Source: Candidatus Saccharimonadota bacterium
GTDB taxonomy: Bacteria > Patescibacteriota > Saccharimonadia > Saccharimonadales > Saccharimonadaceae
Reading direction: 5' to 3'
Assembly (NCBI GenBank): GCA_017511205.1
Contig: JAFWLE010000002.1
Location: forward strand, 62,001-126,000
DNA length: 64,000 nucleotides
In this document: one piece after another, positions 1 to 64,000 of the stretch
Numbering within the stretch: position 1 is the stretch's first letter
How the letters are laid out: the number at the start of each line of letters is the position of its first letter
Position numbers and translations under genes: made by a program
The notes under the pieces: model-generated
The model's database searches: none
Seen by the model: the letters and a program-made list of their open reading frames with translations, nothing else
What the model was told of the DNA's origin: nothing

Positions 1-68
1 TTTTGCTCCGGGATATTCCAAGTCAAATCTTCGTCCGGAGCTTTTTCAATCTTCTCGAGGTATTCCAT
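1..68 (-). CDS. Unidentified protein, N-terminal fragment
   Basis: Only the first 22 residues (MEYLEKIEKAPDEDLTWNIP...) are inside the window. The ATG overlaps the TAA stop of the exonuclease III gene by one base (TAATG), so it is very probably the next gene of the same transcript and translationally coupled. The fragment is too short to assign to a family. Confidence 0.45.
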   Translation of the reverse strand, partial: MEYLEKIEKAPDEDLTWNIPEQ

Positions 69-853
69 TAGAACTCCAAATCAACCGCAATCGGGCAGTG
101 GTCCGACCCGACCATTTCGTCATAAACTTCCGCCGACTTCAAATTCGGTAGTAAACTTTCCGATAAAAAGAAATAATCAATCCGCCATCCCACGTTATTA
201 GCGCGCGCGTGACCCCAATGGCTCCACCAAGTATAGCGCACTTCGTCTGGGTGTAGCGTACGGAAGCTATCGACAATCCCAGCATTTATTATGTTTGTAA
301 TTCCCTGCCTTTCTTCGTCGGTAAAACCAGCCGAATGATGGTTGGCGTCAGGTCTCGCAATATCAATCTCCTCGTGCGCCGCGTTAAAGTCACCACATAC
401 TACCACCGGTTTAGTCTTTTCTAACTCTTTTAGGTATCTTAAAAATTCAGGATCCCACATTTTTTCACGTAGACTCAGCCGCTCTAGCTCGTTTTTAGAA
501 TTTGGCGTATATACAGTTACCAAGAAAAACTTTTCAAATTCCGCCGTCAGCACGCGGCCTTCCGCCAATGGGTCACCGAATTGGTCTTTGAAATTTAGCT
601 CAGTCGGCAAATTATTCCGCACCGACAAAGGCTTGATCTTGGTAAAAATCGCCGTACCAGAATATCCAGCCCGCTCCGCCGAATTCCAAAGTTCCTCGTA
701 TTCCGGCAAATCTATCTCGGCTTGACCTTGTTTGGCCTTCGTTTCTTGCATACACAGGATATCCGGATCGTATTTATCAATAAAATCTTGCAGTGCTCCC
801 TTCCGAATTACCGCTCGGAGTCCATTTACATTCCACGAACAAATCCTAATCAT
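68..853 (-). CDS. xth: Exodeoxyribonuclease III (AP endonuclease family)
   Basis: This 261-residue enzyme of the exonuclease III/EEP family should cleave DNA at abasic sites in base excision repair and remove 3' blocking groups. The sequence starts MIRICSWNVNGLRA, has the metal-binding Glu in LCMQETKA (about residue 38), the GDFNAAHEEID motif and the C-terminal VGSDHCPI motif with the catalytic Asp-His pair. I chose the internal ATG at 853 rather than the longest frame because family homology begins exactly there and the upstream stretch is in smpB. It overlaps the smpB end by 8 nt, so it should be translated by coupling. A further gene overlaps its stop by one base. Confidence 0.93.
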   Translation of the reverse strand: MIRICSWNVNGLRAVIRKGALQDFIDKYDPDILCMQETKAKQGQAEIDLPEYEELWNSAERAGYSGTAIFTKIKPLSVRNNLPTELNFKDQFGDPLAEGRVLTAEFEKFFLVTVYTPNSKNELERLSLREKMWDPEFLRYLKELEKTKPVVVCGDFNAAHEEIDIARPDANHHSAGFTDEERQGITNIINAGIVDSFRTLHPDEVRYTWWSHWGHARANNVGWRIDYFFLSESLLPNLKSAEVYDEMVGSDHCPIAVDLEF

Positions 854-1262
854 ATTTACCCCTTTCAATATCGCGTTTTTTAATAGTTTCACGTTTGTCG
901 TATTTTTTCTTACCTTTGCCAATAGCAATGGTCAATTTAATATGGCGTGAACCGCCCAGAAGTCTTACCGGCACAATGGTAGAGCCAGCCACTTTTGCTC
1001 GTTCCAGAGCTGCGATTTGCTTTTTCGTAGCCAAGAGTTTGATGTTTCTCGCCGTGTCAGCACCCAGAGTTAGATTGTTTAGCCAGAGTTCCGCATTCCG
1101 AATTGTTACAAAAGAGCCTTTCAGCTGCACGTGATGATCGCGAATCAAACGCACTTCTGGTCCAACCAGTGCCATACCCACAGTCAGCTCATCGCCTAGC
1201 ACATAATCGTATCTAGCCCTGCGATTTACCGTTACATTGTCCGAAACTCTTTTTTTCTTCAT
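846..1262 (-). CDS. smpB: SsrA-binding protein SmpB
   Basis: This is the 138-residue tmRNA-binding protein of trans-translation, which delivers tmRNA to stalled ribosomes. It has the typical core (NRRARYDYVLGDELTVGMALVGPEVRLIRDHHVQLKGSFV) and a basic C-terminal tail (GKGKKKYDKRETIKKRDIERGKYD) that in the family enters the decoding centre. Homology starts at MKKKRVSDN, so the start is placed at 1262, not at the upstream in-frame ATG. An extended -10 (TGGTATAAT, -10 at 1269-1274) puts the predicted transcription start on the A of this ATG, so the mRNA should be leaderless. It is the first gene of an smpB-xth operon. The tmRNA gene is not in the window. Confidence 0.93.
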   Translation of the reverse strand: MKKKRVSDNVTVNRRARYDYVLGDELTVGMALVGPEVRLIRDHHVQLKGSFVTIRNAELWLNNLTLGADTARNIKLLATKKQIAALERAKVAGSTIVPVRLLGGSRHIKLTIAIGKGKKKYDKRETIKKRDIERGKYD

Positions 1263-1268
1263 AAGATT

Positions 1269-1274
1269 ATTATA
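1269..1274 (-). promoter_or_regulatory. Extended -10 promoter of smpB
   Basis: TATAAT preceded by TGG on the minus strand; the predicted start of transcription, 7 nt downstream, coincides with the smpB ATG (leaderless). Confidence 0.6.
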
Positions 1275-1304
1275 CCACTTGACAGACAATCTAATTACTA
1301 TGTT

Positions 1305-1318
1305 GCAACTATAGTTGC
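1305..1318. promoter_or_regulatory. 14-bp perfect palindrome between divergent promoters
   Basis: GCAACTATAGTTGC is a perfect inverted repeat lying upstream of the smpB promoter and about 90 bp upstream of the promoter of the surface-protein gene. It could be an operator, but only one copy was seen. Confidence 0.3.
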
Positions 1319-1408
1319 GACAATACTACTTGAAACAGGCGTGCTGATCCGTTATCTTATATATTAGATTAATGTTTTTACTTAGAGCATCTTTCGCGAT
1401 TTTCTTAC

Positions 1409-1437
1409 TTGACAATTTTTTCTATTCATCGTAAAAT
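1409..1437 (+). promoter_or_regulatory. Consensus promoter of the FISUMP surface gene
   Basis: TTGACA (1409-1414), 17-bp spacer, TAAAAT (1432-1437). The predicted leader is about 26 nt and ends AGGTCACACACAAATG, similar to the leader of the related gene at 46013 (AGGCATACACCAATG). Confidence 0.7.
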
Positions 1438-1469
1438 GGTCATGACTATTCTTAATAGGTCACACACAA

Positions 1470-3347
1470 ATGAAAAAAATAAACACAAAAACAATAGCTT
1501 TATCTGGATTAGTCGGACTAACGTGTGTTAGCGGTTTTTGGCTGTCTTCTAGCACTGTCTCCGCGGATGATGTCGTGGATAATATCACGATTAAGGTTCC
1601 AATTGCTTGTACTATGGCTGGTAGCGGAATGAATTCTCACATTACTTCTATCACGAATGGCTCTTATCGACCGAATATTGGTTCTACTACCATCAAAGTG
1701 ATGTGCAATGATGCAAGTGGTTTTTCGATATACGCTACTGGTTATACTAATGGAACTGTTGGTGCGGATATCAGCAATAAGCTCCAAGGTACAGCAGCTT
1801 CAGACAATGACACGATTGTCACTGGTCTCGCAACTAGCGCCGGAGACCCAGACGTTTCCAACTGGGCCATGAAACTGACGGCTGCGAGTGGTGCTAATGT
1901 TAATTTCCCACTTACCATCATTAGTGATGCGGAAGGAAGCTTTTCGAATTATCATACTGTACCAAGCGATTACGCCAAAGTTGCCACTAGACTAGCTGGC
2001 ACTGACGTCGGCACAAATGCCGAAGGTTCTACTTTAACTACCACTTACGCTGCCTACATTAGTCAAGCCCAAATAGCCGATACTTATAGTGGTACCGTTA
2101 AATATGTACTCGTTCATCCAAACGACAGAAATGTCCCAGGAAAAACACAAATAACACCTGCCGGAAAAATCGGTTATTATCCCAATGCATTTGGCGTAGA
2201 AGATACAATGGCAGATCAAGAGCTAACCAATCTAGATAAAAAGGACTGGAGTTCTTGCGCTTATTCTACTGATTATGAAACCAGTTGCGTTCTATATCCT
2301 TCTCCAGATGGCGAAAAAGGCATTGATTACATCAACAACTTACCAGAGTTAGACCATTACGAAACGACTTTATGGGCCTCCAATTTTCGCCGTGAAGGGT
2401 ATGGTTTTGCTGGCTGGAATACCGAGCCAGATTATAGTGGTACTAGCTATGGGCCTAACGAGCGTATTTCCTTGCCAGAAAGCGTGGCCACGGAACAAGG
2501 CTTATCTCTTTATGCTATGTGGGTAGAATCTTCTGGCTCGATGCAGGATTTTACTCAAGCACAGTGCAGTAATATGCCAGTCAATCAAGTTGTCGCCTTG
2601 ACCGACAACCGAGACAATAATACCTATGCCATAGCCAAACTGCCTGATAATAAATGCTGGATGATTGAAAACTTAAGGCTAGCTAACGAAAGTACCATTA
2701 GCGGAACTACAAGCCCAGTAACACTAAGTACTACAAACACCAATAATCCTTCATTACCACTAGAGAACTTCGGTGGTACTACTTCTAATTCCCTTTCAGC
2801 TTCAGCCACTCCATCCGCTTGGTGCGATAGTAATAGCTTTGATTGTGTCGACCAATCCATGCTAAATACGGAGAATATCACTAACGACGACATTATGACA
2901 ACACCAAAAAGTAAAGTTTATTCCTATGGTAATTATTATAATTGGTATTCCGCTACAGCCGGAAACGGAGTTTATAATACTTCCTCCAACACTAGTGTAG
3001 ACGGCAGTATTTGCCCGAAAAACTGGCGGATGTCTTCTGGCCCGAACGGTGGCGACTACGATGAATTACGTATCGCACTTGGCATCAATCAAGATCCTAC
3101 ATTTTATATTTATAAGTCAGATAAGTTTTGGCAATACCCTATCAACTACGTTAATTCTGGCACCATTTCAAGCGGCCAATTTAATTACAAGGATTCGTTC
3201 TATTGGACGGAAACTTCAGGTACAGTTTATATGGAGTACCGTCTCGCATCTGTTTTGTCACTCTCTAGTTCTGTTCTCTCGACTGGATCTCAAACTACAA
3301 AATACGTTGGTGCCACGGTTAGATGTATTGCCGCCCCGTCGAATTAA
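1470..3347 (+). CDS. Secreted FISUMP-domain surface protein
   Basis: A 625-residue exported protein of unknown function. Residues 1-32 form a signal peptide (MKKINTKTIALSGLVGLTCVSGFWLSS...VSA). The region to about 230 is Thr/Ser-rich and beta-like. Residues about 290-350 match a Listeria-Bacteroides (InlB-type) repeat with GYGFAGWNTEPDYSGTSY...LYAMW. The C-terminal third (MQDFTQAQCSNMP ... DNRDNNTYAIAKLPDNKCWMIENLRL ... NWRMSSG ... GATVRCI) is a FISUMP-type domain, which is related to the C-type-lectin-like fold. The layout matches the larger protein at 46013. Unlike that one, its C-terminus has no GC-rich diversified segment. No sorting signal or terminal membrane anchor is visible. It is probably a host-contact or adhesin protein, by inference. 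Confidence 0.72.
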   Translation: MKKINTKTIALSGLVGLTCVSGFWLSSSTVSADDVVDNITIKVPIACTMAGSGMNSHITSITNGSYRPNIGSTTIKVMCNDASGFSIYATGYTNGTVGADISNKLQGTAASDNDTIVTGLATSAGDPDVSNWAMKLTAASGANVNFPLTIISDAEGSFSNYHTVPSDYAKVATRLAGTDVGTNAEGSTLTTTYAAYISQAQIADTYSGTVKYVLVHPNDRNVPGKTQITPAGKIGYYPNAFGVEDTMADQELTNLDKKDWSSCAYSTDYETSCVLYPSPDGEKGIDYINNLPELDHYETTLWASNFRREGYGFAGWNTEPDYSGTSYGPNERISLPESVATEQGLSLYAMWVESSGSMQDFTQAQCSNMPVNQVVALTDNRDNNTYAIAKLPDNKCWMIENLRLANESTISGTTSPVTLSTTNTNNPSLPLENFGGTTSNSLSASATPSAWCDSNSFDCVDQSMLNTENITNDDIMTTPKSKVYSYGNYYNWYSATAGNGVYNTSSNTSVDGSICPKNWRMSSGPNGGDYDELRIALGINQDPTFYIYKSDKFWQYPINYVNSGTISSGQFNYKDSFYWTETSGTVYMEYRLASVLSLSSSVLSTGSQTTKYVGATVRCIAAPSN

Positions 3348-3378
3348 TAACAAATTTAAGCTTGAACGAATCCAAAAT

Positions 3379-6300
3379 CTAACACACCTTGACGTTTTCT
3401 TCCCCGACCAGCTCTTTCAACTTCGCTAGGAGCTCCTCTGACGCATCTACTTTAAACGGCATCTTCAAAGGTTTTTTCACGCCATCTTCCATTACCACCA
3501 ATACTACGTCTTGCATCCCCAGGTTCAAATCCGCCAATCGCCGTATAGCTGTGAGTGTCTCGGTATCTGACGAATCTTTCACTAAGATATATAGTCTTTC
3601 CTTCCGTGGGTCCTTAGGTGGATTTTTTATCACGCGAGGCTCACTAGAATCAGAATCATAGGCCTTTCTCTCTGCCGCATCAAAACTTGTATACACTCTC
3701 TTGGCGGATGATTTGCCTCGTTTAGTTGGCGCAGCAACTGGTTCTGATAGTTTACCTCCCGTAGAAACGTAGGATTCTAGCACTTCGTCTGAAATTAATT
3801 CTACTGTTTCAGCTAGTAGTTTCACGTCCGAAGTCACATTACCGTCTTTATCACGCGCATTTACCCTCCCAGAAACTTTCACTACATTATCTACTTCGAG
3901 TTTACCTCCGTATTCAGCAAAAACTGATGGGAAAACGATGAATTCAGCTTCATCAGTTTTATTTTCAATTTTGACAAACGCCATTTTATCACCTTTTTTC
4001 GTCAAAATTGTGCGAACATTAGTAATAATTCCCCCAATTGTAACCATTTTGCCATCGTTTTCTTCTGAAACGTATGTCATTGGATGGGTCTGCTCTTCAA
4101 AATAAGTATCATATTTATCTAATGGGTGTGCTGACAAATACAGCCCCATTAGATCACGTTCCCACAAAAGTTGTTCTTTCTCAGGAAATTGCGTAGGCGC
4201 AGTTTTAATCTCTACCTCCGGGACGGCCCCAGCCTCACCCATCATGCCGAACAAATCAGTTTGTCCAGAACCTACATCCTTTTGAATTTTGGCTCCATAG
4301 GCTTGCACTGCCTCAAGATTAAACAGTAAATCTGACCGCGTAGCACCGAACCGATCAAAGGCACCAGTCTTGATGGCGGCTTCCCAAGATTTTTTATTAA
4401 ACTTGGTCGAATCTACCCGCTTGGCAAAATCACAGATTGATTTAAATGGCCCGTTTTTATCTCGTTCCGGAATCACGATGTCTTCGACTAGTGACTTCCC
4501 CATGTTTTTGATGCCAGAAAGTCCGAACCGGATAGTTTTTTCACCGCCAACAATACCAAAATCACCGTACGACTCATTGATATCTGGTCCGAGGACTTTT
4601 AGCCCCATTTTTTTGCATTCAGAAATCTCAATCGCCAGGCGGTCAGTCCAACGCATATCAGCCGTCATTAGCGCCGCCATAAAAGCATCCGGATAGTGTG
4701 CCTTTAGATAAGCAGTCCAATACGCAATCAAGGCATAACACGCAGCATGCGATTTATTAAAGCAGTAATTTGCAAAGTCCAAAAGTTGCGACCAGAATTT
4801 TTCGGCAATTTCCTCCGTGGCACCGCCAATTTCCACGGCGCCTTTAATAAATTCTGGTTTCACTTTTTTCATCAAATCAATTTTCTTCTTCCCTACTGCT
4901 TTACGCAGCGTATCTGCCTGCCCACCAGTAAACCCGCACCATTCCTTAGAAATCTGCATGAACTGTTCCTGATAAATCAAAATTCCGTAAGTGTTTTTGA
5001 GTGAGTTTTCTAGTCCAGGATGAAGGTACGTAATCGGTTCTTCGCCGTGTTTACGCCGAATAAAGGAATCAATAAACTGCATTGGCCCCGGACGATACAA
5101 GGCCACCATCGCGATAATATCTTCAAAGGTTGAAGCTTTCAAATCCTTCAAATAACGTTTCATGCCAGCAGATTCTAGCTGGAATACACCAGTAGTTTCT
5201 GCTCGTTGTAATAATTCGTAGGTCTTTTTATCATCCAGAGGCAAAGTCGAAAGATTGATATCATCGTGATAAACTTTACGAATCATCCGAAGAGCGTTAT
5301 TAATGACAGATAAGTTAGATAGCCCCAGAAAGTCCATTTTGAGAAGACCGAGCTCTTCTACTTGTCCCATTGGGAATTGTGCTGCAATTGGCCCCTTCGC
5401 TGATACTTCTAGTGGTAAGAACTTTACCAAATCATCTGGTGCAATAATTACACCGCAAGCATGCACGCCGTGATTTCTGATCGTCCCTTCAAGCCGAGAT
5501 GCGAAGTCTATCACTTCCTTCGACGTTGGGTTGGTTTCATATTCTTGTTTTAGTTCTGGTACTTCTTTTATGGCGTCAGAAAGTTTGACGTGGTGGCCTT
5601 GTACGGGGTCGGGTACCATTTTAGCTAATCGGTCTGCCTCAGCATACGGCACTTCTAGCACTCTCGCCACGTCTCGCACTGCGTTCTTTGCCATCATCTT
5701 GCCAAATGTTGCAATATTCGACACCCTACCTTTGCCATATTTCTCAGTACAGTATTCAATTACTTCGTCGCGCCTAGTATCTTGAATATCGGTATCAATA
5801 TCCGGCATACTAATCCTATCTGGATTCAAGAATCTTTCAAAGAGTAGATCGTATTTTAAGGGGTCTAGTTCGGTAATACGTAGCGCATAAGCCAGAATCG
5901 AACCAGCCGCTGAACCACGCCCCGGACCGTACACTATTCTTTTTGATTTGCCCCAATTAATAAAGTCCTGCACAATCAAAAAATACCCATTGTATCCCAT
6001 TTTATCTACAACAGATAGCTCATAATCGATACGTGGTAAAACCTTGTGTAGTTCATCTCTTTTTTTATCTACTTCAGTGATGATCTTGCGGCATTCTTCT
6101 ACAGATAAATTGATGGTATCTTCGAGCTTTTTGCCACCATAGCGGTATACCAGACCTTGAAAAACTAGTTTATCTAGGTAGGTTTTTTCATCTTCACCTG
6201 TAGGAATCGGAAATTTTGGGATTAAAATTCGTCCGAGTTGCAAGTCCACATTGCATCGATCTGCAATTTTTTTAGTATTTAAAACCGCCTCCGGACAAGT

Positions 6301-7101
6301 CTTTTCCCAGTGGGCGATGATTTCCCGTGATGGGATTACATGTAGATCGTAATCTTTCAGTGTCATTCGATTTTTGTCAGACAAATTGGCTGCCGTACCA
6401 ACACAGAGCAGAACTTCGTGTGCGTCCTGATCTTCTTTATTTAAGTAGTGTGCATCACAGGTCACTACCAGCGGCAGTCCCAGCTCCTTGGCATGCTTCA
6501 TATGCCAGTCATTGACTTTTTTCTGCTCCAAAGAGTGTGTAGTAGAATCCGGGTGACCGTGATCCTGCATTTCTAGATAAAATCGATCTTTAAAAACATT
6601 CCGATACCAATCAATCAGTTCAAATGCTCGTTTGTCATCTCCAGCTCGAATAGCTTCAGATATTTCTGAACCCATGCAGCCTGACAAACAAATAATGCCT
6701 TCGTTATATTTTTCTAGTTCATCATGATCAGTTCGTGGTTTATAGTATTTGCCGTAAACTTCAGCATTACTCATGATTCGACAGAGATTTTCGAATCCCT
6801 GGTTATTCATTGCAAGTAGTGTAATATGAAATCTCTGCTTATCGTGCGCCGGATCCCTATCTTTCATTTTGCGCGCTGCAACGTATGCTTCAAGCCCCAG
6901 AATTGGCTTGATTCCAGCGGCATTACATTCCTTATATAGCTCAACTAAACCCGACATCGTGCCGTGATCAGTTACTGCCACTGCTTCCATCCCATCATTT
7001 TTGACAAAATTCACCAACTCCGGGACTTTAGTCAGCCCGTCTAAAAGCGAGTAATGCGTGTGATTATGTAGATGTACAAAATCACTAGGCTTCAGGCTCA
7101 T
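3379..7101 (-). CDS. dnaE: DNA polymerase III subunit alpha
   Basis: The main replicative polymerase subunit, 1240 residues, a normal length for DnaE1. It begins with a PHP domain (HLHNHTHYSLLDG, residues 10-22). The C-family palm holds catalytic Asp residues in MPDIDTDIQD (about residue 430), followed by the conserved GPGRGSAAGS upstream and NHGVHACGVIIAP, YRPGPMQFIDSFIRRKHG and NKSHAACYALIAYWTAYLK downstream. Helix-hairpin-helix elements and an OB-fold (about 1015-1090) follow, then a C-terminal domain. It is the last gene after two small membrane-protein genes; its ATG overlaps the stop of the 101-residue gene by 4 nt (ATGA). Confidence 0.97.
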   Translation of the reverse strand: MSLKPSDFVHLHNHTHYSLLDGLTKVPELVNFVKNDGMEAVAVTDHGTMSGLVELYKECNAAGIKPILGLEAYVAARKMKDRDPAHDKQRFHITLLAMNNQGFENLCRIMSNAEVYGKYYKPRTDHDELEKYNEGIICLSGCMGSEISEAIRAGDDKRAFELIDWYRNVFKDRFYLEMQDHGHPDSTTHSLEQKKVNDWHMKHAKELGLPLVVTCDAHYLNKEDQDAHEVLLCVGTAANLSDKNRMTLKDYDLHVIPSREIIAHWEKTCPEAVLNTKKIADRCNVDLQLGRILIPKFPIPTGEDEKTYLDKLVFQGLVYRYGGKKLEDTINLSVEECRKIITEVDKKRDELHKVLPRIDYELSVVDKMGYNGYFLIVQDFINWGKSKRIVYGPGRGSAAGSILAYALRITELDPLKYDLLFERFLNPDRISMPDIDTDIQDTRRDEVIEYCTEKYGKGRVSNIATFGKMMAKNAVRDVARVLEVPYAEADRLAKMVPDPVQGHHVKLSDAIKEVPELKQEYETNPTSKEVIDFASRLEGTIRNHGVHACGVIIAPDDLVKFLPLEVSAKGPIAAQFPMGQVEELGLLKMDFLGLSNLSVINNALRMIRKVYHDDINLSTLPLDDKKTYELLQRAETTGVFQLESAGMKRYLKDLKASTFEDIIAMVALYRPGPMQFIDSFIRRKHGEEPITYLHPGLENSLKNTYGILIYQEQFMQISKEWCGFTGGQADTLRKAVGKKKIDLMKKVKPEFIKGAVEIGGATEEIAEKFWSQLLDFANYCFNKSHAACYALIAYWTAYLKAHYPDAFMAALMTADMRWTDRLAIEISECKKMGLKVLGPDINESYGDFGIVGGEKTIRFGLSGIKNMGKSLVEDIVIPERDKNGPFKSICDFAKRVDSTKFNKKSWEAAIKTGAFDRFGATRSDLLFNLEAVQAYGAKIQKDVGSGQTDLFGMMGEAGAVPEVEIKTAPTQFPEKEQLLWERDLMGLYLSAHPLDKYDTYFEEQTHPMTYVSEENDGKMVTIGGIITNVRTILTKKGDKMAFVKIENKTDEAEFIVFPSVFAEYGGKLEVDNVVKVSGRVNARDKDGNVTSDVKLLAETVELISDEVLESYVSTGGKLSEPVAAPTKRGKSSAKRVYTSFDAAERKAYDSDSSEPRVIKNPPKDPRKERLYILVKDSSDTETLTAIRRLADLNLGMQDVVLVVMEDGVKKPLKMPFKVDASEELLAKLKELVGEENVKVC

Positions 7102-7403
7102 TTCTTCTCGCTAGCTTCAGTTGCCTTTTTAGGAGTTTCAGTTTTCTTTTCGGTAGATTTTTCTGCTTTTTTAGTCTCTTTTTCTTTACCACATTCACAC
7201 TTTTCACCACATTCGCATTCTTCGCCACATTCACATTCCTCAGCAGGTTCACATTCGTCTTCGTCGTAATCTTTGTCACCTTTGTCCATTTTGTCTTTGA
7301 TGAATTTACCTGCAATTGCACCAGCAGCCGCACCCAAAATAGCTCCTAAGAAAAACTTTCCAGCTCCACTTTTGCCGCTTTTTTCTTCTTTATTTTTTTC
7401 CAT
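7098..7403 (-). CDS. Small membrane protein with Cys/Glu-rich cluster
   Basis: A 101-residue protein. Residues about 16-33 (FFLGAILGAAAGAIAGKFI) form one Gly/Ala-rich membrane segment as in YtxH-like proteins. Residues 51-72 carry seven cysteines in an alternating Cys-Glu pattern (ECECGEECECGEKCECG), followed by a Lys/Glu/Thr-rich tail. The Cys cluster could bind metal, which is inference. It overlaps the upstream gene by 14 nt and dnaE by 4 nt, so the three genes should be co-translated. No enzymatic domain is visible. Confidence 0.72.
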   Translation of the reverse strand: MEKNKEEKSGKSGAGKFFLGAILGAAAGAIAGKFIKDKMDKGDKDYDEDECEPAEECECGEECECGEKCECGKEKETKKAEKSTEKKTETPKKATEASEKK

Positions 7404-7677
7404 CGTTCTTTTCTCCTTTCTCTTTCATTTTTTCCTTTAATTTTGGATTAATGTATTTGTCTACAAACATTTCCACGGTGCCGCCGATAGAAGTCATACC
7501 TTTGACATTCGAAACGATGCCATTGGCATTTTTGACGACGTCTTTGCCCTCAATTGCCACATCATCGAGCTCCTTACAAAGGTTGATTAGCTTAATAATA
7601 AGAACAATCCCGACCACCAAAAACACAAACAGTGTCACGCTCAAGATTGATACTAATATCCATTCTGCTACATTCAT
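7390..7677 (-). CDS. Small single-pass membrane protein (DUF948-like)
   Basis: A 95-residue protein with one N-terminal membrane segment (about residues 5-31) and a cytoplasmic amphipathic region (VAIEGKDVVKNANGIVSNVKGMTS) followed by a Lys/Glu-rich end, an arrangement resembling DUF948/YtxG-type proteins. This fits its neighbour, which resembles YtxH; in Firmicutes such pairs are envelope or stress associated. The promoter has an extended -10 (TGCTATAAT near 7697-7702) and a good SD (AAAGGAGT). It starts the operon ending in dnaE. Confidence 0.65.
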   Translation of the reverse strand: MNVAEWILVSILSVTLFVFLVVGIVLIIKLINLCKELDDVAIEGKDVVKNANGIVSNVKGMTSIGGTVEMFVDKYINPKLKEKMKEKGEKNDGKK

Positions 7678-7718
7678 TTTTTTACTCCTTTTCTTTATTA
7701 TAGCACGCCTGGAAAAGC

Positions 7719-8597
7719 TTACTCGGATTTCTCATTATGTTTTTCAATAAATTCTTTGACATCCTTTGCGTAATCCGTGTGGTCCATCACGTATTGCAAA
7801 TGTGCCATGAAATAATTCTTTGGGTCACCAGTAGTAATCCATTTACCGCGACTATGTGCCACCACTACGTCTCCATGTTCGGCTAGTTTGGTAATTGCAT
7901 CCACCGTCCAGAGTTCATCGTCAAGTCCAGTATTAGATGGAATCAAATAATCAAACACTTCCGGTGTTAAAAGATAGCGACCGTAGCTAGTTAGATTACT
8001 TGGTGCGAGATCTGGTGTCTTTGGTTTTTCTACAATATGTGAAAGCGTACCATTCTCCTTAAGGGCAATCATGCCATATTTATGCCAAACTTCTTCTGGC
8101 ATTTCTTGTGCAGCAATCACGGCCTTGGCTTCTGGATGCTTCTGATATTCATCAATTAAGGTCTTAACATCACCTTGGCCTAAGATTAAATCGTCGCTAT
8201 ATAAAACTACAAATGCTGGGTCATCTTTGACAAATTCCTTGGCCGAAACGATTGGCGAACCATTACCATAAGGAAGCGTTGGATCTTGTTCAATTACTGT
8301 AATCTTTGGAAAATGCATGATTTTCTCAACTTCTTCAAAACGCTCGGATTTACCCTGTCGGTCTAAGAGAGCCTTGACGTTTTCGGCAGGATTGTGAAAA
8401 TAGTCATCATATATTTCTCTAGATTTAGTGTTTGGAGTAGCCACGATAATAATTTCTTCGATCCCAGCGTCAGCGCACTCCTCCACGCAGAGCTGCATTA
8501 CCGGCTTTGCCCCAATTGGTATCATAGCTTTTGGAATAGTTTTAGTGATTGGTAGATAGCGGCTAGCGAAGCCAGCATCTGTAATTATTGCTTTCAT
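7719..8597 (-). CDS. UTP-glucose-1-phosphate uridylyltransferase-like nucleotidyltransferase
   Basis: A 292-residue enzyme of the GalU group, expected to make UDP-glucose from UTP and glucose-1-phosphate for cell-surface glycans. The overall order (KTIPKAMIPIGAKPVMQLCVEECADAGIEEIIIV, LPYGNGSPI, VVLYSDDLI, IVEKP, YGRYLLTPEVFDYL) follows GalU. The nucleotide-binding loop is unusual: the family's AAGxGTRFLP reads DAGFASRYLP here, so the second Gly and the Thr are lost while the Arg is kept. The exact sugar specificity is therefore uncertain. It has its own extended -10 promoter (TGTTATAAT) and the SD AAAGGAGG. Confidence 0.8.
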   Translation of the reverse strand: MKAIITDAGFASRYLPITKTIPKAMIPIGAKPVMQLCVEECADAGIEEIIIVATPNTKSREIYDDYFHNPAENVKALLDRQGKSERFEEVEKIMHFPKITVIEQDPTLPYGNGSPIVSAKEFVKDDPAFVVLYSDDLILGQGDVKTLIDEYQKHPEAKAVIAAQEMPEEVWHKYGMIALKENGTLSHIVEKPKTPDLAPSNLTSYGRYLLTPEVFDYLIPSNTGLDDELWTVDAITKLAEHGDVVVAHSRGKWITTGDPKNYFMAHLQYVMDHTDYAKDVKEFIEKHNEKSE

Positions 8598-8650
8598 TTA
8601 TAAAAAGCCTCCTTTAGTCAATTATAACATATAAGCAGATTTTTTGACTC

Positions 8651-9277
8651 TTATTTACGAGCACGTTTTTTTGTCGAAGCCTTCTTTGCTGTCGGTCTTT
8701 TTGCGGCTGCACTTCGTGCAGTTTTGTCTTCCAATTCTTGAGCATGATTATGCACACCGTAAATCATACTAGTCACGCCCACAATTATCATATAGGTCCC
8801 AAAGAAGCGAATAAAGGTAGTGATATCGTAGTCGCCAGTATTTAGTATAACAAACCCAAAGACGCAACCACAGGCTCCAGTTACAATTCTGATAAAGCGG
8901 TCGGTAGGATCAACTGTAGAAACAAAGCCATGGAAGATATCAATCAGTCCTGATGCGATTGTATAGATAGAAATAATCACTAGGCTAGTAACCAAATCTT
9001 CTTTTGCGTAGAAAAGTAGCATCAGAGCCGCTACAATATCAATTAATGCATCAATTACCGAATTAATCCAGCCGTGACTTTTAGTTGAAGCATATAAAGC
9101 CCCCACTGTGTCAGTGACACCCATTGCTAGAAGAAACAGACTAATTACTGCAATCGCCCCACCCACGTTTTCCATTCCGCCAAACAATGCTAAGCAACCA
9201 AATATTACTGCTAGTACTCCGCGTACTACGAACATTAACCAATGTCTATCAATAAATTTTCGATTTAGTTTTGCCAT
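8651..9277 (-). CDS. HdeD/DUF308-like membrane protein
   Basis: A 208-residue protein with about six membrane segments (FVVRGVLAVIFGCLALFG, AVISLFLLAMGVTDTVGA, VIDALIDIVAALMLLFYA, LVIISIYTIASGLIDIFHG and others) in the pairwise pattern of the HdeD/DUF308 family. It ends in a very basic tail (KRPTAKKASTKKRARK). The start at 9277 (MAKLNRKFIDRHW) was chosen because the longer frame runs through the promoter (TGCTATAAT). Function in this group is unknown; HdeD is linked to acid resistance in enterobacteria. Confidence 0.7.
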   Translation of the reverse strand: MAKLNRKFIDRHWLMFVVRGVLAVIFGCLALFGGMENVGGAIAVISLFLLAMGVTDTVGALYASTKSHGWINSVIDALIDIVAALMLLFYAKEDLVTSLVIISIYTIASGLIDIFHGFVSTVDPTDRFIRIVTGACGCVFGFVILNTGDYDITTFIRFFGTYMIIVGVTSMIYGVHNHAQELEDKTARSAAAKRPTAKKASTKKRARK

Positions 9278-9369
9278 AATTTTCCTTATTTTACTTATGT
9301 TTATTATAGCACCGGCTTTCGAATAATGCAAAGCCAAAACCTAACTTAAAAGTTTAAACTTGACGATTT

Positions 9370-10389
9370 TTAAACGTGACGAATTTTCTTCCGTACAGTT
9401 TCTACAAGCTTAGTTTTTTGATAGATTAGTGGTTTCAAAATCAAATCATGCGCTGGAGTGTATTTTAATTCTTCACAGCCAAACGAACGTTTAAACTCTG
9501 AAACACCATAGAATCGATGCGATTTTTCGTCTAAACCCACAATTCCCCATAAGTTATAACGTTTGCAACCGCGCTTTCTGGCCTCTGCCATCGCTGCGAG
9601 ATGTAGTAGAGGCGCTGCCGAGTATTTCGTACCGAGCTCCGACGAAACACCATAATGATAGCTGGCTTCCGGTCCATAAAAAATCATGAAATTCTGCGCT
9701 AAAATCTCTCCATCTTTTTTGGCTGTGTAGATTAAAATCTCATCACCTTCACGGAAAGCCTCAAACTGTTTTTTTAGAAAATCGGTCGAAAATGCTACGT
9801 ATTTTTGTCTTTCGGCGTGCAGTTTTTCCAGTTTACAAAAATCATTAATCGCTTCGTCGCTCGTTTTGGCAGATATTTCAATTTCATTTTTTTCGGCTTT
9901 ACGTAGTTTACGTCGAAATCCTTGCGAAGCGCCGGCCAGAATTTCTTCTTCAGTTTTATTTAAATCTAAAATCCCAGCGTACTCCACGGAAAGATACATT
10001 GGCGCTTTCTTTAGTCCCAAGTCTCGCATTAATTTCAAAGATTGATTCGAGAGCTCTAGCTGCGGTCGTACTCTCACAAACACACAGTTTTCTTGCTCCC
10101 CCATTCTCTTAATATCGGAAAACACGGCTTTTACTAGAGTTTTATCCTTGTAATCCAAGAGTGGACCACCAGCGATAGCCATGTAGCGCCCCCGCTTGGC
10201 AGTTTCTACGACACCAGCATAGGCACCGACGATCTTTTCATCTTTACAAAACAGTCTTCTTACCACTCTTTTACCACGTGCCAGATGAAATTCGTAAAAA
10301 TCCCAGCTTTGCAAAAAATTTGCCTCTGGTCTTTTCGCTACAAATCCGTCCCAAGTTTTTTTCGACGTAGCGTCTTTTATTTCAATCAC
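9370..10389 (-). CDS. FemAB/FemX-like peptidoglycan bridge aminoacyltransferase (copy 1)
   Basis: A 339-residue member of the FemABX family, which adds amino acids from aminoacyl-tRNA to the peptidoglycan stem to build the interpeptide bridge. It shows two GNAT-like halves (ANFLQSWDFYEFHLARGKRVVRR ... KRGRYMAIAGGPLLDY ... ILAQNFMIFYGPEASYHYGVSSEL ... LWGIVGLDEKSHRFYGVSEFKRSFG) and the basic coiled region SQGFRRKLRKAEKNEIE. It is a paralogue of the next gene upstream. The start codon is GTG. It closes a cell-wall operon. Confidence 0.88.
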   Translation of the reverse strand: MIEIKDATSKKTWDGFVAKRPEANFLQSWDFYEFHLARGKRVVRRLFCKDEKIVGAYAGVVETAKRGRYMAIAGGPLLDYKDKTLVKAVFSDIKRMGEQENCVFVRVRPQLELSNQSLKLMRDLGLKKAPMYLSVEYAGILDLNKTEEEILAGASQGFRRKLRKAEKNEIEISAKTSDEAINDFCKLEKLHAERQKYVAFSTDFLKKQFEAFREGDEILIYTAKKDGEILAQNFMIFYGPEASYHYGVSSELGTKYSAAPLLHLAAMAEARKRGCKRYNLWGIVGLDEKSHRFYGVSEFKRSFGCEELKYTPAHDLILKPLIYQKTKLVETVRKKIRHV

Positions 10390-10468
10390 CGCAAGCCTCG
10401 CTTTCTTCTCCAGGTAATTTCTTCTCTCTCTTTAAAGCTTCTTCCAGAATCTCCAGATCTTTATTCAT
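10382..10468 (-). CDS. Possible 28-residue leader-like protein between the two fem genes
   Basis: The frame reads MNKDLEILEEALKREKKLPGEESEACGD. Its ATG overlaps the stop of the upstream fem gene (ATGA) and is preceded by the best SD of the operon (AAGGAGG, 5-nt gap). Its end overlaps the GTG start of the downstream fem gene by 8 nt. It may be a real small protein or a coupling ORF that feeds ribosomes to the GTG start. There is no homology evidence. Confidence 0.4.
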   Translation of the reverse strand: MNKDLEILEEALKREKKLPGEESEACGD

Positions 10469-11448
10469 AAATGCCTCCTTTTTTTGCGAGCCTTTTCTAC
10501 CACTAAATCTTTAAGATAGCCCATTTTCGAAATCACTAGATCATGCGCTGGGACAAATTCTACCACTTCACCACCAAAACCGGTTTTGAAAGTCGTCACG
10601 CCAGCATAACGGTGATTAGGTTGCCCCGGTGGCGCAATGCCCCACAGATTAAATCTCTCATAGCCCTCATTTTTCAAATCTTTCATTACCTGCCAGAGTA
10701 AAGCATAGGCTCCTGGCAGTTTGCGGTTTAAATCAGTCGAAGCTGCTTCATAATAATCCCCCTCCTTGCCGCTTTTAATGATTAGGCCATAGGCAATCTT
10801 TTCATCCGTCGCGGTTTCTGCCACATAAATCTTGGCGTTATCTTTAAAAACTTCCCGCTCTGCCAAGAGAGTTTTTAGGTTTGGCGGAACAAAATTCTGG
10901 CGCCGAGCCGTTTCGGCTTGGACCTCGCGAAATTCCTTAAAAATAGCTTCATCATTACTGCTCGTTACTTTGATGCCCTGTTTTATAGCCTGCCGCACTT
11001 CATAGCGTGTTTGCCGGCGCATATTCGCGAGCAACTCGTCTTCAGTTTTGTCTAAGTTTATTATTACGGTATGTTCGGCAGCTAGATGCATCGGTGATTT
11101 CTTCAATCCCAAGCCTTCCAACATTGTCAAATTCTCTGGTGTGGCCAAAAGTTGTGGTCTTATTCTTACAAAAACGCATTTTTCTTGCCTCGCGACCGCG
11201 GCGATTCTTTCTAGCGCTAGTTTCACGATTTTCTTATCATTCCAATCTATCAGTGGTCCACACGGTATTTCCAGATAACGCCCACGCTTGGCATCGCGCA
11301 CTGTCATGATAGCCCATCCATTACCATCAAAATCTTCTGCATAGACTTTTTGCCCCAAAATTTCATTCATTTTTTGATATTCCGGAGATTGTAAAAAGTT
11401 TGCTTCCGGAAATCTTTTTACGACCTCTCCCCAGCTAACCTCGCTCAT
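10465..11448 (-). CDS. FemAB/FemX-like peptidoglycan bridge aminoacyltransferase (copy 2)
   Basis: A 327-residue FemABX-family protein with the same block order as its neighbour (EANFLQSPEYQKMNEILGQKVY ... KRGRYLEIPCGPLIDW ... ANMRRQTRYEVRQAIKQGIKV ... EGDYYEAASTDLNRKLPGAYALLWQ ... NLWGIAPPGQPNHRYAGVTTFKTGFGG). Two tandem copies suggest a bridge of two or more residues added in sequence, as by FemX/FemA/FemB in staphylococci (inference). It overlaps the aminotransferase stop by 4 nt (ATGA). Confidence 0.88.
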   Translation of the reverse strand: MSEVSWGEVVKRFPEANFLQSPEYQKMNEILGQKVYAEDFDGNGWAIMTVRDAKRGRYLEIPCGPLIDWNDKKIVKLALERIAAVARQEKCVFVRIRPQLLATPENLTMLEGLGLKKSPMHLAAEHTVIINLDKTEDELLANMRRQTRYEVRQAIKQGIKVTSSNDEAIFKEFREVQAETARRQNFVPPNLKTLLAEREVFKDNAKIYVAETATDEKIAYGLIIKSGKEGDYYEAASTDLNRKLPGAYALLWQVMKDLKNEGYERFNLWGIAPPGQPNHRYAGVTTFKTGFGGEVVEFVPAHDLVISKMGYLKDLVVEKARKKRRHL

Positions 11449-12539
11449 TTTTCCTCCTTCAAAAGAAATGGTTTAATGATTTCTCGCGCGGGCTCCAAGT
11501 CCTTTTTGCTATAATAAGTTGGCAAATTAATAATGTGTTCTGCTACGAATACGGCATTTTTACAAGTTTCTTCCGGAAAATGTACTTTTTTATAATATCT
11601 TTCCGGTGAAACTGGTTTTTCATACCAAAAACCAGCAAAATAGTAACCATTTTTCATAAGTTTTTTCAACACTACCTCGCGGTCCTCTATCAAATAATAT
11701 TCACGCAGTGGCGTTTCCCCAGATTTTTTCAAGCTCTTTAACTGTCTCAAAGCCAGTTTTGCTTCAAACTTGCTTGGGCGTCTGTTCAAATCTAATTTAT
11801 TGTCGGCCGATCTTTCCACCCAGTGGATTTTCACTAACAGACGCATCAAAGCTCCGCCCAGATGGATATAGGTAAGTCCACGGCAAATTGCTCCCAGTAA
11901 CGGATAAAATCTTGCTCTCAAATGATCGGACAGTTTCGGTAAATCGGTAGGCGCTTTAATCTCGTGTTTCTGAGGCGTTCTTAAAATCATTGCTCCACCC
12001 GAAATCGTATCAATTGATTTATCCTTGCCAAAAGAAAGTACCGCAGCTGCTCCTATCATACCACATTCTCGCCCATCGGGATACTTCACACCAGCACAAT
12101 GCGCCAGATCTTCGATAATGGTTAGATTATGTGCCTTTGCGAACTTCTCGATCGCTTTAATGTCTACCGGATTCCCCAAAGTGTTTTGAATGATAATTCC
12201 CTTAGCTGCTGAAATCGCCTCTAACGTTTCATTATTATAATTCAAATCCTTCGTTGAAATATCGGCAAATACTGGCACAAGCCCGGCGACTTTAACTGCT
12301 TCGAAGACCGCATAGCAGGTGAATCCGTTGATGATAATTCCGTCGCCTGGTTCGAAATACGCTTTGAGCGCCAGCGCTAGCGCTGAGCGTCCATTTTTAC
12401 ACAAAATCGCTTCGCCCTCGTATTTTTTTGCTAAAAAGTCCGTTAATTCTTCATAGTCTTTTTTTCGTCCCCACGAAAAAGTATGAGACAGACATTCTCC
12501 CCCAGAATAATTAGCTGCCATTCCGAGGAAATACTTCAC
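11445..12539 (-). CDS. DegT/DnrJ/EryC1-type PLP aminotransferase
   Basis: A 364-residue PLP-dependent protein of the DegT/StrS sugar-aminotransferase family. Visible features are the N-terminal ILCKNGRSALALALKAYFEPGDGIIINGFTCYAVFEAV, the cofactor-contact Asp-x-Ala-His in IIEDLAHCAG, and the probable Schiff-base Lys in LSFGKDKSIDTISGGA. The family makes amino sugars for surface glycans. Its place between a hydrolase and two Fem genes suggests a role in wall precursor or glycan modification. The start is GTG, overlapping the hydrolase stop by one base. Confidence 0.85.
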   Translation of the reverse strand: MKYFLGMAANYSGGECLSHTFSWGRKKDYEELTDFLAKKYEGEAILCKNGRSALALALKAYFEPGDGIIINGFTCYAVFEAVKVAGLVPVFADISTKDLNYNNETLEAISAAKGIIIQNTLGNPVDIKAIEKFAKAHNLTIIEDLAHCAGVKYPDGRECGMIGAAAVLSFGKDKSIDTISGGAMILRTPQKHEIKAPTDLPKLSDHLRARFYPLLGAICRGLTYIHLGGALMRLLVKIHWVERSADNKLDLNRRPSKFEAKLALRQLKSLKKSGETPLREYYLIEDREVVLKKLMKNGYYFAGFWYEKPVSPERYYKKVHFPEETCKNAVFVAEHIINLPTYYSKKDLEPAREIIKPFLLKEEK

Positions 12540-13216
12540 TATTTTAGCCTTTCCACCAGTGTCTTAAGTACTCTCGCTAGTTCATCTGGATTAGAAATAT
12601 AAGGCGCATGTGTCCAATTAGCGTAAAACTTCAGCTCCGCATTAGGTAGTTTTTCGTACATCTCAGTGGCTTGACGTGGCGGGGTAGTGGTATCTTTTTT
12701 GCCCCACAGAATAAAGGTTTTAGTATCAACCTTAGTAAGATCAAGCTCCTTATCTGATTCAATCATATTGGCCAAGGTCTTTTTCATGTTTTCAGGCGCG
12801 TGCGAATAATCCGTCGAGCCAGTGATTTTGTGGAAGGCCTTATCAATGATTTTGACCTTTTTTAGTGGTTTCCCAATCTTAGCGAGTCCAGCGACAATTT
12901 TTTTCTTCGTAGTTGGCTCATAAATGCCAGCCGCGTCTAACAAAATCAAATACTTCAGTTTATCCGGGTTTTTAGCACAAAGATTTAATAGAATCCTGCC
13001 GCCATTAGAGTGTCCCAGCGCTATCGCTCCATCCGGGATCTCATCATCGACCCAATCCACATAATCATCGATGGTGTATTCTTTATCAGAGGGTTCAGTT
13101 AAACCCGGCACACGTAACATCTTGACACTGATATCGGCATCACGCAGTAGCTCTACAGTGCGTTTCCACGGGCTTACTGTGTAGGTCCAGCCATGTACTA
13201 TATATAAATCTGCCAT
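12539..13216 (-). CDS. Alpha/beta hydrolase
   Basis: A 225-residue alpha/beta-hydrolase-fold enzyme. The nucleophile elbow is GHSNGG with Ser70; the acid is probably in LWGKKDTTTPP (about 174) and the base His in NWTHAPYISNP (about 202). There is no signal peptide, so it is cytoplasmic. The substrate is unknown; the operon context suggests an ester or amide linked to wall precursors. The SD is GGAGT, and the gene follows the MurF-like gene by 28 nt. Confidence 0.82.
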   Translation of the reverse strand: MADLYIVHGWTYTVSPWKRTVELLRDADISVKMLRVPGLTEPSDKEYTIDDYVDWVDDEIPDGAIALGHSNGGRILLNLCAKNPDKLKYLILLDAAGIYEPTTKKKIVAGLAKIGKPLKKVKIIDKAFHKITGSTDYSHAPENMKKTLANMIESDKELDLTKVDTKTFILWGKKDTTTPPRQATEMYEKLPNAELKFYANWTHAPYISNPDELARVLKTLVERLK

Positions 13217-13244
13217 TTTATACTCCTTTCCGCACCTAGATTTC

Positions 13245-14516
13245 TCACGAGTCTAGCCCCCAGTTTTTACGGCGTCTCACGGCGGCCTTTTCACGTCGGC
13301 AAAGCTTTTTTGCGTCTTTCGGATCAGCAAGCAGCTTTTCGATAATCCATTCTAGATATTGGCTACCCTTGAAGATGAGGGTTTCTCGTCCACGGATGCG
13401 CTTCTCAATGTATTCCAGTGCCTTGTGAGGATCTAGAGTCGCTACTGCCGATACACCTAATTCTTTCAGCTTCGGTGCAGTGTATTCTTTAGTTCTTCTA
13501 CCCACTAAAATCACTTTTTCTGGCTTCACATCTGCAATTAATTTTGCTAGTTTTTCATGCTCTTTCTCAGTCATCGCACCCTGATCCACGATGTCGCCAA
13601 TCACCAGCCACTTATGGTCAGCGTGCATTCGTTTTACCATATCGAGTACCGAAGTCATCGAAATCATGTGGGCATTGTAGCTACTGTCTACGATATCAAT
13701 TCCCTTTTTGCCTTTGAAATACGAACATCTGCCAGGTGCAACCTTAAGTCCTGAAAAATCAGGATTAAATTTGAGCTTCAAATATTTCATCAAATCTTTT
13801 GCCACAAATAGATTAAAAGCGATGTCCCTCGGCTCTGGATGGTCAAAATGGAAAGTCGTATCGCCATAAGTAAAATCGGTCGAATCCGGGTAAACCACGT
13901 ATTTTTTCATCTCTGTTTTCTTAATTGGAACAACTTTGGCCTTGATGTCCTTTGTAGCTTCTACCATGATTTTTGAATCGGCATCAATATAGACTCGTTT
14001 CGAGGTGTTTTTAGGTAAATTCGCAAACTCCGCTGCAATTGCTTCACCCACATCCTTGAAATTACCGGCTTCCACTTCTTTCTCAAACTGCACAGCGTGC
14101 GACAAACCGATGGATACCCAGATCGTAACTTCGGGTTTTAGCCATTCGGCTAAGAATTCCGCTTCGTGCGGTCGCTCACCGTCAATCTCTACTACATAAA
14201 ACTCTTTTTTACGGTGTAAGAATAAAGCCTTGAAAGGTGTAATCAGAATTAGCCAAAACCACCGCAGTTTCGAGCCTCTAATTCCCTTGAGTCCCAGAAT
14301 GTCAAACGGCACACCGAAGGCCGAATTAGCATCGTGTGAAAAGTGGGCTTTCTTGCCAATCTCATGCTCAAGCATCATCATCATGGTGGTTTTGCCAGCT
14401 GAACCAGTCACCGCTATAATTCGAGGGTGCCACCTCTTTAAGACTTTGCTAGCAAAAAACCGAAAATAATTCGCCACCGCGAAATAGAATCGTTTCTTAA
14501 AACTAGCGTAACTCAT
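13245..14516 (-). CDS. MurF-like Mur ligase family protein
   Basis: A 423-residue ATP-dependent ligase of the Mur family. The P-loop is AVTGSAGKTTM (about residues 36-45), preceded by a hydrophobic N-terminal stretch (FAVANYFRFFASKVL). The central domain has VEIDGERPHEAEFLAEWLKPEVTIWVSIGLSHA, and the C-terminal part has the substrate motif APGRCSYFKGKKGIDIVDSSYNAHMISMTSVLDMV. It resembles MurF (D-Ala-D-Ala addition to UDP-MurNAc-tripeptide) but lacks a normal MurF N-terminal domain, so a variant role such as MurT/MurF-like amide formation is possible. It is the first gene of the wall operon; its -10 (14523-14528) predicts transcription starting at the ATG. Confidence 0.8.
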   Translation of the reverse strand: MSYASFKKRFYFAVANYFRFFASKVLKRWHPRIIAVTGSAGKTTMMMMLEHEIGKKAHFSHDANSAFGVPFDILGLKGIRGSKLRWFWLILITPFKALFLHRKKEFYVVEIDGERPHEAEFLAEWLKPEVTIWVSIGLSHAVQFEKEVEAGNFKDVGEAIAAEFANLPKNTSKRVYIDADSKIMVEATKDIKAKVVPIKKTEMKKYVVYPDSTDFTYGDTTFHFDHPEPRDIAFNLFVAKDLMKYLKLKFNPDFSGLKVAPGRCSYFKGKKGIDIVDSSYNAHMISMTSVLDMVKRMHADHKWLVIGDIVDQGAMTEKEHEKLAKLIADVKPEKVILVGRRTKEYTAPKLKELGVSAVATLDPHKALEYIEKRIRGRETLIFKGSQYLEWIIEKLLADPKDAKKLCRREKAAVRRRKNWGLDS

Positions 14517-14522
14517 GCATCA

Positions 14523-14528
14523 ATTATA
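14523..14528 (-). promoter_or_regulatory. Extended -10 promoter of the wall operon
   Basis: TGCTATAAT on the minus strand, with the predicted start of transcription at 14516, the first base of the MurF-like ATG (leaderless). Confidence 0.55.
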
Positions 14529-14569
14529 GCACATCTTGCATTTTTGGCGAAAATATGCTGTAGTATAGT

Positions 14570-14677
14570 AAATTCTTAGCAAAAACCCGCCAGATTAGCA
14601 TTTTCTCCGAGCGAAGCGAGTCTATTGGACGAGCGAACGAGGAAAAATGCCAAAATGGCGGGTTTTAGCAAGAATTT
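14570..14677 (-). terminator. Long two-armed hairpin downstream of rpsJ
   Basis: Outer arms AAATTCTTAGC..ACCCGCCA (14570-14592) and TGGCGGGTTTTAGC..AATTT (14656-14677) are near-perfect inverted repeats; a second stem inside pairs GCATTTTCTC with GAGGAAAAATGC. On the minus strand the stem ends GGCGGGTTTTTGC, so it can end rpsJ transcription, but it is far longer than a usual terminator and may be a palindromic insertion. Confidence 0.6.
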
Positions 14678-15009
14678 TACATCTTGATTTCAGCATCCAC
14701 ACCAGCCGGGAGTGAGAGATTTTGCAAACTCTCGATAGTTTTTGGCGTAGCATTTGAGATATCGATTAGTCTCTTATGCACTTTCATTTCGAAAGCTTCG
14801 CCACCAGTCTTATAGACATGTGGTGATTTCACTACTGTGAATGAACTTCTTTTGGTAGGTAGTGGAATTGGCCCACTAATGGTCGCACCAGTCCGAATCG
14901 CGGTATCCACGATTTGGCGAGCGCTCTGGTCAATTACTCGGTGGTCATAGGCCTTTAATCTGATGCGGATCTTGAGACCTTCTTCTTTTTTGGCTTTGGC
15001 TTCTGTCAT
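14677..15009 (-). CDS. rpsJ: 30S ribosomal protein S10
   Basis: A 110-residue S10 protein ([72 protein letters not shown]). S10 is part of the small subunit head and, as NusE, of antitermination complexes. It stands alone here: the usual S10 operon (L3, L4, L23) does not follow. The leader is about 75 nt, from a TGCTATAAT promoter near 15081-15086. Confidence 0.96.
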
Positions 15010-15112
15010 TTTTTCCTTTCCTACCCGATAACCTCTAAGACATGAGTTTTTCGGGCTTGATATTGATTAATTGATGACCCAATTATAGCATATTATTACA
15101 TATTTGAAAAGC

Positions 15113-15239
15113 TGAATAATTCATTAGTGTCGAAGGATATAAAGGCAAAATCTCTGATTTTGCCGCCGCAAGGGCGGAGCAATGTGGTAAAATTTCTTTA
15201 CCACATTGCGGAGCTCCTAAGACACTAATGAATTATTCA
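15113..15239. repeat. Multi-branched palindromic element
   Basis: A perfect 19-bp inverted repeat (15113-15131 with 15221-15239) closes a region that folds into three further hairpins: GGCAAAATC/GATTTTGCC, CCGC/GCGG, and the 13-bp GCAATGTGGTAAA/TTTACCACATTGC. It lies between the rpsJ promoter and the next plus-strand promoter. No gene is visible in it. It may be a non-autonomous mobile palindrome or a structured RNA. Confidence 0.65.
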
Positions 15240-15280
15240 ACGACACTAAACCATGCTATAATAGTTATGATAGGAGGAAT

Positions 15281-16153
15281 ATGAAAAAATATGGCGGTGC
15301 CCATCGTGTCAAAAATGTCTCTGGCTTATCTCAGATTAGTATAGATTTAAAGCCCCATCGCAGCGTTAGCGATGTTTATATCAATCAAAAAATGGATCTT
15401 ACTAATCTTGTCAAATATGTCGACGAGCAGAAAAAAGCCAATACTGGTGTTACTCTCTTTCACTCTTTTCTTGCAGCGATAGCGAAGACGGTCTACACCC
15501 GTCCAAAATTGAATTACTTCGTGGCCAATCATCACCTTTATGAGCACGAAAAAGTCGTATTGGCGTTCATCGCAAAAGTTAGTTTCGATGACCACGCTGA
15601 GGAAATGATGGTAATGATACCAATTGGAAAAAACGATGATGTCTTCACTATCGGCGATAAAATCGAGAAAAAGGTGGCTAGTTTCCGCGAGAAGAAACCT
15701 TCAAATATTGAGAAAAAAGGCGCTAATTCCGCTATCGATGTCTTAGGAAAAATGCCAAATATTATTCGAGTACCCTTAATTGGTTGTCTCAAATGGACCG
15801 ATAAAAAAGGTTTTCTCCCCAGTTCCCTCGCCAAAGATAATTTATACTACAGTACTATGATTGTTTCCAACCTAGGCTCCATTGGCTGCGGTGCTATTTT
15901 CCACAACATCAATGATTTTGGCAACTCCTCTTCCCTTCTTACCATGGGCGAAATCAAAGACGAAGAAGTCATCGAAAACGGCAAGAAATCCGTCCGTAAA
16001 ATCTGTGAATGGGGTATGAATTTCGACGAGCGCATCGCCGATGGCTATTATTTCGCCAAATCCGCCGATGTGTTGGAATATATACTTAATAATCCAAAAC
16101 TGCTCGAAGAGCCAGTTGGCCAAAAAGTCGAACTTCCTGAACCCCGTAAATGA
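15281..16153 (+). CDS. 2-oxoacid dehydrogenase acyltransferase-fold protein lacking the catalytic His
   Basis: A 290-residue protein resembling the catalytic (E2) domain of 2-oxo acid dehydrogenase acyltransferases and CAT enzymes (TLFHSFLAAIAKTVYTRPKLNYFV ... STMIVSNLGSIGCGAIFHNIND ... LLTMGEIKDEEVIENGKKSVR). There is no lipoyl or E1/E3-binding domain. The family signature DHRxxDG reads DERIADG (about residues 248-254), so the catalytic His is replaced by Glu, and acyl transfer by the usual mechanism is unlikely. No E1 or E3 genes are nearby. It has its own promoter (TATAAT near 15257-15262) and the SD AGGAGG. Confidence 0.72.
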   Translation: MKKYGGAHRVKNVSGLSQISIDLKPHRSVSDVYINQKMDLTNLVKYVDEQKKANTGVTLFHSFLAAIAKTVYTRPKLNYFVANHHLYEHEKVVLAFIAKVSFDDHAEEMMVMIPIGKNDDVFTIGDKIEKKVASFREKKPSNIEKKGANSAIDVLGKMPNIIRVPLIGCLKWTDKKGFLPSSLAKDNLYYSTMIVSNLGSIGCGAIFHNINDFGNSSSLLTMGEIKDEEVIENGKKSVRKICEWGMNFDERIADGYYFAKSADVLEYILNNPKLLEEPVGQKVELPEPRK

Positions 16154-16171
16154 AGTTCTATATATTGACAA

Positions 16172-16204
16172 AAAACCACCATGGTGATGATCCATGGTGG
16201 TTTT
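16172..16204. terminator. Bidirectional terminator between convergent genes
   Basis: AAAACCACCATGG / CCATGGTGGTTTT, a perfect 13-bp stem with a 7-nt loop, serving both the plus-strand acyltransferase-like gene and minus-strand tuf. Confidence 0.9.
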
Positions 16205-16216
16205 CGAATTAGTTAT

Positions 16217-17401
16217 TTATTTGATAACCTTGGTGATGACACCAGAACCAACCGTCTTACCACCTTCACGGATAGCGAAACGATCTTGCTCATTCATAGC
16301 GACAGGCGCCAAGAGTTTCACCTTGAAGGTTACTTGGTCACCAGGCATCACGATTTCCTTGTCAGCTGGCAGTTCAACTTCACCAGTCACATCAGTGGTA
16401 CGGAAGTAGAACTGTGGCTTGTAGCCCTTTGAGAATGGAGTGTGACGACCACCTTCCTCTTTCTTGAGGATGTAAACCTGAGCTTCAAATTCGGTATGTG
16501 GGGTAATAGTGCCTGGTTTGGCAATTACCTGACCACGCTCAATTTGATCACGCTCAATGCCACGAAGTAGGAGCCCAGCATTATCGCCGGCTTGACCTTG
16601 ATCCAAAGTCTTATGGAAAGCTTCGATACCAGTCACCACGGACTTTTGAGTTTCACGAAGACCGACAATTTCAACTTCGTCATTCATCTTGACGACACCC
16701 TGCTCGATACGACCAGTGGCCACAGTACCACGACCTTTAATCGAGAAGACATCCTCAATTGGCATTAGGAATGGTTTGTCTAAATCGTGCTTTGGAATAT
16801 CAAAGTATTCATCCATCGCATGGACAAGTTCCATGATAGCGTCTTCGTTTTCCTTATCACCTTCGAGAGCTTTAGTAGCAGAACCCTTGATGATAGGAGC
16901 GTTATCGCCATCAAAACCATATTTGTTAAGAAGTTCGCGTACATCCATCTCGACGAGTTCGACGAGTTCTGGATCAGCGAGATCCATCTTGTTTAAGAAG
17001 ACGATGATTTTTGGTACGTTCACCTGGTGGGCAAGCAGTACGTGCTCACGAGTCTGTGGCAACGGACCATCGTTCGCTGCGACTACGAGGATAGCACCAT
17101 CTACCTGAGCTGCACCGGTAATCATGTTTTTAATGTAGTCTGCGTGGCCTGGCATATCTACGTGTGCGTAGTGGCGTTTCTCAGACTCATACTCCTGGTG
17201 GGAAGTAGCGATGGTGATACCACGCGCCTTTTCCTCTGGAGCGTTATCAATTTGATCATAAGCGACAGGTTTATTAATTTCCGAAGGCAAGCGCTCTGCG
17301 AGTACCTTGGTAATTGCCGCAGTTAAAGTAGTTTTTCCATGGTCGACGTGACCCATGGTGCCAACATTGATATGTGGCTTGGAACGGTCAAAATTTGCCA
17401 T
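16217..17401 (-). CDS. tuf: Translation elongation factor EF-Tu
   Basis: The 394-residue GTPase that delivers aminoacyl-tRNA to the ribosome. The G1 motif is [10 protein letters not shown]2 lies in [16 protein letters not shown]3 is [11 protein letters not shown] and G4 is NKMD, followed by beta-barrel domains 2 and 3 ([52 protein letters not shown]). It is monocistronic, unlike str operons where fusA precedes tuf. The promoter is TTTACA-17-TAAAAT, with a leader of about 60 nt and the SD AAAGGAG. Confidence 0.98.
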
Positions 17402-17469
17402 TCTTTCTCCTTTTATTTATTATTACGGTTGGAGCGCTAATAAAAAACCAGCTCCAAAACTCTACTCCT

Positions 17470-17498
17470 ATTTTAGACTATTTTCCAACATTTGTAAA
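17470..17498 (-). promoter_or_regulatory. tuf promoter
   Basis: Minus strand: -35 TTTACA (17493-17498), 17-bp spacer, -10 TAAAAT (17470-17475). The leader contains a GGAGC..GCTCC hairpin. Confidence 0.65.
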
Positions 17499-17528
17499 GA
17501 GGTTATTTTTTCGAGAAAACAGCAAGAA

Positions 17529-17550
17529 AAAGCGGCCCTTAAAGAGCCGC
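17529..17550 (-). terminator. Terminator of the 176-residue orphan gene
   Basis: Minus strand GCGGCTC..GGGCCGC stem followed by TTTTT. Confidence 0.8.
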
Positions 17551-17564
17551 ATAGATGAAGAAGA

Positions 17565-18095
17565 TTAAGCGTAGTAAATTGAGGTGCCCATATAATAATC
17601 TATAATGGGCTCCATTGTTTTTATCTGGCTCAAAGTGTCGAGAGTCATTAGTCTTTTCCTTAGAGCCACCAGCCTTGCAACTCCCATGAGCTGCTTCTGC
17701 CAAGGATACTCCATGAACATTTCGCTTGCATTTTCCACCTTCAAACGAGGCGAAAGCTGGGAGCTATATATACCCCTAGCTGCTAGCGCAAAATCATAGC
17801 GGAGTTTACGCTCCCTTTGATACAAGACATTTGCAACTGCTCCAGCCATATTGGGGCGATAAAACCCCTGGCCAGACTGGCTCAAAAGTTCAGATTTTAT
17901 CAGAGTCGCCTGAGATGAGTCGAGCTCATCCTTGGTAAACTTGAACTTCACTTTGCCCCTCTTAGCTTCTTTGTCAAAAGCCGCATCATGTAGAATATAC
18001 TTTACTATCACTTCTACACTATTATCAAGGTGAACCCTTGTGCGATACCACATATTTAATGGCATTGCCATCTCTGCTTTCTTTTCTTTTGCCAT
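17565..18095 (-). CDS. Orphan protein, 176 residues
   Basis: I do not recognise this protein. It is probably cytoplasmic, with no signal peptide and no membrane segment. It is mixed alpha/beta, with a Lys/Glu-rich start, two or three basic helices (YQRERKLRYDFALAARGIYSSQL; GVARLVALRKRLMTLDTLSQI) and an aromatic end (PIIDYYMGTSIYYA). It is transcribed alone from a consensus promoter (TTGACT-17-TATAAT, 18142-18170) and ends at its own terminator, the same arrangement as the orphan genes further right. Confidence 0.7.
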   Translation of the reverse strand: MAKEKKAEMAMPLNMWYRTRVHLDNSVEVIVKYILHDAAFDKEAKRGKVKFKFTKDELDSSQATLIKSELLSQSGQGFYRPNMAGAVANVLYQRERKLRYDFALAARGIYSSQLSPRLKVENASEMFMEYPWQKQLMGVARLVALRKRLMTLDTLSQIKTMEPIIDYYMGTSIYYA

Positions 18096-18141
18096 ACTCT
18101 TCCTCCTAAGGTTCTTTGTTTATGCAACAACTAATACCTTA

Positions 18142-18170
18142 ATTATAGCACAGAATACCAAAAAAGTCAA
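18142..18170 (-). promoter_or_regulatory. Promoter of the 176-residue orphan gene
   Basis: Minus strand TTGACT (18165-18170), 17-bp spacer ending TGTGC, TATAAT (18142-18147). Confidence 0.7.
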
Positions 18171-18195
18171 GCTTAAAACCATAAAATCGATTCAT

Positions 18196-18222
18196 GAAAA
18201 AGCCCCCAGTTCTCTGGAGGCT
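18196..18222 (-). terminator. Terminator of lipoprotein gene 1
   Basis: Minus strand GCCTCCAG-AGAA-CTGGGGGC followed by TTTTT. A second hairpin (TCTAGAATG/CATTCTAGA) overlaps the stop codon. Confidence 0.85.
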
Positions 18223-18234
18223 ATCTAGAATGAT

Positions 18235-18903
18235 TCATTCTAGAGCATCAGCAGTAAAATCAGATTGCTTGGCGTTTTTAGTCACCTGGATAACCTTTGG
18301 TTGAGCAAAGGAAGTATTGCCTATCCCATAACCTGATGCGTCAGCCGGAACAATGGTAGCACCCTCTGCTATAGTAAAATACATTCTCCCCTCAGAGAGA
18401 TAGTCCCATTTTCCGTCGTTTTCGACATCGCAAACCGAAACAGTGCGCTTCTCATCTAGCCCTGGAGTAGACCACTTCAATATTACGCTCTCCACAGTGA
18501 GATGAACGAAAGATGATTCGGCCTTAATTACTTCATCTGAGGTAACTAATGCATAAAGGATTTGATTAACGACTAACATTTTCCAGACGTCATCCGAGTC
18601 CACCATGCGAAAGCTGTAAATATCCTCTAGGATAATAGTTTCACCTTCATCAGTTTTGAGCTTAAAGCTGACCGAGGTCAGCTTGCATTCGTCAATAGTA
18701 TCCTCGATCAAATCTGCTGCCCGGTAAACCGAATCCCAGAAGTCTTCATCTCTGATTCTATCTTGTATAATCTTGACTTCGCCTTCTGTCTCAAAAGCTA
18801 CTCTCGCCAGATTAACCGAAGTGAGATCCTTATCTTCCCTTATGATACAGCCAGTTAGCACCATACTTAGAACTATCGCCATGATTACTGCTATTTTCTT
18901 CAT
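18235..18903 (-). CDS. Predicted lipoprotein, paralogue 1
   Basis: A 222-residue predicted lipoprotein. MKKIAVIMAIVLSMVLTGC is a signal sequence with lipobox LTGC (Cys19); the start at 18903 follows the SD GGAGGGGGG. The mature part is acidic and beta-rich. It is clearly related to the protein at 21453-22136: shared blocks are the DEDFWDSVYRAADLIEDT / DELFWNSTDTARILIEKT helix, FKLKTDEGETIILEDIYS / FRLETPNGETILLEDSYG, and CDVENDGKWDYLSEG / CDLSGDGQWDYVTEG. The latter resembles a calcium-binding-loop-like DxDGxWD. Function is unknown. The promoter is TTGATT-17-TATAAT (18950-18978). Confidence 0.75.
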   Translation of the reverse strand: MKKIAVIMAIVLSMVLTGCIIREDKDLTSVNLARVAFETEGEVKIIQDRIRDEDFWDSVYRAADLIEDTIDECKLTSVSFKLKTDEGETIILEDIYSFRMVDSDDVWKMLVVNQILYALVTSDEVIKAESSFVHLTVESVILKWSTPGLDEKRTVSVCDVENDGKWDYLSEGRMYFTIAEGATIVPADASGYGIGNTSFAQPKVIQVTKNAKQSDFTADALE

Positions 18904-19035
18904 TCCCCCCTCCTTTCTAAAATACCTTGGGAAAACCAACTAAAGAGGCATTATACTCCATAATTCCCTATTAATCAAGGGTAGATTGTGAAAAAAAATG
19001 AAAATCAGCCTGTGGAAAACTTTCTCTAAAAAAGC

Positions 19036-19063
19036 TTGACATAGAAAAGAAAGATGCTAAAAT
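19036..19063 (+). promoter_or_regulatory. Promoter of the repeat adhesin gene
   Basis: TTGACA (19036-19041), 16-bp spacer, TAAAAT (19058-19063). Confidence 0.65.
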
Positions 19064-19109
19064 GATAAGCATAATAGGTTATACAAAAATAAACAAGGAA
19101 AACAAACAA

Positions 19110-21347
19110 ATGAGAAAACAATATCACAAGCTACTATATGCGCTAGTCCCGCTACTATCCATATGTGCTATTGCTATGGGTAATATTTTTGCCGCAAGCG
19201 AGCCATATAACATTGCCTACAGTGGCGGGAGCGAACTAAAAAATGTTGTAATTGAAAACGAAAGTTTAATCAATTCTTTTACTCCATTGGTAGCAAGGAG
19301 CGAAGGGGTTACTATAACGCCAACTGGTAACAAATGGATTGGAACTTCAAGTAGTAATAAGAGGTGGAAAAAACCTAACAGTACTGTTGGATGCGAATCT
19401 ACCTATGCCCTAGAGTTTAGTTATAATGATATAACTAATGTAATTAATCAAGGGTATAAAGTATCAGGTACTTATTACGATATGTATGTAACGTTTAAAG
19501 ACGTTAAGTTCAGTGGTTTTAGTAGTGCCGCCGACAAGAGCAAAAATTTTACAATTACTATTGTGCCTGGCAGTGCCACTCTTGGTGTAGGGTACCAATT
19601 ATATAACGATGCAGCATGTACTAATAAAGTAGGTGATTATACTCATCTAGACACTGAAGACACCTATAAGATATTTATTGAAACAGAGATTGTACTTAAA
19701 AAACGTAATCAAGCTACTAATTTTAGTGCAGAAGGAATCTACTTTAGGCTTTCGGATATAGATGCCGCACAATCTTACAAGATATTAAACTCCGGTAATG
19801 AATTAACCGCAAAAGATGGTAGTGGCAACGGTAAAATGTACGCAAAAAGTCTTTCAGCACTAAGCCCGAGCAGTGGCAGCCTAAAAAATATGTTTAACGA
19901 TGGGTATGTCTATTCTCAGTATAGCGGTGCAAATTACGTGAATTGCCAAGCAGATGAAACGAACGGGTGTACAGATGCTAATATCTATGTCCCTCTCACT
20001 ACTACTACTCAATCTAATGGCCTACAATTTGTCTTTGGTTTTGCTAACGCAGCTGGTAGCGGTATCGAATTTTTCGCCAAACAATTGAAGGTGAATTATG
20101 CCTCTGATACTAATGGCAGAATTACCGGTATAGTTTCAGAAGATGTTATTTCTGGTAGTCATCCAACTGGCTCCACCCAAGAACCAAGCACTGGCTACGA
20201 GTTTAAATGCTGGACTGCAGATGTTGACGTCACTTTGTCTAGTAATAACGCAGTGATTCCAAGTGGAAATTGTATGACTGATGCACAAGTAGAAGATGTA
20301 AAGATTTTGGAAGATACCACATTTACCGCCATACATCAAGCTATTCCAGCTCCAACTCAATTGACTGTAAATTATGCTTCAGATGGATATGGTAGGATTA
20401 CCGGTAAAACCACTGAAAGTGTTCAAGAAAATGGCAATCCAACTGGCTCCACTCAGGAACCAAATGACGGCTACAGATTTACCTGTTGGAAAGCTAACGT
20501 CGCTGTGACTTTAACAAGCGGTGAAAGCAAAGCTGCCAATACTTGCCTTACTGATGCAGAAGTGAAGAAGGTCATCGTTACTCAGGCTATTACCTTCACT
20601 GCATATCACGAGGCTATTCCAGTTCCAACTCAATTGACTGTAAATTATGCTTCAGATGGATATGGTAGGATTACCGGTAAAACCACTGAAAGTGTTCAAG
20701 AAAATGGTCAACCAACTGGTTCCACTCAGACTCCAAACGACGGCTACAGATTTACCTGTTGGAAAGCTAACGTCGCTGTGACTTTAACAAGCGGTGAAAG
20801 CAAAGCTGCCAATACTTGCCTTACTGATGCAGAAGTGAAGAAGGTCATCGTTACTCAGGCTATCACCTTCACTGCGTATCACGAAGCTATCCCAACCCCT
20901 ACTCCAACTCAATATAATGTAACCTATATATCTGATGAAAATGGCGAAATTACCGGTATTAATTCAGAAACTGTGGAAGAAAACAACAATCCATCTGGTT
21001 CTACTCAAAAACCAAATGATGGCTACGAATTTGTCTGTTGGGTAGCAAACGTTGCAGTTACTTTAACTGATGGCGAAACGAAAAAGGTTGATGATTGTCT
21101 TACCGATGCAGAAGTGAAGAAGGTTGTAGTAACCCAAGATATCGAGTTTACCGCACTTCACTTGGCTATTCCAGCTGATGAAGAGCCAGAAGAAGAGTCT
21201 TATCCTATGGCTACACCAGAAACTGGTGCTAGCACCGGAGAAATCAACGCCGTAGTTCTGCCTGTTTCTGTCCTTAGTATTATAAGCGTAGTCATCATCT
21301 CAATTTTGCCACGCTTATTCCATAAAAAAGTAAGCTTCAAAAAATAG
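19110..21347 (+). CDS. Repeat-containing surface protein with sorting-like C-terminus
   Basis: A 745-residue predicted adhesin. The start at 19110 (MRKQYHKLLYALVPLLSICAIAMGNIFAAS) gives a clean signal peptide, and the longer frame runs into the promoter. The N-terminal ~300 residues are unrecognised. Four tandem repeats of about 93 residues follow (from 20092, 20353, 20632 and 20917 on the DNA), each reading like VNYASDGYGRITG ... GSTQEPNDGYRFTCWKANVAVTL ... CLTDAEVKKVIVTQAITFTA. Each has a conserved Cys pair. The C-terminus has TPETGA, a 20-residue membrane segment and KKVSFKK, the layout of an LPxTG-like sorting signal. No sortase is in the window. It is flanked by two paralogous lipoproteins on the other strand. 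Confidence 0.75.
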   Translation: MRKQYHKLLYALVPLLSICAIAMGNIFAASEPYNIAYSGGSELKNVVIENESLINSFTPLVARSEGVTITPTGNKWIGTSSSNKRWKKPNSTVGCESTYALEFSYNDITNVINQGYKVSGTYYDMYVTFKDVKFSGFSSAADKSKNFTITIVPGSATLGVGYQLYNDAACTNKVGDYTHLDTEDTYKIFIETEIVLKKRNQATNFSAEGIYFRLSDIDAAQSYKILNSGNELTAKDGSGNGKMYAKSLSALSPSSGSLKNMFNDGYVYSQYSGANYVNCQADETNGCTDANIYVPLTTTTQSNGLQFVFGFANAAGSGIEFFAKQLKVNYASDTNGRITGIVSEDVISGSHPTGSTQEPSTGYEFKCWTADVDVTLSSNNAVIPSGNCMTDAQVEDVKILEDTTFTAIHQAIPAPTQLTVNYASDGYGRITGKTTESVQENGNPTGSTQEPNDGYRFTCWKANVAVTLTSGESKAANTCLTDAEVKKVIVTQAITFTAYHEAIPVPTQLTVNYASDGYGRITGKTTESVQENGQPTGSTQTPNDGYRFTCWKANVAVTLTSGESKAANTCLTDAEVKKVIVTQAITFTAYHEAIPTPTPTQYNVTYISDENGEITGINSETVEENNNPSGSTQKPNDGYEFVCWVANVAVTLTDGETKKVDDCLTDAEVKKVVVTQDIEFTALHLAIPADEEPEEESYPMATPETGASTGEINAVVLPVSVLSIISVVIISILPRLFHKKVSFKK
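20344..20901 (+). repeat. Two near-identical 279-bp tandem repeats within the adhesin gene
   Basis: Units 20344-20622 and 20623-20901 differ at only a few bases; the outer two repeat units of the gene are more diverged. Such identity implies recent duplication or gene conversion, so copy number may vary between strains. Confidence 0.8.
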
Positions 21348-21363
21348 CCCGGTATAACCCAAA

Positions 21364-21397
21364 ATGAACTGGTCGAAAACACCAGTTCATTTTTTTC
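21364..21397 (+). terminator. Terminator of the adhesin gene
   Basis: ATGAACTGGT / ACCAGTTCAT stem followed by TTTTTTT. Confidence 0.92.
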
Positions 21398-21400
21398 TCA

Positions 21401-21432
21401 AATAAAAAGCTCCCGACTGATTGTCGGGAGCT
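21401..21432 (-). terminator. Terminator of lipoprotein gene 2
   Basis: AGCTCCCGAC / GTCGGGAGCT stem, with TTTTT on the minus strand. Confidence 0.9.
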
Positions 21433-21452
21433 GACAAAGGTTATAATTTATC

Positions 21453-22136
21453 TTAGCCCTCTTCGAGAGCCAATTCGGCTAGCTTGCTAAAGGTCAAATC
21501 CTCCTCTATTTCAACAAGCTTTGTTCTCCGTATTTCTATTTGATCAATACCGAGTGGGTTACCTTTCTCGTCCTTCATCCCAATGGCTGGGCCTTCAGCG
21601 AAAAAGATTTTACCCTCAGTGACATAATCCCACTGGCCATCACCAGAGAGATCGCAAACGCTGAAAATCCTCCTTTCCCTGTCTACGATATTTTGCCACT
21701 TTATTATTACTCCGGTAACCTCTAAAGATTTACCGTTTTTATGGGCTTCAACTACGGGCTTTGAGGATGCCAACACTAAAATAGCGTCCCCTGAAATCAT
21801 TTTACGCCATACATCATTGATGTAAAAAAGCTCGTTACCATAGGAGTCCTCCAAGAGAATTGTTTCCCCATTAGGGGTTTCCAATCTAAAACCTATGCTG
21901 AAAGGTGTTCGCCTTTCTAGGGTTTTTTCTATCAGGATCCTAGCGGTATCCGTAGAGTTCCAGAAGAGTTCATCCGAGCTTTCTGCTCTAATCTCCTCCA
22001 GTTCACTCTCGACCTCATATGCGGTGTCGGAAAGGTCATTAGTGACCCTTGACTCCGTTGTTCCGTTGTTACATCCAGTAAGAATAACCATTACGGCTAA
22101 CATAGTGATAACTAAAAAAACCATTCCTTTTCTCAT
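21453..22136 (-). CDS. Predicted lipoprotein, paralogue 2
   Basis: A 227-residue predicted lipoprotein: MRKGMVFLVITMLAVMVILTGC is a signal sequence with lipobox LTGC (Cys22). The mature part aligns along its length with the protein at 18235-18903, including the GDGQWDYVTEGKIFF block. It is transcribed alone from TTTACT-17-TATAAT (about 22277-22305) with a long leader of about 135 nt. The two paralogues bracket the adhesin gene, which suggests that the three act together at the surface, although the lipoproteins are transcribed on the opposite strand. Confidence 0.75.
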   Translation of the reverse strand: MRKGMVFLVITMLAVMVILTGCNNGTTESRVTNDLSDTAYEVESELEEIRAESSDELFWNSTDTARILIEKTLERRTPFSIGFRLETPNGETILLEDSYGNELFYINDVWRKMISGDAILVLASSKPVVEAHKNGKSLEVTGVIIKWQNIVDRERRIFSVCDLSGDGQWDYVTEGKIFFAEGPAIGMKDEKGNPLGIDQIEIRRTKLVEIEEDLTFSKLAELALEEG

Positions 22137-22350
22137 TTTCCTTCTCCTTTGATTCCTCTACATTTTTACGTTCATTTATCTACAATCCTGCCATGTTAGG
22201 ATAAAAGTGAATTCAGGGCATATTACAGCCAGCCAGTTTTAACCTTCGATCTATGTAAAACACAGATATACTCTATATTATAGCATACTTTTGACAAAAA
22301 GTAAAGTATAAGCCTTAAATCTTTAAGTTTCATAAATAATTAGAAATAAA

Positions 22351-22371
22351 AAACCCGCTTATAGCGGGTTT
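22351..22371 (-). terminator. Terminator of the 120-residue orphan gene
   Basis: Minus strand AACCCGC-TATAA-GCGGGTT followed by TTTTT. Confidence 0.88.
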
Positions 22372-22385
22372 ATACATAGCGCTGA

Positions 22386-22748
22386 TTAATATTCACATGG
22401 AGGAATGACCTCGATTCGAGCTGATTTCATATATCCGAATTCTCCGTCATCCATCCTTACTCCGTAGTAATGATCGATATCTCGCCGAATTTCGACGATT
22501 TCTCCCCTGCCAGGGCTTACTACTCCAGGGCAAATATAACCGATGATGTCTCCCTTGACCTCTACTCTATCTCCAAGGAGATAATATTTATTCACGCCAA
22601 GAGGACCTTCCTCAATCACGCCGACCGGAGTGGCTTTATCGTCATTAGTAACGATCAGCTTGTGATTTGATATCTTGCAAGGCTCAATCTTGAAGCCAGC
22701 TTCTCTTAAATCACCTTTTTCAATTAAAGTACGACTTAATTCTTTCAT
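22386..22748 (-). CDS. Orphan protein, 120 residues, beta-rich
   Basis: I do not recognise this protein. The C-terminal two thirds look like one or two small beta-barrels (KYYLLGDRVEVKGDIIGYICPGVVSPGRGEIVEIRRDIDHYYGVRMDDGEFGYMKSARIEVI), similar in texture to SH3 or KOW-like modules, which is inference only. It is monocistronic from a near-perfect promoter, TTGACA-17-TATAAT (22819-22847), with its own terminator. Confidence 0.7.
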   Translation of the reverse strand: MKELSRTLIEKGDLREAGFKIEPCKISNHKLIVTNDDKATPVGVIEEGPLGVNKYYLLGDRVEVKGDIIGYICPGVVSPGRGEIVEIRRDIDHYYGVRMDDGEFGYMKSARIEVIPPCEY

Positions 22749-22818
22749 TGCAACTCCTTTCCCTCCATAGAGCCAACACCTATAAAATGTTCCTATTGAA
22801 CAAATTAAGTATACCTAT

Positions 22819-22847
22819 ATTATACACCAAAACTTGCAAAATGTCAA
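22819..22847 (-). promoter_or_regulatory. Promoter of the 120-residue orphan gene
   Basis: Minus strand TTGACA (22842-22847), 17-bp spacer, TATAAT (22819-22824). Confidence 0.75.
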
Positions 22848-22865
22848 GTTGGAGGAGCCATTTTT

Positions 22866-22895
22866 ATAAAAAAAGCCCTGAATAAAATTCAGGGG
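22866..22895 (-). terminator. Terminator of the csx3-like transcript
   Basis: Minus strand CCCTGAAT-TTT-ATTCAGGG followed by CTTTTTTT. Confidence 0.92.
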
Positions 22896-23050
22896 GTTAT
22901 TGGTTACCGTCCCTTATGGTTTTAATGCCCGTAAGTACATTACTTCGGCCGAGGCCGAAGGGTTATAGGTCACCGCCCCCTGCAAAATGCAGGCGATCCT
23001 CAATGGAGGCTGTATTCAATTGTTATGGCCGAGGGCCGGCGGCTACAGGA
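22896..23050 (-). other. Structured 3' region of the csx3-like transcript
   Basis: About 150 nt between the stop codon and the terminator fold into several hairpins, including CTTCGGCC/GGCCGAAG and CCTGCA/TGCAGG. A hairpin (CTACAGGA / TCCTGTAG) contains the last codons and the TAG stop itself. Two similar stretches, GCGGTGACCTATAACCC and ACGGTAACCAATAACCC, occur in the same orientation. It may be a stabilising 3' end or a processed small RNA. Confidence 0.5.
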
Positions 23051-23351
23051 GGTCTCCCGTCCTGTAGTCGGCACTGTGTGACACCGCGACTACATAGTGT
23101 CCGAGCTTAGGGTCAAAGACCGCTACAGCTGGGCATATATGCAGCAACGCATGTGCCAGAACAAATGCCACCGGCAGGGAGGCCGGTCCGTTGAGCAGGC
23201 AGGTTTTACCCATTACCTGCTGCGAGACAGCTTCGATCGCCTTCTCGGCGTCTTTGACTATCTCGTCGTTTCCTGCAGGCTCGCCAAAGCCTATCTTGAG
23301 AGTTACAGTTGATTCTGTGGTTTCTGCTACGCTGACATTGTACTTTGCCAT
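23043..23351 (-). CDS. csx3-like: Csx3-like protein (CRISPR ring-nuclease family) without a CRISPR locus
   Basis: A 102-residue protein whose C-terminal half matches the Csx3 pattern: a GPASLPVAFVLAHALLH helix, then the strand and turn VAVFDPKLGHYVVAVSHSADYRTGDLL. In Csx3, known as a cyclic tetra-adenylate (cA4) ring nuclease (Crn3), conserved His, Asp, Arg/Lys and His residues serve catalysis or binding. Counterparts here are His71, Asp80, Lys82 and His92, and the His-to-Asp spacing of nine agrees with what I recall of the family. The N-terminal ~40 residues are less typical. Base composition is visibly more GC-rich than the neighbours, suggesting transfer. No cas gene or array is in the window. 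It shares its promoter module and operator with the giant RNA at 30106-31151. Confidence 0.68.
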   Translation of the reverse strand: MAKYNVSVAETTESTVTLKIGFGEPAGNDEIVKDAEKAIEAVSQQVMGKTCLLNGPASLPVAFVLAHALLHICPAVAVFDPKLGHYVVAVSHSADYRTGDLL

Positions 23352-23408
23352 ATCTCTTCCTCCTCCTCTTGATTCTTCTGCTAAGGTTCATTATTTCTAA
23401 CTGTCCTA

Positions 23409-23437
23409 AGTATACAATATTCTTGACAAAAAGTAAA
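23409..23437 (-). promoter_or_regulatory. Promoter of the csx3-like gene (shared module, copy 1)
   Basis: Minus strand TTTACT (23432-23437), 17-bp spacer, TATACT (23409-23414). The stretch from 23401 to about 23440 is nearly identical to the promoter of the giant RNA. Confidence 0.8.
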
Positions 23438-23486
23438 TATAATATCAACACTATATATAATAACAGGGGTAAAAACACTAAATAAA

Positions 23487-23505
23487 TGTAAATACTGCTT
23501 TTACA
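23487..23505. promoter_or_regulatory. Operator TGTAAA-N7-TTTACA, copy 1
   Basis: A perfect 6-bp inverted repeat with a 7-bp spacer, about 85 bp upstream of the predicted transcription start of the csx3-like gene; the same spacing is found at two other loci. Confidence 0.75.
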
Positions 23506-23522
23506 AAACGCCTCGGGAGCTA

Positions 23523-23552
23523 AAAAAACGCCCCAGCAGGCTGCTGAGGCAT
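23523..23552 (-). terminator. Terminator of the two-gene orphan operon
   Basis: Minus strand GCCTCAGCAG-CC-TGCTGGGGC followed by GTTTTTTT. Confidence 0.88.
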
Positions 23553-23592
23553 TCGTTTCCTTAAAAACACTCATTAGTGCCTCCTTATATCC

Positions 23593-24018
23593 TTATATTC
23601 CATTACATTCCCAAAACGCATCTATTGATCCGTATTCGTCGCAACATTCCTCTATCATCATATTGGTAAGTTCTATATCGCTAAACTCATATTCCCCTTC
23701 TTCTCCTATCTCTTCATACCAATCCTCTGGCCAAAACCAAGGATGTCCATATATCTCTCTAGCAACTCTCTTTCTTCTTAAATACTCGCGGCATCCATCT
23801 GGTGAAATATGTGTCAATTTGCGCTTCGGCTCAACTACAAATTTCCTCTCTAATTCCGCTTCGAGCGCATTTTCTATATCCTTTATATCATCCTCCGTTA
23901 GATCCTGCGGCTTAAAACAACGAAATCTAGTGTAAAGCCTCTGTCTCATATGTCCGATAATATACTTATGAAATAACTTCTCTGTTTTCTGATTCTTAAA
24001 ACTATACTCTTTGTTCAC
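23593..24018 (-). CDS. Orphan protein, 141 residues
   Basis: I do not recognise this protein. It is charged and probably cytoplasmic. The middle has EDDIKDIENALEAELERKFVVEPKRKLTHISPDGCREYLRRKRVAREIYGHPWFWPEDWYEEIGEEGEYEF, a helical basic region followed by an aromatic acidic segment. It is probably the second gene of an operon with 24176-24538, since no strong promoter separates them; a lone TATAAT near 24042 could be internal. The SD AGGAGGTGA precedes the GTG/ATG region at the start. Confidence 0.65.
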   Translation of the reverse strand: MNKEYSFKNQKTEKLFHKYIIGHMRQRLYTRFRCFKPQDLTEDDIKDIENALEAELERKFVVEPKRKLTHISPDGCREYLRRKRVAREIYGHPWFWPEDWYEEIGEEGEYEFSDIELTNMMIEECCDEYGSIDAFWECNGI

Positions 24019-24175
24019 TACACATCACCTCCTGAGTGTTTCAAATTATAAATGTACTTTCTGCACTTTGCCTTTTTAGGTCGGCAAATCAGCTTAGCAG
24101 TAGCTCCTATAGTCTTAATGTCTATAGGTACATTCTCTCCGAGAAGGGGGTAATTACCCAGTATTCAATTGTGAT

Positions 24176-24538
24176 CTAGTAATCGCAAAGATGAGCCTTA
24201 GACCATCTCCCGCTGTACTCCAAATGATATTCAGAGTCAAGTGGGGTAATCGTGTCCTTGAAATTGTTAGGACGGATAGATCCCATGCCGTCGGCTTCAT
24301 ATATTGCTACTTCTGTAGTTTCGCCTCGAATCAATTCCCGATCTTTCTCAAGATCATAGAAGTATTCATCATCTTGATGTCTCAGGAATCTTCTCCTAGA
24401 CTCGAATTCGACAAATCCACAAGTCTTTGTCAAATAATCAGCAAAAGCATCGATATCCCGATCGGATATCGTCCCTACAAAACTAGTGTAAGGAAATTCG
24501 CCATCAGTATATGCTCCTATACGTACTTCGTAAATCAA
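24176..24538 (-). CDS. Orphan protein, 120 residues
   Basis: I do not recognise this protein. It begins MIYEVRIGAYTDGEFPYTSFVGTISDRDIDAFADYLTKTCGFVEFESRRRF, an alternating strand-helix pattern of a small alpha/beta domain, and ends with LDSEYHLEYSGRWSKAHLCDY. The start codon is TTG, supported by the SD AAAGGAGG ten bases upstream and by homology-free but stop-limited upstream sequence. The promoter lies 150 bp upstream (24685-24713), leaving a long leader. Confidence 0.62.
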   Translation of the reverse strand: MIYEVRIGAYTDGEFPYTSFVGTISDRDIDAFADYLTKTCGFVEFESRRRFLRHQDDEYFYDLEKDRELIRGETTEVAIYEADGMGSIRPNNFKDTITPLDSEYHLEYSGRWSKAHLCDY

Positions 24539-24684
24539 AAAGTTAATACCTCCTTTAAAAACCTCTCAAAACAAACAAAATATAATATATAATAAACACC
24601 AGATAAATCTGATGGGGACTAGAATTAAGGCTTCCTCCTTTCGGATTATTAATCTGCATGAGCATTCTGTATGCAAACTTATGT

Positions 24685-24713
24685 ATTATATCATATTACG
24701 ATAAATAAGTCAA
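24685..24713 (-). promoter_or_regulatory. Promoter of the two-gene orphan operon
   Basis: Minus strand TTGACT (24708-24713), 17-bp spacer, TATAAT (24685-24690), giving a leader of about 140 nt with a second SD-like AAAGGAGG and no clear upstream ORF. Confidence 0.7.
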
Positions 24714-24765
24714 TAATAATAACATGAAAAGATATATTATTAAAAATCTTTCAGAATAAAAAAGA

Positions 24766-24794
24766 TTGACAGGTACGAAAAAATAATATAATAT
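24766..24794 (+). promoter_or_regulatory. Promoter of the acidic 537-residue protein gene
   Basis: TTGACA (24766-24771) with TAATAT at a 17-bp spacing (24789-24794), or TATAAT at 15 bp (24787-24792). Confidence 0.5.
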
Positions 24795-24837
24795 AAAGAT
24801 AAGCGTGATATTATTTTTACAAGAAAGGTAAAATCAA

Positions 24838-26451
24838 ATGAAAGAAGGCAACAATAACTGGGGATATACCATCGACGAAGATGATCCAATCAATGGAGCA
24901 GTCGATCCAGATCGAGGGAAAGGTGGCGACAATAATCCCGGGTTTTCTATTGATGAAGATGATCCAATTAACGGAACGGTCGAAGATCCAGAAGAAAGAA
25001 AAGAAGCTATAGACCAATTGTTTGAAGTATATGCTGGCGAAAATGCTAAAAAGAAACATTTAGCAGAAACGGCTCTAAAATCAAATCAAGACGAAGCCAC
25101 GCCTATAGTATACAGGGATGTAGAAGATCCAGATTATAGCCCAGAAGCCAAACAAGCTGCTGCCGATAAACCGGATATATCCAACCCCAAAGTGGAAAAA
25201 GCAGAAAACCCAGTTAATAGAGATTTCCGAGAAAAAGCGGAAAGATTGAGGTCACGCCCAAATTATGATTTGACTGACAAAGGTAAAAGAGCAAAAGAAA
25301 CGTTCTTGGAGGCCTTAGAAGATCGCGAAGAAGCTAAACACCCAACTGATAAACCAAGCTATCGGCTGCTCAGTGTAGCAGCAGTGGAGCTAGAGCGTAT
25401 TGAACAACCTGACAATCCAGAAGAGAGGGTCAAAAAGAACAACGCAGAAATTGAAAAAGCAGTCAAAGAAGCTTATGGTGATGACAAATTAGATGATTAC
25501 GCCAATACGACCATGGCCGCCGCTCAACTATACATCTCAGAAGGTTTAATTGGGAAAGATGCCAAATCGGTCTCGATTGGCACTGCTGAACCAATTGTTA
25601 ACGCAGAGGGACAAGTAGGTGAAGATCCAGAAACCTATAATCATATGGTCGTCATAAGATGGACTAAAGATGATATGAATCACGTCGTGGCCTTCTCACC
25701 TCGAGAAAATTCCAGGATTTATTCCCTAGTAGACGATAGTATGGGTGATTCATGGCGAGAAACCTTCCGCAAAGCCGGTGCGGTAGGTGGAAAAGATAGA
25801 GAAAAAATCATCGTTACCGGACACGAACATAAAGCTCATAAAGACAACAGAGAAAACTTTTATTACCAAGAGAAAACTTTTGAAACCCTTGCATATAGGA
25901 TTCTAGAGGAAGAATCGACGGCAGTCATTAAATCAGCCAATCTTTCACCGAAAGAAAAAACTAATCTCATGAGCAAGATAGTGCAAGAACAAAAAGCTAT
26001 TGAAGATGCGCATTCTTATGAGCGTGATCAAGACAAAAAACCAAGTCAAACAAAAGAATCTTCCGTAGAAAGTGACACTATGAAGTTAAGCGATGTTGCT
26101 AAAGAGAACGTCGCTAACCGCCAGATGCACCAAAGTGATTTTTCGGATGAAGACAGTAGCGTTGGCAAAGAAGTCGGTAATAAAACTGTTGGCCAAACGG
26201 CTGATTACGAAGGATATGGCTCCAATCCAGATGATGAAGGCAATGACTTAGACGAAGATGATTTAAACTCAAACGAATTATATGACGAGGGCGAAGATAA
26301 ATACTATGATCGAAATGGCGCATTGTCAGGCAGAAGGAGACCTAACGAATATGAACAGCCAAGACCGGGTGCCAATGTTGATGCAGCAATTGATGACATT
26401 GAAGAAGAAGAAAGACTAAAACAGTTGTACGAGAAAAGTCATAAAGCCTAG
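24838..26451 (+). CDS. Large acidic orphan protein, 537 residues
   Basis: I do not recognise this protein. No signal peptide or membrane segment is visible. The N-terminus holds a duplicated motif (GYTIDEDDPINGAV at about residue 9 and GFSIDEDDPINGTV at about 38). Residues about 95-190 are Lys/Glu/Pro-rich and likely flexible. A compact domain appears at about 200-390 (TMAAAQLYISEGLIGKDAKSVSIGTAEP ... YNHMVVIRWTKDDMNHVVAFSPRENSRIYSLVDD ... HEHKAHKD). The C-terminal 130 residues are again acidic and disordered-looking. It is the only plus-strand orphan in this region and is closed by a bidirectional terminator. It could be a regulator or an effector; nothing decides it. Confidence 0.7.
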   Translation: MKEGNNNWGYTIDEDDPINGAVDPDRGKGGDNNPGFSIDEDDPINGTVEDPEERKEAIDQLFEVYAGENAKKKHLAETALKSNQDEATPIVYRDVEDPDYSPEAKQAAADKPDISNPKVEKAENPVNRDFREKAERLRSRPNYDLTDKGKRAKETFLEALEDREEAKHPTDKPSYRLLSVAAVELERIEQPDNPEERVKKNNAEIEKAVKEAYGDDKLDDYANTTMAAAQLYISEGLIGKDAKSVSIGTAEPIVNAEGQVGEDPETYNHMVVIRWTKDDMNHVVAFSPRENSRIYSLVDDSMGDSWRETFRKAGAVGGKDREKIIVTGHEHKAHKDNRENFYYQEKTFETLAYRILEEESTAVIKSANLSPKEKTNLMSKIVQEQKAIEDAHSYERDQDKKPSQTKESSVESDTMKLSDVAKENVANRQMHQSDFSDEDSSVGKEVGNKTVGQTADYEGYGSNPDDEGNDLDEDDLNSNELYDEGEDKYYDRNGALSGRRRPNEYEQPRPGANVDAAIDDIEEEERLKQLYEKSHKA

Positions 26452-26455
26452 TTAA

Positions 26456-26488
26456 AAAAGTGCCCTCAAACACGAGGGCACACCTTTT
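26456..26488. terminator. Bidirectional terminator between convergent genes
   Basis: GTGCCCTC / GAGGGCAC stem with A/T tracts on both sides. Confidence 0.9.
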
Positions 26489-26828
26489 AATTATAGTAAC
26501 TTAAACGTTCCTGAAGCCGTAATCCAGCGTCGAGCATTTCGTTGATAGCATTCGGCGCAGTTTTCTTCACCTCATCGAAATTTGTGATGAGATTATACTG
26601 CATTAGAGGCTTCTTCAGCCAGTCTCTTCTCATCAAGGCGTCGCCAGATTCTGGGTCATAAAAGATTGTAGCTAATACCCTTTTTCTGTCATAGTCCTCT
26701 CCTTCATCCCAGCATAAAGTCACTGGAGAAGGGATGATACCCCTATTCTTGCTATCGGAGAGTGCCCAATCGTAGGCCTCCTTATAACGCTTATTCATTA
26801 CATCTTCTAAATAAATTACCTTTGCCAT
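26487..26828 (-). CDS. Orphan protein, 113 residues
   Basis: I do not recognise this protein. It begins MAKVIYLEDVMNKRYKEAYDWALSDSKNRG and has a conserved-looking core (VTLCWDEGEDYDRKRVLATIFYDPESGDALMRRDWLKKPLMQYNLITNF). The start at 26828 follows an SD (GGAGGGGAGGAA); the longer frame would enter the promoter (TTGACT-17-TATAAT, 26868-26896). It is monocistronic, with no membrane segment. Confidence 0.68.
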   Translation of the reverse strand: MAKVIYLEDVMNKRYKEAYDWALSDSKNRGIIPSPVTLCWDEGEDYDRKRVLATIFYDPESGDALMRRDWLKKPLMQYNLITNFDEVKKTAPNAINEMLDAGLRLQERLSYYN

Positions 26829-26867
26829 ATTCCTCCCCTCCTCTCTAGGCTGGCAAACTATACTGTA

Positions 26868-26896
26868 ATTATAGCACAAATAAGCATAAAAGTCAA
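26868..26896 (-). promoter_or_regulatory. Promoter of the 113-residue orphan gene
   Basis: Minus strand TTGACT (26891-26896), 17-bp spacer ending TGTGC, TATAAT (26868-26873). Confidence 0.72.
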
Positions 26897-26930
26897 GGTA
26901 AACACTTAACTTAAGTCTCTAGAAATGGCA

Positions 26931-27890
26931 TTAACGCTGCGCGTTATCTTCGGCGATTCGTCCTATCTTGATTTCGTTTCGCCATTCTTTAGTGGTCCCC
27001 ATGATGTTTTCGTATACGGCATCATATTGTTTCATTTCAGCTATTTTTTCTTGATATTTTTTAAATAAAGCATTTTGGCGTTCTGTACTGTCTGGGTATT
27101 CCTTAGCATTAAAACTTAGTACGCGTCTTATGCCCATATTAACTGCTGGAATCAGGCGTTTCAACTTCTCGACTCTTTTAAGCGAGTTTTCTCCTTTCTT
27201 ACCCTCCAACATGTCCAGGCACATAAAGATTTCTTCATGGATTTCAGATAAGATTATAAAATCAGCATCGAAATCCTCTTCGCGTCCTATGAGCTGATCA
27301 TTATTTATTAAAATATGGCCAAAAGCGTTATTTTCACTAGCTGGCGACATCCCTAGAACGAAGTGAGGAGCTTGTCGATCGCGCCACCGTCTATCATCGT
27401 GCAAACAATACTTAATATAAGAAGTTCCGTCGTGCCAAGAAAAACTATTATCAAACTTTTTCGAGATGTTATCAATGTCTGTCCCAGTTGCTGCGTCTGC
27501 GCCAAACGTTACAAAAAAATCCTTCTTACTGTCCTGGACCCCAAATACGACATCTGTTCCGTTCAATTTATCGTCGTATACACTTGCCAAAAAAGAGAAA
27601 CTGTCTCTAGTCGGCAATAATCTCTCGTCGTTTAAAATATAAGTAAGAAGCGGTTCCATATTTTTGGCGAACTCATCATTCGACTTCGCATTTCCTTTCT
27701 CTCTATCTTCGGCAAGTCTCTTTTTAAGTCTCTCTTTGTCATCTTTCAACATCCCATCTGGGAAACCCCGATAACCGTAAAAGTCATCAAAATCAGGCCG
27801 AGCACTAAGCATCGCTCGACGTAATACCCCTTTCTTTTCCTCTAAAAGCACCTCGTTACCACCGTTAACTTCAGAATTAGGATCTTTCAT
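26931..27890 (-). CDS. Orphan protein, 319 residues
   Basis: I do not recognise this protein. It is soluble, acidic and helical at both ends. The centre (FLASVYDDKLNGTDVVFGVQDSKKDFFVTFGADAATGTDIDNISKKFDNSFSWHDGTSYIKYCLHDDRRW ... HFVLGMSPASENNAFGHILINNDQLIGREEDFDADFIILSEIHEEIFMCLDMLEG) looks like an alpha/beta domain with several Asp/His residues, but no known catalytic signature is certain. It is monocistronic; the -10 is TATAAT with extended TGA, about 35 bp upstream of the ATG. Confidence 0.68.
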   Translation of the reverse strand: MKDPNSEVNGGNEVLLEEKKGVLRRAMLSARPDFDDFYGYRGFPDGMLKDDKERLKKRLAEDREKGNAKSNDEFAKNMEPLLTYILNDERLLPTRDSFSFLASVYDDKLNGTDVVFGVQDSKKDFFVTFGADAATGTDIDNISKKFDNSFSWHDGTSYIKYCLHDDRRWRDRQAPHFVLGMSPASENNAFGHILINNDQLIGREEDFDADFIILSEIHEEIFMCLDMLEGKKGENSLKRVEKLKRLIPAVNMGIRRVLSFNAKEYPDSTERQNALFKKYQEKIAEMKQYDAVYENIMGTTKEWRNEIKIGRIAEDNAQR

Positions 27891-27944
27891 TTTTACCTCT
27901 CTTAGTGTTATTCCAACGATTACAATTATATCACATTGGGCATG

Positions 27945-27972
27945 AAAAAAGGCCTCAAATCAAGAGGCCTAC
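27945..27972 (-). terminator. Terminator of the 113-residue (27988) orphan gene
   Basis: Minus strand AGGCCTC-TTGATTT-GAGGCCT followed by TTTTTT; the promoter of the next gene begins inside it. Confidence 0.88.
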
Positions 27973-27987
27973 CAAAATAATTTGCAG

Positions 27988-28329
27988 TTATTCTTCTTCT
28001 TTTAATGAAAGTCTAAAAGAGCGAAGTACCTTTATCAATTTGCTCACATCTCGTCGTGCGTCAGCTACATTATGATAAGTTGGATTCAGATAAACCCGGA
28101 TTTCACCGTTGACCAACCTGTCAACATTGTAGCCAGTGCAATTGCCGTTAAAAACTAGCCCATTCAAACAAGTCTTAATTACTGATTCGCTTGGATGGTA
28201 CTTTTTTGGCCAAAAATAAACTTGAATTTCGTTTAAGTTTTTTTCGGCAAAAACTTTTATATCGGTGCCGTCTAGCATCAAACCAGGTGGTGCTTTCTCT
28301 TGCATCTCATTATTCATTTTCATATTCAT
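27988..28329 (-). CDS. Orphan protein, 113 residues
   Basis: I do not recognise this protein. The start is at 28329 (MNMKMNNEMQEK), chosen because GGAGGGGAAA lies directly upstream; the longest frame would begin in the leader. The body is an alpha/beta domain (DIKVFAEKNLNEIQVYFWPKKYHPSESVIKTCLNGLVFNGNCTGYNVDRLVNGEIRVYLNPTYHNVADARRDVSKLIKVLRSF). The promoter is TTGACT-17-TATAAT (28422-28450), and the 5' leader has a GTTTACCC/GGGTAAAC hairpin (about 28389-28409). Confidence 0.66.
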   Translation of the reverse strand: MNMKMNNEMQEKAPPGLMLDGTDIKVFAEKNLNEIQVYFWPKKYHPSESVIKTCLNGLVFNGNCTGYNVDRLVNGEIRVYLNPTYHNVADARRDVSKLIKVLRSFRLSLKEEE

Positions 28330-28421
28330 TTTCCCCTCCATGATATGATCAACTCCTAGCCGCAAAATATTATTATAAAAGTTCAAGTTTACCCCCCATA
28401 TGGGTAAACAATATAACTTAC

Positions 28422-28450
28422 ATTATAGCATAAACTTCATAAAAAGTCAA
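28422..28450 (-). promoter_or_regulatory. Promoter of the 27988-28329 gene
   Basis: Minus strand TTGACT (28445-28450), 17-bp spacer ending ATGC, TATAAT (28422-28427). Confidence 0.75.
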
Positions 28451-28460
28451 TCGTTAAAAA

Positions 28461-28486
28461 ATACCCCCAACAAATGTTGAGGGTAT
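28461..28486 (-). terminator. Terminator of the 28637-28951 transcript
   Basis: Minus strand ATACCCTCAAC / GTTGGGGGTAT followed by TTTTTT. Confidence 0.88.
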
Positions 28487-28488
28487 GG

Positions 28489-28620
28489 GGTAGGCACCGT
28501 CAGAGACGGACTAGCTTCCGCTAGTAATGCCTACCTATATTTAGCAGGGGGATACAGTCCTACTTTTTTAATGTGCAGTAGTTTTTCCCAATTGAGGCTG
28601 GGAAAAAACTATAAAATCCA
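28489..28620 (-). ncRNA. Structured 3' region with a three-way junction
   Basis: On the minus strand an 8-bp closing stem (28489-28496 with 28528-28535) holds two perfect hairpins, CCGTC/GACGG (28497-28509) and CTAGC/GCTAG (28511-28524). Upstream is a hairpin AGTTTTT..CCCA / TTGGG..AAAACT (about 28575-28612). It sits between the stop of the 28637 gene and its terminator. It may be a stabilising 3' UTR or a small RNA. It explains the gap of about 300 bases between the flanking genes together with the promoter at 28422-28450. Confidence 0.45.
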
Positions 28621-28636
28621 CCCTTCCTTGACAGCT

Positions 28637-28951
28637 TTACGCCATAAAGTATTCATCACAAGAACAGACAACGTCATGTTCTGTGAGCCAGCCTTTTTCA
28701 AGACTATCATACAATAGGCTAAAGACGTTAATGTCAAGGCTGTAGTTTCCATCTATGAAGGGGGTAATCTCCCATAGATCATCTTCCCAACCTTTGGTGG
28801 AAAGACTCTTGTCTATGTAGATCACCACTCCATTTGGATAGAAAACTGCATAATGGAACCCAACATCACTGGAGTGCCTCTCTTCCCAAGAAACAGCTGC
28901 ACGAGTGATATGAGCCCAAGCTTTTTCTGATAGTGGAGAAAAGTTCATCAT
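28637..28951 (-). CDS. Orphan protein, about 104 residues, under the shared operator
   Basis: I do not recognise this protein. The sequence MMNFSPLSEKAWAHITRAAVSWEERHSSDVGFHYAVFYPNGVVIYIDKSLSTKGWEDDLWEITPFIDGNYSLDINVFSLLYDSLEKGWLTEHDVVCSCDEYFMA looks like a small alpha/beta cytosolic protein. The ATG at 28951 has an SD-like AGAAGGG eight bases upstream; a GTG at 28981 is an in-frame alternative adding ten basic residues. The promoter (29116-29144) is copy 2 of the module shared with the csx3-like gene and the giant RNA, so it is probably in the same regulon. The leader is about 160 nt. Confidence 0.6.
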   Translation of the reverse strand: MMNFSPLSEKAWAHITRAAVSWEERHSSDVGFHYAVFYPNGVVIYIDKSLSTKGWEDDLWEITPFIDGNYSLDINVFSLLYDSLEKGWLTEHDVVCSCDEYFMA

Positions 28952-29115
28952 ATTGATGACCCTTCTAACCGTGGCCTTCACGCTTAAGCGTTTATAACCA
29001 TGAAAGCGGCACCCAGCTTCGTTTGGAAGTGGGCGGAACCTCGCGGGCCCTTCTCATCTCTATTCATCCTCCATTTCTTAAATAACTAGTTTGCGTCCCC
29101 CGCAAACTTGATACA

Positions 29116-29144
29116 ATTATATAATAATATTGACAAAAAGTAAA
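29116..29144 (-). promoter_or_regulatory. Promoter of the 28637 gene (shared module, copy 2)
   Basis: Minus strand TTTACT (29139-29144), 17-bp spacer, TATAAT (29116-29121). It aligns without gaps with the modules at 23401 and 31150 up to the operator. The surrounding intergenic stretch (28952-29306) holds only this module, the leader and the trmB promoter. Confidence 0.78.
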
Positions 29145-29194
29145 TATAATATCAATAACCCAAAAAAATAACAGGGACAAAAACAAAATAAAAA

Positions 29195-29213
29195 TGTAAA
29201 ATTCATCTTTACA
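29195..29213. promoter_or_regulatory. Operator TGTAAA-N7-TTTACA, copy 2
   Basis: A perfect inverted repeat at the same distance from the promoter as in copies 1 and 3, and about 95 bp upstream of the trmB-like start, so it could control both directions. Confidence 0.75.
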
Positions 29214-29289
29214 TTTATGCCATTGTCCCAAATCCTCCTGACTATCTGACACTTTCTCTATCCTTTTTTATTACTCCACTCAACGTCTT

Positions 29290-29295
29290 TATGAT
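29290..29295 (+). promoter_or_regulatory. Probable -10 of the TrmB-like gene
   Basis: TATGAT, followed 12 bases later by the ATG, giving a leader of only about 5 nt. Confidence 0.4.
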
Positions 29296-29306
29296 AAAAT
29301 TAAAAC

Positions 29307-30098
29307 ATGGAAGAAACGGATATTCTTAAAAAAGCAGGGCTAAACGAAGCTCAAGCGGCTATTTATTACAGTTTGCTCAAAAATGGTGCCATGTCGCCAG
29401 CGGAGCTAGCAACCGAAACTGGCCAGTCAAGAGAAAATTGTTACGCCGTGGCCAAAAAACTAGTAGAGCTAGGTTTAATCGAACAAACAGATAGCAAAAA
29501 AGCTAGATACCGAGTTTTGAATCCTAGTAGCCTAGAGGTTTTAGCCGAAAAACGCCGTAAAGTCATGGCCAAAAATGAAAAACTCGTCAAAGATAATATT
29601 TCGGCGCTTCTTGATATTTTTTATGCTAATAACGAGATGCCCGGAGCTAGAACTCTGGAAGGTATAGAGGGTCTAGAAGAAGTTTATAAAGACATGTTGA
29701 GAGTCAAAAAAGATGTTTATTATTTGCGTACTGATGCAGACGAAGGCTTTTGGCATGATACTGAAGAACACTATGATTTTTTGGAGAAATATCGTGAACA
29801 AAGGTCTATTCTTGGCATACGCACTTATGCTTTGACGCCAGCTACAAAGAGAGCGGTAAAACATGCTCGTGCAGGTAGCGATAACGCCTGGAATTTTGAT
29901 CGAACTTGGATGCCGGTCGGAGATTACACCGCTCCAGCAGAAATGTGGGCTTACGGTGACAAAGCTGCCTTTTGCACTTACGGTGAAACTCAAATTTCTA
30001 CTCTCATTACTAGCCCCGCCATCGCCGAGGCCATTCGCCAAGTCATAAAACTTCTAAAGAACTTTTATCAGAAGAATTTCCCCCAGGAACAGAAATAA
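29307..30098 (+). CDS. TrmB-family transcriptional regulator
   Basis: A 263-residue regulator. Residues 1-70 form a winged helix-turn-helix (LKKAGLNEAQAAIYYSLLKNGAMSPAELATETGQSRENCYAVAKKLVELGLIEQTDSKKARYRVLNPSSL), the family hallmark, followed by a coiled-coil (AEKRRKVMAKNEKLVKDNISALLDI) and a ligand/regulatory domain starting ARTLEGIEGLEEVYKDML. TrmB proteins of archaea and some bacteria sense sugars or other small molecules. It lies directly between two of the three TGTAAA-N7-TTTACA operators, so it is the best candidate for the factor that binds them, including its own upstream region. This link is inference. Confidence 0.85.
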   Translation: MEETDILKKAGLNEAQAAIYYSLLKNGAMSPAELATETGQSRENCYAVAKKLVELGLIEQTDSKKARYRVLNPSSLEVLAEKRRKVMAKNEKLVKDNISALLDIFYANNEMPGARTLEGIEGLEEVYKDMLRVKKDVYYLRTDADEGFWHDTEEHYDFLEKYREQRSILGIRTYALTPATKRAVKHARAGSDNAWNFDRTWMPVGDYTAPAEMWAYGDKAAFCTYGETQISTLITSPAIAEAIRQVIKLLKNFYQKNFPQEQK

Positions 30099-30105
30099 TC
30101 ATACG

Positions 30106-31151
30106 AAAAAGACGGACTGATCTGTCCGCCTTTCAAGATTAAACGTGCTAGGAAGATTTTGGCTTGGGGCCATACTTCCAATGCTCTTCGTCCGTTCCTT
30201 ATCGTATCCCTACGGTTTGGCAACGGAGACGTTTTGTTGCTGTTGAGCCATGAGCACTCTAAGCTAAGTCTCGCATTTTCAAACGGCTGGCCGGCCGCCC
30301 TACTCATACTCCTTCAACCAGAGTTTTGCTACGCCCACGCGTACTTTTGTGGAAACCCCTAAGGGTGCCGTACGCGAACCGAGTTAAATATGACCAGCGG
30401 AAGCTCCGCCGACTGACCCGAAGGCCAGAGATAGAAATCTTTCGATAACTATTACTCCATATTTATCAAACGAGGTTTCCTCGTCGCCACCCGGTACCAC
30501 TCACCTCTTGCCCATTGGCAAGCCTCTGAGGCACCTTTTATCACTTCAGTGATAAAAGCCAGAGTCAAACTTTGAGAAGCTTCTCTTTACCTTTGGAGCA
30601 AAGAGAGCGCGACGCCATGCAACAGTGTTGAGGTGGATTGCGGTCCAGCTCAGCTTATTACCTTATCTCCTTCTATAAAACGCCAAAGGCGTCACCCACT
30701 TGGGTGTAGAAAGCCGTCACCGTGTCTCGTTCTTAGATTTGTGTGCTGTACAACATAAACGATCCTTTTTCTGAATCGTTACAAAACGTTCATACTACGC
30801 AGATCTTACGATTCCCTTTCGGGATTCGCATGAATAGCTATTACTAGCCATTCTCAATACTTACTATCTTACACGGAGGCAATTCTGCTCTTGATAGCTT
30901 TCTTGTTTCTAGTTGCATTTGCAACCATCTGCGCATCCAGCCAAGGCGAGGGTCATATCTCACCTTTACAACTGGTTTAGCATGTTCAAAATCGCCACCA
31001 AAAGCAAGCTTAAGGCGGCGCATCAACGAAATACTGCTTCATAATTTCGTTGATATGCCGTCTCAAACTCCTGCCCGCAGATAATTAATTAATTCTGCGA
31101 AGTGTTTTAGATTTTTTAATTTACCGTTGCTCGGTCTCAACTTTCGCAACT
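30106..31151 (-). ncRNA. Giant structured non-coding RNA, about 1,046 nt
   Basis: A stretch with no credible gene, having its own promoter (31158-31186) and a Rho-independent terminator (GGCGGAC / GTCCGTC then TTTTT, 30106-30130). It folds into many local helices: an 11-bp hairpin (31022-31054), CGCAGA/TCTGCG (31076-31099), a 10-bp hairpin (30535-30558), a three-way junction (30669-30713), a 7-bp CGCGTAC/GTACGCG stem (30338-30376), and stems capped by GAAA (30813-30824) and UUCG (30413-30428) tetraloops. The size and ornateness resemble large bacterial RNAs such as GOLLD, ROOL or OLE. I recognise no RNase P, tmRNA, rRNA or intron signature and cannot assign a family. Confidence 0.82.
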
Positions 31152-31157
31152 GTCCTA

Positions 31158-31186
31158 AGTATATAATATTCTTGACAAAAAGTAAA
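31158..31186 (-). promoter_or_regulatory. Promoter of the giant RNA (shared module, copy 3)
   Basis: Minus strand TTTACT (31181-31186), 17-bp spacer, TATACT (31158-31163). The bases around the start (CTGTCCTAAGTATA on the plus strand) are the same as in the csx3-like promoter. Confidence 0.82.
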
Positions 31187-31236
31187 TATAACATTACCGA
31201 TTATACATATTAACAGAGGTAAATTTTGAATAAAAA

Positions 31237-31255
31237 TGTAAAAACACATTTTACA
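31237..31255. promoter_or_regulatory. Operator TGTAAA-N7-TTTACA, copy 3
   Basis: A perfect inverted repeat at the conserved position upstream of the giant-RNA promoter. It also lies just upstream of, or overlapping the -35 region of, the GNAT gene promoter. Confidence 0.75.
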
Positions 31256-31279
31256 ATTCACTAGATAATGGTGTTATGC

Positions 31280-31285
31280 TATACT
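31280..31285 (+). promoter_or_regulatory. -10 of the GNAT gene
   Basis: TATACT with TTCACT 17 bp upstream (31257-31262); the predicted start falls on the ATG at 31292 (leaderless). Confidence 0.55.
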
Positions 31286-31291
31286 TATGCC

Positions 31292-31762
31292 ATGGGTATT
31301 ACGATTCGTATTGCCACTATGGCAGATTTAAAAACTATACAAAAACTTGGCTTTGATTTGCTAGACTATGAACGCCAGAATTGGGATCCCACTCTTGACG
31401 TTGACTGGCCGTTTAGTGAAGAAGGCAAAGCTGGTTACGAAAAGGCCATTAAGGAAAAATACACCATTATTGCCGAAGAAGAAGGCGAACCAGTTGGCTA
31501 TCTAATTGGCTCTGTTAAAAAACCAATCAAAGGCGCAGCTCGCCAGATTACTACCGCTCAGTTGGAAAATATTTTTGTACTTCGAGACTACCGCAGAAAA
31601 AACATCGGTAAAAAGCTGTTCGATAAGTTTTTGGATTATTGCGAGCAGAATCATGTGGATGCTCTAAATGTTACGGTTAATGCCAAGAATAAAACCGCCA
31701 TTTCCTTTTACGAAAAACTTGGTTTCTCCTCTTCTCGCTTGTTCTTATCGAAAGAACTTTGA
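31292..31762 (+). CDS. GNAT-family N-acetyltransferase
   Basis: A 156-residue acetyltransferase of the GNAT fold. It begins MGITIRIATMADLKTIQKLGFDLLDYE; the acetyl-CoA motif A is LENIFVLRDYRRKNIGKKLFDKFLDYCEQN (Arg-Arg-Lys-x-Ile-Gly-Lys), followed by the ALNVTVNAKNKTAISFYEKLGF motif B typical of RimI-like enzymes. The substrate is unknown. The start at 31292 was chosen over the upstream frame because family homology and the predicted transcription start coincide there. It diverges from the giant-RNA promoter. Confidence 0.85.
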   Translation: MGITIRIATMADLKTIQKLGFDLLDYERQNWDPTLDVDWPFSEEGKAGYEKAIKEKYTIIAEEEGEPVGYLIGSVKKPIKGAARQITTAQLENIFVLRDYRRKNIGKKLFDKFLDYCEQNHVDALNVTVNAKNKTAISFYEKLGFSSSRLFLSKEL

Positions 31763-31784
31763 GCTCTAGTTTTCTTAATGAAAA

Positions 31785-31806
31785 AGCCCCAGTCTTAACT
31801 GGGGTT
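31785..31806 (-). terminator. Terminator of the small membrane-protein gene
   Basis: Minus strand CCCCAG-TTAAGA-CTGGGG followed by CTTTTT. A second hairpin (TTTGTGC / GCACAAA) lies at about 31815-31847. It may also serve the convergent GNAT gene. Confidence 0.8.
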
Positions 31807-31896
31807 AAATCTCATTTGTGCTCCACCAGGGGGAGTGTTGGCACAAATCAGCTTAAAATATTAGTGTATCTTGTAATCAGTATATATAAATTAGGT

Positions 31897-32286
31897 TTAA
31901 TCGTATTCAATGGGGATCATTAGCCCCACTTTTTCTAGCTTCCTTTTCCAAATATACTTTGCAAGTACTAGTATTGCAGTTAATATGATTCCGATTGTCA
32001 TCATTACGCCTGCAACTTCCGAAATTAGCATACAGACAGTCTCATGCTCTCTCGTCATTGTATACACCACTATTGGTAGTATTGTAATGACAGACAAGAA
32101 GAGTGTGACAAGAAACGCTATATTTATCGCTAAGCGATATAATTTAGCCTTAGGGATTACCGTTGGTTCTAGCCTATCATGCTCGGTTATCCATCTATCT
32201 ATTTCCCACATCAAAGGTGAATTGCAATTTTTTGCATCCGAAACTTCAACCTTTTCTCCTGTTACCATGTTAACTAATTTTACCAT
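31897..32286 (-). CDS. Two-helix membrane protein, 129 residues
   Basis: I do not recognise this protein. The start at 32286 (MVKLVNMVTGEKVEVSDAKNCNSPLMWEIDRW) is chosen because GGAGGTG lies immediately upstream. Two membrane segments are clear: LAINIAFLVTLFLSVITILPIVVYTM and ISEVAGVMMTIGIILTAILVLAKYI. The short N-terminal cytosolic domain precedes a basic helix. The promoter is TTGACA-17-TATCAT (32384-32412), with a leader of about 90 nt. Confidence 0.66.
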   Translation of the reverse strand: MVKLVNMVTGEKVEVSDAKNCNSPLMWEIDRWITEHDRLEPTVIPKAKLYRLAINIAFLVTLFLSVITILPIVVYTMTREHETVCMLISEVAGVMMTIGIILTAILVLAKYIWKRKLEKVGLMIPIEYD

Positions 32287-32383
32287 TTCCACCTCCATAA
32301 TAACTCTAAATTCTGTTATAACCCAACTAAAGACCCTAGAACTGATTAGTACCCGAGATTCTAAAGGACTCCCCCCAGCGTTT

Positions 32384-32412
32384 ATGATACCATATTCAGA
32401 ATGAATTGTCAA
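32384..32412 (-). promoter_or_regulatory. Promoter of the two-helix membrane protein gene
   Basis: Minus strand TTGACA (32407-32412), 17-bp spacer, TATCAT (32384-32389). Confidence 0.65.
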
Positions 32413-32424
32413 TTTAAATCAAAA

Positions 32425-32450
32425 ACCGCCCCTATGGAGAGCGGTTTTGT
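32425..32450 (-). terminator. fusA terminator
   Basis: Minus strand ACCGCTC / GGGGCGGT stem followed by TTTTT. Confidence 0.85.
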
Positions 32451-32461
32451 TTTAGAAGAAT

Positions 32462-34561
32462 CTATTTAGCGTTTCTCTTCTCGATAATCTCCGCCGCTAC
32501 ATTCGGTGGTACTTCCTCGTAATCAAAGAGTTCCATCGAAGAGGCGGCACGACCTTGTGACATACCACGCAGGTCGCTAGTGTAACCAAAGAGGTTAGCT
32601 AGTGGGCAGAAAGCCTTAATTAACTTAGCGCCACCATTCAAATCTTCCATTTCATCTACACGACCCCGGCGAGCGTTAATGTCACCAATCACATCACCCA
32701 TGAATTCTTCTGGGGTAGTGATCTCAAGGCGCATAATTGGCTCGAGCAAAACTGGGTTAGCTTTCTTAATACCTTCGCGAGTGGCAAGAGAACCAGCGAG
32801 TTTAAAGGCGAGTTCGGACGAATCTACGTCATGGTAAGAACCATCGTAGAGCGTAGCTTTCACGTCTACCACTGGATAGCCCGCAATCACGCCTCCGGCT
32901 AGAGTTTCCTCTACCCCTTGTTGCACTGGCTTGCGGTATTCTTGTGGAACAACACCGCCCTTAATCTGGTCGATGAATTCAAAGCCTTTCCCTGCTTCAT
33001 TTGGCTCAAACTTAATCCAAACGTCGCCATACTGACCGCGACCACCAGATTGCTTGATGTGTTTACCTTGAGCTTCTGCCGTACCTCGAATGGTCTCACG
33101 GTAAGCTACCTGTGGCGCACCGGTGTTAGCGTCTACATTGTGTTCACGTTTCAAACGATCGATAATGATCTCGAGGTGAAGCTCACCCATACCAGAAATA
33201 ATGGTTTGACCAGTCTCTTCATCGGTGTGTACGCGGAAGGTTGGATCCTCTTCAGCCATCTTAGAGAGACCGATACCCATTTTCTCTTGGTCAGCTTTAG
33301 TCTTGGGCTCTACCGCAATCGAAACTGGAGGATCTGGGAAGTTAATTGACTCTAGATGAATCGGATGAGCTGGATCACAAAGTGTAGTTCCAGTAGTACA
33401 TTCCTTGAGTCCTACGACTGCGGCGATATCACCAGTAGTAATCTCGGTAATATCTTCCCGCTTATCGGCAAACATACGAACCACACGGCCGACACGCTCC
33501 TTATTGCCAGTAGTAGCATTCAAAATATAAGAACCAGATTTCAAGACGCCAGCGTATACTCTCACGAAAATCAATTTGCCCACAAACGGATCAGTCGCAA
33601 TCTTAAAGGCGAGCGCGGTGAGAGGCTCAGAATCGTCAGCCTTTCGCACGATTTGGTCGCCAGTCTTTGGGTCAGTACCGACAGTCTGGCCTTGGTCACG
33701 ATCGAGCGGTGAAGGTAGATAATCTGCCACGAGGTCTAGCACTTTTTCGACAATCACACCACGACCATCCCCACCAGTCACTAGGAAGAAATCACCCTCT
33801 AGCACGCGTTTTCTGAGAGCCGTCTTTAATTCAGCCTCCGTAATTGAATCTTCGCCTTCGCTGAAGTATTTGTCCATCAGAGCTTCATCCGCCTGTACAG
33901 CCTCTTCTACTAGCATCGAACGGGCATTTTTGGCCTTTTCTACCATGTCGGCTGGGATCTCACCTACTTTAAGCTCGTGATCAGCATAATCCTTGTAGGT
34001 ATAAGCTTTCATGTCAATCAAATCTACTACACCACAGACATCTTTTTCGAAGCCGATTGGCAAATGGATCGCTACGGCATTTTTGGAGAGACGCTTGTGA
34101 ATGGAATCAAGCGATTTGTAGAAATCACCACCGGTCTGATTGATTTTGTTCACAAAACAGATCCGAGGAATACCGTATTTGGTCGCTTGGCGCCAAACTG
34201 TCTCAGACTGAGCTTCTACACCCATCTTACCATCAAATACCACTACGGCGCCGTCTAGCACACGAAGCGAACGTTCTACTTCGGCAGTAAAATCGATATG
34301 CCCTGGGGTATCAATAATATTGATTTTATGACCCTTCCAGTAGGTCGTCACCGCAGCTGAGGTAATCGTGATACCACGTTCCTTTTCCTGCTCCATCCAG
34401 TCAGTGGTAGCACCACCAGTGTCACCCTTAACTAGGTCAATTTTGTGTTTCAACCCCGTGCGATAAAGAATCGCTTCCGAGGTGGTAGTTTTGCCTGCGT
34501 CAATATGAGCGATAATCCCGATATTGCGCAAGTTTTTGAGATCCTTAACTTCAGCAGTCAT
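32462..34561 (-). CDS. fusA: Translation elongation factor EF-G
   Basis: The 699-residue translocation GTPase. G1 is AHIDAGKTTTSEAIL, switch I is TDWMEQEKERGITITSAAVTTYW, G3 is DTPGHIDFTAEVERSLRVLDGAVVVFD and G4 is NKINQTGGDF. Domains II-V are complete (HTDEETGQTIISGMGELHLEIIIDRLKREHNVDANTGAPQVAYRETI in III/IV and the GYTSDLRGMSQGRAASSMEL end). A useful difference is Ile in place of the usual Met in the NKMD-type G4 motif (NKINQ). It is not linked to rpsL, rpsG or tuf. Confidence 0.97.
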   Translation of the reverse strand: MTAEVKDLKNLRNIGIIAHIDAGKTTTSEAILYRTGLKHKIDLVKGDTGGATTDWMEQEKERGITITSAAVTTYWKGHKINIIDTPGHIDFTAEVERSLRVLDGAVVVFDGKMGVEAQSETVWRQATKYGIPRICFVNKINQTGGDFYKSLDSIHKRLSKNAVAIHLPIGFEKDVCGVVDLIDMKAYTYKDYADHELKVGEIPADMVEKAKNARSMLVEEAVQADEALMDKYFSEGEDSITEAELKTALRKRVLEGDFFLVTGGDGRGVIVEKVLDLVADYLPSPLDRDQGQTVGTDPKTGDQIVRKADDSEPLTALAFKIATDPFVGKLIFVRVYAGVLKSGSYILNATTGNKERVGRVVRMFADKREDITEITTGDIAAVVGLKECTTGTTLCDPAHPIHLESINFPDPPVSIAVEPKTKADQEKMGIGLSKMAEEDPTFRVHTDEETGQTIISGMGELHLEIIIDRLKREHNVDANTGAPQVAYRETIRGTAEAQGKHIKQSGGRGQYGDVWIKFEPNEAGKGFEFIDQIKGGVVPQEYRKPVQQGVEETLAGGVIAGYPVVDVKATLYDGSYHDVDSSELAFKLAGSLATREGIKKANPVLLEPIMRLEITTPEEFMGDVIGDINARRGRVDEMEDLNGGAKLIKAFCPLANLFGYTSDLRGMSQGRAASSMELFDYEEVPPNVAAEIIEKRNAK

Positions 34562-34649
34562 ATGCTCCTTTACAATTATTGATTTCTTGATCTTTATTGT
34601 TTACATTCAAAAAGATACAACTTCTCATCTAGTTTAACATATTTCTAGA

Positions 34650-35027
34650 AAAAATAAAAGCCCTAGCGAAACACGCTAGGGCCTATGTAAAAAGAGGAGA
34701 ACGAACGATTTTAGTTTCTTGAAGGATATGAAAAGTGCAAAGCACTTTCTGGTGTGCTAGTAGTCCGGGATAAGCACGCCATAACCTATTTTAATCAACC
34801 ACCTATATATTAGCTTTCTTTCCTGCTTTCGCAGGCGAGGTAACTGGTTGCAGCACTGTCCACCAAACGGATCACTTATGTGCACAATGATAAGTATTTA
34901 TTCGTTTGTAGTTATATTTAAAGGAACATCGGATGTAGTTTGCTTAGGTTCTCCTCTTTTCGACAAATAAAAGTACCTGCCGACTTCTTATTAAACCGGT
35001 AAAGTCAGTACAAAAAACCGTTCTCTA
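34650..35027 (-). ncRNA. Structured non-coding RNA, about 378 nt
   Basis: A 489-bp gap between fusA and gatB has a promoter (TTGACA-17-TAGAAT, 35034-35062) overlapping the gatB end and a strong terminator (GCCCTAGCG / CGCTAGGGC then a T-rich tract, 34650-34682). A 13-bp stem, GTTCTCCTCTTTT (34948-34960) with AAAAAGAGGAGAAC (34689-34702), closes a domain of about 270 nt with internal hairpins, including CCTGC-GAAA-GCAGG and AAAGTGC/GCACTTT. It does not show the signatures of RNase P, tmRNA, SRP or 6S RNA that I know. A raiA-motif-type RNA is one possibility; I cannot confirm it. Confidence 0.72.
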
Positions 35028-35033
35028 GAGATT

Positions 35034-35062
35034 ATTCTATCATAGGCTGATTATTTTGTCAA
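35034..35062 (-). promoter_or_regulatory. Promoter of the 378-nt RNA
   Basis: Minus strand TTGACA (35057-35062, inside the 3' end of gatB), 17-bp spacer, TAGAAT (35034-35039). Confidence 0.7.
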
Positions 35063-36466
35063 CGTTTTTCTGAGAATTTCCTGAACGGCGGCTGGATTAG
35101 CCTTACCGTGCGATTCTTTCATTACTTGCCCTACTAGGAAGCCAATCACCTTTTCCTGCCCGTTTCGGAAATCTTCTTGCGCTTTCTGAGTCTCTGGCTT
35201 GGCTAGCACCGTATCGACGATTTTCTGCAAAGCGCCCAAATCATTCTCTTGTACTAGCCCCAACTCCTTTGCAATATTCTTCGCTCCGCGGCCCTTCATT
35301 TGCGGATCAAATAATTTCAAAAATACTTCTTTTGTCGCCGTAGATGACAATTCTTTCTTCTCATTCATCTCGGCTAGCTCATTCAAATCTTTAGAAGGTG
35401 GCAAATCATTCAAGTATTCTGCCGACTTTTCCTCCGCTAGAAGCACTGAGGCAAATAGATTTGAAAGGCTTTTTACATTTTTCTCGTCAATTTCGTTTAG
35501 CTTCTTCATTAGCGATGGATAATCTAATAAAATTTCTAAAATATCTTCCGAAATTTTTTGATTAAACTTTTCACGATAATCGTCTGGCATTAATGGTAGC
35601 TTAGCTGACTCTGCATCAATAAATTCTTTAGAGAGGTTAATTGGTGGTAGATCTGGTTCTGGCATATAACGATAATCTTTCGCTTCTTCCTTAGACCTTT
35701 GGCCAGTAGTTTTGCCGGAAGCATCGTCCCAGCCTCTAGTTTCTTGCACCACTTTTTCACCCGCATCAAGTAGCCTTGATTGACGCTTAATTTCGTATTC
35801 CGCTGCTCGTTCCACTGACTTGAATGAATTCAAATTTTTTATTTCCGCCCGTGTACCTAGCTCTTTTGCATCCTCTTCCGCCAGTGAAATATTGACATCG
35901 AATCGCATATTACCGTTATAGAGATCACCGTAAGTTACCTCGGCGTAGCACATCAAACGCCAGAGTTCCTTGCAATAATCGTGCGCATCCTTCGGTGAAT
36001 GAATGTCCGGCATTGAAACAATCTCAATTAGTGGAGTATCTACACGGTTCAAATCTACAAGAGAATAATCCGAAAAATGTGTTAGTTTCCCTGCATCACC
36101 TTCTAGATGCGCATGTTCGATGCGAATTTTGGTGCCACTGGGTAGTTCCACAAACCCTGACCCAATAATTGGCTGATAAAACTGAGTAATTTGATATCCT
36201 TTTGGCGAATCCGGGTAAAAATAATGTTTGCGATCGAACCTAGAGAACGCATTAATATTGCAATGCATTGCTCGTCCTGCTCGAATCGCATATTTAATTG
36301 CTTCACCGTTTAATCGCGGTAACATACCTGGAAGTGCATAATCCACCGGTGAAACACAGGAATTTGGCTCTTTACCACGCGCATCGTTATCTACTTCCGA
36401 AAAAAGTTTAGTTTTGGTTGAAAGTTGTACATGGCATTCGATACCAATCGTCGGGACATATTTCAT
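35051..36466 (-). CDS. gatB: Aspartyl/glutamyl-tRNA(Asn/Gln) amidotransferase subunit B
   Basis: The 471-residue B subunit of GatCAB, which phosphorylates and amidates Glu-tRNA(Gln) or Asp-tRNA(Asn). It has the cradle domain (GIECHVQLSTKTKLFSEV, PGMLPRLNGEAIKYAIRAGRAMHC, FDRKHYFYPDSPKGYQITQ, TPLIEIVSMPDIHSPKDAHDYCKEL, GNMRFDVNISL), the helical domain and the C-terminal YqeY-like tail (NGQEKVIGFLVGQVMKESHGKANPAAVQEILRKTL). Its presence means Gln- or Asn-tRNA is made by the indirect path. It is the last gene of gatC-gatA-HEPN-gatB and shares the A of its ATG with the end of the upstream gene. Confidence 0.97.
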   Translation of the reverse strand: MKYVPTIGIECHVQLSTKTKLFSEVDNDARGKEPNSCVSPVDYALPGMLPRLNGEAIKYAIRAGRAMHCNINAFSRFDRKHYFYPDSPKGYQITQFYQPIIGSGFVELPSGTKIRIEHAHLEGDAGKLTHFSDYSLVDLNRVDTPLIEIVSMPDIHSPKDAHDYCKELWRLMCYAEVTYGDLYNGNMRFDVNISLAEEDAKELGTRAEIKNLNSFKSVERAAEYEIKRQSRLLDAGEKVVQETRGWDDASGKTTGQRSKEEAKDYRYMPEPDLPPINLSKEFIDAESAKLPLMPDDYREKFNQKISEDILEILLDYPSLMKKLNEIDEKNVKSLSNLFASVLLAEEKSAEYLNDLPPSKDLNELAEMNEKKELSSTATKEVFLKLFDPQMKGRGAKNIAKELGLVQENDLGALQKIVDTVLAKPETQKAQEDFRNGQEKVIGFLVGQVMKESHGKANPAAVQEILRKTLTK

Positions 36467-36885
36467 TAGATGGCTCCTAAATCTTTTAAGGCTTGTTTAT
36501 AAATCGCCAGTGCATTAAAGGCCTGCTTGTATGTAATCTCTAAATCTGATTCGTGTGCAATAGCGTTGCGCAGTTTATGCGCTCGCCACACTGCATTCAA
36601 ATTAGTAAACCGCCCGTCGCACTTTTTCAGTCTATCACCCATAGTCTTACCGGCTATGCCCATTTCCATCATTGCTTTATCCAGTAATTTATCACAATTT
36701 ATGATGGTGGTCACGAAACTAGCTGGGTTTTCTTTTTTGAGACTATTTTCAATCTCAAGAAACCTAGTCTGATAAGCTTCCTTATTAAAGACATAGCCAT
36801 GCTTACTGGTCACTACTATAGCTATAAAAATCAGCACCGCTACAATCAAAACTGCCAAGAAAAATGTCACTACGCCACCATCCAT
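36466..36885 (-). CDS. Membrane-anchored HEPN-like protein in the gat operon
   Basis: A 139-residue protein with an N-terminal membrane segment (residues 5-26, VVTFFLAVLIVAVLIFIAIVVT) and a helical cytosolic domain that ends AVWRAHKLRNAIAHESDLEITYKQAFNALAIYKQALKDL. RNAIAH (Arg106 to His111) fits the R-x4-6-H signature of HEPN domains, many of which are RNases in toxin, CRISPR and rRNA-processing systems. It sits exactly between gatA and gatB with one-base junctions, so it should be co-translated with the amidotransferase. The role is unknown; a membrane-tethered RNA-processing or tRNA-linked function is conceivable. Confidence 0.72.
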   Translation of the reverse strand: MDGGVVTFFLAVLIVAVLIFIAIVVTSKHGYVFNKEAYQTRFLEIENSLKKENPASFVTTIINCDKLLDKAMMEMGIAGKTMGDRLKKCDGRFTNLNAVWRAHKLRNAIAHESDLEITYKQAFNALAIYKQALKDLGAI

Positions 36886-38357
36886 TATGCCAGCTCCTTT
36901 GCAAATTCTATCAAGCTTTTATCGCTTCGCCTCGGTCCAATTAATTGTAAGCCAATTGCTAGACCCTCCTTGGACTTCCCTACCGGTATAGTTAAACCTG
37001 GTATGCCAGCTAGATTTAGGGGCACACTCATCACATCCTCTAGATACATAGAAACTGGATCATTTACCTTTTCACCTAGTTTAAATGCCAAATTTGGTGA
37101 CACCGGTGTGAGAATAAAATCGCACTTAGAAAAAGCCTTTTTGTACTCTTCAATAATTAGTGTACGGGCTTTGGCAGCCTTCAAAAAGTATGCATCATAG
37201 AATCCCGACGAAAGCACAAAATTGCCAATCATAATACGGCGTTTATTCTCCGGCATAAAACCTTCATCCCGTGTATTAGCATACAAAGCTTCTAGATCCT
37301 TAGAATTTTCAGAACGAAAACCATAGCGCACCCCATCGTAGCGTGACAAATTCGAAGCAATTTCTGCTGGCACAATAATATAATAGGCAGCCAAAGCATA
37401 TTTCAGATTCGGCATTGAAAGCTCCACAATTTCATGTCCATTTTTCTTAAGCTCATCACATTTTTTCTTTAGCGCCTGTCGAATTTCCGGATCGACTGAC
37501 TCATTGTCAAAATCCTTTATAATCCCTATGCGAGCCGAGCGCAAGTTCACTTGGGGATCTCCGCAGGTCACGACCGAGGTAGAAGCGGCGCGCCCCCCGT
37601 GACGACGGGCGGGCGCGACCGCGTGCCCCAAGGGGACTTGCGCCGGCTCGCCAGCGTTATTATAGTAATCTGGCAATGTCGTCAGATCTTTAGGATCTTG
37701 CCCGGAGGCGATAGACATTAGAAGATCCATGTCTTCCGGTGTTTTTGTGAAAAACCCAATACAATCAGTGGAGGAGGCCATCGCTACCACGCCATAGCGT
37801 GAAATCGTCCCAAAGGTCGGTTTAAAACCATATACGCCATTGAACGAAGCTGGCTGTCTGATTGAACCGCCTGTGTCTGTGCCAGTTGCAAACTCTACAA
37901 TATCTAGCGCTACGGCCACCGCTGAACCACCAGACGAACCGCCCGCAACACGTTCTTTGTCGCAAGCGTTCGATGTTGGGCCAAAATATGAATTTTCCGT
38001 CGAAGAACCATGCGCAAAAGCATCCATATTAGTGCGCCCAATCATAATAGCACCTTCATCTTCTAGTTTCTTTACTGCCGTAGCTGTCACTGGCGAATTA
38101 AAACCTTGTAAAATATGTGCCGAAGCAGTAGTTTCACCCTCTGGGCTTAAGAAATTATCCTTTAATACATACGGTACGCCAGCTAGACGCCCTACTTTTT
38201 CACCTTTTTTAATCTTTGCGTCAATTTCACGCGCTTTTTTTAAAGCACCCTCCTCGTTTAGATAAGTAAAAATATGATAATCGGCAAAGAATTTAGCTTT
38301 TTCTAAAGCATCTTTTACTAGTCTTTCAGCAGAAACAGTTTTATTCGCAGTTTTCAT
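36885..38357 (-). CDS. gatA: Glutamyl-tRNA amidotransferase subunit A with an inserted palindromic element
   Basis: The 490-residue amidase subunit of GatCAB, releasing ammonia from glutamine. The catalytic Lys is in GVPYVLKDNFL, with the Ser residues in GGSSGGSAVAVALDIVEFATGTDTGGSIRQPASFNGVYGFKPTFG (Ser-cis-Ser-Lys amidase signature). Between about residues 233 and 275 lies an extra segment (GEPAQVPLGHAVAPARRHGG...TSVVTCGDPQVNL) absent from ordinary GatA, encoded by a GC-rich palindrome and also found in UvrB of this window. It keeps the frame open and falls in a surface loop before RIGIIKDF. The gene lies two bases after gatC. Confidence 0.95.
   Translation of the reverse strand: MKTANKTVSAERLVKDALEKAKFFADYHIFTYLNEEGALKKAREIDAKIKKGEKVGRLAGVPYVLKDNFLSPEGETTASAHILQGFNSPVTATAVKKLEDEGAIMIGRTNMDAFAHGSSTENSYFGPTSNACDKERVAGGSSGGSAVAVALDIVEFATGTDTGGSIRQPASFNGVYGFKPTFGTISRYGVVAMASSTDCIGFFTKTPEDMDLLMSIASGQDPKDLTTLPDYYNNAGEPAQVPLGHAVAPARRHGGRAASTSVVTCGDPQVNLRSARIGIIKDFDNESVDPEIRQALKKKCDELKKNGHEIVELSMPNLKYALAAYYIIVPAEIASNLSRYDGVRYGFRSENSKDLEALYANTRDEGFMPENKRRIMIGNFVLSSGFYDAYFLKAAKARTLIIEEYKKAFSKCDFILTPVSPNLAFKLGEKVNDPVSMYLEDVMSVPLNLAGIPGLTIPVGKSKEGLAIGLQLIGPRRSDKSLIEFAKELA
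37530..37652. repeat. In-frame palindromic element, copy in gatA
   Basis: About 123 bp, much richer in GC than the gene. The outer arms (GCGAGCCGAGCGCAAG.. at 37530 and ..CTTGCGCCGGCTCGC ending 37652) are complementary. The 74-bp core (37555-37628) aligns without gaps with the core at 50088-50161 in uvrB, with ten differences, eight of which form four compensated base pairs. The inverted arm lies next to host gatA codons, as if made by a fold-back copy of the target. Confidence 0.85.
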
Positions 38358-38358
38358 T

Positions 38359-38646
38359 TTATAGTACCTTTGGAACTTTAATTTGATGATTTTCAGTCTT
38401 CTTAGCTAGCGCGAGCAAATCTTCACGATCAGCCTGTTGTGGCAATATCTCGTCGTCACGCCACACATTTTCCATCTCGAATACTTGATAAGTCGGCTCT
38501 ACGTTTTTAGTATCCATCTCATCGAGTTGTGAAATATACTTAATAATGCTCTGTAAATCGTCTTTCAAAGCATCTGCTTGTTTTTTTGACAAAGAAAAAT
38601 CCGACAAATCCGCCAAATGATTTACATCCTCGCATTTTATATCCAT
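38359..38646 (-). CDS. gatC: Glutamyl-tRNA amidotransferase subunit C
   Basis: The 95-residue C subunit that wraps around and stabilises GatA-GatB. It has the typical start (MDIKCEDVNHLADLSDFSLSKKQADALKDDLQSIIKYISQLDEMDTKNVEPT) and the end VWRDDEILPQQADREDLLALAKKTENHQIKVPKVL. First gene of the gat operon. The -10 TATAAT at 38653-38658 places the transcription start on the first base of the ATG, so the operon mRNA should be leaderless. Confidence 0.95.
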   Translation of the reverse strand: MDIKCEDVNHLADLSDFSLSKKQADALKDDLQSIIKYISQLDEMDTKNVEPTYQVFEMENVWRDDEILPQQADREDLLALAKKTENHQIKVPKVL

Positions 38647-38652
38647 ACCTCT

Positions 38653-38658
38653 ATTATA
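38653..38658 (-). promoter_or_regulatory. -10 of the gat operon
   Basis: TATAAT exactly 7 bases before the gatC ATG (leaderless arrangement). Confidence 0.55.
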
Positions 38659-38681
38659 TCATATAAACAAGTTGCTCGATG

Positions 38682-40322
38682 CTATTTTACGTTTTTGAAG
38701 AGCTTTCGTTTGATATAATCAAACACAGGTTTAGCCTCCTTGAGATCTAAGAAGTAGCTAGCCACAAAATACGCAATTACTGAAATAATCGAAATAACTA
38801 AGAATTTCGGAATGGTAATTACCAGTGAAGTATCGGTAGCCATTAGTGGCACAAATTTAGTCATTGAAAAAGCGACACAAGCAGTCACAATGGTTGCGAA
38901 AATCATTCGAAGAATCGCTCGCCAGAATGCTTTATCTAGCAGTTCTCCACTCGATCGCTTTTGCAAAATATATAATAGAATTACAATTTCTACGAAAGCT
39001 CCGATTGACTGTGCTAAACCAAGCCCATCTACGCCCCAATTCAAAGAATAAAACCAGACTGATAGAAGAATCGTTAATCCAATTGCAAAAATCGAAACCA
39101 CGAACGGCGTCTTAGTGTCCTGATAAGCATAAAACCCACGTGAGGCGATATGAAAAACTGAACGTGCAAAGATTGCCAGACATAAAGTACCAAGCACTGA
39201 CGCAATTGTTCCGTTACTATCATTGTTACCGATATTTGAAATGAAGCTCGTTACATATCCTCGACCAAAGAAAGCAATCACTGAAACTGGCAGCGCAATC
39301 CAGATAATTGTCCTCAAGGCTTGCCTAAATGTTTCGTTAAATTCTCGTCTGTCACCATTGCCAAGCTCTTCCGTTAATTTCGGGAAGAAAGCCGTAGAAA
39401 TTGCCACGCCAATCAAATTCACCGGCATTTGATGCAAAGCCGAGGCTTGGTTAAATGAACGCACCGCTCCAGCTCCCATACGCGAAGACAGGTTTGTGTT
39501 CACAATACCATTGACGTAGTCGATACCCTGATCTAGAGATCTCGCTGGTAAAAGTTTCAAGATCGAACGGAAACCTTGATTTTTCCAGTAAATTTTGAAG
39601 TCATAATCCATACCCAGACCGAATAAACCAATTAGGGACACGATTAATTGCATCACGGCACCTAGAATCACGCCGATAGCCACGCCCATGATTCCCCCTT
39701 CAAAAATCTGTACACCAAATAGATTGATTCCACCCGTAAACCATGTAATCCCGATAATAATGCCTATATTATATATAGCCGGTGCAAAAGCGTAAAACAC
39801 AAATCTTCCCACCGCCTGCTGAATCGAGGTTACCACTGTAGCAATACTAAACAGAAACGGATTAATGGCAATCACTCTAGTCATATTGATCGCGAGTACC
39901 ATCCCGGATTCGTCTAGGCCAGGGCTAACTACATACCTAATCAATGGATCTGCAAATACCATTATTAATATACTGGCAATTAAAGTAAGTACCGCTAGTA
40001 AATTGATTGCGCTGGAAGAAAGCTCCCATGCAGATTTTTTGTTACCAGAAGCTAGCCTTTGATTAAAAACCGGAATAAATGAAACGGCCAGTGCGCCAGA
40101 TGTCAAAATAAAGAACATGAAATCTGGGATCGTAAAAGCTGCCGTATAAGCATCAATACCAGTCGGGTAAGTACCGAGATAATAAGAATTTAGTAGCCGA
40201 TCACGAAAAAGACCTAGAAGCGCTGAAATTAAAGTTGAAGATGCCAAAACAATCGCAGCCGATTTGACTGACAATCTCATATTTGCAAGTGCTACAACTG
40301 ATCTAAACCGAAATCTCCGCAT
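38682..40322 (-). CDS. murJ: Lipid II flippase MurJ (MviN family)
   Basis: A 546-residue integral membrane protein with about 14 segments, moving lipid II to the outside for peptidoglycan synthesis. It has the family start (SAAIVLASSTLISALLGLFRDRLLNSYYLG ... AFTIPDFMFFILTSGALAVSFIPVFNQRLA) and the PARSLDQGIDYVNGIVNTNLSSRMGAGAVRSFNQASALHQMPVNLIGVAISTAFFPKLTE block. The start at 40322 matches a -10-like TATTAT just upstream; an internal start at 40280 (MRLSVKSAAIV) is equally good by homology. It diverges from the class A PBP gene, a sensible functional pairing. Confidence 0.93.
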   Translation of the reverse strand: MRRFRFRSVVALANMRLSVKSAAIVLASSTLISALLGLFRDRLLNSYYLGTYPTGIDAYTAAFTIPDFMFFILTSGALAVSFIPVFNQRLASGNKKSAWELSSSAINLLAVLTLIASILIMVFADPLIRYVVSPGLDESGMVLAINMTRVIAINPFLFSIATVVTSIQQAVGRFVFYAFAPAIYNIGIIIGITWFTGGINLFGVQIFEGGIMGVAIGVILGAVMQLIVSLIGLFGLGMDYDFKIYWKNQGFRSILKLLPARSLDQGIDYVNGIVNTNLSSRMGAGAVRSFNQASALHQMPVNLIGVAISTAFFPKLTEELGNGDRREFNETFRQALRTIIWIALPVSVIAFFGRGYVTSFISNIGNNDSNGTIASVLGTLCLAIFARSVFHIASRGFYAYQDTKTPFVVSIFAIGLTILLSVWFYSLNWGVDGLGLAQSIGAFVEIVILLYILQKRSSGELLDKAFWRAILRMIFATIVTACVAFSMTKFVPLMATDTSLVITIPKFLVISIISVIAYFVASYFLDLKEAKPVFDYIKRKLFKNVK

Positions 40323-40374
40323 ATATATAATAATAACACATAAATAAATATTATGGTTTTTTTAGAATTTAGTG

Positions 40375-40380
40375 TATAAT
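40375..40380 (+). promoter_or_regulatory. -10 of the PBP gene
   Basis: TATAAT ending 8 bases before the ATG at 40388; the -35 is weak and the leader is 0-2 nt. Confidence 0.5.
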
Positions 40381-40387
40381 AAAATAC

Positions 40388-43138
40388 ATGGTTAAGAAAA
40401 AATCTGAGGTGATTTTGCCATCGAAGCTTTTTAAAAAAGACCAGACCAAGAAATCACCTAAAAAAACTGCGAAGAAAAATATGAATCTTTATTCTAGCTT
40501 GAGTTATAAACATCACGTTAGAAAAGAAGCTGATGCTAGGCGTCATGCCGAAGATTTGGCTAAACTCCCAAAGGAGCCAGTTAAACGCTTTTTTGCACGT
40601 CTTCACCCGAAACGTGTTTTCAAGTGGTGGTTTTCCTGGCGTGGCCAAAAAGCCATTTTAAAGTTTTTTGCTGCTAGCTTCCTAATATTAGTTATCTTTA
40701 TCGGCGGGTTATTCCTTTATTATAAAAAGGATCTTGATGAGATTCGCCTTGACGAAATGTCAATCTCCGAAACAGTCAATACTTATTTAGACCGCAATGG
40801 TGAAATCTTATGGAAAGATACCGGTAATGAAGATTATCGTCTAGTAGTAGACGCCGAAGATATCTCCGATTATATGTACAAAGCTACCGTAGCAATTGAG
40901 GATAGAAACTTCTATAATCACGCCGGTGTAGATTTTGGTGCGCTTATTCGTGCGACGTTCTCTACCTTAGGCGGTCAAGGCGTGCAAGGTGGCTCCACTT
41001 TAACTCAACAGCTCATTAAACAAGTTTATTTCTCTGATGAAGCTGCTAGTGCTAACCGTGGTGGTCTAACACGTAAAATTAAGGAGCTTATTCTAGCGAT
41101 TGAGCTAGAAAAAATGTATAATAAGGATCAAATTCTCACCATGTACCTTAACCAGTCGCCTTATGGTGGCCGACGAAATGGCGTAGAATCTGCTGCTCAG
41201 ACTTACTTTGGTAAGACGGCTAAAGACTTGAACTTGGCTGAATCATCATTACTTGCAGCTATTCCAAATAACCCTGGCGTCTTGAATCCATATAATACCT
41301 ATGGCAATGAGATGTTGATCGAACGCCAGCACAAAGTTTTGGACGACATGGTTACCATGGGCTATATTTCGGAAGCAGAAGCCGAAGAAGCTAAGCAGGT
41401 TGATATCTTGGCCACTATTCAGCCAGAATCAAATCAATACGCTGATATGCTGGCGCCACATTTCGTACTCGAAGTGAAAAAACATCTTGAGGAAAAATAT
41501 GGTATCCAAACTATGCGTGCAGGCGGTTGGACCATTAAGACTACTCTCGATCAAAGAGCTCAAAAAATTGCCGAAGACGCTGTCAAAACCGGAACAACCC
41601 ATATGTATAAAAACCGTAGTGATAATTTAGCTTTGGTTTCAGTTGATGTAGAAACCTCACAAGTAATTGCTATGGTCGGCTCGATTGATTTCTTCAACGG
41701 TTCATACGGCGAGGTTAACGCTACGACTGACTCCTTGATTGAACCAGGCTCTTCCATCAAGCCTATCCTAGATTATTCACCGCTATTCATGCAACGTGAA
41801 GGCGTCAACTACGGACCAGGTTCAATCTTGAAGGATGAGAATATTAATCGTTTGTACTGTGCTGGTGCTACTAGCAAATGTGCGCTTACTAACGCTACTG
41901 GCTCGTTTTATGGTAACGTAACTATTCGTTTTTCACTTGGTCACTCTCTAAATATTGCGGCCGTAAAAGCGTTGTATATTAATGGTATCGATAATTCTCT
42001 TGAGATCGCGCATGAATTAGGCGACAAGTCTTATTGTGAAGGTCGTGATAATTATGGTCTGTCCATCGCTATCGGTTCTGGTTGTGGTGTTAGGATGGTT
42101 GAACATGCTAATGCCTATGCTACGTTAGCTCGCGGTGGTGCATATAGAGACATTGCTTATGTACTTGAAATGAAAAATTCTTCCGGTGAAGTTGTCGAAT
42201 CTTGGTCGGATCCGGAGCCAAAACAAATCGTAGATGAACAAGTGGCTTACATGATTTCTGATATTTTAGCTGACGGTAGTGCACGTTATGGTATTTATGC
42301 GCCCGGCGGTTCACAAAGTGCTGGTTATGTTATTCCAGGTGTTTGGACTGCTACTAAGACTGGTACTACCACCACTGCTAATCCAAACGAAACTAAGGAT
42401 TCTGTGATGGAAAGCTATTCTACCGCCGTTTCAACCTTCGTTTGGAACGGCAATCATGATGGCCGTGGCGTTTCTTCCAATACTCACGACATTGCACGCT
42501 ACACTATTGCGGAATATATGAGCCGGATTCATAAAGAAGTCTATGAACCAGATGGCCGTTGGCATTCTGGCGACAAACCAGTGAGACCAGAAGGCATCAA
42601 AAACCTCACTATCAATGGCAAAAACGATATTTGGCCGAGCTGGTTTAATGCCACCAAGAATTCTGGCGTAGTAAAAGAGAAACTCACCTTTAATCGTTAT
42701 AATCATCTATTGGCCTCAGATTGTACTCCAGAAAATTATAAGATTGAAGTTGAAGTAACTAAAACTGTTGATCCAATGACTGGTAACAGTGTTTATAGTG
42801 TGCCAGAGCCGTATAATCGTGACAAAAACGATACTTGTGATTATACTCCGCCACAGCTATCACTTTCTACTTCTGGATGTAAGATTTATGCCAGTATTAG
42901 TAAAGGTTCTTATGATTTGACTGGTGCAACTATCTATATCAATGGCGTAGAAAAAGGTGGTGTGTCACTAGGCGGCGGTCCAATCTATACGTTGACTGGT
43001 GATGAAACTTCAGCCCGACTCGACGTTTCAGATTCGGCAGGATTTATCGCTTCTGGCGAAATCAAACTTGAATCATCTAGCTGTAAACAATCAGATTCAT
43101 CTCCAGCCGTAGACGATAACAGCAAAAAGAATAATTAA
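40388..43138 (+). CDS. Class A penicillin-binding protein (PBP1A type)
   Basis: A 916-residue bifunctional peptidoglycan synthase. A basic cytosolic N-terminus (about 1-90) precedes one membrane anchor (AILKFFAASFLILVIFIGGLFLYY, about 92-116). The GT51 transglycosylase has AIEDRNFYNHAGVDFGALIRA, GGSTLTQQLIKQ and YLNQSPYGGRRNGVESAAQTYFGK. The transpeptidase has the active Ser in GSSIKP (about 455), SLN (about 521) and KTGT (about 656). The C-terminal ~150 residues include a Cys-containing beta-like domain (CTPENYKIEVEVTKTVDPMTGNSVYSVPEPY...). It overlaps the convergent PIN-TRAM gene by 4 bases. Confidence 0.94.
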   Translation: MVKKKSEVILPSKLFKKDQTKKSPKKTAKKNMNLYSSLSYKHHVRKEADARRHAEDLAKLPKEPVKRFFARLHPKRVFKWWFSWRGQKAILKFFAASFLILVIFIGGLFLYYKKDLDEIRLDEMSISETVNTYLDRNGEILWKDTGNEDYRLVVDAEDISDYMYKATVAIEDRNFYNHAGVDFGALIRATFSTLGGQGVQGGSTLTQQLIKQVYFSDEAASANRGGLTRKIKELILAIELEKMYNKDQILTMYLNQSPYGGRRNGVESAAQTYFGKTAKDLNLAESSLLAAIPNNPGVLNPYNTYGNEMLIERQHKVLDDMVTMGYISEAEAEEAKQVDILATIQPESNQYADMLAPHFVLEVKKHLEEKYGIQTMRAGGWTIKTTLDQRAQKIAEDAVKTGTTHMYKNRSDNLALVSVDVETSQVIAMVGSIDFFNGSYGEVNATTDSLIEPGSSIKPILDYSPLFMQREGVNYGPGSILKDENINRLYCAGATSKCALTNATGSFYGNVTIRFSLGHSLNIAAVKALYINGIDNSLEIAHELGDKSYCEGRDNYGLSIAIGSGCGVRMVEHANAYATLARGGAYRDIAYVLEMKNSSGEVVESWSDPEPKQIVDEQVAYMISDILADGSARYGIYAPGGSQSAGYVIPGVWTATKTGTTTTANPNETKDSVMESYSTAVSTFVWNGNHDGRGVSSNTHDIARYTIAEYMSRIHKEVYEPDGRWHSGDKPVRPEGIKNLTINGKNDIWPSWFNATKNSGVVKEKLTFNRYNHLLASDCTPENYKIEVEVTKTVDPMTGNSVYSVPEPYNRDKNDTCDYTPPQLSLSTSGCKIYASISKGSYDLTGATIYINGVEKGGVSLGGGPIYTLTGDETSARLDVSDSAGFIASGEIKLESSSCKQSDSSPAVDDNSKKNN

Positions 43139-43818
43139 CCACGTACAATTTTGGCAAAGATCATTTTACCAGCAGAAGTTTCATGAAATCTGACAAACTC
43201 TACGGTAATATCTTTGCCAATTTTGTTAGAAGCGCGGTCTACTACTACCATGGTCCCGTCCGGTAAATGCCCAATTCCTTGCCCACGATTAGAGCCTTTT
43301 TCAGCTATTCTTAGTTTAATTTTGGCGCCAGGCAAGTATTCTGTCCTCACCGCGAGAGCTAAATCATTAATATTTAGAATTTCGGTTTTTTCGGCTTCCG
43401 CCACTTTAATCAAATTATAATCTAAAGTTAGAATTGCGCCTTTATTTTCCTTGGCATATTTCAAAAGCTCTTCGTCAACTTTTTTATTCCCCTCGCCATC
43501 GTCTACGATTTCAGTATTCACTTCTATTACTCGTTCCAATTCTGCTACATTGTTTAAACCAGTCCGAGCTCGACTCCGTTTTTCATTATCTTTACCATCC
43601 GCTAGTAGCTGTAACTCCCTTAGCACGCTTTTTAGGACGATTAAATCACCGTCAATAAATCCTGTACGGGCAATATTGAGAATTCTCCCGTCGATTAAAA
43701 CCGAAGTATCAACGTAAATTTTTCGCGCTCCGCTCCGCATTGGCTTATATTTTTTAACCGTGATAAAAGTTGTTTCCGCTAAAATAGTTAAACATATGAT
43801 TAATATAAACAAATCCAT
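43135..43818 (-). CDS. PIN-TRAM domain membrane protein (YacL-like)
   Basis: A 227-residue protein. One N-terminal membrane segment (DLFILIICLTILAETTFITV) is followed by a PIN nuclease-fold domain (KIYVDTSVLIDGRILNIARTGFIDGDLIVLKSVLRELQLLAD ... GAILTLDYNLIKVAEAEKTEILNINDLALAV) with the expected acidic residues (DTS, E, LDYN), and a C-terminal TRAM domain (AEKGSNRGQGIGHLPDGTMVVVDRASNKIGKDITVEFVRFHETSAGKMIFAKIV). This layout is that of YacL, which in B. subtilis has four membrane segments rather than one. An RNase role is likely but unproven. Confidence 0.88.
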   Translation of the reverse strand: MDLFILIICLTILAETTFITVKKYKPMRSGARKIYVDTSVLIDGRILNIARTGFIDGDLIVLKSVLRELQLLADGKDNEKRSRARTGLNNVAELERVIEVNTEIVDDGEGNKKVDEELLKYAKENKGAILTLDYNLIKVAEAEKTEILNINDLALAVRTEYLPGAKIKLRIAEKGSNRGQGIGHLPDGTMVVVDRASNKIGKDITVEFVRFHETSAGKMIFAKIVRG

Positions 43819-43833
43819 AATATGGCTATTATA

Positions 43834-45006
43834 TCACACGATAAGGTCGGTGCCATATTCTACAGCGTGTATGTGATTTTGGGCTAGAGCCGATTCGTAT
43901 TTTGTCACAAGATCATCGCGTTTTAGTAACCTTGCTACATCAAGTGCTAAATCGTATCTTGATGCCGCGTTTCTTCTTAGCATTTCAAATGGTGTCGTAG
44001 TAGATCCCTCCTCACAGAAACCATGCACCCTTAGCCTTGACCTGCTAGTATAATTTTCTAAAATATTTTCTAGGGTCTCCGGATAACCATGAAAATTAGC
44101 AATGATCGGTTTTTCTTTAGTAAACAAGTTTTCAAACTCTGTTTTTGATAATTTTTTATCAACCGTTCCGATCCCACGATAAGTTAAAGCGTTTATCCCG
44201 ACGAAGCGTATTTTCAGTTCGGGCAAATCCTGCTTCAAAATTTTAATTGCTTCAATTGTTTCATGCGAGACTATATCACCAGCCGCCGTGAAAACCAAAT
44301 CTGGCTTTTCGTCTGAAATGAACTGAAAAATCGAAGCTCCGCCGTTGTCAAATTGGAATTTTGCGTGATGCGAATCGATATAGCGAGGCCGCTCGTTTTT
44401 ATCAAATGTTGTAAGATTTACAACATTTTCAGAGTTAATCATGAAATGGTAGGCTTCTTCTGCTGCTACATCGTCAATCGGGAAAATGCAATTTACTAGA
44501 CCTGATGGAATGCTGAGAAGTTGTGAAATTAAAGCCGGTGATTGGTGCGTGAAACCATTGTGGTCTTGTCGCCAGCAAACCGACGTAGAAAGTAAGTTTA
44601 CCGCAGGCGAAGGCTTTCTCCATTCCACTGCCAGAGATTGTTTAATAAATTTGATTTGTTGTAAAAGCTGCGACGTAATTATCGGCAAGAAAGCTTCGTA
44701 ACTGCCTAGCATCGCTCTTTCACCATTCATAAGATGTCCCGTCATTACACTGAATAGCACATTTTCAGACAACATTTCTACGATACGACCATCCGCCGCT
44801 TCTGGCAAATCCCATTCCTCTTGACGTAAAACTCCCCAGGCCCTTTTTTCTACGTCAAATATCTGGTCAAACTTATTAGAAGTGGTTTCATCTGGTGAAA
44901 AGAAATAAAAATGTGGATCTTTTTCGAGTTCTGCCGTCAAAAGTTCGCCAATTTTTTTGGCTGCAGAAAATATTTCTTCACCAGGATTATCGACGCGATC
45001 TATCAT
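43834..45006 (-). CDS. Phosphoketolase, C-terminal part (separate gene)
   Basis: A 390-residue polypeptide matching the C-terminal half of xylulose-5-phosphate/fructose-6-phosphate phosphoketolase: FSPDETTSNKFDQIF, VMTGHLMNGERAMLGSYEAFLPIITSQLLQQIKF, LLSTSVCWRQDHNGFTHQSPALISQLL, HAKFQFDNGGASIFQF and NALTYRGIGTVDK. The ATG overlaps the TGA of the N-terminal gene (ATGA) and has its own perfect SD (CAGGAGGTG), so this is a genuine two-gene arrangement rather than a decayed gene. The two chains should assemble into one TPP enzyme that splits sugar phosphates to acetyl phosphate. Confidence 0.85.
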   Translation of the reverse strand: MIDRVDNPGEEIFSAAKKIGELLTAELEKDPHFYFFSPDETTSNKFDQIFDVEKRAWGVLRQEEWDLPEAADGRIVEMLSENVLFSVMTGHLMNGERAMLGSYEAFLPIITSQLLQQIKFIKQSLAVEWRKPSPAVNLLSTSVCWRQDHNGFTHQSPALISQLLSIPSGLVNCIFPIDDVAAEEAYHFMINSENVVNLTTFDKNERPRYIDSHHAKFQFDNGGASIFQFISDEKPDLVFTAAGDIVSHETIEAIKILKQDLPELKIRFVGINALTYRGIGTVDKKLSKTEFENLFTKEKPIIANFHGYPETLENILENYTSRSRLRVHGFCEEGSTTTPFEMLRRNAASRYDLALDVARLLKRDDLVTKYESALAQNHIHAVEYGTDLIV

Positions 45007-45926
45007 TGAATCACCTCCTGGAACAATTTTTGCGGTGCATAACTTGTTAACCACTCAGCCAGAGCCTTTAATTCGCTTTCATCGGTTTTTGCATTTTTTA
45101 GTGGAATTTGATGCGATTCGTGATGGCTGTTAGGTCCACCTTTGCCTTTTTCAGTCTTCATAATGAAAAATGGCGAATTGCTTTCACTTTTCAAGACTTT
45201 CTGAAAAACGTCTATGTCGTCACCATTAAAGCTAAGCGGAGTAAAGCCAAAGCCCCTAATCATTTCATTTAATTCTCTTTCGGATTTCCTAGCATAAATT
45301 GAAGGTGCCGAGATTTTGTAACCGTTTAAGTGTAAAATTGGCAAAATTTTTCCGTTGTTTGAAGCATCAAATAAATCACGCAGATTCAATGAATCAAGCG
45401 CGGTGGCTGTTTCCAATTCTCCATCGCCAATCAAAACAGCAATTGTCTTTTCTGGATGCCCTAAAGCTAACCCATAAGCATTTGCTAGCGCATAGCCCAG
45501 TTCCCCACCTTCCGTGATGATTCCTGGAGTCATCGGACTAGCGTGACTTGGAAAACCATCTGGCCAAGAAAAAGTTTTGCAGAGATATTCTAAACCAGCT
45601 CGGTCTAGCGTTGCTTTTTCGTCAATTTTTTCAAGTTCCTTATCCAACCAAAGATTAGCATTTAAAGCTGGAAAACCATGCCCTGGTCCAAGTACAAACA
45701 AAAAGTTTTCATCTTCAGCATAGATACTTTTTAAATTAGCGTAAGCTAAGTTAATACCATGGCAAGTCCCCCAGTGACCAAGAAGTCTTGGCTTGACATC
45801 ATTAAATGAGAGCTCCCTGTCTAGCAGAAAATTATCCTGCAAAAAAAGCTGTGCCACACAAAGATAATCACAAAATCTGACACGTCTTTCGATTTTCTCA
45901 ATTTCTATAGTCCCCACCGCGCTCAT
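45003..45926 (-). CDS. Phosphoketolase, N-terminal part (separate gene)
   Basis: A 307-residue polypeptide matching the TPP pyrophosphate-binding half of phosphoketolase: RRVRFCDYLCVAQLFLQDN, RLLGHWGTCHGINLAYANL, FVLGPGHGFPALNANLWLD, SWPDGFPSHASPMTPGIITEGGELGYALANAYGLALG, VLIGDGELETATALDS and ILHLNGYKISAPSI. With its partner the total is about 697 residues, shorter than the usual single chain of roughly 790-830. The start at 45926 (MSAVGTIEIEKI) is fixed by homology and by a -10 (45933-45938) that predicts a leaderless mRNA. Confidence 0.85.
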   Translation of the reverse strand: MSAVGTIEIEKIERRVRFCDYLCVAQLFLQDNFLLDRELSFNDVKPRLLGHWGTCHGINLAYANLKSIYAEDENFLFVLGPGHGFPALNANLWLDKELEKIDEKATLDRAGLEYLCKTFSWPDGFPSHASPMTPGIITEGGELGYALANAYGLALGHPEKTIAVLIGDGELETATALDSLNLRDLFDASNNGKILPILHLNGYKISAPSIYARKSERELNEMIRGFGFTPLSFNGDDIDVFQKVLKSESNSPFFIMKTEKGKGGPNSHHESHQIPLKNAKTDESELKALAEWLTSYAPQKLFQEVIQ

Positions 45927-45932
45927 GTATAA

Positions 45933-45938
45933 ATTATA
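45933..45938 (-). promoter_or_regulatory. -10 of the phosphoketolase operon
   Basis: TATAAT with TTGTTT 17 bp upstream (45956-45961); the predicted start is the first base of the ATG. Confidence 0.55.
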
Positions 45939-45963
45939 CTGCAAGAATTTTTGAAAAACAAGC

Positions 45964-45991
45964 TTGACATCGTAAAACATAAGCGTATAAT
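45964..45991 (+). promoter_or_regulatory. Promoter of the large FISUMP surface gene
   Basis: TTGACA (45964-45969), 16-bp spacer, TATAAT (45986-45991). Its -35 overlaps the upstream edge of the divergent phosphoketolase promoter. Confidence 0.72.
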
Positions 45992-46012
45992 GAAAGAAAA
46001 AGGCATACACCA

Positions 46013-48346
46013 ATGAAGACAAAAATTCTAACACTAATCGTATCTATATTCATTGCAGCGTTATTTGGCTCTTCTGTTTCTGCTTCCTCTGGCACTCTTA
46101 TAGTTTCTATTCCAGATAACATTTCACTAAACATCCTCCCTACAGGTTCCGGTTCTTTTGCCTCTACTTCAGCCACAGTCAGTGTCAAGACTACTTATGC
46201 TGCAGGATATACTCTAGGTATTAAAGCAAGTAACAATAATAGTAATGCTCTAATTAATGATAACGATTCTTCTAAGACAATTCCATCCATCACTAGTAAC
46301 GTTTCTGAAGCTACTTTCTCATCGTCTAGCGCCTACAACAATAAATGGGGTTTTAAACCATCTAAACTAAACTCAGCCGCTAATTCTGATTATCTTCCAG
46401 CTCCTAGTTCAGATTCAGTCGTCACAGTGTTAGATCAAACCGCCACTTCAAATCCCTCTTCTTTCAACGACTACACTTTAACTATGGGAGTAAGGACAGA
46501 TAGTACTTTAACTCCAGGCTCTTATAGAAACGTATTTGTTTTAACAGCAGTAGCTAATCCTACACCATATGATATTAACTATTTAGAAAACACCACTGAT
46601 ACTGTTACTAATATGCCTAGTGACACATCTTCTTCTACTTATGATGCTTCCGTGAATATCTCTTCAACTGTTCCAGCAAGAGATGGCTACAACTTTAAAG
46701 GGTGGTGCACGGCACAAGTTGCTGATGATGCCACTTGTTCTGGTACCACTTATAATCCAAATGGTGGAGGCACAGATCTTACTTGGACGATTGATCAAAC
46801 TGCAGCTTCTAATTCTTTGACGCTTTATGCAATGTGGGAGAGCGACGTAATTATTATGCAAACTATGAGCGAGTCAGATTGCATTACGTCACAACCTACA
46901 TCTGTGGTAGATATTCGTGACAACGAAACATATTTAGTTCAGCGTCTTGCTGACGGAAATTGCTGGCTACTAGATAATTTAAGGCTTGATCCTACTGCTG
47001 TTTCTTTGACTGACCTTCAAGGCAATACTAATGCTTCAAACCAAACTCTTACTTACTTCAAGAATGGTGGTGGCTCTAGTCCATACACTAACGTAGGAGT
47101 TAATACTACTTGGGCTAGTACTTCTGATAATAAATATGATGAGCCAAAAGTAGTGACTACTTATAAAGACACTACTACTACAAGTTATGGTGCTGGTTCT
47201 AGCAAGATTGGTGTCTACTATAACTATTGCGCTGCTTCTGCTGGTTCATATTGTTATTCATCAGATAGTGGTACTGGAAATGCTACAGAAGACCTTTGTC
47301 CTGCTGGTTGGAGAATGCCTACTGGTGGGGCTAGTGGTGAATATCAGGCTCTATATACAGCCTATTCTTCTGATGTTACTAACTTTAAAAATGCTCTTTC
47401 TACTCCTCTGTCGGGCATCTTCGGCGGTGGCTCGGCGAACGGTCAGGGCACGTACGGCTTCTTCTGGTCTTCTACCAGGGGCGGTGACGACTTCATGTAT
47501 GGCCTCTACGTGACTTCTAGCACTGTCGACCCCACGAACGGCAGCAATCGCAACCTCGGAGACTCGGTGAGATGCGTGAAGAAAACCCCATATATGCAAG
47601 ATGTGACTGATATGGATCTAGAGGAGATGATTCCAGATCCTGGAGATACTGTCACTCTTGCTGACAAACGTGACAATACCAAATATTTAGTTGGTAGGCT
47701 TGCCGATGGAAATGTCTGGATGTTAGACAATCTAGCTTTAGATCCAACTTCTGTTTCGCTCGCTACTCTTCAAGGTAATACTAATGCGTCTAATCAAACT
47801 CTCACTTACTTAAAGAATGGTGGTGGCTCTAGCCCATATCCAGCTAATGGAGTTAATACTACTTGGGCTAGTTCATCTGACAATAAACACAATGAGCCAA
47901 AAGTAGTAACTACCTATAAAGACACTACTACTACAAGCTATGGTGCTGGTTCTGGCAAGATTGGTGTCTATTATAACTATTGTGCCGCATCGGCAGGATC
48001 ATATTGCTATGCATCAAGTAGCAGTACTGGAAATGCCACAGAAGACCTTTGCCCGGCTGGCTGGAGAATGCCTACTGGCGGTTCTAGTGGAGAATACGAG
48101 GCTCTATATACAGCCTATAATTCTGATGTTGCTGCCTTTGAGCAAGCTCTTTCTACTCCTCTGTCGGGCTACTTCGTCGGTGGCTCGGCGTACGGTCAGG
48201 GCACGTACTACGGCTACTTCTGGTCTTCTACTAGGCGCAATAACGGCAGTATGTATAACCTCTACGTGGATTCGAGCAGTGTCGACCCCGCGAGCAACAG
48301 CAGTCGCGTCTTCGGCGTCTCTATGAGATGCCTACTAGATTCCTAG
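46013..48346 (+). CDS. Surface protein with two FISUMP domains and diversified C-termini
   Basis: A 777-residue exported protein with signal peptide MKTKILTLIVSIFIAALFGSSVSAS. Residues about 25-190 are a Ser/Thr-rich beta region; about 200-280 an InlB-like repeat (GYNFKGWCTAQ ... LTLYAMW); then two FISUMP-type domains in tandem (about 285-525 and 530-777), each with DNxTYLVxRLADGNxWxLDNL and LCPAGWRMPTGG. Each domain ends in a GC-rich segment (FWSSTR...VRC/MRC) that differs strongly between copies while flanks are nearly identical. This is the pattern of a retroelement-diversified ligand-binding surface. No sorting motif is seen. It is probably an adhesin or host-recognition protein. Confidence 0.78.
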   Translation: MKTKILTLIVSIFIAALFGSSVSASSGTLIVSIPDNISLNILPTGSGSFASTSATVSVKTTYAAGYTLGIKASNNNSNALINDNDSSKTIPSITSNVSEATFSSSSAYNNKWGFKPSKLNSAANSDYLPAPSSDSVVTVLDQTATSNPSSFNDYTLTMGVRTDSTLTPGSYRNVFVLTAVANPTPYDINYLENTTDTVTNMPSDTSSSTYDASVNISSTVPARDGYNFKGWCTAQVADDATCSGTTYNPNGGGTDLTWTIDQTAASNSLTLYAMWESDVIIMQTMSESDCITSQPTSVVDIRDNETYLVQRLADGNCWLLDNLRLDPTAVSLTDLQGNTNASNQTLTYFKNGGGSSPYTNVGVNTTWASTSDNKYDEPKVVTTYKDTTTTSYGAGSSKIGVYYNYCAASAGSYCYSSDSGTGNATEDLCPAGWRMPTGGASGEYQALYTAYSSDVTNFKNALSTPLSGIFGGGSANGQGTYGFFWSSTRGGDDFMYGLYVTSSTVDPTNGSNRNLGDSVRCVKKTPYMQDVTDMDLEEMIPDPGDTVTLADKRDNTKYLVGRLADGNVWMLDNLALDPTSVSLATLQGNTNASNQTLTYLKNGGGSSPYPANGVNTTWASSSDNKHNEPKVVTTYKDTTTTSYGAGSGKIGVYYNYCAASAGSYCYASSSSTGNATEDLCPAGWRMPTGGSSGEYEALYTAYNSDVAAFEQALSTPLSGYFVGGSAYGQGTYYGYFWSSTRRNNGSMYNLYVDSSSVDPASNSSRVFGVSMRCLLDS
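47010..48110 (+). repeat. Duplicated FISUMP domain at DNA level
   Basis: The stretch from about 47010 (LQGNTNASNQTLTYFKNGGGSSPY...) recurs from about 47770 with high identity, including a long Tyr/Ser/Thr-rich run, showing a recent tandem duplication of the domain. Confidence 0.8.
47401..47578 (+). other. Candidate DGR variable region VR1
   Basis: A GC-rich 178-bp segment ending each FISUMP domain copy 1. Compared codon by codon with 48151-48331, most replacements alter only the first or second base and keep a final C or T (for example ATC/TAC, AAC/TAC, TTC/TAC, GAC/AAC, GGC/AAC, AAC/GTC), as expected when AAC codons of a template repeat are mutated at adenines. Confidence 0.65.
48151..48331 (+). 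other. Candidate DGR variable region VR2
   Basis: The matching segment at the end of domain copy 2, starting at the same CTCTGTCGGGC and ending at AGATGC, with one extra TAC codon relative to VR1. No reverse transcriptase or template repeat was found in the window. Confidence 0.65.
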
Positions 48347-48563
48347 TTTTGCCTTTTAAGTTCCTTGTCTGCCGTAAAAATTGGAAAGTTTAAGCGACTA
48401 CGTTCTATCAATAAGGTGTGTGCTTAAGTAGTCTCTAAGTTTCCTCGTTCTCCAATTCAGGAAAAAGCAGAAAAGTATAGAAAGATATATAATATATAGT
48501 GAATTTGATACGCCATATCTGGTGTATCGTATCTAGCATACTACGCTAGAACTAGCGTTTTTA
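48347..48563 (+). other. Structured 3' region and terminator of the surface gene
   Basis: A 237-bp gap to uvrB. From 48390 to 48462 nested arms (ATTGG..CCAAT, GGAAA..TTTCC, GACTAC..GTAGTC) can form a long interrupted hairpin. GATACGCCA/TGGTGTATC (about 48508-48529) is another. CGCTAG-AA-CTAGCG followed by TTTTT at 48544-48563 is a plausible terminator. It may be a long 3' UTR or an independent small RNA. Confidence 0.4.
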
Positions 48564-48583
48564 GAACAAAAACCGAACAAAAA

Positions 48584-50683
48584 CTATCTTTTCTTTCCTT
48601 CCATAAAATCTTTGATTCGCGTAATTTCATCTCGCAGCATTGCGGCCTTTTCGAATTCCAAATTCGCAGCGGCGAGTTGCATTTCGGAAGAGAGTTGTTT
48701 AATAAGCGCTGGTAGTTCATCTTTTGGTACGCGTTTGATATCAAATTTATTCTCTTTCTCTTTCTCCGGGATAATCGCTCTAAGCCCTGCCGAGACCTCC
48801 TTTTTGATAGAGTGTGGCGTGATATGGTGCTTGGCATTATATTCTTTCTGAATTTCACGTCGTCGGTTGGTCTCAGAAATTGCTTTTTCCATACTCTCGG
48901 TAATAAAATCGGCATACATAATAACTTTGCCTTCTTCGTGACGCGCTGCCCGGCCAATCGTTTGGATTAAGGCTGATTCTGAACGCAAAAACCCTTCTTT
49001 ATCGGCATCAAGAATCGCAACTAAAGATACCTCCGGCAGGTCCAACCCCTCGCGCAGTAAATTAATACCGACTAAAACGTCATAAACTCCAGCCCGTAGA
49101 TCACGAATAATGTCGCCTCGTTCCAAAGTATCCACATCTGAATGGATATAGGCAGTCTTTACGCCTCTCTCCTTCAAATGATCGGTCAAATCTTCCGCCA
49201 TACGTTTAGTAAGCGTCGTGATAAGCGTTCGCTGCCCTTTAGCGATGCGTTTGTCGATTTCTTCCATTAGATCGTCAATCTGCCCTTCTGAACCACGTAC
49301 TTCAATTTCCGGGTCGAGCAAACCCGTTGGACGAATCACTTGCTCAGCTGGTTCCGGTGAAACTTCCAGCTCGTAGTCCCCCGGCGTAGCCGATACATAA
49401 ATCGCCTGATTGATGTGTTTTTGGAATTCACCATAGGTTAGCGGTCGGTTATCAAGCGCACTCGGTAGCCTAAAACCATAGTCTACCAGGGCCAATTTCC
49501 TCGCATGGTCACCATTATACATGCCTCTTACCTGCGGTAAAGTCATGTGTGATTCATCTACGATCAAAAGAAAATCTTTCGGGAAGAAATCTAAAAGCGT
49601 ATATGGTGGCTCACCGGGTTTTCTACCCTCTAGATGCCTGGAATAGTTTTCAATTCCTTTAACAAATCCAGTTTCCTTCAACATTTCTAAATCATACTTA
49701 GTGCGCTGTGATAATCTTTGCGCCTCCAGGAACTTGTCATGTTTCTCAAAATATTTTAGCCGATCTTCATATTCCGCTCGAATGGTAATCAAGGCTTTTT
49801 CCAGCTGATCCATCGGTGTAGCATAATGAGTATTTGGAAAGATGTGTACATGATCTGGTTTTTCACGTACGTCTAGTGTAATTGGGTCAACAATCTTTAC
49901 ATCTTCTAACGTATCGAACCCAAATTCGAACCGATAAGCGTACTCGCCATTAGCTGGGAATAAATCGATCGTGTCACCCATCACGCGGAAATTACCACGC
50001 TCAAAGGCGATGTCATTCCTATGATACTGCATATCAACTAACCGCCGGATAAACTCAAGCTGAGAAATTGGCGTTAGGGAGCTTGAGGGATCTCCGGAGG
50101 TTACGACCGAGGTAGAAGACGCGCCGCCCCCGTGACGACGGGCGGCGGCGACGTCGTGCCCGAAAGCCCCTAACGCCAATTTCCAGCTACCTTCGGTTTT
50201 CCAAATCGGTAGTGACATTTCGGTATAATGCTCTGGCGAGCCAATGCCATAAATACACGATACTGATGCCACAACGATGCAATCTCGCCGAGTTAAGAGC
50301 GCCTCGGTAGCACCGTGCCTTAGGCGATCGATTTCGTCGTTGATTGCTGAGTCCTTTTCGATATAAGTATCTGTAGAAGCAATGTAGGCTTCTGGCTGGT
50401 AGTAATCAAAGTAGGAGACAAAATAATGCACCTCGTTTTCGGGAAAGAACTCACGAAATTCCGAATATAGCTGAGCAGCTAGAGTTTTGTTATGCGCTAG
50501 AATTAAAGTTGGTCTTTGGGTTTTTTCGATAATATTGGCCATAGTAAAAGTTTTACCGGAGCCTGTGACACCTAGCAGAGTTTGTTCATGCACTCCACGA
50601 TTAATCCCGTCTACGAGTTTGTTGATCGCAGCGGGCTGGTCACCAGTCGGTTTGTACTTAGACACCAGTTTAAACTTAGCCAT
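48584..50683 (-). CDS. uvrB: Excinuclease ABC subunit B with an inserted palindromic element
   Basis: About 699 residues; the DNA helicase-like damage verifier of nucleotide excision repair. It has Walker [16 protein letters not shown], the beta-hairpin region [86 protein letters not shown] and a C-terminal UVR motif ([27 protein letters not shown]). Between about residues 167 and 207 an extra segment ([32 protein letters not shown]) interrupts the otherwise conserved stretch leading to [19 protein letters not shown]; a related insert is in GatA. The start at 50683 is set by homology; the -10 at 50691-50696 leaves a leader of 0-1 nt. Confidence 0.96.
50064..50183. repeat. In-frame palindromic element, copy in uvrB
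   Basis: About 120 bp. The outer arms (GAAATTGGCGTTAGGG at 50064 and CCCTAACGCCAATTTC ending 50183) are complementary but unrelated to the arms of the gatA copy. The 74-bp core (50088-50161) aligns with gatA 37555-37628 without gaps. Confidence 0.85.
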
Positions 50684-50787
50684 ATCTACTATTATAACAT
50701 TTTGCCAAAATAACGCGTAATACTCTTCCTCAGGCACGGTCAAGGGCGCTCGCCCAAGCTTACGGACCTCGAAAGAATACTTTGTGC

Positions 50788-50793
50788 TATAAT
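50788..50793 (+). promoter_or_regulatory. Extended -10 of the DUF167 gene
   Basis: TGCTATAAT, with the ATG only 10 bases after the box (leader about 3-4 nt). Confidence 0.45.
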
Positions 50794-50803
50794 TATTAGC
50801 AAT

Positions 50804-51019
50804 ATGAAATACCAAGTCACCGTAAAACCTGGCTCCAGCCAGGAAAAAATTGTCGCGTTGAGTCCAAACGAGCTAACCGTCTATTTGCGTGCCAAACCTC
50901 ATGACGGCGAAGCTAATGACGCGTTAATAAAACTTTTATCTGAATATTTCGACGTCCCTAAAACCACCATCAAAATCATAAGTGGAGCTAAATCACACAA
51001 AAAAGTGATCGAATTTTAA
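50804..51019 (+). CDS. DUF167 (YggU) family protein
   Basis: A 71-residue protein covering the whole DUF167 domain: [19 protein letters not shown] ... [49 protein letters not shown]. The family is widespread, and its molecular role is unknown. Very short spacing to the -10 suggests a near-leaderless mRNA. Its stop overlaps the convergent lysS stop by 4 bases. It diverges from uvrB. Confidence 0.9.
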
Positions 51020-52494
51020 TCCTCTTTAGACTTCATGGTTGGGAATGGTACCGCTTCCCTGCCTGGCACACCCTCAAGTAGCCAGAAATTGCGTTCTGAA
51101 TTGCCCCAACCACAAGCTGGCGGCATACCGTATTCTAGCATTTCTACGAAATCCATATCGAGCATTTGAGCTTCTTCGTCACCCGCATCCCTCGCGGCCT
51201 GTTGTTCTTTGAATCTAGCTAGCTGATCTAAAGGATCATTTAGCTCCGAAAACCCATTACCCATTTCGGTCCCCGCAATAATCGGGTGGAATCTCTCAGT
51301 CACTAAAGGATTTTCACTAGATTTTTTCGCCAGTGGCGAGAGGCTAAGCGGTTCTTCAATTAGCCAATAAGGTCCAGCAGAAGTCTTACGGATTAGCTTC
51401 CAAACATCGTCGATTAAATGTGGAGTGGAAGTGTTTTCGAGCTTCTTCTTGAAATCGTCTTGTTTCAAATCTTTTGCATCCCAATTTTTAAGGAGTATTT
51501 GAATCAGCTGTTCTCGATTTGGGTTAAACACATCCACATTGAACTTTTCGCGTAACAAATCTGCATATTTAACATGTGGCCACTTACAGTCAAGATCTAC
51601 GTCAAATCCTCCGACGTGGAACTTCAAAGTGCCCCAAGTCTCCTTTGCTACATATTTAATCATTTCCTCATAAAGCTTCATGCCATCTTCATAATTCTCG
51701 TAAGCCGCATAAGACTCAAAAGCGATATGCTCTGGCAAATGCTCATCATCTACGCCTTCGTTTCTAAATCTCGGTCCAATATCATAAACTTTTTCAAAGC
51801 CACCACCTAGAAGCCGCTTTAAAGGTAGCTCGTGTGAAATCCGCAAATAAAAATCTTCATTTAGAGCATTCATATGCGTAACAAATGGCGTCGCATCGGC
51901 TCCGCCGGTGGTATGCTCTAGAACTGGAATATTAATCTCGATAAACCCGTGCTGATTCATGAAATCACGCGTTGCTTGCCAAAACTTCGAGCGTCGCACT
52001 AACCTTTCGCGTACTTCTGGGTTAACATTCATGTCTACATATCGTCTGCGGTAACGCTCCTCCTTGTTCTCGAATTTTTCTGGCAGTGGGCGTAAAGATT
52101 TGGTTAGAAGTCTCACCGCATCAGAAAAGACTGAAATCTCACCAGTTTGAGTTTTATCAACTTTGCCTGTAGCTTCGATAAAATCACCTACATCAAGCAA
52201 TCTGATATCTCGTGCGCCAATTAATTTTTCCGGCACATCGTCAGTTGCCCTCATAAAGATCTGCACTTCGCCTGAAAGATCCTTTACTTTCAAAAAAACT
52301 AGTTTGCCAAAAGAACGAATTGCTACAATTCGTCCTGCAATCGTCACCTCTTGGCCTTTCTTTTCATCAAAATGATCAACAATCTCAATGATTTTACAAT
52401 TTCGTTCAGACTTAGACGGGTAGGAATCAATTCCACGCTTTTTTAGTTCATCTAGTTTTTTTAATCTTTCGTTGCGATAATCTTCAAGTAACAT
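51016..52494 (-). CDS. lysS: Lysyl-tRNA synthetase (class II)
   Basis: A 492-residue class II synthetase charging tRNA-Lys. The N-terminal OB-fold anticodon domain (QEVTIAGRIVAIRSFGKLVFLKVKDLSGEVQIF) precedes motif 1 (FMNQHGFIEINIPVLEHTTGGADATPFVTHMNALNEDFYLRISHELPLKRLLGGGFEKVYDIGPRFRNEGVDDEHLPEHIAFESY, covering motif 2) and a motif 3-like C-terminus (DMDFVEMLEYGMPPACGWG). Motif 3 normally reads GxGxGIDRL; here the chain ends ACGWGNSERNFWLLEGVPGREAVPFP, so the canonical arginine is displaced or missing, an oddity worth noting. The -10 (52501-52506) predicts leaderless transcription from the ATG. Confidence 0.93.
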   Translation of the reverse strand: MLLEDYRNERLKKLDELKKRGIDSYPSKSERNCKIIEIVDHFDEKKGQEVTIAGRIVAIRSFGKLVFLKVKDLSGEVQIFMRATDDVPEKLIGARDIRLLDVGDFIEATGKVDKTQTGEISVFSDAVRLLTKSLRPLPEKFENKEERYRRRYVDMNVNPEVRERLVRRSKFWQATRDFMNQHGFIEINIPVLEHTTGGADATPFVTHMNALNEDFYLRISHELPLKRLLGGGFEKVYDIGPRFRNEGVDDEHLPEHIAFESYAAYENYEDGMKLYEEMIKYVAKETWGTLKFHVGGFDVDLDCKWPHVKYADLLREKFNVDVFNPNREQLIQILLKNWDAKDLKQDDFKKKLENTSTPHLIDDVWKLIRKTSAGPYWLIEEPLSLSPLAKKSSENPLVTERFHPIIAGTEMGNGFSELNDPLDQLARFKEQQAARDAGDEEAQMLDMDFVEMLEYGMPPACGWGNSERNFWLLEGVPGREAVPFPTMKSKED

Positions 52495-52500
52495 ATTGTT

Positions 52501-52506
52501 ATTATA
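52501..52506 (-). promoter_or_regulatory. Extended -10 of lysS
   Basis: TGTTATAAT with the predicted start at 52494, the first base of the ATG. Confidence 0.55.
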
Positions 52507-52524
52507 ACATAAAATAAAAACTTT

Positions 52525-52640
52525 TCACGCTTGCTGAGGTGAAAATCTGAAAAAATAATCAGGTGGAAGCCTTCCGGTATTTCAGTACCGGCTTTCCACT
52601 ACTATTTTTTCAGATTTTCAGCCTGGAAATAGCAAGCTTA
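52525..52640. repeat. Long palindromic hairpin between greA and lysS
   Basis: Arms around GCTTGCTGAGGTGAAAATC / GATTTTCAGCCT..AGCAAGC and TCTGAAAAAATA..GGTGGAAGCC / GGCTTTCCACTACTATTTTTTCAGA pair over about 45 bp with small interruptions; the loop is a second short hairpin (GCCTTCCGGTA..TACCGGC). No T-tract follows on the minus strand, so it is not an ordinary greA terminator. Confidence 0.65.
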
Positions 52641-52648
52641 GTAAAATA

Positions 52649-53095
52649 TTATTTTATATCTAGAATCTTTATCTTTTTGTCATTGAACTCAAAAGATTCA
52701 CCAGCTTTGTGGCCTAAAAGTGCTTTGCCGATCGGGGACTCGTTCGAAATCTTACCTTCTAATGGATTTGCTTCGGTTGGGCCCACCACAGTGTATTCTA
52801 CTTTACGCCCGCTCATGTTCAGGGTAACCGTTGCACCCAGCTCTACTTTACTCTTGCTGCCACCGCGAATTATTTTGACATTCTTTAATATTTCCTGAAT
52901 TTCAAGAATTCGCCCCTCGGTGACCTTTTGTTCGTTTCTAGCTGAACTGTACTCCTCATTTTCTGACAAATCACCAAAAGACCTAGCCGTAGCAATCCGT
53001 TCAGCAATCGCTGGTCGACTTTTAATTAATTCATCCAATTCTTTTTCCAGCTCTTTCTTACCTTCTAATGTAAGGCTCACACTTTTTTTAATCAT
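52649..53095 (-). CDS. greA: Transcription elongation factor GreA
   Basis: A 148-residue factor that rescues backtracked RNA polymerase by stimulating transcript cleavage. The N-terminal coiled coil (LTLEGKKELEKELDELIKSRPAIAERIATARSFGDLSENEEYSSARNEQKVTEGRILEIQEIL) has the acidic tip residues Asp and Glu in GDLSENEEY. The C-terminal domain (TVTLNMSGRKVEYTVVGPTEANPLEGKISNESPIGKALLGHKAGESFEF) is standard. It is monocistronic, with an SD GGAG. Confidence 0.96.
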   Translation of the reverse strand: MIKKSVSLTLEGKKELEKELDELIKSRPAIAERIATARSFGDLSENEEYSSARNEQKVTEGRILEIQEILKNVKIIRGGSKSKVELGATVTLNMSGRKVEYTVVGPTEANPLEGKISNESPIGKALLGHKAGESFEFNDKKIKILDIK

Positions 53096-53156
53096 TTTTC
53101 ACTCCAAAATTTAACTATGTCTAGTTTACATGAAAATGCTTTTTTAGTCAATGGTT

Positions 53157-54014
53157 TTAACTAATTCCCATGAAGAATAGCAAATAAAACGCCACACCAT
53201 TTTTCAGCATATGCAATAAAATATCAGCGTAAATTGTGCCTGTAATCTCGCGAAGCGCACAAAGTACTATGGACATAGCAAAAACATTCACGCCTACATT
53301 CCATTGCATGTGTACAATGCCAAATAAAAGCGATACAAAGAAAGTCGAAAAAAAGATTGACCACCCGTCTGAAACACTCCTTAAAAACTTAGCGCGTAAT
53401 TTTCCATAAAGCCAGCCTCGGAAGATTGTTTCTTCAGCAATTGGCGCAACGATCACCAACGTTAAAAAGGCTATTAGCCTATCTATTCCACTTAAATACA
53501 AGCTAAAGCCAATTTCCTGGGTCTCACCAGCGTCAAACCACGGGAACAACACCGAGAAAACGAAAGTCAAAGCAGATGCTAGCAAAAAATAAGCTGCGAA
53601 GCCTACTGGTGCCAAACCAATGTCTGTCCAGGTTGGTAAACCTCGGAACCCTAATTCAACACGGTTAAAACATTTTCTAGAAAAAGATTTTTTTTGATAT
53701 TTAGCTTTAATAATTGGCGGTGTCAGGATAATCATTAACATAGCTAACGCATATGAAAGAGCGGAAAAACAAGCCATCGGCACTGGATCATTTAACCTAT
53801 CACCTAGAAACATCGCCATCACGATTCCTACCGCAAACTGTGCCGCAAAGATTGAAACAAAAACCCAAACTAACATTAATAGGACTTCTCCTAGCACTCG
53901 GTAAGAGTCTGGTCTTTTGCAAGTCTTGCTAACACTTTTTTTTGTTGTATTTGCTTTCTTGGTTGCAGTAGCCTTTGTTTTAACTTCTTTTACCTCTTTA
54001 GTGGAGTCTTTCAC
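53157..54014 (-). CDS. CPBP-family intramembrane metalloprotease
   Basis: A 285-residue membrane protein. It has a Lys/Thr-rich cytosolic start (to about 40) and about eight membrane segments. The CPBP (Abi) signature is VAPIAEETIFRGWLYGKLRAKF (Glu-Glu-x3-Arg), with FGIVHMQWN holding the first His. It is related to Rce1-type proteases and bacteriocin-immunity proteins. The start is GTG and overlaps the rseP stop (GTGA), so it is translated with the site-2 protease. The substrate is unknown. Confidence 0.87.
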   Translation of the reverse strand: MKDSTKEVKEVKTKATATKKANTTKKSVSKTCKRPDSYRVLGEVLLMLVWVFVSIFAAQFAVGIVMAMFLGDRLNDPVPMACFSALSYALAMLMIILTPPIIKAKYQKKSFSRKCFNRVELGFRGLPTWTDIGLAPVGFAAYFLLASALTFVFSVLFPWFDAGETQEIGFSLYLSGIDRLIAFLTLVIVAPIAEETIFRGWLYGKLRAKFLRSVSDGWSIFFSTFFVSLLFGIVHMQWNVGVNVFAMSIVLCALREITGTIYADILLHMLKNGVAFYLLFFMGIS

Positions 54015-55333
54015 TTGGCAATCCTTACGATATCGAGTATTGTTACTATAGCAATTAAGGCTAGAAGCATTACCATCGCTCGCGAAACGATTTTTTCCTC
54101 GACTTCTTTAGTTAGTTTTTTCTTACGTAGTTTATAGATTGTAATTAAAAGCCATCTACCACCATCGAGAGCTGGAATCGGTAGGACGTTCATGCAGGCA
54201 AGTGACACAGATATTAACGCTGCCAGAAAAGCTAGATTAGCTGGTCCTGCAGAAGTAAAGGCTGGGAACAAGACCCCAATGATACCAACTGGGCCAGAAA
54301 CCGAATCTCCCACTGCCGAAATCGCTTCTTGGCCATTTTGTCGTATCTCAGCATCAGGGCTAAATAGTGACCCCACTCCCGAAACTAAATTCCAAAGCAT
54401 TACGCCAAGACCTTTGAAAGTCTCGCCGGTTAATTGTAAAGTTAATCCTGCTCCCACAATCGGCGCCGACCAAGTAGAGTAAGAAATTGCTTGAGAACTT
54501 GCCATAGTTACGCCCAGTAGGTATTCCGAATCAGCTGGGTTCAAAGTCACTTCCATTTCTCGTTCAACCGCTAAATCAGCCTGTTCCAAAGTATGCATTC
54601 CGCACTCTTTATAACTAGACCAATCTACTATATTGCAATCCACAATACGTCTTATGCTATACTTTACTGTTTTGCCAGCATGATTCTTATTAATCTCCGT
54701 AATCTCATCCACATCCCAAACTTCCGTTCCGTCGACTGTTAGAATATAATCATTTTTTTCTAATCCTGCCTTCTCCGCCGGCGAATTATCTGCCACTGTA
54801 GTAATTAATACTGGAGTACGTTCTGTCCTGGTGTCCGACTCAACTGTGAACTGATTATCAAGAAATTCCGGCATACCAGTCCAAGCCAAAACCGTAAAAA
54901 TAATAAACGCTACTAGCCAGTTCATCATCACGCCACCAAACAATATTTTAGTTTTAGACCAATAGCTAGACTTGCCAAAGGTTCCCTCTCTAGTATCAGC
55001 GGCCGATTCTCCGTCCATTTGGCAAAACCCGCCAATCGGCAGCCAATTGATGCTAAAAATCAATCCCCCCTGAGCTAAATCCTTAGTTTTGTCTCCGTCG
55101 CTGATCGCTATCTTCGAAATTTTATCTTTACTCCACTCAGAACGAGGTAGTCTACGCCATTTACCAGTTTTAGGATCTTTAATCCAAGCGATTGCTCGTG
55201 GCGGGAAGCAAATACCAAATTCTAATACTCTAACGCCATTTTTTCGTGCCATTAGGAAGTGCCCGAATTCATGTGCTGTAACTAAGAACATTAGAACTAA
55301 AAGACCGATAATGATTCCAGCAAAAATTTCCAT
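54011..55333 (-). CDS. rseP: Site-2 protease RseP family (M50 metalloprotease)
   Basis: A 440-residue intramembrane zinc protease. The active-site HEFGH is in the first membrane segment (His21, Glu22, His25). A PDZ domain (VADNSPAEKAGLEKNDYILTVDGTEVWDVDEITEINKNHAGKTVKYSIRRI) and the C-terminal LPIPALDGGRWLL (third metal ligand Asp) follow. The loop after the first segment carries a longer insertion (GICFPPRAIAWIKDPKTGKWRRLPRSEWSKDK). It cleaves membrane regulators or remnant signal peptides. The -10 (55340-55345) predicts leaderless transcription from 55333. Confidence 0.94.
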   Translation of the reverse strand: MEIFAGIIIGLLVLMFLVTAHEFGHFLMARKNGVRVLEFGICFPPRAIAWIKDPKTGKWRRLPRSEWSKDKISKIAISDGDKTKDLAQGGLIFSINWLPIGGFCQMDGESAADTREGTFGKSSYWSKTKILFGGVMMNWLVAFIIFTVLAWTGMPEFLDNQFTVESDTRTERTPVLITTVADNSPAEKAGLEKNDYILTVDGTEVWDVDEITEINKNHAGKTVKYSIRRIVDCNIVDWSSYKECGMHTLEQADLAVEREMEVTLNPADSEYLLGVTMASSQAISYSTWSAPIVGAGLTLQLTGETFKGLGVMLWNLVSGVGSLFSPDAEIRQNGQEAISAVGDSVSGPVGIIGVLFPAFTSAGPANLAFLAALISVSLACMNVLPIPALDGGRWLLITIYKLRKKKLTKEVEEKIVSRAMVMLLALIAIVTILDIVRIAK

Positions 55334-55339
55334 AAATAA

Positions 55340-55345
55340 ATTATA
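55340..55345 (-). promoter_or_regulatory. Extended -10 of rseP
   Basis: TGCTATAAT with the predicted start on the ATG. Confidence 0.55.
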
Positions 55346-55411
55346 GCATAAACAACTAATTATCGAAAACTGAATTAGAATTACTCTTAATGGGTTTTAA
55401 ATAGTTAAATC

Positions 55412-56077
55412 TTATTTGCCAAATCTACGCGAGCGAGAATCATATTCTTTAATGATTCCCTCGAGATCTTTACCGGTCATTTCTGGGAAATACTTTTTCA
55501 AAAACATAAATTCTGCATAACTAGCTCGCCACAGCATAAACCCAGAAATTCTTTCCTCGCCAGAAGTCCTTACTACCATGTCAATATCTGGTATTTCTGG
55601 ATGATACAAATGCTTGCGGATTGATTCGCTGGTGATTTCGCCTTCATTAGCTGAAATTTTTGCAGCATCCACGATTTCTTGTTCTCCACCATAATTGAAA
55701 CAAAAACCAACTGTAATGCCTGTACAATTCTCAGTAATTCTTTCAGCTTTTTCGATTGCACTAACCAGCTTTGGTGAGACCTTTTCCTTAGAGCCTAGAA
55801 TTACCATCTTGCCGTTTCTAGCTTGCATTTTTTCAGCATAACTTATGATTTTGCTCTCAGCTAGTTTCATGATATATGCTACTTCAGCCGCGCTTCTTCC
55901 CCAGTTCTCAGTACTAAAAACATAAAAAGTAATATATTTAATACCAGCTTTTTCAGCTGCATCCACTAACTCTTCGATGGCGTCTAAGCCTTTTTTATGT
56001 CCTTCAATTGACGGTAAACCATGCTCTTTCGCCCAGCGTCTATTACCGTCAGCAATAATTCCTAAGTGTGTAATCAT
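55412..56077 (-). CDS. uppS: Isoprenyl diphosphate synthase (undecaprenyl-type)
   Basis: A 221-residue cis-prenyltransferase making the polyprenyl carrier for cell-wall synthesis. It has LGIIADGNRRWAKEHG (catalytic Asp at residue 9), the hinge YITFYVFSTENWGRSAAEVAYIM, GFCFNYGGEQEIVDA and the C-terminal VVRTSGEERISGFMLWRASYAEFMFLKKYFPEM. It overlaps frr by 4 bases (ATGA), the common frr-uppS order. Confidence 0.94.
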   Translation of the reverse strand: MITHLGIIADGNRRWAKEHGLPSIEGHKKGLDAIEELVDAAEKAGIKYITFYVFSTENWGRSAAEVAYIMKLAESKIISYAEKMQARNGKMVILGSKEKVSPKLVSAIEKAERITENCTGITVGFCFNYGGEQEIVDAAKISANEGEITSESIRKHLYHPEIPDIDMVVRTSGEERISGFMLWRASYAEFMFLKKYFPEMTGKDLEGIIKEYDSRSRRFGK

Positions 56078-56619
56078 AATTTCATTATTTCTTCCGATTT
56101 AGCCTTAAAATTCTGGTCAATTTTATCGCTAAACTCTTTAGTTAAATCGTCAATTTCCTTTTCGGCGCGTTTTTTGACGTCCTCACTCATTTCCGTTGCA
56201 TTTTTGATAGCTTTTCTTGCATCTTCACGCACATTTCTAATTGCCACCTTTGCTTCCTCGACTTTTGCCGAAGCATTCTTGACGATTTCTTTGCGCCTTT
56301 CTTCAGTCAGCTGCGGGATCGGTACACGTACTACTCTACCGTCATCAGCTGGATTCAAGCCTAAAGACTGATCGGCTCTAATAGCCGCTACAATGGCCTG
56401 AATCCCAGATGGATCAAATGGTGTAATCACAAGTAATGTCGCATCCGCAGCCGTGACATTTGCCACTTGATTTAAAGGCATAAACTGCCCATACATCTCA
56501 ACTTTTATACCAGAAAGCATATCTGGATGTGCCCTTCCAGTACGTACCTTTTTCATTTCGCCTTCAAATCGCTCTAAAGCCCCCTCCATTTTTTTGCGAT
56601 CTTCTTTAGTGTCAAACAT
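56074..56619 (-). CDS. frr: Ribosome recycling factor
   Basis: The 181-residue factor that, with EF-G, splits post-termination ribosomes. It shows the family blocks KKMEGALERFEGEMKKVRTGRAHPDMLSGIKVEMYG, MPLNQVANVTAADATLLVITPFD, ADQSLGLNPADDGRVVRVPIPQLTEERRKEIVKNASAKVEEAKVAIRNVREDARK. First gene of frr-uppS; the SD is AAAGGAG. Confidence 0.96.
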   Translation of the reverse strand: MFDTKEDRKKMEGALERFEGEMKKVRTGRAHPDMLSGIKVEMYGQFMPLNQVANVTAADATLLVITPFDPSGIQAIVAAIRADQSLGLNPADDGRVVRVPIPQLTEERRKEIVKNASAKVEEAKVAIRNVREDARKAIKNATEMSEDVKKRAEKEIDDLTKEFSDKIDQNFKAKSEEIMKL

Positions 56620-56653
56620 TCTAGCTCCTTTTGTTACCTTTTTATTATAACAT

Positions 56654-56685
56654 ACAAAAAGTTCGGCCCTCCCGCCGAACTTTCG
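56654..56685 (-). terminator. rpmE terminator
   Basis: Minus strand AAAGTTCGGC-GGGAGG-GCCGAACTTTTT. Confidence 0.92.
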
Positions 56686-56687
56686 AA

Positions 56688-57041
56688 CTATTCTTCAACT
56701 TTCGCTTCGATTTTATCTTTAGCCTTGGCTTTTTTCTCAGCTTCTTTTGCAGCCTTTTTAGCCTTGTTCTCAAGAGCCTCACGCATTTTCTTAGCTTTTT
56801 CGGCACGCGCCTTAAAGCGATCTACCCGACCTTCGGTATCGATAATCTTTTCTTCACCGGTAAAGAACGGATGACTGGCTGAAGAAATTTGCACCTTAAC
56901 TAGTGGATATTCCTTGCCGTCTTGCCATTTGATAGTTTCTTTACTCTTCGCCGTAGATTTAGTCAAAAACGAAAAGCCAGCCGCTTCATCTAGAAAAACG
57001 ACTTCACGATAATCTTTAGGATGTAACTCTTTTTTACTCAT
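56688..57041 (-). CDS. rpmE2: 50S ribosomal protein L31 type B with basic extension
   Basis: A 117-residue L31: [77 protein letters not shown]. It lacks the zinc-binding Cys residues, so it is the type B (zinc-free) form. The last ~40 residues are a Lys/Ala/Glu helix beyond the family core. The start at 57041 fits homology and a -10 at 57052-57057 (leader about 4 nt). Confidence 0.93.
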
Positions 57042-57087
57042 AACTTTCCCTATTATATCAGAGAAATAAAAAAAAGTAAAGTAGGAA

Positions 57088-57112
57088 AAAGACGGGCTTA
57101 CTTGCCCGCCTT
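57088..57112 (-). terminator. clpP terminator
   Basis: Minus strand GGCGGGC-AAGTAA-GCCCGTC followed by TTTTT. Confidence 0.9.
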
Positions 57113-57117
57113 TAACA

Positions 57118-57759
57118 TTACAAGATGGCGTCGATATCATTAACAATTTCGTCGATGAAACCTTTCTCTAAAGCATCTTCTGGCAGCATATAATACTCTA
57201 CTCGCGTTAAAGCATCGTAATCCGTTGCGCTCATATTGCCATGAGACAAGACATGAGGCTTAATAATCTGAGTTTCGAGACGCTCATCAAACTTTACACG
57301 ATCTTGCACTTTATTGGTAGCTCCCCCGGCAAAGGAAGTACCTTCGTGCAGTAAAAAGGTGCTATAAGGTAAAGAAAATCTCTTATGTCCAGCGATACCG
57401 ATCAAAAATGCCATTGAGCTCCACTCGCCAACATTAATCGTGTAAATCGGTGTTTTGCTGATTTCCATAATCGATATCAAAGCGAGCCCTTCGCCAATAT
57501 CACCTCCTGGTGAATCGATGTAAAGTTTAATAGCAGTACGTTCATTAACAGGCTTATCTTTGTCTTCACGGTTGCAATCGATAATGAATTTGACGATTTG
57601 GTTGATTGTAGAAGTATACTCATTTACTCCATCTTCATAACCAACGCTGGCAATCTCGCGTGAAAGATAAACTCGCCTTTCGCTCAGTTCCTTATAGATT
57701 TCATATTCTTCGAAAGTCGTTTGGATATGAACCAAGTCTTTTGGGATTTCAATTGGCAT
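57118..57759 (-). CDS. ClpP-like serine protease with atypical triad region
   Basis: A 213-residue ClpP-fold protein: [62 protein letters not shown]. The nucleophile is probably Ser115 and the His is His138. The Ser-to-His spacing is 23 rather than the usual 25, and the stretch that carries the third (Asp) residue reads [20 protein letters not shown], where I see no Asp at the expected place. It may be a ClpP2-like partner subunit or a scaffold. The start at 57759 follows the SD AAGGAGGTG. No Clp ATPase is nearby. Confidence 0.86.
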
Positions 57760-57825
57760 TTTATCACCTCCTTGTAAATGATACTCTGCCCTTAGCAGCG
57801 TTAAAAACCATTTTAACAAGTAAAC

Positions 57826-57854
57826 TTGAAATATACAAGCATGTGTGTTATAAT
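57826..57854 (+). promoter_or_regulatory. rpsB-tsf promoter
   Basis: TTGAAA (57826-57831), 17-bp spacer, TATAAT (57849-57854). Confidence 0.72.
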
Positions 57855-57880
57855 CAAACTATTATTAAATTAACGAAACA

Positions 57881-57923
57881 GTTTTTGGGAGATTTCCTGG
57901 TCAGACGACTTGGTCCCAAAAAC
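57881..57923 (+). promoter_or_regulatory. Leader hairpin of rpsB
   Basis: GTTTTTGGGA (57881-57890) pairs perfectly with TCCCAAAAAC (57914-57923), enclosing 23 nt, 20 bases upstream of the rpsB start. It may be a regulatory element such as an S2 autoregulation site. Confidence 0.5.
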
Positions 57924-57942
57924 AGTGAGAAAGGAAATCCAT

Positions 57943-58629
57943 ATGGCAGTAGATGTCGATATGAAGGCTCTTCTCGAGAGCGGTGCTCACTTTGGGCACA
58001 AAACTAGCCGTTGGCACCCTAAAATGGCTCCATACATCCATAGCAAGCGCCAAGGCACCCATATTATTAACCTAGAAAAGACCGTCGAAGGCTTAAAAAC
58101 GGCTTTGCCAAAACTCACCGAGATCACCAAGAGCGGCAAAAAAATACTCTTTGTCGGCACTAAAAAGCAGATTAAAGATGCTGTAAAAGAAACAGCTGAA
58201 TCGGTTGAGATGCCTTACGTAACTGTGCGTTGGATCGGCGGTGTTTTAACCAACGTTGAAACCGTCAACCGTCAGATCAAGAAACTAAAAGATTTGGAAC
58301 GCAAAATGGCTTCTGGCGAGATTGAAACTCGTTATTCTAAATTGGAGGCTCAAAGGTTCCAAGAAGAGATTGATCTTCTCAATGAACGCTATGGTGGCAT
58401 TAAAGAGATGACTGAACAGCCAGCCGCTGTCATCGTAGTAGACGCTATGGAAGACAAAAACGCCGTTAAAGAAGCTAAGGCTTTAGGCATTCCAGTTTTT
58501 GCACTTGTCGATACTAATGTTGACCCATCGAACATCGATTACGTAATTCCTTGCAATGACGATTCTTTGAAGGCAGTCAAATTGGTCCTCAGCTATTTTG
58601 CCGAGGCCATTAAAGAAGGTAAAAAATAA
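57943..58629 (+). CDS. rpsB: 30S ribosomal protein S2
   Basis: A 228-residue S2: MAVDVDMKALLESGAHFGHKTSRWHPKMAPYIHSKRQGTHIINLEKTVEGL, GKKILFVGTKKQIKDAV, YVTVRWIGGVLTNVETVNRQIKKL and PAAVIVVDAMEDKNAVKEAKALGIPVFALVDTNVDPSNIDYVIPCNDDSLKAVKLVLSY. The start at 57943 is set by homology. It is followed by tsf, the normal order. Confidence 0.97.
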   Translation: MAVDVDMKALLESGAHFGHKTSRWHPKMAPYIHSKRQGTHIINLEKTVEGLKTALPKLTEITKSGKKILFVGTKKQIKDAVKETAESVEMPYVTVRWIGGVLTNVETVNRQIKKLKDLERKMASGEIETRYSKLEAQRFQEEIDLLNERYGGIKEMTEQPAAVIVVDAMEDKNAVKEAKALGIPVFALVDTNVDPSNIDYVIPCNDDSLKAVKLVLSYFAEAIKEGKK

Positions 58630-58645
58630 TAATTTAGGAGGCAAA

Positions 58646-59236
58646 ATGGCAGAAGTTACCATTGAACAAATCAAAAAATTAAAAGAGCTTTCTGGTGCTG
58701 GGCTTACCGATGCTAAAAAAGCTTTAGTCGAAGCCAAAGGTGATTTTGACAAAGCCCTGGAAGCTATGCGTAAAAAAGGTCTTACCAAGGCCGAAAAGCG
58801 GGGCGATCGTGAAACTCGTGAAGGTTTAATTGAATCTTACATTCATGATGGCCGCCTTGGTGCTATTGTTGAAGTCAATTGCGAAACTAGTTTCGTAGCC
58901 AAAACGGATGAATTTAAAACCTTAGCACACCAAATTGCTATGCAAATTGCTTCGATGAATCCACTTTACGTTTCCGAAGCTGATATCCCAGAAAAAGATC
59001 GTGCTAAGAAAACCAAAGAATTAGAGGAAAACTTCAAAGGACCAGCCAACATGAAGGATAAGATTATCGAAGGCCAACTTAAAAAAGCCTTTGCTGAAAA
59101 AGTCCTCATGAGCCAACCTTACATTCTTGATGACACTAAAACCGTAGAGCAATTCATCAAAGAGGCTATCGCTAAAACTGGTGAGAATATTACCGTTCGT
59201 CAGTTTAAGCGTTTAGAGCTAGGTGTTACCGAATAA
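58646..59236 (+). CDS. tsf: Translation elongation factor EF-Ts
   Basis: The 196-residue nucleotide-exchange factor for EF-Tu. The N-terminal UBA-like domain (IKKLKELSGAGLTDAKKALVEAKGDFDKALEAMRKKGLTKAEKR) carries the conserved DAKKAL helix. The core has GRLGAIVEVNCETSFVAKTDEFKTLAHQIAMQIA and a C-terminal coiled stretch. It is shorter than the E. coli protein (283), as in many short EF-Ts forms. The SD AGGAGG is 6 bases before the ATG. Confidence 0.96.
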   Translation: MAEVTIEQIKKLKELSGAGLTDAKKALVEAKGDFDKALEAMRKKGLTKAEKRGDRETREGLIESYIHDGRLGAIVEVNCETSFVAKTDEFKTLAHQIAMQIASMNPLYVSEADIPEKDRAKKTKELEENFKGPANMKDKIIEGQLKKAFAEKVLMSQPYILDDTKTVEQFIKEAIAKTGENITVRQFKRLELGVTE

Positions 59237-59247
59237 TACGCTTTTAA

Positions 59248-59279
59248 AAATAAACCGCTCTAAATGCGGTTTATTTTTT
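59248..59279 (+). terminator. tsf terminator
   Basis: AAATAAACCGC / GCGGTTTATTTTTT stem and T-tract; a second hairpin ATTTGGGCGC / GCGCCCAAAT follows at 59286-59319. Confidence 0.9.
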
Positions 59280-59358
59280 AGTTAAAATTTGGGCGCCCTC
59301 GCAGTATAAGCGCCCAAATTCTCAGTGCAGTTTTATGAATCTTGTTTAAAATAGCTAA

Positions 59359-60309
59359 TTATTTTTTAGTCTTTTGATCTCTTTTTACGATATAGATTGT
59401 GCTACCGATGCCCACTATTAAGAATATTGTGAGTCCAGTAATTAAATAATCACTTCTAGAGATATTGAGTCCTTTAAATAGACCACCAGTGTCCGGTGAG
59501 CCAGCACTTTTACCGCCATCATCACCACCAGAATGTGGCACTGGTATCGCTTTATAATCGTAATCAAATCTCATTATTTCGTATAACACGTTGCCATCAC
59601 GATCACGAGCTATGACTTCAATAGTATACTTGCCAGATGGATAATTATAATCACCAAACGGTAAATCAACGCTATCCGCTGGTGCTTCCACAATGATTGG
59701 TGAAGGCTCCATCAGATTGCCATCTTCGTCGTAGATATTAATTCCTATTTCTTTTACTTTTCCTTCATCCTCCGGACTACCAGTATCTGGGTCATAATCT
59801 AGCTCAACCGTTACGTCACCAGATTTTTCATCTTCTACTACTTCAGCCTTTACTGGAATATAAGAAAAGGTGATTCCCGCTACGTCACTAGCGCCACCAT
59901 CTCCTCTTCCCTCTACGGTCAGGACATAATCGCCATAACCAAAGCTGCCTTGTGAGAGATCAAGATTTATCGGCATGCTACTTGCACCATAATCCAAATC
60001 CTGATCTACTAGTGTAAAAGTATGCTCAGCTCCATCCTTGTCAGTATATTTTAATGTGACAGTAATATGATTAAGATTATCATAATCAACCGTCACGCCT
60101 TGTTCCGGTGAAGTTACCACTTTTTCCTTTTTTAGATCACCAACGATTTCGACATTAGGTTGGCCACCTATTACACGTATTTGTACTGTGTCGACTACTT
60201 CTGATGTAGCCGCTGCTTCCGGTCCAGGCAGAAACGCCGCAAAAACCGTGATTGCCGCTACCAAAAGTAGCCCAAGCAATCCAAATATTTTCTTTTTTGT
60301 TTTTTCCAT
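59359..60309 (-). CDS. Surface protein with PDTG-type sorting signal
   Basis: A 316-residue exported protein. MEKTKKKIFGLLGLLLVAAITVFAAFLPGPEAAAT is a signal sequence. The middle is built from beta-sandwich-like repeats (VTVDYDNLNHITVTLKYTDKDGAEHTFTLVDQDL; GSFGYGDYVLTVEGRG; YPSGKYTIEVIARDRDGNVLYEIMRFDYDYK), followed by a Gly/Asp-rich linker. The C-terminus, SPDTGGLFKGLNISRSDYLITGLTIFLIVGIGSTIYIVKRDQKTKK, has an LPxTG-like motif, a membrane helix and a basic tail. It follows the DUF916-like gene by 54 bases and probably acts with it. Confidence 0.75.
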   Translation of the reverse strand: MEKTKKKIFGLLGLLLVAAITVFAAFLPGPEAAATSEVVDTVQIRVIGGQPNVEIVGDLKKEKVVTSPEQGVTVDYDNLNHITVTLKYTDKDGAEHTFTLVDQDLDYGASSMPINLDLSQGSFGYGDYVLTVEGRGDGGASDVAGITFSYIPVKAEVVEDEKSGDVTVELDYDPDTGSPEDEGKVKEIGINIYDEDGNLMEPSPIIVEAPADSVDLPFGDYNYPSGKYTIEVIARDRDGNVLYEIMRFDYDYKAIPVPHSGGDDGGKSAGSPDTGGLFKGLNISRSDYLITGLTIFLIVGIGSTIYIVKRDQKTKK

Positions 60310-60363
60310 ACTCTGCACTCTCTTTTTATTTTTATATTTTTATTTTGGTTTTGTAAGAAGCTT

Positions 60364-61374
60364 CTAGACAGCCAATCTAGAGCGACGCTCCTTACGCTTC
60401 CTAACGGCAATTATAACGCATGTGATTATAATTGTCAACAGTATTATAAAAATAAATATAAGAGGTAAAGGATTAATTATAACAATTTTTTCAATAATTT
60501 GTGGTTCTTCATCATTGGCTGTGACAGTCCAAGTAGCCTTGAAAATGCCAAAACCTGGTGTATCTTCCCATTCGTCAGTGATAGCTAATTCAGTTTCTGG
60601 GATGACAGAAATATGCACTCCACCATTTTCCGTTTCGTAGCCACCACCACCAAAAATACTGTCTACTTTAAGCACACCTTTTACACTGAAATCTACGTTG
60701 CCACTATTCTTAACCTTAGCAGAAGCAAAAACGTTGTTCTTGCCAGATTCGTTACTGGAGGCGTTCTGCTCAATCTTCATATCGTTAATTTCAAACGAAC
60801 GATCTAACTCGCCCTCCGTAGAACGTCCATAAACAACTAACCCAGGGCTAGCCTCAGTTTTAATACCATTCGCAGATGTCACACTGGTTAAAGTGTGTGC
60901 AAATAAAACTGCATATTGACCACCAGCCGGAATATTGTCTGGTGTAGAAATGCGGTAGTCTACCTTAAGCTTGCCTTTTGCATCGATCGTAAAGGTTGGG
61001 TTTTTAACCCACTTACCACTGGTATCCTTAAAAGTAATCCATCTAGTAATCTGGGTAAAATTATTATCATGACTAAAACCAAGTTGGTAAGCATCAGCTT
61101 CCTCGGAATAAACGTATGAATACGGTGCAGCATAAACCTCAATTTCAATAGTTTTATCACCATCATTTTTAACTTCGAAAGAATCTTCATAGGAAGACGA
61201 CGATGAAATCTGTAAAACTTTGCTAACCGGTGTCAAACTAATATTGGTACCTAGGTTTTTGGAAGTATCCTCGTCGGTTTTTGTTTCTTCATCAGCACTT
61301 ACTGAACCAACTAAACCCACGCTAAGAATCAGCGCCATGATTACGGTTGATAGTGATACAAGCTTACTCTTCAT
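60364..61374 (-). CDS. DUF916-like surface protein (WxL-interacting type)
   Basis: A 336-residue protein with signal peptide MKSKLVSLSTVIMALILSVGLVGSVSA. The first domain (SLTPVSKVLQISSSSSYEDSFEVKNDGDKTIEIEVYAAPYSY ... PDNIPAGGQYAVLFAHT) and the second (INDMKIEQN ... FASAKVKNSGNVDFSVKGVLKV) resemble the immunoglobulin-like domains of DUF916/WxLIP proteins of Gram-positive bacteria. The C-terminus is a membrane helix (PLIFIFIILLTIIITCVIIAV) with the basic tail RKRKERRSRLAV, typical of that family. It is probably a cell-surface binding component; the partner is likely the adjacent PDTG protein. Confidence 0.74.
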   Translation of the reverse strand: MKSKLVSLSTVIMALILSVGLVGSVSADEETKTDEDTSKNLGTNISLTPVSKVLQISSSSSYEDSFEVKNDGDKTIEIEVYAAPYSYVYSEEADAYQLGFSHDNNFTQITRWITFKDTSGKWVKNPTFTIDAKGKLKVDYRISTPDNIPAGGQYAVLFAHTLTSVTSANGIKTEASPGLVVYGRSTEGELDRSFEINDMKIEQNASSNESGKNNVFASAKVKNSGNVDFSVKGVLKVDSIFGGGGYETENGGVHISVIPETELAITDEWEDTPGFGIFKATWTVTANDEEPQIIEKIVIINPLPLIFIFIILLTIIITCVIIAVRKRKERRSRLAV

Positions 61375-61413
61375 TTACCTCCTTAGTTAATGATAACGGC
61401 GTATAAGAAACGC

Positions 61414-61504
61414 TGGTGCGCGCGACTGGACTTGAACCAGCACAGCCGTAATTGTGGCCACTACCACCTCAAGGTAGCGTGTCTACCAATTCCACCACGC
61501 GCGC
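61414..61504 (-). tRNA. tRNA-Leu (anticodon GAG)
   Basis: A 91-nt cloverleaf with CCA encoded. The acceptor arms are GCGCGCG (5') and CGCGCGC with A-CCA at the end. The D arm contains AATTGGTAGACAC. The anticodon stem CTACC/GGTAG holds the loop TTGAGGT, so the anticodon is GAG (codons CUC/CUU). A long variable arm typical of class II tRNA-Leu (GTGGCCACAATTACGGC region) and the T arm with GGTTCAAGTCC follow. Confidence 0.96.
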
Positions 61505-61532
61505 AATACTATTATTATAACACAGTTTTTAG

Positions 61533-63269
61533 CTAAGGTGTCTTATTTTTAGAAGATTTACTCGTGGCCCACATATTAATATCAGAAAAACGATCAATCG
61601 CTGTCACGAGTCTCACACTATTACCAAAAGTCCGCACGTTCTTATTGTAATAGTAGGTTAGATTTGGCTGGTACAGACCAATTGCCGGCACACTATTTGC
61701 TAAATAATCAAGAATAGCTTCGTATTTTCTAGTCCTTAAATCGCGATCAAGTGTGTCTCTAGCTCCTAAAATCAAGTCATCTACCAGCGGATTACGATAG
61801 TTTGATAGATTTAGCCCAGAACTCGAGGCTTGAGAAGAGTGAAAATACGGCAAAAGATCCGGATCCGTACCGAGCTCAATGTCATAAAGTAGAATATCGT
61901 AACTTCGTTTTGCAACCACATTGCCAATAAAATCTTGGTTCTCTTCATAGACTTCCAAGTTTACTCCACACCCCAGGTTTTCTAATTCCTCTTTTAAGAC
62001 TTCTGCAACTTGCGGTAAATAACCTGAATTAACTGTTACTAAACTAATTTCTGGTTTCGATTCCGGAAAGAGTTCAGCAATTTTATTTTCAGCCGCTTCT
62101 ACATTGCGCTCTGGTAATTCTGGATACCTTGACAGCGTAATTTGAGATTTGAGCAGTGGAAAGTCAAGTGGCAAAGTATCTGGTGCTGCTGCTCGAATTT
62201 TGTCTAGATTAATTCCCTCTCTAATTGCGGCACGAAATTCTAAATTCTTGGCTAGTTCGCTTTTAGTATTGAAAAAGACAAACGTCCCATAGTTCAGGCT
62301 TGAATTCTTCGAAATAAAATTACTATTCTTAATTTGCTCAGTTTCTTTACCGGAAAGCTCGGCGGTAGCTGTTACTGATCCGCTATTCACTGCATTAATG
62401 ATCTCATCTTTTGTAGCATAGGTGTGAACCGCAAAACTATTTAGAAGCACCTTGCCTTTATAATAATCTGGATTAGCCGACAGATAAAACACTTTTTCTT
62501 CACTATTTCCACTCGTCTGAATAGCGTTAAAAGAAAAAGCCCCAGATGTTACCGGTGCATTTGAAAAATTGTTTTCAATTAAATTCTGTGGGTCAGTATC
62601 TTCTAGAACGTGTTTCGGTATAATTGGGAAATTTAAAGCCGTAATAAAATCAGCATATGCTGAAGGTAAATTGAAAATTATTTCTTCATTCTCACCTTTT
62701 TCAACTTTTACCTTGGAAAGATTCGAATCGTAAATTGTATTCACCAATGGATTTTTAATTATCTCCGCTGTGAAAATCACGTCGTCAGCCGTAATTGGCT
62801 CACCATCTGACCACTTTAAATCCTTACGTAATTTAACTGTCCAAACGGTACCATCATCGTTAGGTCGAATCGATTTAGCTAGACCAATACCAGAGTGTCC
62901 AGAATAATCAATAGTGGAAAGTGTGGCGAACATCAATTTGCTTAGTACTTTTTCGCTGCTAGTAGTTGCAAATAATGGATTCATAGATTTGACATTGCCG
63001 AGCGTTGCTTCCGTGTACGTTCCACCCTCACTAAATACGTTTTCAGCATAAGAACTCCCGAACCAAAACGCCTGTGTAATAGCAAATAAAACCAACGCGC
63101 CCACCAAGAGCCCCCACTCTACGACTAAAAGTTTTACATTAGCAATATGAGAAACTCGCATCAACAAGTTTTCCTTAAGATGCTCCTTGCCCTCCTCGCC
63201 TGCTTTTACCGAGGCACGCGAAAACTTTCTTAAAAACCTTTGCCCACGCTTTTTGAATGTATTTTTCAT
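61533..63269 (-). CDS. Oligopeptide-type ABC transporter solute-binding protein (SBP family 5)
   Basis: A 578-residue extracytoplasmic solute-binding protein. A basic cytosolic N-terminus (about 1-47) precedes a signal anchor (KLLVVEWGLLVGALVLFAITQAFWF, 48-72) without a lipobox, so it is tethered by the uncleaved helix. Family 5 features: GGTYTEATLGNVKSMNPLFATTSSEKVLSKLMFATLSTID, VKLRKDLKWSDGEPITADDVIFTAEIIKNP, SGAFSF, FRAAIREGINLDKI and DILLYDIELGTDPDLLPYFHSSQASSSGLNLSNYRNPLVDDLI. No permease or ATPase gene is next to it. It may feed peptide uptake from the host (inference). Confidence 0.88.
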   Translation of the reverse strand: MKNTFKKRGQRFLRKFSRASVKAGEEGKEHLKENLLMRVSHIANVKLLVVEWGLLVGALVLFAITQAFWFGSSYAENVFSEGGTYTEATLGNVKSMNPLFATTSSEKVLSKLMFATLSTIDYSGHSGIGLAKSIRPNDDGTVWTVKLRKDLKWSDGEPITADDVIFTAEIIKNPLVNTIYDSNLSKVKVEKGENEEIIFNLPSAYADFITALNFPIIPKHVLEDTDPQNLIENNFSNAPVTSGAFSFNAIQTSGNSEEKVFYLSANPDYYKGKVLLNSFAVHTYATKDEIINAVNSGSVTATAELSGKETEQIKNSNFISKNSSLNYGTFVFFNTKSELAKNLEFRAAIREGINLDKIRAAAPDTLPLDFPLLKSQITLSRYPELPERNVEAAENKIAELFPESKPEISLVTVNSGYLPQVAEVLKEELENLGCGVNLEVYEENQDFIGNVVAKRSYDILLYDIELGTDPDLLPYFHSSQASSSGLNLSNYRNPLVDDLILGARDTLDRDLRTRKYEAILDYLANSVPAIGLYQPNLTYYYNKNVRTFGNSVRLVTAIDRFSDINMWATSKSSKNKTP

Positions 63270-63272
63270 AAT

Positions 63273-63500
63273 TTATGCTGGAATTAATAGTAAACCTAAA
63301 ATCGATGAAACAAATATTACGGCCATCACAATCGTGGTTACAAAAAGAGACTTCTCTAGCCCACGACGAGTAGTATATAATTCACCAGAACTACCGAACC
63401 CCGCACCTAGCGAAGCACCACGACGTTGTAACAAAATTAATACAATCGTTAAAAAGGCTGATATAAATACGACTACTTCTAAAAAACTTCCGATTTGCAT
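63273..63500 (-). CDS. secG: Protein translocase subunit SecG
   Basis: A 75-residue protein with two membrane segments (FLEVVVFISAFLTIVLILL and SLFVTTIVMAVIFVSSILGLLL) joined by the SecG loop QRRGASLGAGFGSSGELYTTRRG. It is the accessory subunit of SecYEG. The solute-binding protein gene starts 3 bases after it; the SD is AAGGAGT. Confidence 0.93.
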   Translation of the reverse strand: MQIGSFLEVVVFISAFLTIVLILLQRRGASLGAGFGSSGELYTTRRGLEKSLFVTTIVMAVIFVSSILGLLLIPA

Positions 63501-63519
63501 AAAATAACTCCTTGTGAAA

Positions 63520-64000
63520 TCATTTTAGCATACTTTTTCGTTTGAGTAAAGAATGGTACGTGATTGCGAAACGGTGAGCTTCTTCGTCTATTCGCGCAAT
63601 TAATCTCGCAATATGCGAGCTATCCGGCAAATTCAAAAACGACATTTTGCCTTGAGATTCCGGGATTACCAGTTTCACTGGCGCATTATGTGAATGATCA
63701 CCAGATTTATCACGCCCAATCACTGGAATGCCAAACGGTTCCACAATTGGTAAAATTGCGTTAACCTGTGTGATGCCACCATCAAGAATGATCAAATCCG
63801 GAAAATCCCATTCCTGATGCTTCAAACGCCTGGTAATCACTTCTTTCATACTTTTTAAATCGTCACTCTTAGAAGTTCGCACTTTAAATTTTCGATACTC
63901 ATTGCGTGCTGACGCGCCATTGATGAATACCACCATGCTACCCACCGTATTTTCACCAGATTGGTGCGAAATGTCATAGCCTTCAATTCGCCGTGGCGGC
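63520..64000 (-). CDS. uvrC: Excinuclease ABC subunit C, C-terminal part
   Basis: The gene runs off the right edge. The visible part begins RRIEGYDISHQSGENTVGSMVVFINGASARNEYRKFKV and continues with the RNase H-like 5' nuclease domain (LIILDGGITQVNAILPIVEPFGIPVIGRDKS ... LPDSSHIARLIARIDEEAHRFAITYH). UvrC makes both incisions in nucleotide excision repair. The chain ends LLKRKSMLK, without a C-terminal helix-hairpin-helix domain, so it is shorter than E. coli UvrC. Confidence 0.95.
   Translation of the reverse strand, partial: PPRRIEGYDISHQSGENTVGSMVVFINGASARNEYRKFKVRTSKSDDLKSMKEVITRRLKHQEWDFPDLIILDGGITQVNAILPIVEPFGIPVIGRDKSGDHSHNAPVKLVIPESQGKMSFLNLPDSSHIARLIARIDEEAHRFAITYHSLLKRKSMLK

What the first reader, a model, noticed from the sequence alone, without database searches (positions are those of the whole stretch)
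23043..23351. Csx3-like ring-nuclease-family gene with no CRISPR system nearby
Seen: the pattern VAVFDPKLGHYVVAVSHSADYRTGDLL, with His71, Asp80, Lys82 and His92. Known: Csx3/Crn3 degrades the cA4 messenger of type III CRISPR systems. No cas gene or array is in the window, the gene has atypical GC content, and it is co-regulated with a giant RNA. Inference: it may handle a cyclic nucleotide in a non-CRISPR pathway, act as an anti-defence factor, or bind RNA.
Basis: partly seen in the sequence, partly recalled or inferred. Interest (0 to 1): 0.82.

Follow-up and report, generated by a model that had tools for sequence, protein, structure and literature searches.

The report
Csx3-like nuclease gene without CRISPR
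An ultrasmall bacterium with no detected CRISPR system carries a conserved relative of an enzyme that normally switches off CRISPR alarm signals, under the same unusual promoter as a new large folded RNA, which suggests that this enzyme family also serves in a non-CRISPR stress or defence circuit.

Summary
The gene at 23043-23351 (-) is real and encodes a Csx3-fold protein (AF2 pLDDT 96.4; AfCsx3 Z 12.3, rmsd 1.7 A). It keeps the three histidines and the aspartate of the Crn3 active site, but two cA4-contacting arginines are changed (R46 to P56, R71 to K82). It belongs to a distinct subfamily (NGPxSxP...DPK). In cyanobacteria this subfamily lies in type III CRISPR loci (52 of 57). In Patescibacteria and other candidate phyla it mostly lies beside a P-loop gene, with TrmB-like or MoxR-vWA genes in some, and usually no cas genes. 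The host genome has no detectable Cas10, RAMP or Cas1. A second species of the genus keeps the gene (79/102 aa identical; pN 0.17, pS 0.79), the TrmB-like regulator, and the same rare promoter before csx3, a small ORF and a ~1.04-kb RNA. That RNA is structured (81 of 290 pairs change on both sides; 9-13 when slid) and matches no Rfam family. Best reading: a phosphodiesterase or ligand-binding protein of a TrmB-linked, non-CRISPR circuit, substrate unknown. Relatives occur in eight viral contigs, three without two catalytic histidines. New variant of a known kind; activity untested.

The parts
23043..23351 (-). csx3-like gene, 102 aa, ATG start, H67/H71/D80/K82/H92
23409..23437 (-). promoter of csx3: TTTACT, 17-base spacer with TTTTGTCAA, TATACT
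   Evidence: kept in G531 with 1 mismatch; promoter function inferred
22863..22896 (-). hairpin plus T run, likely terminator of csx3
   Evidence: sequence; inferred
29307..30098 (+). TrmB-like HTH regulator, 263 aa, the only TrmB match in the genome
   Evidence: Pfam TrmB 49.2 bits, cut-off 25.6
30105..31151 (-). large structured RNA, about 1.04 kb, ends in a terminator-like hairpin
   Evidence: ends estimated from promoter and hairpin
31158..31186 (-). promoter of the large RNA, same motif as csx3
   Evidence: exact motif in G531
28637..28981 (-). 114-aa ORF under the same motif; homologues in G531 (105 aa) and G403 (102 aa)
   Evidence: no Pfam or PADLOC family
29116..29144 (-). promoter with the shared motif, before the 114-aa ORF and divergent from TrmB
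   Evidence: exact motif kept in G531 and G403
22277..22305 (-). fourth copy of the motif, before the lipoprotein ORF 21453-22136; not found before its G531 homologue

Best explanation
Shown: a Csx3-fold protein under purifying selection, with the histidines and aspartate of the Crn3 active site, in a genome without detectable type III CRISPR. It lies 6 kb from a TrmB-like regulator and shares a rare promoter with a large structured RNA and a small ORF; this set is kept in a second species. Inferred: it works like a Csx3 enzyme, a metal-dependent phosphodiesterase whose dimers sandwich a small cyclic or linear oligonucleotide. It would clear or buffer that ligand in a TrmB-linked, non-CRISPR stress or conflict circuit related to the P-loop/MoxR-vWA modules that carry its relatives in other candidate phyla. 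The ligand probably differs from cA4 or is held differently, because the cA4-contact arginines are Pro and Lys here. That the TrmB-like protein binds the shared motif is inferred from position only.
For: Fold and catalytic residues (roles from passages of PMC7371418). Selection. No Cas10, RAMP, Cas1 in G000. Conserved promoter in G531 before csx3, RNA and small ORF. A TrmB gene within about 6 kb of a csx3 gene in 5 of 10 csx3-bearing genomes searched, 0.34 expected. The FVKNR-type protein next to TrmB in G531 and G403 recurs in csx3 modules L018, L027, L077. Non-cyanobacterial relatives: P-loop gene in 8 of 10 genome loci, type III genes in 2 of 10.
Against: No activity or ligand is known. Two cA4-contact arginines are changed, and the same changes occur in relatives inside type III loci, so they do not mark a non-CRISPR role by themselves. 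G000 lacks the P-loop partner and the FVKNR protein. No cyclase was looked for. In G531 TrmB and csx3 lie on the same strand, not divergent. The RNA occurs in G370 without a csx3 match. TrmB genes are found in 9 of the 10 genomes, and the distance cut was chosen afterwards.
Confidence: 0.45

Rival explanations
1. Counter-defence: the gene came from a virus or mobile element and destroys or sequesters oligonucleotide alarm signals, of this bacterium or of the host cell it lives on.
For: Eight viral contigs carry relatives; L090 and L092 hold phage portal genes. One viral row, L089, groups next to the window pair at 94/79. High GC and patchy occurrence: 0 of 59 other relatives, 1 of 59 other genus members at DNA level.
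Against: Kept with its promoter, regulator and RNA in two species. ORFs around it gave no Pfam or PADLOC hit; PHROGs was not run on them. No type III target in the genome.
Confidence: 0.2
2. RNA binder or deadenylase acting on the co-regulated large RNA.
For: Shared promoter in two species; AfCsx3 was first described as an RNA deadenylase and has an RNA-bound structure.
Against: AfCsx3 binds RNA about 100-fold more weakly than cA4. The RNA occurs in G370 without a csx3 match, and most relatives have no such RNA known.
Confidence: 0.15
3. Non-catalytic ligand sensor: the STAS-like fold binds a nucleotide and passes the state to a partner.
For: Fold resemblance to STAS anti-sigma antagonists at Z about 5; three viral copies have lost two catalytic histidines but keep D80, K82, H92.
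Against: All catalytic-face residues are kept in the window protein and in nearly all cellular relatives. Z about 5 may reflect a common arrangement only (note).
Confidence: 0.13
4. Decaying leftover of a lost or foreign CRISPR locus.
For: High GC, no partner genes, patchy occurrence.
Against: pN 0.17 against pS 0.79, no indels, GC high in both species, promoter kept.
Confidence: 0.04

Closest known systems
Csx3/Crn3 ring nuclease (Archaeoglobus fulgidus AF1864; PDB 3wzg, 6yud)
   Same: Fold; H57, H60, H80 and D69 equivalents (H67, H71, H92, D80)
   Different: R46 is P56, R71 is K82; no type III CRISPR; NCBIfam equivalog cut-off missed
Small Csx3 of cyanobacterial type III loci, next to Csx3' (Csx3 fused to a P-loop/AAA domain)
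   Same: Same subfamily, about 45-58% identical, same residues at all 11 checked positions apart from a few
   Different: Those lie in type III loci in 52 of 57 cases; here none
Csx3 domain in MoxR-vWA ternary conflict systems (Kaur et al. 2020, PMC7159879, passages)
   Same: Csx3 outside cas loci; MoxR of the bpMoxR family and vWA genes lie beside csx3 in L018, L027, L033 and L077
   Different: The window has a lone csx3 with TrmB and a large RNA, no MoxR-vWA nearby
Large ornate RNAs GOLLD, ROOL, OLE (abstract start and listing seen)
   Same: Size class and extensive conserved folding of the co-regulated RNA
   Different: No Rfam match at gathering threshold; only weak hits far below cut-off in the region

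Membership tests
Csx3 domain family (Pfam PF09620) | Profile score above the curated cut-off | tested here: met
   28.2 against 21 bits
Csx3 domain family (Pfam PF09620) | AfCsx3 fold | tested here: met
   Z 12.3, rmsd 1.7 A over 91 residues; Foldseek E 1.3e-6
Crn3 cA4 ring nuclease (NCBIfam TIGR02579) | Equivalog cut-off of 55.4 bits | tested here: not met
   32 bits
Crn3 cA4 ring nuclease | H57, H60, H80 and D69 | tested here: met
   H67, H71, H92, D80 by alignment
Crn3 cA4 ring nuclease | cA4-contact arginines R46 and R71 | tested here: not met
   P56 and K82; roles from PMC7371418 passages
Crn3 cA4 ring nuclease | Encoded with a type III CRISPR system | tested here: not met
   No Cas10, RAMP or Cas1 match in G000, 97% complete
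Crn3 cA4 ring nuclease | Mn-dependent cleavage of cA4 by head-to-tail dimers | not testable with these tools
   needs an assay
MoxR-vWA ternary conflict system | MoxR and vWA genes beside the effector | tested here: not met
   no MoxR or vWA hit in the window with queries from the csx3 modules; present in L018, L027, L033, L077
Viral ring nuclease as anti-CRISPR | Encoded in a virus or prophage | tested here: inconclusive
   viral relatives exist; neighbours of the window gene have no Pfam or PADLOC family; PHROGs not run on them

The most novel reading that the evidence does not exclude
Saccharibacteria-like episymbionts have a TrmB-controlled, non-CRISPR nucleotide-signalling circuit in which a Csx3-type phosphodiesterase and an undescribed ~1-kb structured RNA are switched on together, the RNA either raising or answering the signal that the protein removes.
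Probability: 0.3. Interest if true: 0.88.

Novelty: new variant of a known kind. Interest (0 to 1): 0.66.

Why it matters
Csx3 is described as a CRISPR accessory that resets cA4 signalling. A subfamily with the catalytic residues intact but changed ligand contacts, outside CRISPR, in ultrasmall bacteria and in viral contigs, implies either another nucleotide signal in bacteria or a reuse of ring nucleases as regulators or counter-defence. The large RNA under the same promoter, kept across species, makes the question directly testable by co-expression and binding.

Tried and rejected
Scans with the window protein alone found no relative in genome contigs or viral contigs; the two-row alignment A1 was needed. 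A sample of 60 relatives missed G531, the only other carrier found in the genus; the DNA search of 60 genus genomes found it.

Rfam at relaxed threshold on the RNA region gave four hits of 15.8-19.7 bits, far below their cut-offs; rejected as chance. A conserved 24-mer of the RNA was not found in viral contigs. The viral structure library gave no match at E <= 0.001. AF2 of the FVKNR domain failed (pLDDT 35, two rows), so no fold is claimed and no fold search was run on it. Dropped idea: that the C-terminal part of the G531/G403 FVKNR protein is a 2H phosphoesterase; it rests on two HxT-like motifs recalled from memory, and Pfam gave nothing. Acetaldehyde dehydrogenase hits to the N-terminal half are below cut-off and rejected.

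TrmB near csx3: the 6.5-kb distance was chosen after seeing the data, other gene classes were not tested the same way, and genome sizes are rounded. Several of the ten genomes carry other Csx3 architectures than the window gene, so the association is with the domain family. All five near pairs, and L077 and L086, are divergent, but G531 is not. Rows left out: two of 28 unique small Csx3 rows (L038, the second L078 row) before A3 and before the tree.

Full report
OBSERVATION. The ORF, motif and residues are as described. The ATG follows a GAGGAGG-type ribosome site, and a hairpin with a T run lies downstream (sequence). Pfam Csx3 28.2 bits, above the cut-off; NCBIfam Csx3 32 bits, below its equivalog cut-off of 55.4; PADLOC Csx3-AAA 59.4 bits. 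AfCsx3 chains are the top PDB sequence matches (E 0.0023). AlphaFold2 with 26 aligned rows gives pLDDT 96.4. The top fold matches are AfCsx3 (Foldseek E 1.3e-6, TM 0.70; Z 12.3, 1.7 A, 91 residues), then part of Cat1 at Z 9.7.

ACTIVE SITE. From passages of PMC7371418: H60 and D69 are essential, H57 and H80 are absolutely conserved, R71 and R46 contact cA4. By the alignment these correspond to H71, D80, H67, H92, K82 and P56; I converted chain positions to the published numbers by a constant offset of six. In 26 aligned rows D80, K82 and H92 are invariant; H67 is missing only in the viral rows L089 and L090, H71 only in L090; P56 is A in L089 and R in L087. The metal face and D80 are kept; the arginine contacts are not, in this whole subfamily, including its members inside type III loci.

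CONTEXT IN RELATIVES. Alignment A1 finds 62 loci in species genomes and 4 viral; tblastn finds 13 plasmid records, of which I read 5, and no INPHARED phage. Profiles iterated from annotated cyanobacterial cas genes mark type III genes in 52 of 57 cyanobacterial loci (52 genome loci plus 5 plasmids); the five without are L032, L057, L059, L076, L087. TrmB, MoxR, vWA and FVKNR queries hit 0 of 57. Of the 10 non-cyanobacterial genome loci, 2 have type III genes (L034, L071), 8 a P-loop gene, 3 MoxR plus vWA (L027, L033, L077); G050 (L018) adds a fourth of the last kind. The one MoxR scanned (L077) is Pfam bpMoxR. Kaur et al. 2020 (PMC7159879, passages) already report a Csx3 domain in a MoxR-vWA system of Leptolyngbya, so Csx3 outside CRISPR is not wholly new. 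PMC7371418 and PMC9676260 (passages) describe the Csx3 fusion to a kinase or AAA domain. The searches listed no paper on Csx3 in Patescibacteria or in phages; the library lacks most subscription papers, and two likely papers were not held. A passage of PMC12409355 lists AcrIII-1, Csx20 and Csx16 among ring nucleases found in 28,114 phage genomes and does not list Crn3.

HOST GENOME. G000 is 796 kb, 97% complete; by its phylum mates it is a Patescibacteria genome, and the Saccharibacteria-like label is my recollection from gene content, not a call. No RAMP, Cas1 or Cas10 palm domain; positive controls rang in 4, 9 and 5 of 14. No P-loop partner, no FVKNR protein. PF09620 matches once. In the phylum sample 10 of 379 genomes have PF09620.

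REGULON. TTTACTTTTTGTCAA occurs four times, all minus strand, all within 9 kb; 0.04 expected in the window, no other copy in the genome at up to one mismatch, and none of the reversed control. It lies in a -35/-10 frame before the lipoprotein ORF, csx3, the 114-aa ORF and the large RNA. G531, a second species of the genus, has a rearranged version of the region: csx3 at L107 12528-12836, TrmB at 8055-8843, the RNA, and the motif before csx3 (1 mismatch), the 105-aa ORF and the RNA (both exact), but not before the lipoprotein homologue. In G403 the exact motif precedes the homologous ORF next to TrmB. The leader of that ORF also occurs in G404 and on G000 contig C2, without the motif within 2 mismatches. 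TrmB matches once in G000. In 5 of 10 csx3-bearing genomes a TrmB gene lies within about 6 kb of csx3 and is divergent; 0.34 such genomes are expected, P 5e-6, with a distance picked after the fact. L077 and L086 are alike; G531 is not divergent. In G531 and G403 TrmB is followed by a protein whose N-terminal domain matches the FVKNR protein of csx3 modules L018, L027 and L077 (E 1e-21 to 1e-26), a second gene that links this region to those modules.

SELECTION AND TREE. Window and G531 proteins: 79/102 identical, no indels; pN 0.17, pS 0.79 (saturated), differences 20/15/63 by codon position; GC 0.54 and 0.52. In the tree of 32 rows the window pair lies with candidate-phylum rows and one viral row; the split from the mostly cyanobacterial side has support 93/90, below the starred level, and L028, L071 and L077 fall on the cyanobacterial side.

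THE LARGE RNA. Homologues in G531 (75%) and G370 (69%); none of 59 other genus genomes except G531 and no other convincing match among 101 family genomes (G496 matches 30 bases). RNAalifold on three sequences predicts 290 pairs. Counted separately, 95.1% of cells pair and 81 pairs change on both sides, against 34 in shuffles and 9-13 when partners are slid. The structure was derived from the same alignment, which favours it in paired cells, and three sequences are few, but the excess of double changes is large. In G370 the RNA lies near gyrA; its handle number places G370 in the sample, where it gave no csx3 match.

VIRAL COPIES. Alignment A3 finds eight viral loci on eight contigs, seven distinct proteins, as L117 and L118 are identical over the match; L117, L118 and L119 lack both H67 and H71, L115 lacks H67. 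L090 and L092 hold phage portal and other phage genes, and one L089 protein is Erf-like; the other contigs were not scanned for viral genes.

JUDGEMENT. It is a Csx3-domain protein of a separate subfamily. I do not file it as Crn3, because the equivalog cut-off, the arginines and the CRISPR link were tested and not met. It may still work like one. Function, ligand and regulation by TrmB are inferred.

Noticed in passing
window 30105-31151 (-): A ~1.04-kb structured RNA without Rfam match, 81 of 290 pairs changed on both sides among three sequences; homologues in G531 and G370.
   Followed up: partly
L115-L122 (IMG/VR contigs, 22-156 kb): Csx3 relatives on eight viral contigs; the copies on L117, L118 and L119 lack the equivalents of H67 and H71 but keep D80, K82 and H92, so they could bind a ligand without cutting it (inference).
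   Followed up: partly
L090 7448-7861 (-), L092 7475-7903 (-): Beside the phage csx3 lies an opposite ORF whose GLIISCGRIPYWLA stretch resembles the other Csx3 type; seen by eye only.
   Followed up: no
L019 4645-5685, L092 11059-11940, L121 4010-4948, L122 3347-4198: ORFs with CxxxCxxC-like, radical-SAM-looking motifs near csx3 in three viral contigs and one Patescibacteria locus; seen by eye, not tested.
   Followed up: no
L107 7011-8054 (-), L108 1762-2856 (+): TrmB is followed by a protein with the FVKNR domain of csx3 modules and a further C-terminal part; no Pfam family above cut-off.
   Followed up: partly
window 28936-29158; G000:C2:512-639 (L110): The leader and start of the 114-aa ORF family recur elsewhere in the genome and in G404, G403 and G531, with or without the shared motif.
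   Followed up: partly
window 22961-23042 (-): The region just downstream of csx3 is part of the stretch that aligns with G531 at 74%, so the csx3 3' region may hold a conserved element.
   Followed up: no
window 20338-20894: A 273-base tandem repeat, two copies at 95%, inside the large surface-protein-like ORF 19062-21347.
   Followed up: no
L026 (G101:C15): A classical-looking Csx3 (SGRGPxWL, DPRLG) on the same 8-kb contig as a RAMP gene in a Patescibacteria genome; no Cas10 palm match there.
   Followed up: no

Follow-up and report, generated by a model that had tools for sequence, protein, structure and literature searches.

Apart from rRNA and introns, very few bacterial RNAs longer than 600 nt are known, and all three of the ornate classes with solved structures proved to be RNA multimers of poorly understood purpose. 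ROOL, GOLLD, and OLE form RNA-only multimers through kissing loops and A-minor contacts (PMC12286853). ROOL is non-essential and in L. salivarius adjoins a gene encoding an HTH regulator (PMC5643018), GOLLD is a phage or prophage RNA located near tRNAs (PMC12286853), and OLE is found mainly in extremophiles and anaerobes of the Bacillota (PMC12054373). Here we analyzed a 64,000-nt stretch of a Candidatus Saccharimonadota contig, denoted the window, and found a locus that very likely encodes a previously undescribed class of structured trans-acting RNA, about 1.05 kb long, in gut-type Saccharibacteria. No transcript data were available for this RNA.

The locus, of ~1,048 nt, is located on the minus strand at 30106-31153 and was delimited as a giant structured non-coding RNA based on its relatives, covariation, closed frames, and lack of an Rfam match. 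It is preceded by the promoter TTTACT-17 nt-TATACT (31158-31186, minus strand) and ends in an intrinsic terminator (30106-30130, minus strand) composed of the hairpin GGCGGAC/GTCCGTC and a U tract (TTTTT); the terminator stem (helix 44) covaries. Both the 17-nt spacing between the -35 and -10 elements and the terminator were found in all seven full-length copies, the window copy among them. The probable transcript start is near 31151-31153, and the sequence ACAGTTGYG is at or near the start in nearly all copies. The minimum free energy (MFE) of the window copy is -373 kcal/mol, compared with -305 ± 9 for 60 dinucleotide shuffles (z = -7.4), and that of the antisense strand is -318. The GC content of the locus is 46% versus 41% for the window. 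Each frame of the window copy contains 18-21 stops, and no long frame is common to the seven full-length sequences, in which all frames are closed. The sequences thus show a single long non-coding unit with its own promoter and intrinsic terminator, in the absence of transcript data.

The copies from the window, G401, and G483 were scanned permissively against all 4,227 families of Rfam 15, with no meaningful result. In a positive control, the permissive mode detected the ROOL of L. salivarius pMP118 at 130 bits (L156, 3264-3806, minus strand), which the default (gathering) mode missed, so only the permissive scans were counted. At the gathering threshold, Rfam identified only a tRNA-Leu in the window; default-mode negatives are unsafe for long RNAs. 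The GOLLD and OLE negatives have no positive control for those models, whose presence in Rfam we take from PMC12286853. The literature searched, with incomplete coverage, contained no paper describing this RNA. We also considered whether it could be a large catalytic RNA or a self-splicing element without its exons, since it resembles large ribozymes in size, in its junctions and GNRA loops, and in having conserved purine-rich stretches that are unpaired. We regard this as very unlikely: the RNA has its own promoter and terminator, no flanking exons, and no ORF, and the permissive scans, which included the group I and group II intron models, were empty.

Seven relatives of the new RNA were identified: two belong to the genus of the window genome, and the other five to a second genus of that family. 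The same-genus relatives, G081 (75% identity, full length) and G172 (74% identity), were recovered in a wider genus search, in which weak BLAST matches at E about 0.01-1 were judged to be chance. A covariance model built on the 3′ domain (R1) detected the second-genus copies (G401, G307, G426, G438, and G483), all of which were also matched by an independent 5′-domain model (R2), with the exception of G426. This copy retains only the last ~250 nt of the RNA, adjoining gyrA, and is a remnant. A rebuilt model (R3) detected the RNA in 8 out of 394 genomes and 2 out of 61 genera of the family, with no copy outside those genera among 313 genera sampled across the phylum. We then scanned 84,980 species/genomes for an exact motif, the 3′ CGUA-GGGA-UACG hairpin with its GNRA tetraloop, and found only the known seven loci beyond the window genome, all of them in Saccharibacteria. 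Because the model and motif searches rely on fast first filters, distant copies may have been missed. BLASTN in 60 relatives found the window copy only, as the RNA-bearing genomes were not in that sample. No match was found by phage and plasmid BLAST or by four IMG/VR motif scans, and no hidden copy was found near the TrmB genes of other genomes (L039-L046). A GC-rich block in L041 was rejected as a copy, as it reads as a protein gene on the opposite strand, and the idea that this protein is an AcrIII-1-like ring nuclease was dropped without Pfam support. Most species of both genera lack the RNA, and G426 keeps no more than a 3′ fragment of it, so it is dispensable. The copies with a source in the record title come from cattle or sheep gut, or from rumen metagenome-assembled genomes (rumen being read from the isolate names RUI/RUG), and gut rather than oral metatranscriptomes are therefore the place to seek the transcript.

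To assess conservation of the fold, we aligned the seven full-length copies (1,169 columns, 62-98% identity), without the G426 fragment. The RNAalifold consensus contained 278 pairs, 110 of which had double changes, while ribosum scoring gave about 316 pairs in 44 helices. The consensus energy was -514, compared with -267 ± 7 for shuffled alignments. With the structure fixed, 126 out of 316 pairs changed on both sides and 93% of cells were paired. Shuffled alignments had 69 ± 5 double-changed pairs, and none out of 500 reached 126. Slid alignments, which retain sequence relatedness, had 21-32 double-changed pairs, so the observed covariation is about fourfold above them. Two pairs of sequences are close (91% and 98%), leaving about five independent lineages, and the independent changes are therefore fewer than the cell counts suggest. 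The covariation support for a shared multi-domain fold is overwhelming.

Nearly all conserved bases of the RNA sit in helices or junctions, and its least conserved part is a single-stranded A-rich segment at about columns 45-100 of the alignment, close to the 5′ end. This bears on the possibility of a trans-acting regulatory RNA that pairs with mRNAs or titrates a regulator as a sponge. The regulated-looking promoter and the poorly conserved, single-stranded 5′ stretch could fit such a role. However, the exposed stretch is the part that is least conserved, the conserved bases are nearly all structural, and 44 helices are not needed for target pairing, making a sponge or antisense RNA unlikely.

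These results allowed us to evaluate a preliminary description of the locus, made from sequence alone, which had proposed a giant structured non-coding RNA that was either a divergent member of a class such as ROOL, GOLLD, or OLE or a new class. The structured RNA is supported by homologs, covariation, and the conserved promoter and terminator. The new-class alternative also held, as none of the sequence or structure models tried matched ROOL, GOLLD, or OLE, and the Rfam match that would have ended the claim of novelty did not appear in the permissive search. The proposed boundaries, TTTACT-17-TATACT and a Rho-independent terminator, were confirmed and are conserved across the full-length copies. 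The absence of a credible protein held as well, with stops in every frame, and a conserved translated frame, which would have refuted the claim, was not found across the seven sequences. Of the follow-up analyses it suggested, collecting homologs from Saccharibacteria yielded the seven relatives, the covariation test was strongly positive against both shuffled and slid controls, and the proposed search of oral metatranscriptomes was adjusted to gut.

The consensus fold includes several distinct elements, all on the minus strand. The long 5′ hairpin (helix 2, 31009-31067) has 13 out of 30 pairs changed on both sides. Helices 6/7 (30937-30975) present the apical loop UAUGA (30957-30953), which forms a pseudoknot with UCAUA (30389-30393). 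This pairing lies outside the nested fold, is replaced elsewhere by UACAA/UUGUA, and covaries in 3 out of 5 pairs. The core is closed by two long-range helices: helix 14, which joins 30782-30790 to 30228-30236 (6 out of 9 pairs covary), and helix 16, which joins 30745-30755 to 30238-30248 (100% of cells paired). The hairpin of helices 26/27 (30524-30564) has 9 out of 16 covarying pairs. The most conserved 3′ domain contains the CGUA-GGGA-UACG hairpin with its invariant GNRA tetraloop (30203-30214), and a second conserved GNRA tetraloop, GUAA or GCAA, caps helix 12 (30841-30844). Helix 39 (30281-30300), whose stem covaries, carries the apical loop CGGCCA or UGGCCG (30293-30288), in which the palindromic GGCC is invariant. 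This loop could be a symmetric kissing loop, although the palindrome is only four bases long and oligomerization is inferred. The invariant apical loop AUUGCC (30878-30883) is complementary to an invariant GCAA at 30641-30638 and may make a kissing contact with it; as neither loop varies, this contact remains a candidate only.

The genomic neighborhood of the RNA differed between the two genera. In the window and in G081, the RNA cluster is located between tuf and fusA. The tuf-fusA interval (window 17402-32461) is a variable island of mostly unrecognized genes, partly common to G081. A gene encoding a TrmB-family HTH regulator (29307-30098, plus strand; PF01978, E 4.8e-13), a candidate regulator of the RNA, was found near all three same-genus copies and only there. 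Its orientation changes, being convergent with the RNA in the window, and directly downstream on the same strand in G081. Near the G172 copy, a TrmB-family gene is divergent from a gene for a Csx3-AAA type protein (L038, 3517-4827). In the second genus, the RNA is flanked by gyrA and by a gene that we call DUF212/PAP2-like on the basis of its sequence rather than of a family search, and no TrmB, GNAT, or csx3 gene was found at the locus. The neighbors therefore do not define the function of the RNA. Since the surroundings differ between genera while the promoter, RNA, and terminator stay together, the RNA should act in trans. It is all but excluded that the RNA is instead a decayed coding region or a cis-acting element of the TrmB or GNAT gene, whether a leader or at the 3′ end. 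The same-strand TrmB gene directly downstream in G081 would fit a cis element, but TrmB is convergent in the window, neither gene accompanies the second-genus copies, the terminator closes the RNA, and the frames are full of stops.

The gyrA-DUF212 interval is only 84-255 nt long in 14 other second-genus genomes, and the RNA is thus a self-standing unit that has been gained or lost. Three further genomes (G303, G456, and G309; L147, L149, and L150) have gaps of 1.15 kb in this interval. These were rejected as carriers of the RNA, as they hold an unrelated protein gene of ~180-200 aa on the opposite strand. The interval is thus a cargo spot. This raises the alternative that the RNA gene is selfish or mobile and is carried at variable places in the chromosome, for which the patchy presence (8 out of 394 family genomes), the two different sites, the short gaps, and the other cargo could be cited. 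We consider it unlikely, as no integrase, repeats, or second copy was seen, the surroundings are largely constant within each genus, and no phage, plasmid, or IMG/VR match was found.

We next analyzed the region upstream of the trans-acting RNA. About 50 nt upstream of the -35 element is a palindromic putative operator, TTGTAAAA-N5-TTTTACA (31237-31256, minus strand), with equivalents before all seven full-length copies. Six copies have this sequence or close variants, and G172 has the differing palindrome TTTGTCGA-N6-TTCGACAAA. The palindrome is followed by TTTACCYCTGTT-like bases, and upstream comparison identified the conserved word TTTACCTCTGTT between palindrome and promoter (31212-31223, minus strand), which is also common ahead of other promoters in these genomes. 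The word TACCYCTGTT alone was rejected as a specific signal, being common before other promoters, including that of dnaK. The palindrome is possibly an operator, perhaps for a TrmB-like protein; this is inferred.

In all of the 796-kb window genome, TTTACTTTTTGTCAA is found at exactly four places, always on the minus strand and within window positions 22291-31186: before the RNA, before a Csx3-like gene, before a gene encoding a 114-aa protein, and at 22305-22291, where there is no palindrome. The Csx3-like gene (23043-23351, minus strand) is located 7.8 kb from the RNA and was identified by PF09620 (E 1.7e-6) and PADLOC (Csx3, 8e-17). Its module consists of a palindrome with one mismatch (23506-23487), the word (23474-23462), and the promoter with the first transcribed bases (23437-23399), and the leader start GGACAGTT is common to the gene and the RNA. 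The 114-aa protein gene (28637-28981, minus strand) has the same promoter box (29144-29130) and a palindrome, and the protein has a 105-aa counterpart in G081. The preliminary description had placed the RNA in a regulatory context of flanking TrmB and GNAT genes and a promoter shared with a csx3-like gene. The csx3-like gene is real; the shared promoter held in part, being a near-identical duplicated module rather than one promoter. The TrmB/GNAT context failed as a conserved feature, being absent from the second genus. The RNA is linked to TrmB and Csx3 by the similarity of promoters and by proximity in one genus.

Additional observations were made around these modules. The two genomes share an almost identical, hairpin-rich stretch of ~95 nt that lies immediately before the 114-aa/105-aa gene and extends into its start (window 28960-29112, minus strand; L033 9945-10100, minus strand). 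It has no Rfam match and could represent another structured RNA driven by this promoter. On the 3′ side of the Csx3-like gene, the segment at window 22850-23046 (minus strand) is hairpin-rich (MFE -60.6 in 196 nt), ends in a strong terminator, and may also be structured. TGTCGA-N-TCGACA palindromes in the layout of the RNA operator were found before a Csx3-like gene in G438 (L088, 1767-2060) and before a nucleoside deoxyribosyltransferase-like gene in G426 (L078, 1652-2161), possibly hinting at a wider regulon. Csx3-like genes preceded by the palindrome/promoter element were found in two genomes only.

The promoter module common to the RNA, the Csx3-like gene, and the 114-aa gene could also indicate a large ribonucleoprotein or defense RNA, which would bind the Csx3-like or small co-regulated protein and act as sensor or target in a phage or nucleic-acid response. 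The similar palindromes in G438 and G426 and the role of Csx3 as a cyclic oligoadenylate ring nuclease in type III CRISPR (PMC7371418) are in line with this. However, Csx3 was not seen next to the RNA in either G081 or the second genus, the scan of the cluster proteins identified no further CRISPR or defense genes, and Csx3-like proteins may have non-CRISPR roles. We therefore consider a defense RNA unlikely.

The explanation that we prefer combines the new RNA class with a proposed mechanism, and as a whole we hold it to be slightly more likely than not. A regulator, possibly a TrmB-like protein, would bind the palindrome and switch on the RNA together with the Csx3-like protein and the small protein under a particular condition, which may be stress or a nucleic-acid or phage challenge. 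Long-range stems and conserved loops would fold the RNA into a compact particle that probably self-associates and serves as a scaffold or a sequestering body, instead of acting as an antisense RNA. Such an architectural role is inferred by analogy with ROOL, GOLLD, and OLE, as is oligomerization, and we hold it to be plausible without being the probable outcome. A bolder reading, that kissing loops drive self-assembly into an RNA-only particle and that a dedicated repressor or activator governs its deployment alongside a Csx3-like cyclic-nucleotide protein, is doubtful; if true, it would mean an RNA-based response system in the near-minimal genome of an epibiont. A kilobase of non-coding RNA is costly to a streamlined genome, and its retention in some gut species thus argues for a real function there. 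An unrelated class of ~1,050 nt in the ultra-small, epibiotic Saccharibacteria offers a fresh, testable case with a defined promoter, an operator-like site, and putatively co-regulated proteins.

The new RNA can be compared with known systems in several respects. Csx3/Crn3 ring-nuclease loci resemble it through the Csx3-like gene carrying the RNA's promoter module, but these proteins are type III CRISPR accessories, and no giant non-coding RNA was described in such loci in the abstracts found. OLE is likewise a large, conserved, chromosomal, trans-acting RNA, and its dimer has a symmetric 4-nt kissing loop comparable with the GGCC loop found here; in contrast, OLE is about 600 nt long and its model does not match. 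GOLLD is similarly giant (over 800 nt), with a conserved 3′ domain and a more variable 5′ part, but gave no Rfam match at E up to 5. ROOL (RF03087) is also a large ornate non-coding RNA of gut and rumen bacteria with its own transcription unit. However, it measures about 550-660 nt rather than 1,050 and has no model or BLAST similarity to the RNA. ROOL is typical of phages and prophages near tRNA islands, whereas the RNA is chromosomal without a phage context: the closest tRNA gene of the window lies at a distance of 30 kb, and phage, plasmid, and IMG/VR searches gave no match. The RNA fulfills two criteria of a large ornate bacterial non-coding RNA, namely extensive covarying structure and the lack of a conserved ORF; further ones would be an abundant stable transcript and homo-oligomeric assembly, the latter merely suggested by the palindromic GGCC loop. 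Its likeness to ROOL, GOLLD, and OLE is one of kind, not of homology, and, matching no described class, it would be a new entry on the short list of giant bacterial RNAs with unknown jobs.

Follow-up and report, generated by a model that had tools for sequence, protein, structure and literature searches.

Two variable regions in one FISUMP gene

The GC-rich patches that end two tandem FISUMP domains of a predicted secreted protein from a gut Saccharibacterium are almost certainly variable regions (VRs) of a diversity-generating retroelement (DGR), and the gene carrying them is a remote target of a second DGR type that is lost, strain-variable or unassembled in this genome. We analyzed a window of 64,000 nucleotides (contig C9, positions 62001-126000) from a Candidatus Saccharimonadota assembly (G000; 796 kb in 12 contigs, 97.5% complete), in which the gene occupies positions 46013-48346 of the plus strand, as delimited by its ORF, its PF09603/TIGR02145 matches and a full-length orthologue with 80% identity on contig C18 of a second genome, G086. 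The 777-aa product begins with a signal-like segment followed by two FISUMP (Fib_succ_major) domains, both supported by profile matches that pass the curated cut-offs (PF09603, E=1e-12, 49.1 bits against a cut-off of 33.9; TIGR02145, E=1e-14, 55.7 bits against 41.65). Its neighbors, named by inspecting translations, are a phosphoketolase-like ORF pair on one side and uvrB on the other. The window contains a further FISUMP gene (about 625 aa, positions 1470-3347), whose C-terminal end has no DNA-level alignment to the VR family described below.

The original prediction of two DGR variable regions in this one protein was borne out by alignment to real template repeats (TRs) and to six paralogous VRs, with boundaries refined to 47396-47578 for VR1, which is internal and ends domain 1, and 48149-48340 for VR2, which is C-terminal and ends domain 2 (both on the plus strand). 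The GC-richness that had been noted is also confirmed (0.60 in VR1 versus 0.39 in the 300 bp before it, and 0.55 in VR2 versus 0.44 in the corresponding 300 bp), and VR2 is longer than VR1 by one codon (TAC). The conserved parts upstream of the VRs (46871-47395 in domain 1 and 47600-48148 in domain 2, plus strand) had been described as nearly identical next to strongly diverged ends: the divergence of the ends stands, but the similarity of the flanks was overstated, being about 86.5% identity, or 42 differences in 312 nt. As noted, differences between the VRs fall at codon positions 1 and 2 (13/14/5 at positions 1/2/3 in two ungapped blocks), whereas those between the flanks are mainly third-position changes (14/3/25 over the 312 nt); third positions differ at 5/56 sites in the VRs versus 25/104 in the flanks. 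That the VR backbones are closer than their flanks is expected if one TR was copied into both after domain duplication.

Directly 3' of VR2 lies a conserved segment (48335-48373, plus strand, ending ...TAGTTTTGCCTTTTAAGTTCCTTGTCTGCC) common to the copy at C4:58155 and to two VR copies in G086; similarity stops past these roughly 40 bp, and the segment is possibly part of a homing or recombination unit.

An AlphaFold model of domain 2 (47600-48343) reached a mean pLDDT of 95.6, and the VR would make up its final strands. Foldseek alone found no significant PDB match to this model, and VIA-align returned matches that were mostly C-type-lectin-like, with Z-scores of 4-7 and every one below 8. These middling matches include the Lcl C-terminal domain (Z 7.2), snaclec, CEL-IV, LOX-1 and Dectin-1. 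The C-type-lectin-like model agrees with the known targets of DGRs and is not proof by itself.

A predicted template is found beside reverse transcriptases of congeners

DNA and protein searches recovered four further VRs in the same genome (C4:58183, C4:109724, C4:124640 and C6:29213), each within a coding frame, so that the family has at least six members on three contigs, in addition to about ten more distant FISUMP domains. In a codon alignment of the six, variable columns read NNC or NNT within an invariant frame, and the sequences separate into two subgroups, implying a pair of related templates. From these VRs we wrote a predicted template in which the variable codons were AAC or AAT, and this served as the query against 174 congeners. 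The best matches, which score above all VRs of the source genome, include G051:C7:24857-25041 and G004:C15:54357-54541. Both lie within about 160 bp of DGR reverse transcriptases (RTs) that had been located independently, and both run LSTPLSGNFNNGSANNQGSNGNFWSST..., with Asn codons where the prediction had placed them. The G051 TR has A at 53/59 predicted A sites and a base other than A at 106/109 remaining sites, a likeness that is in part built in, since the TR was retrieved with the predicted template; its proximity to an RT is independent of that search.

Against the G051 TR, VR1 and VR2 differ from each other at 25/56 A sites and only 7/112 others (odds ratio 12, p=8e-9), and the placement of 25 of the 32 differences on A sites, which make up 56 of the 168 sites, was reached in 0/200,000 permutations. 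The bias holds at codon positions 1 and 2 alone (24/53 A sites versus 3/59 others, p=4.5e-7) and with the G004 TR as reference (26/55 versus 6/113), and all six VRs are adenine-biased relative to the G051 TR (odds ratios 3.4-6.5). The adenine-directed mutation that had been proposed is thus corroborated by real TRs from congeners, as it is by the VR copies of another species considered below. The G051 TR itself did not template the window VRs, which depart from it at 18-19 of the 112 non-A sites in a comparison that draws on TRs from congeners only.

One non-coding match in the genome, at C9:61145, was rejected as a TR: it lacks AAC runs and is a fragment of a decayed gene. This short decayed VR-type FISUMP end (C9:61145-61269) follows immediately on a surface-protein gene, a little to the left of the window. 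At C7:47162-50419, a 3707-aa open frame has at least three FISUMP domains, the ends of which resemble AT-rich decayed VRs.

Sister copies diversified recently

Comparison with G086 shows the same pattern between species. VR1 and its orthologue differ at 18/11/6 sites at codon positions 1/2/3 (56 codons), versus 12/10/35 in the upstream domain (179 codons). Between one copy on contig C4 (C4_58) and the copies on contigs C24 and C13 of G086, the upstream flanks differ at 0-1 of 128 sites and the VRs at 27-32 sites, of which 23-28 are adenines in the TR and 0-1 are third-position changes. Near-zero flank divergence together with so many VR differences indicates that the diversifier was active very recently. 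Similarity between the VR copies of the two genomes ends sharply 41 bp after the VR, suggesting that domain-VR units move by recombination. The two G086 contigs share their first 141 bases (C24:1-141 and C13:1-141) and part where the VR begins, the kind of break expected of an assembler when identical domains lead into different VRs.

The only RT in the assembly belongs to a different DGR

A DGR is present on contig C7 of the same genome. Its RT (P0001; C7:15974-17104, minus strand, RVT_1 match) carries the DGR-type motif 4 IGNLTSQ and YVDD, matches PF00078 (E=3e-12), and also matches PDB 8ub7 (E=9e-27), which we take to be a Bordetella phage BPP-1 structure. Relatives of this RT come from Candidatus Saccharibacteria in ruminant and other metagenomes, the closest (77%) being from a goat jejunum MAG. 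The TR (C7:15682-15915) adjoins the RT, with which it is convergent; next to the RT is an Avd-like ORF of 290 aa (C7:17128-18000), whose match to NCBIfam DivGenRetAVD (E=0.0036) falls short of the curated cut-off; and a FISUMP-type target (C7:13623-15242) and a VR (C7:15059-15292) belong to the same element. TR and VR differ at 36 sites, 32 of them adenines in the TR (32/58 A sites changed), and the changes at 4/176 non-A sites are mainly at the ends. With its own TR and VR, the element is working-looking.

Serine-recombinase-like ORFs and a small helix-turn-helix-like ORF, recognized by inspecting translations, occur with similar ends at C7:8810-12723 and at G004:C15:53254-54068. Standing beside two different DGR loci, such recombinase-like genes might mobilize DGR cassettes.

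Targeting in trans and the missing cognate element

As originally noted, neither an RT nor a TR lies within the window, and the expectation that both would be found elsewhere in the genome was borne out in part: an RT is present on C7, whereas a search of the assembly (12 contigs, one of them masked) for a TR matching the window VRs found only coding copies, and a second RT was not found in it. The accompanying proposal, that the VRs are acted upon in trans, is right as a mode and is demonstrated in congeners, although the acting element itself is missing or lost here. The TR on C15 of G004 and a remote VR on its contig C17 disagree at 27/55 A sites and agree at all 111 non-A sites. For the TR on C7 of G051, a VR on contig C3 shows differences at 16/56 A sites and 3/110 others, and a cis VR at 35/56 and 1/110. 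On the strength of these alignments, remote targeting for this TR type occurs within the same genus.

The mechanism that we favor is that of a DGR whose TR and RT would belong to the type found in G051 and G004, recently lost, strain-variable or unassembled in the genome examined. The RT would miscopy adenines while reverse-transcribing the TR RNA, and the resulting cDNA would then replace the matching repeat in the target gene by retrohoming. With AAC or AAT at the variable positions of the template, changes would fall on codon positions 1 and 2, and the resulting NNC/NNT codons would never create stops. The residues rewritten in this way would be those of the C-type-lectin-like FISUMP domain, which is presumably displayed at the cell surface and may bind ligands there, and diversification may still be under way.

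Within this mechanism, the VRs may be relics, their cognate DGR having been lost from the lineage so that fixed variants are now subject to ordinary mutation and recombination, a version to which we give slightly less than an even chance. No cognate TR or RT is found in the 97.5% complete assembly, and no RT match was found in 21 of the 85 congeners with VR-family matches, 12 of which are at least 95% complete. VR copies in the four of these RT-less genomes that were inspected (G083, G095, G092 and G006) have the same NNC/NNT layout as those in G000. Likewise, no RT was found in G086, which has the closest orthologue and is 86% complete, and VR2 of that orthologue has ceased to belong to this type. 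What argues against relics is the very recent activity evident from sister copies, which differ at up to 28 template-A sites next to virtually unchanged flanks, and the intact, stop-free state of the VRs.

Alternatively, and with nearly balanced prospects, the cognate DGR exists in the cell or the population but outside the assembly, in a contig gap, a masked contig or a strain-variable locus. The genome is split into 12 contigs; contig C8 (2633 bp) is all N; the ends of C4, C10 and C12 lie inside repetitive surface genes; five of the seven genomes carrying the nearest RT have additional DGR RTs; and in Thiohalocapsa, a TR-less locus is intact in some structural variants (PMC10907252). However, assembly completeness is high and no contig end matches an RT or TR: contig ends were therefore rejected as broken DGR loci, the only match being a surface protein at the left end of C4. 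A search of IMG/VR for viral contigs as TR carriers yielded no exact match to two 20-21-base probes.

Diversification of the window gene in trans by the C7 DGR is improbable. Although C7 encodes the sole DGR RT of the genome, and the two systems are similar in fold and VR codon layout, its TR was rejected at the DNA level because it fails to align with the window VRs; identity between the two classes of TR is only 72% over about 112 bases, and the RT would need a second TR, of which the assembly contains none. Ordinary positive selection or paralogue recombination without any DGR is barely credible, since for all that FISUMP genes form a large paralogous family with visible domain shuffling between species, selection would neither freeze third positions (0-1 of 27-32 changes) nor limit change to template-A sites, and this reading does not predict a template that is later found beside an RT.

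Relation to known systems

The mutation machinery is of a known kind, and remote and orphan targets have precedents. In Treponema denticola, remote and orphan targets are left from a lost DGR type (PMC4891356). There, in isolates such as SP32 and al-2, several remote target genes have C-type-lectin-fold domains, as is probable here; in both cases a genome with one DGR type has retained a VR that belongs to another, and adenine-biased VRs persist in T. denticola isolates without RT and TR (PMC4891356). The target domain there is FGE-sulfatase-like, unlike the FISUMP domains of the present Saccharibacteria protein, which has two VRs. Thiohalocapsa PB-PSB1 likewise has targets whose tandem CLec domains carry several VRs, as well as diversification in trans and degenerate loci lacking a TR or RT, but its targets belong to conflict systems in a large genome with transposons (PMC10907252), whereas ours are predicted secreted FISUMP proteins in a reduced genome. 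The DGR of Bordetella phage BPP-1 (RT/Avd/TR/VR) is alike in RT homology, adenine-specific VR change and a CLec-type target (probable in the present case), and differs in acting in cis on one VR, as opposed to remote VRs, two of them in one gene. CPR (Patescibacteria) have their own cell-encoded DGR clade (clade-2), with targets whose domains are poorly recognized (PMC8144416), as in the present case; that survey covered only the 1 kb around each RT and states that remote targets would be missed, as would targets such as the window VRs. Among the papers covered by our literature search, none joins DGRs and FISUMP.

DGR targets can thus be recognized in a genome that lacks the template, by using paralogous VRs to rebuild it and then locating it in relatives. 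RT-neighborhood surveys are suggested to undercount targets, given that in this genome alone at least six family VRs are remote from any cognate RT. Saccharibacteria are believed to live attached to other bacteria, and the findings point to a large hypervariable lectin repertoire, which could plausibly serve to recognize partners or to escape phages. More speculatively, and on balance somewhat doubtfully, VR-bearing lectin domains of gut Saccharibacteria may circulate from locus to locus and from species to species as modular cassettes, each made up of a domain, its VR and about 40 bp of downstream sequence, while the RT/TR machinery comes and goes. Orphan genomes may then keep a standing repertoire, including two VRs in one protein, open to reactivation by any DGR that arrives with a compatible TR.

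A GC-rich element in housekeeping genes

Apart from the VRs, a GC-rich element of about 85 bp occurs in frame in housekeeping genes, with about 13 good copies in the genome. Two sites are in the window (approximately 50070-50165 in uvrB and 37548-37636 in gatA), and further ones are at C4:45361 (pheT), C10:9758 (a uvrD/pcrA-like helicase gene) and C9:155168 (alaS). A search of the window gave no Rfam match to the element, which is present in 36 of 118 congeners and absent from the pcrA orthologue of G042. Is it a palindromic mobile element, or an insert that is removed or bypassed at the RNA level? Its predicted fold is a strong three-way-junction RNA, and the host bases on its two sides are inverted repeats of each other, roughly 10-20 bp long and specific to each gene; in uvrB the pair reads GAAATTGGCGTTAGGG / CCCTAACGCCAATTTC.
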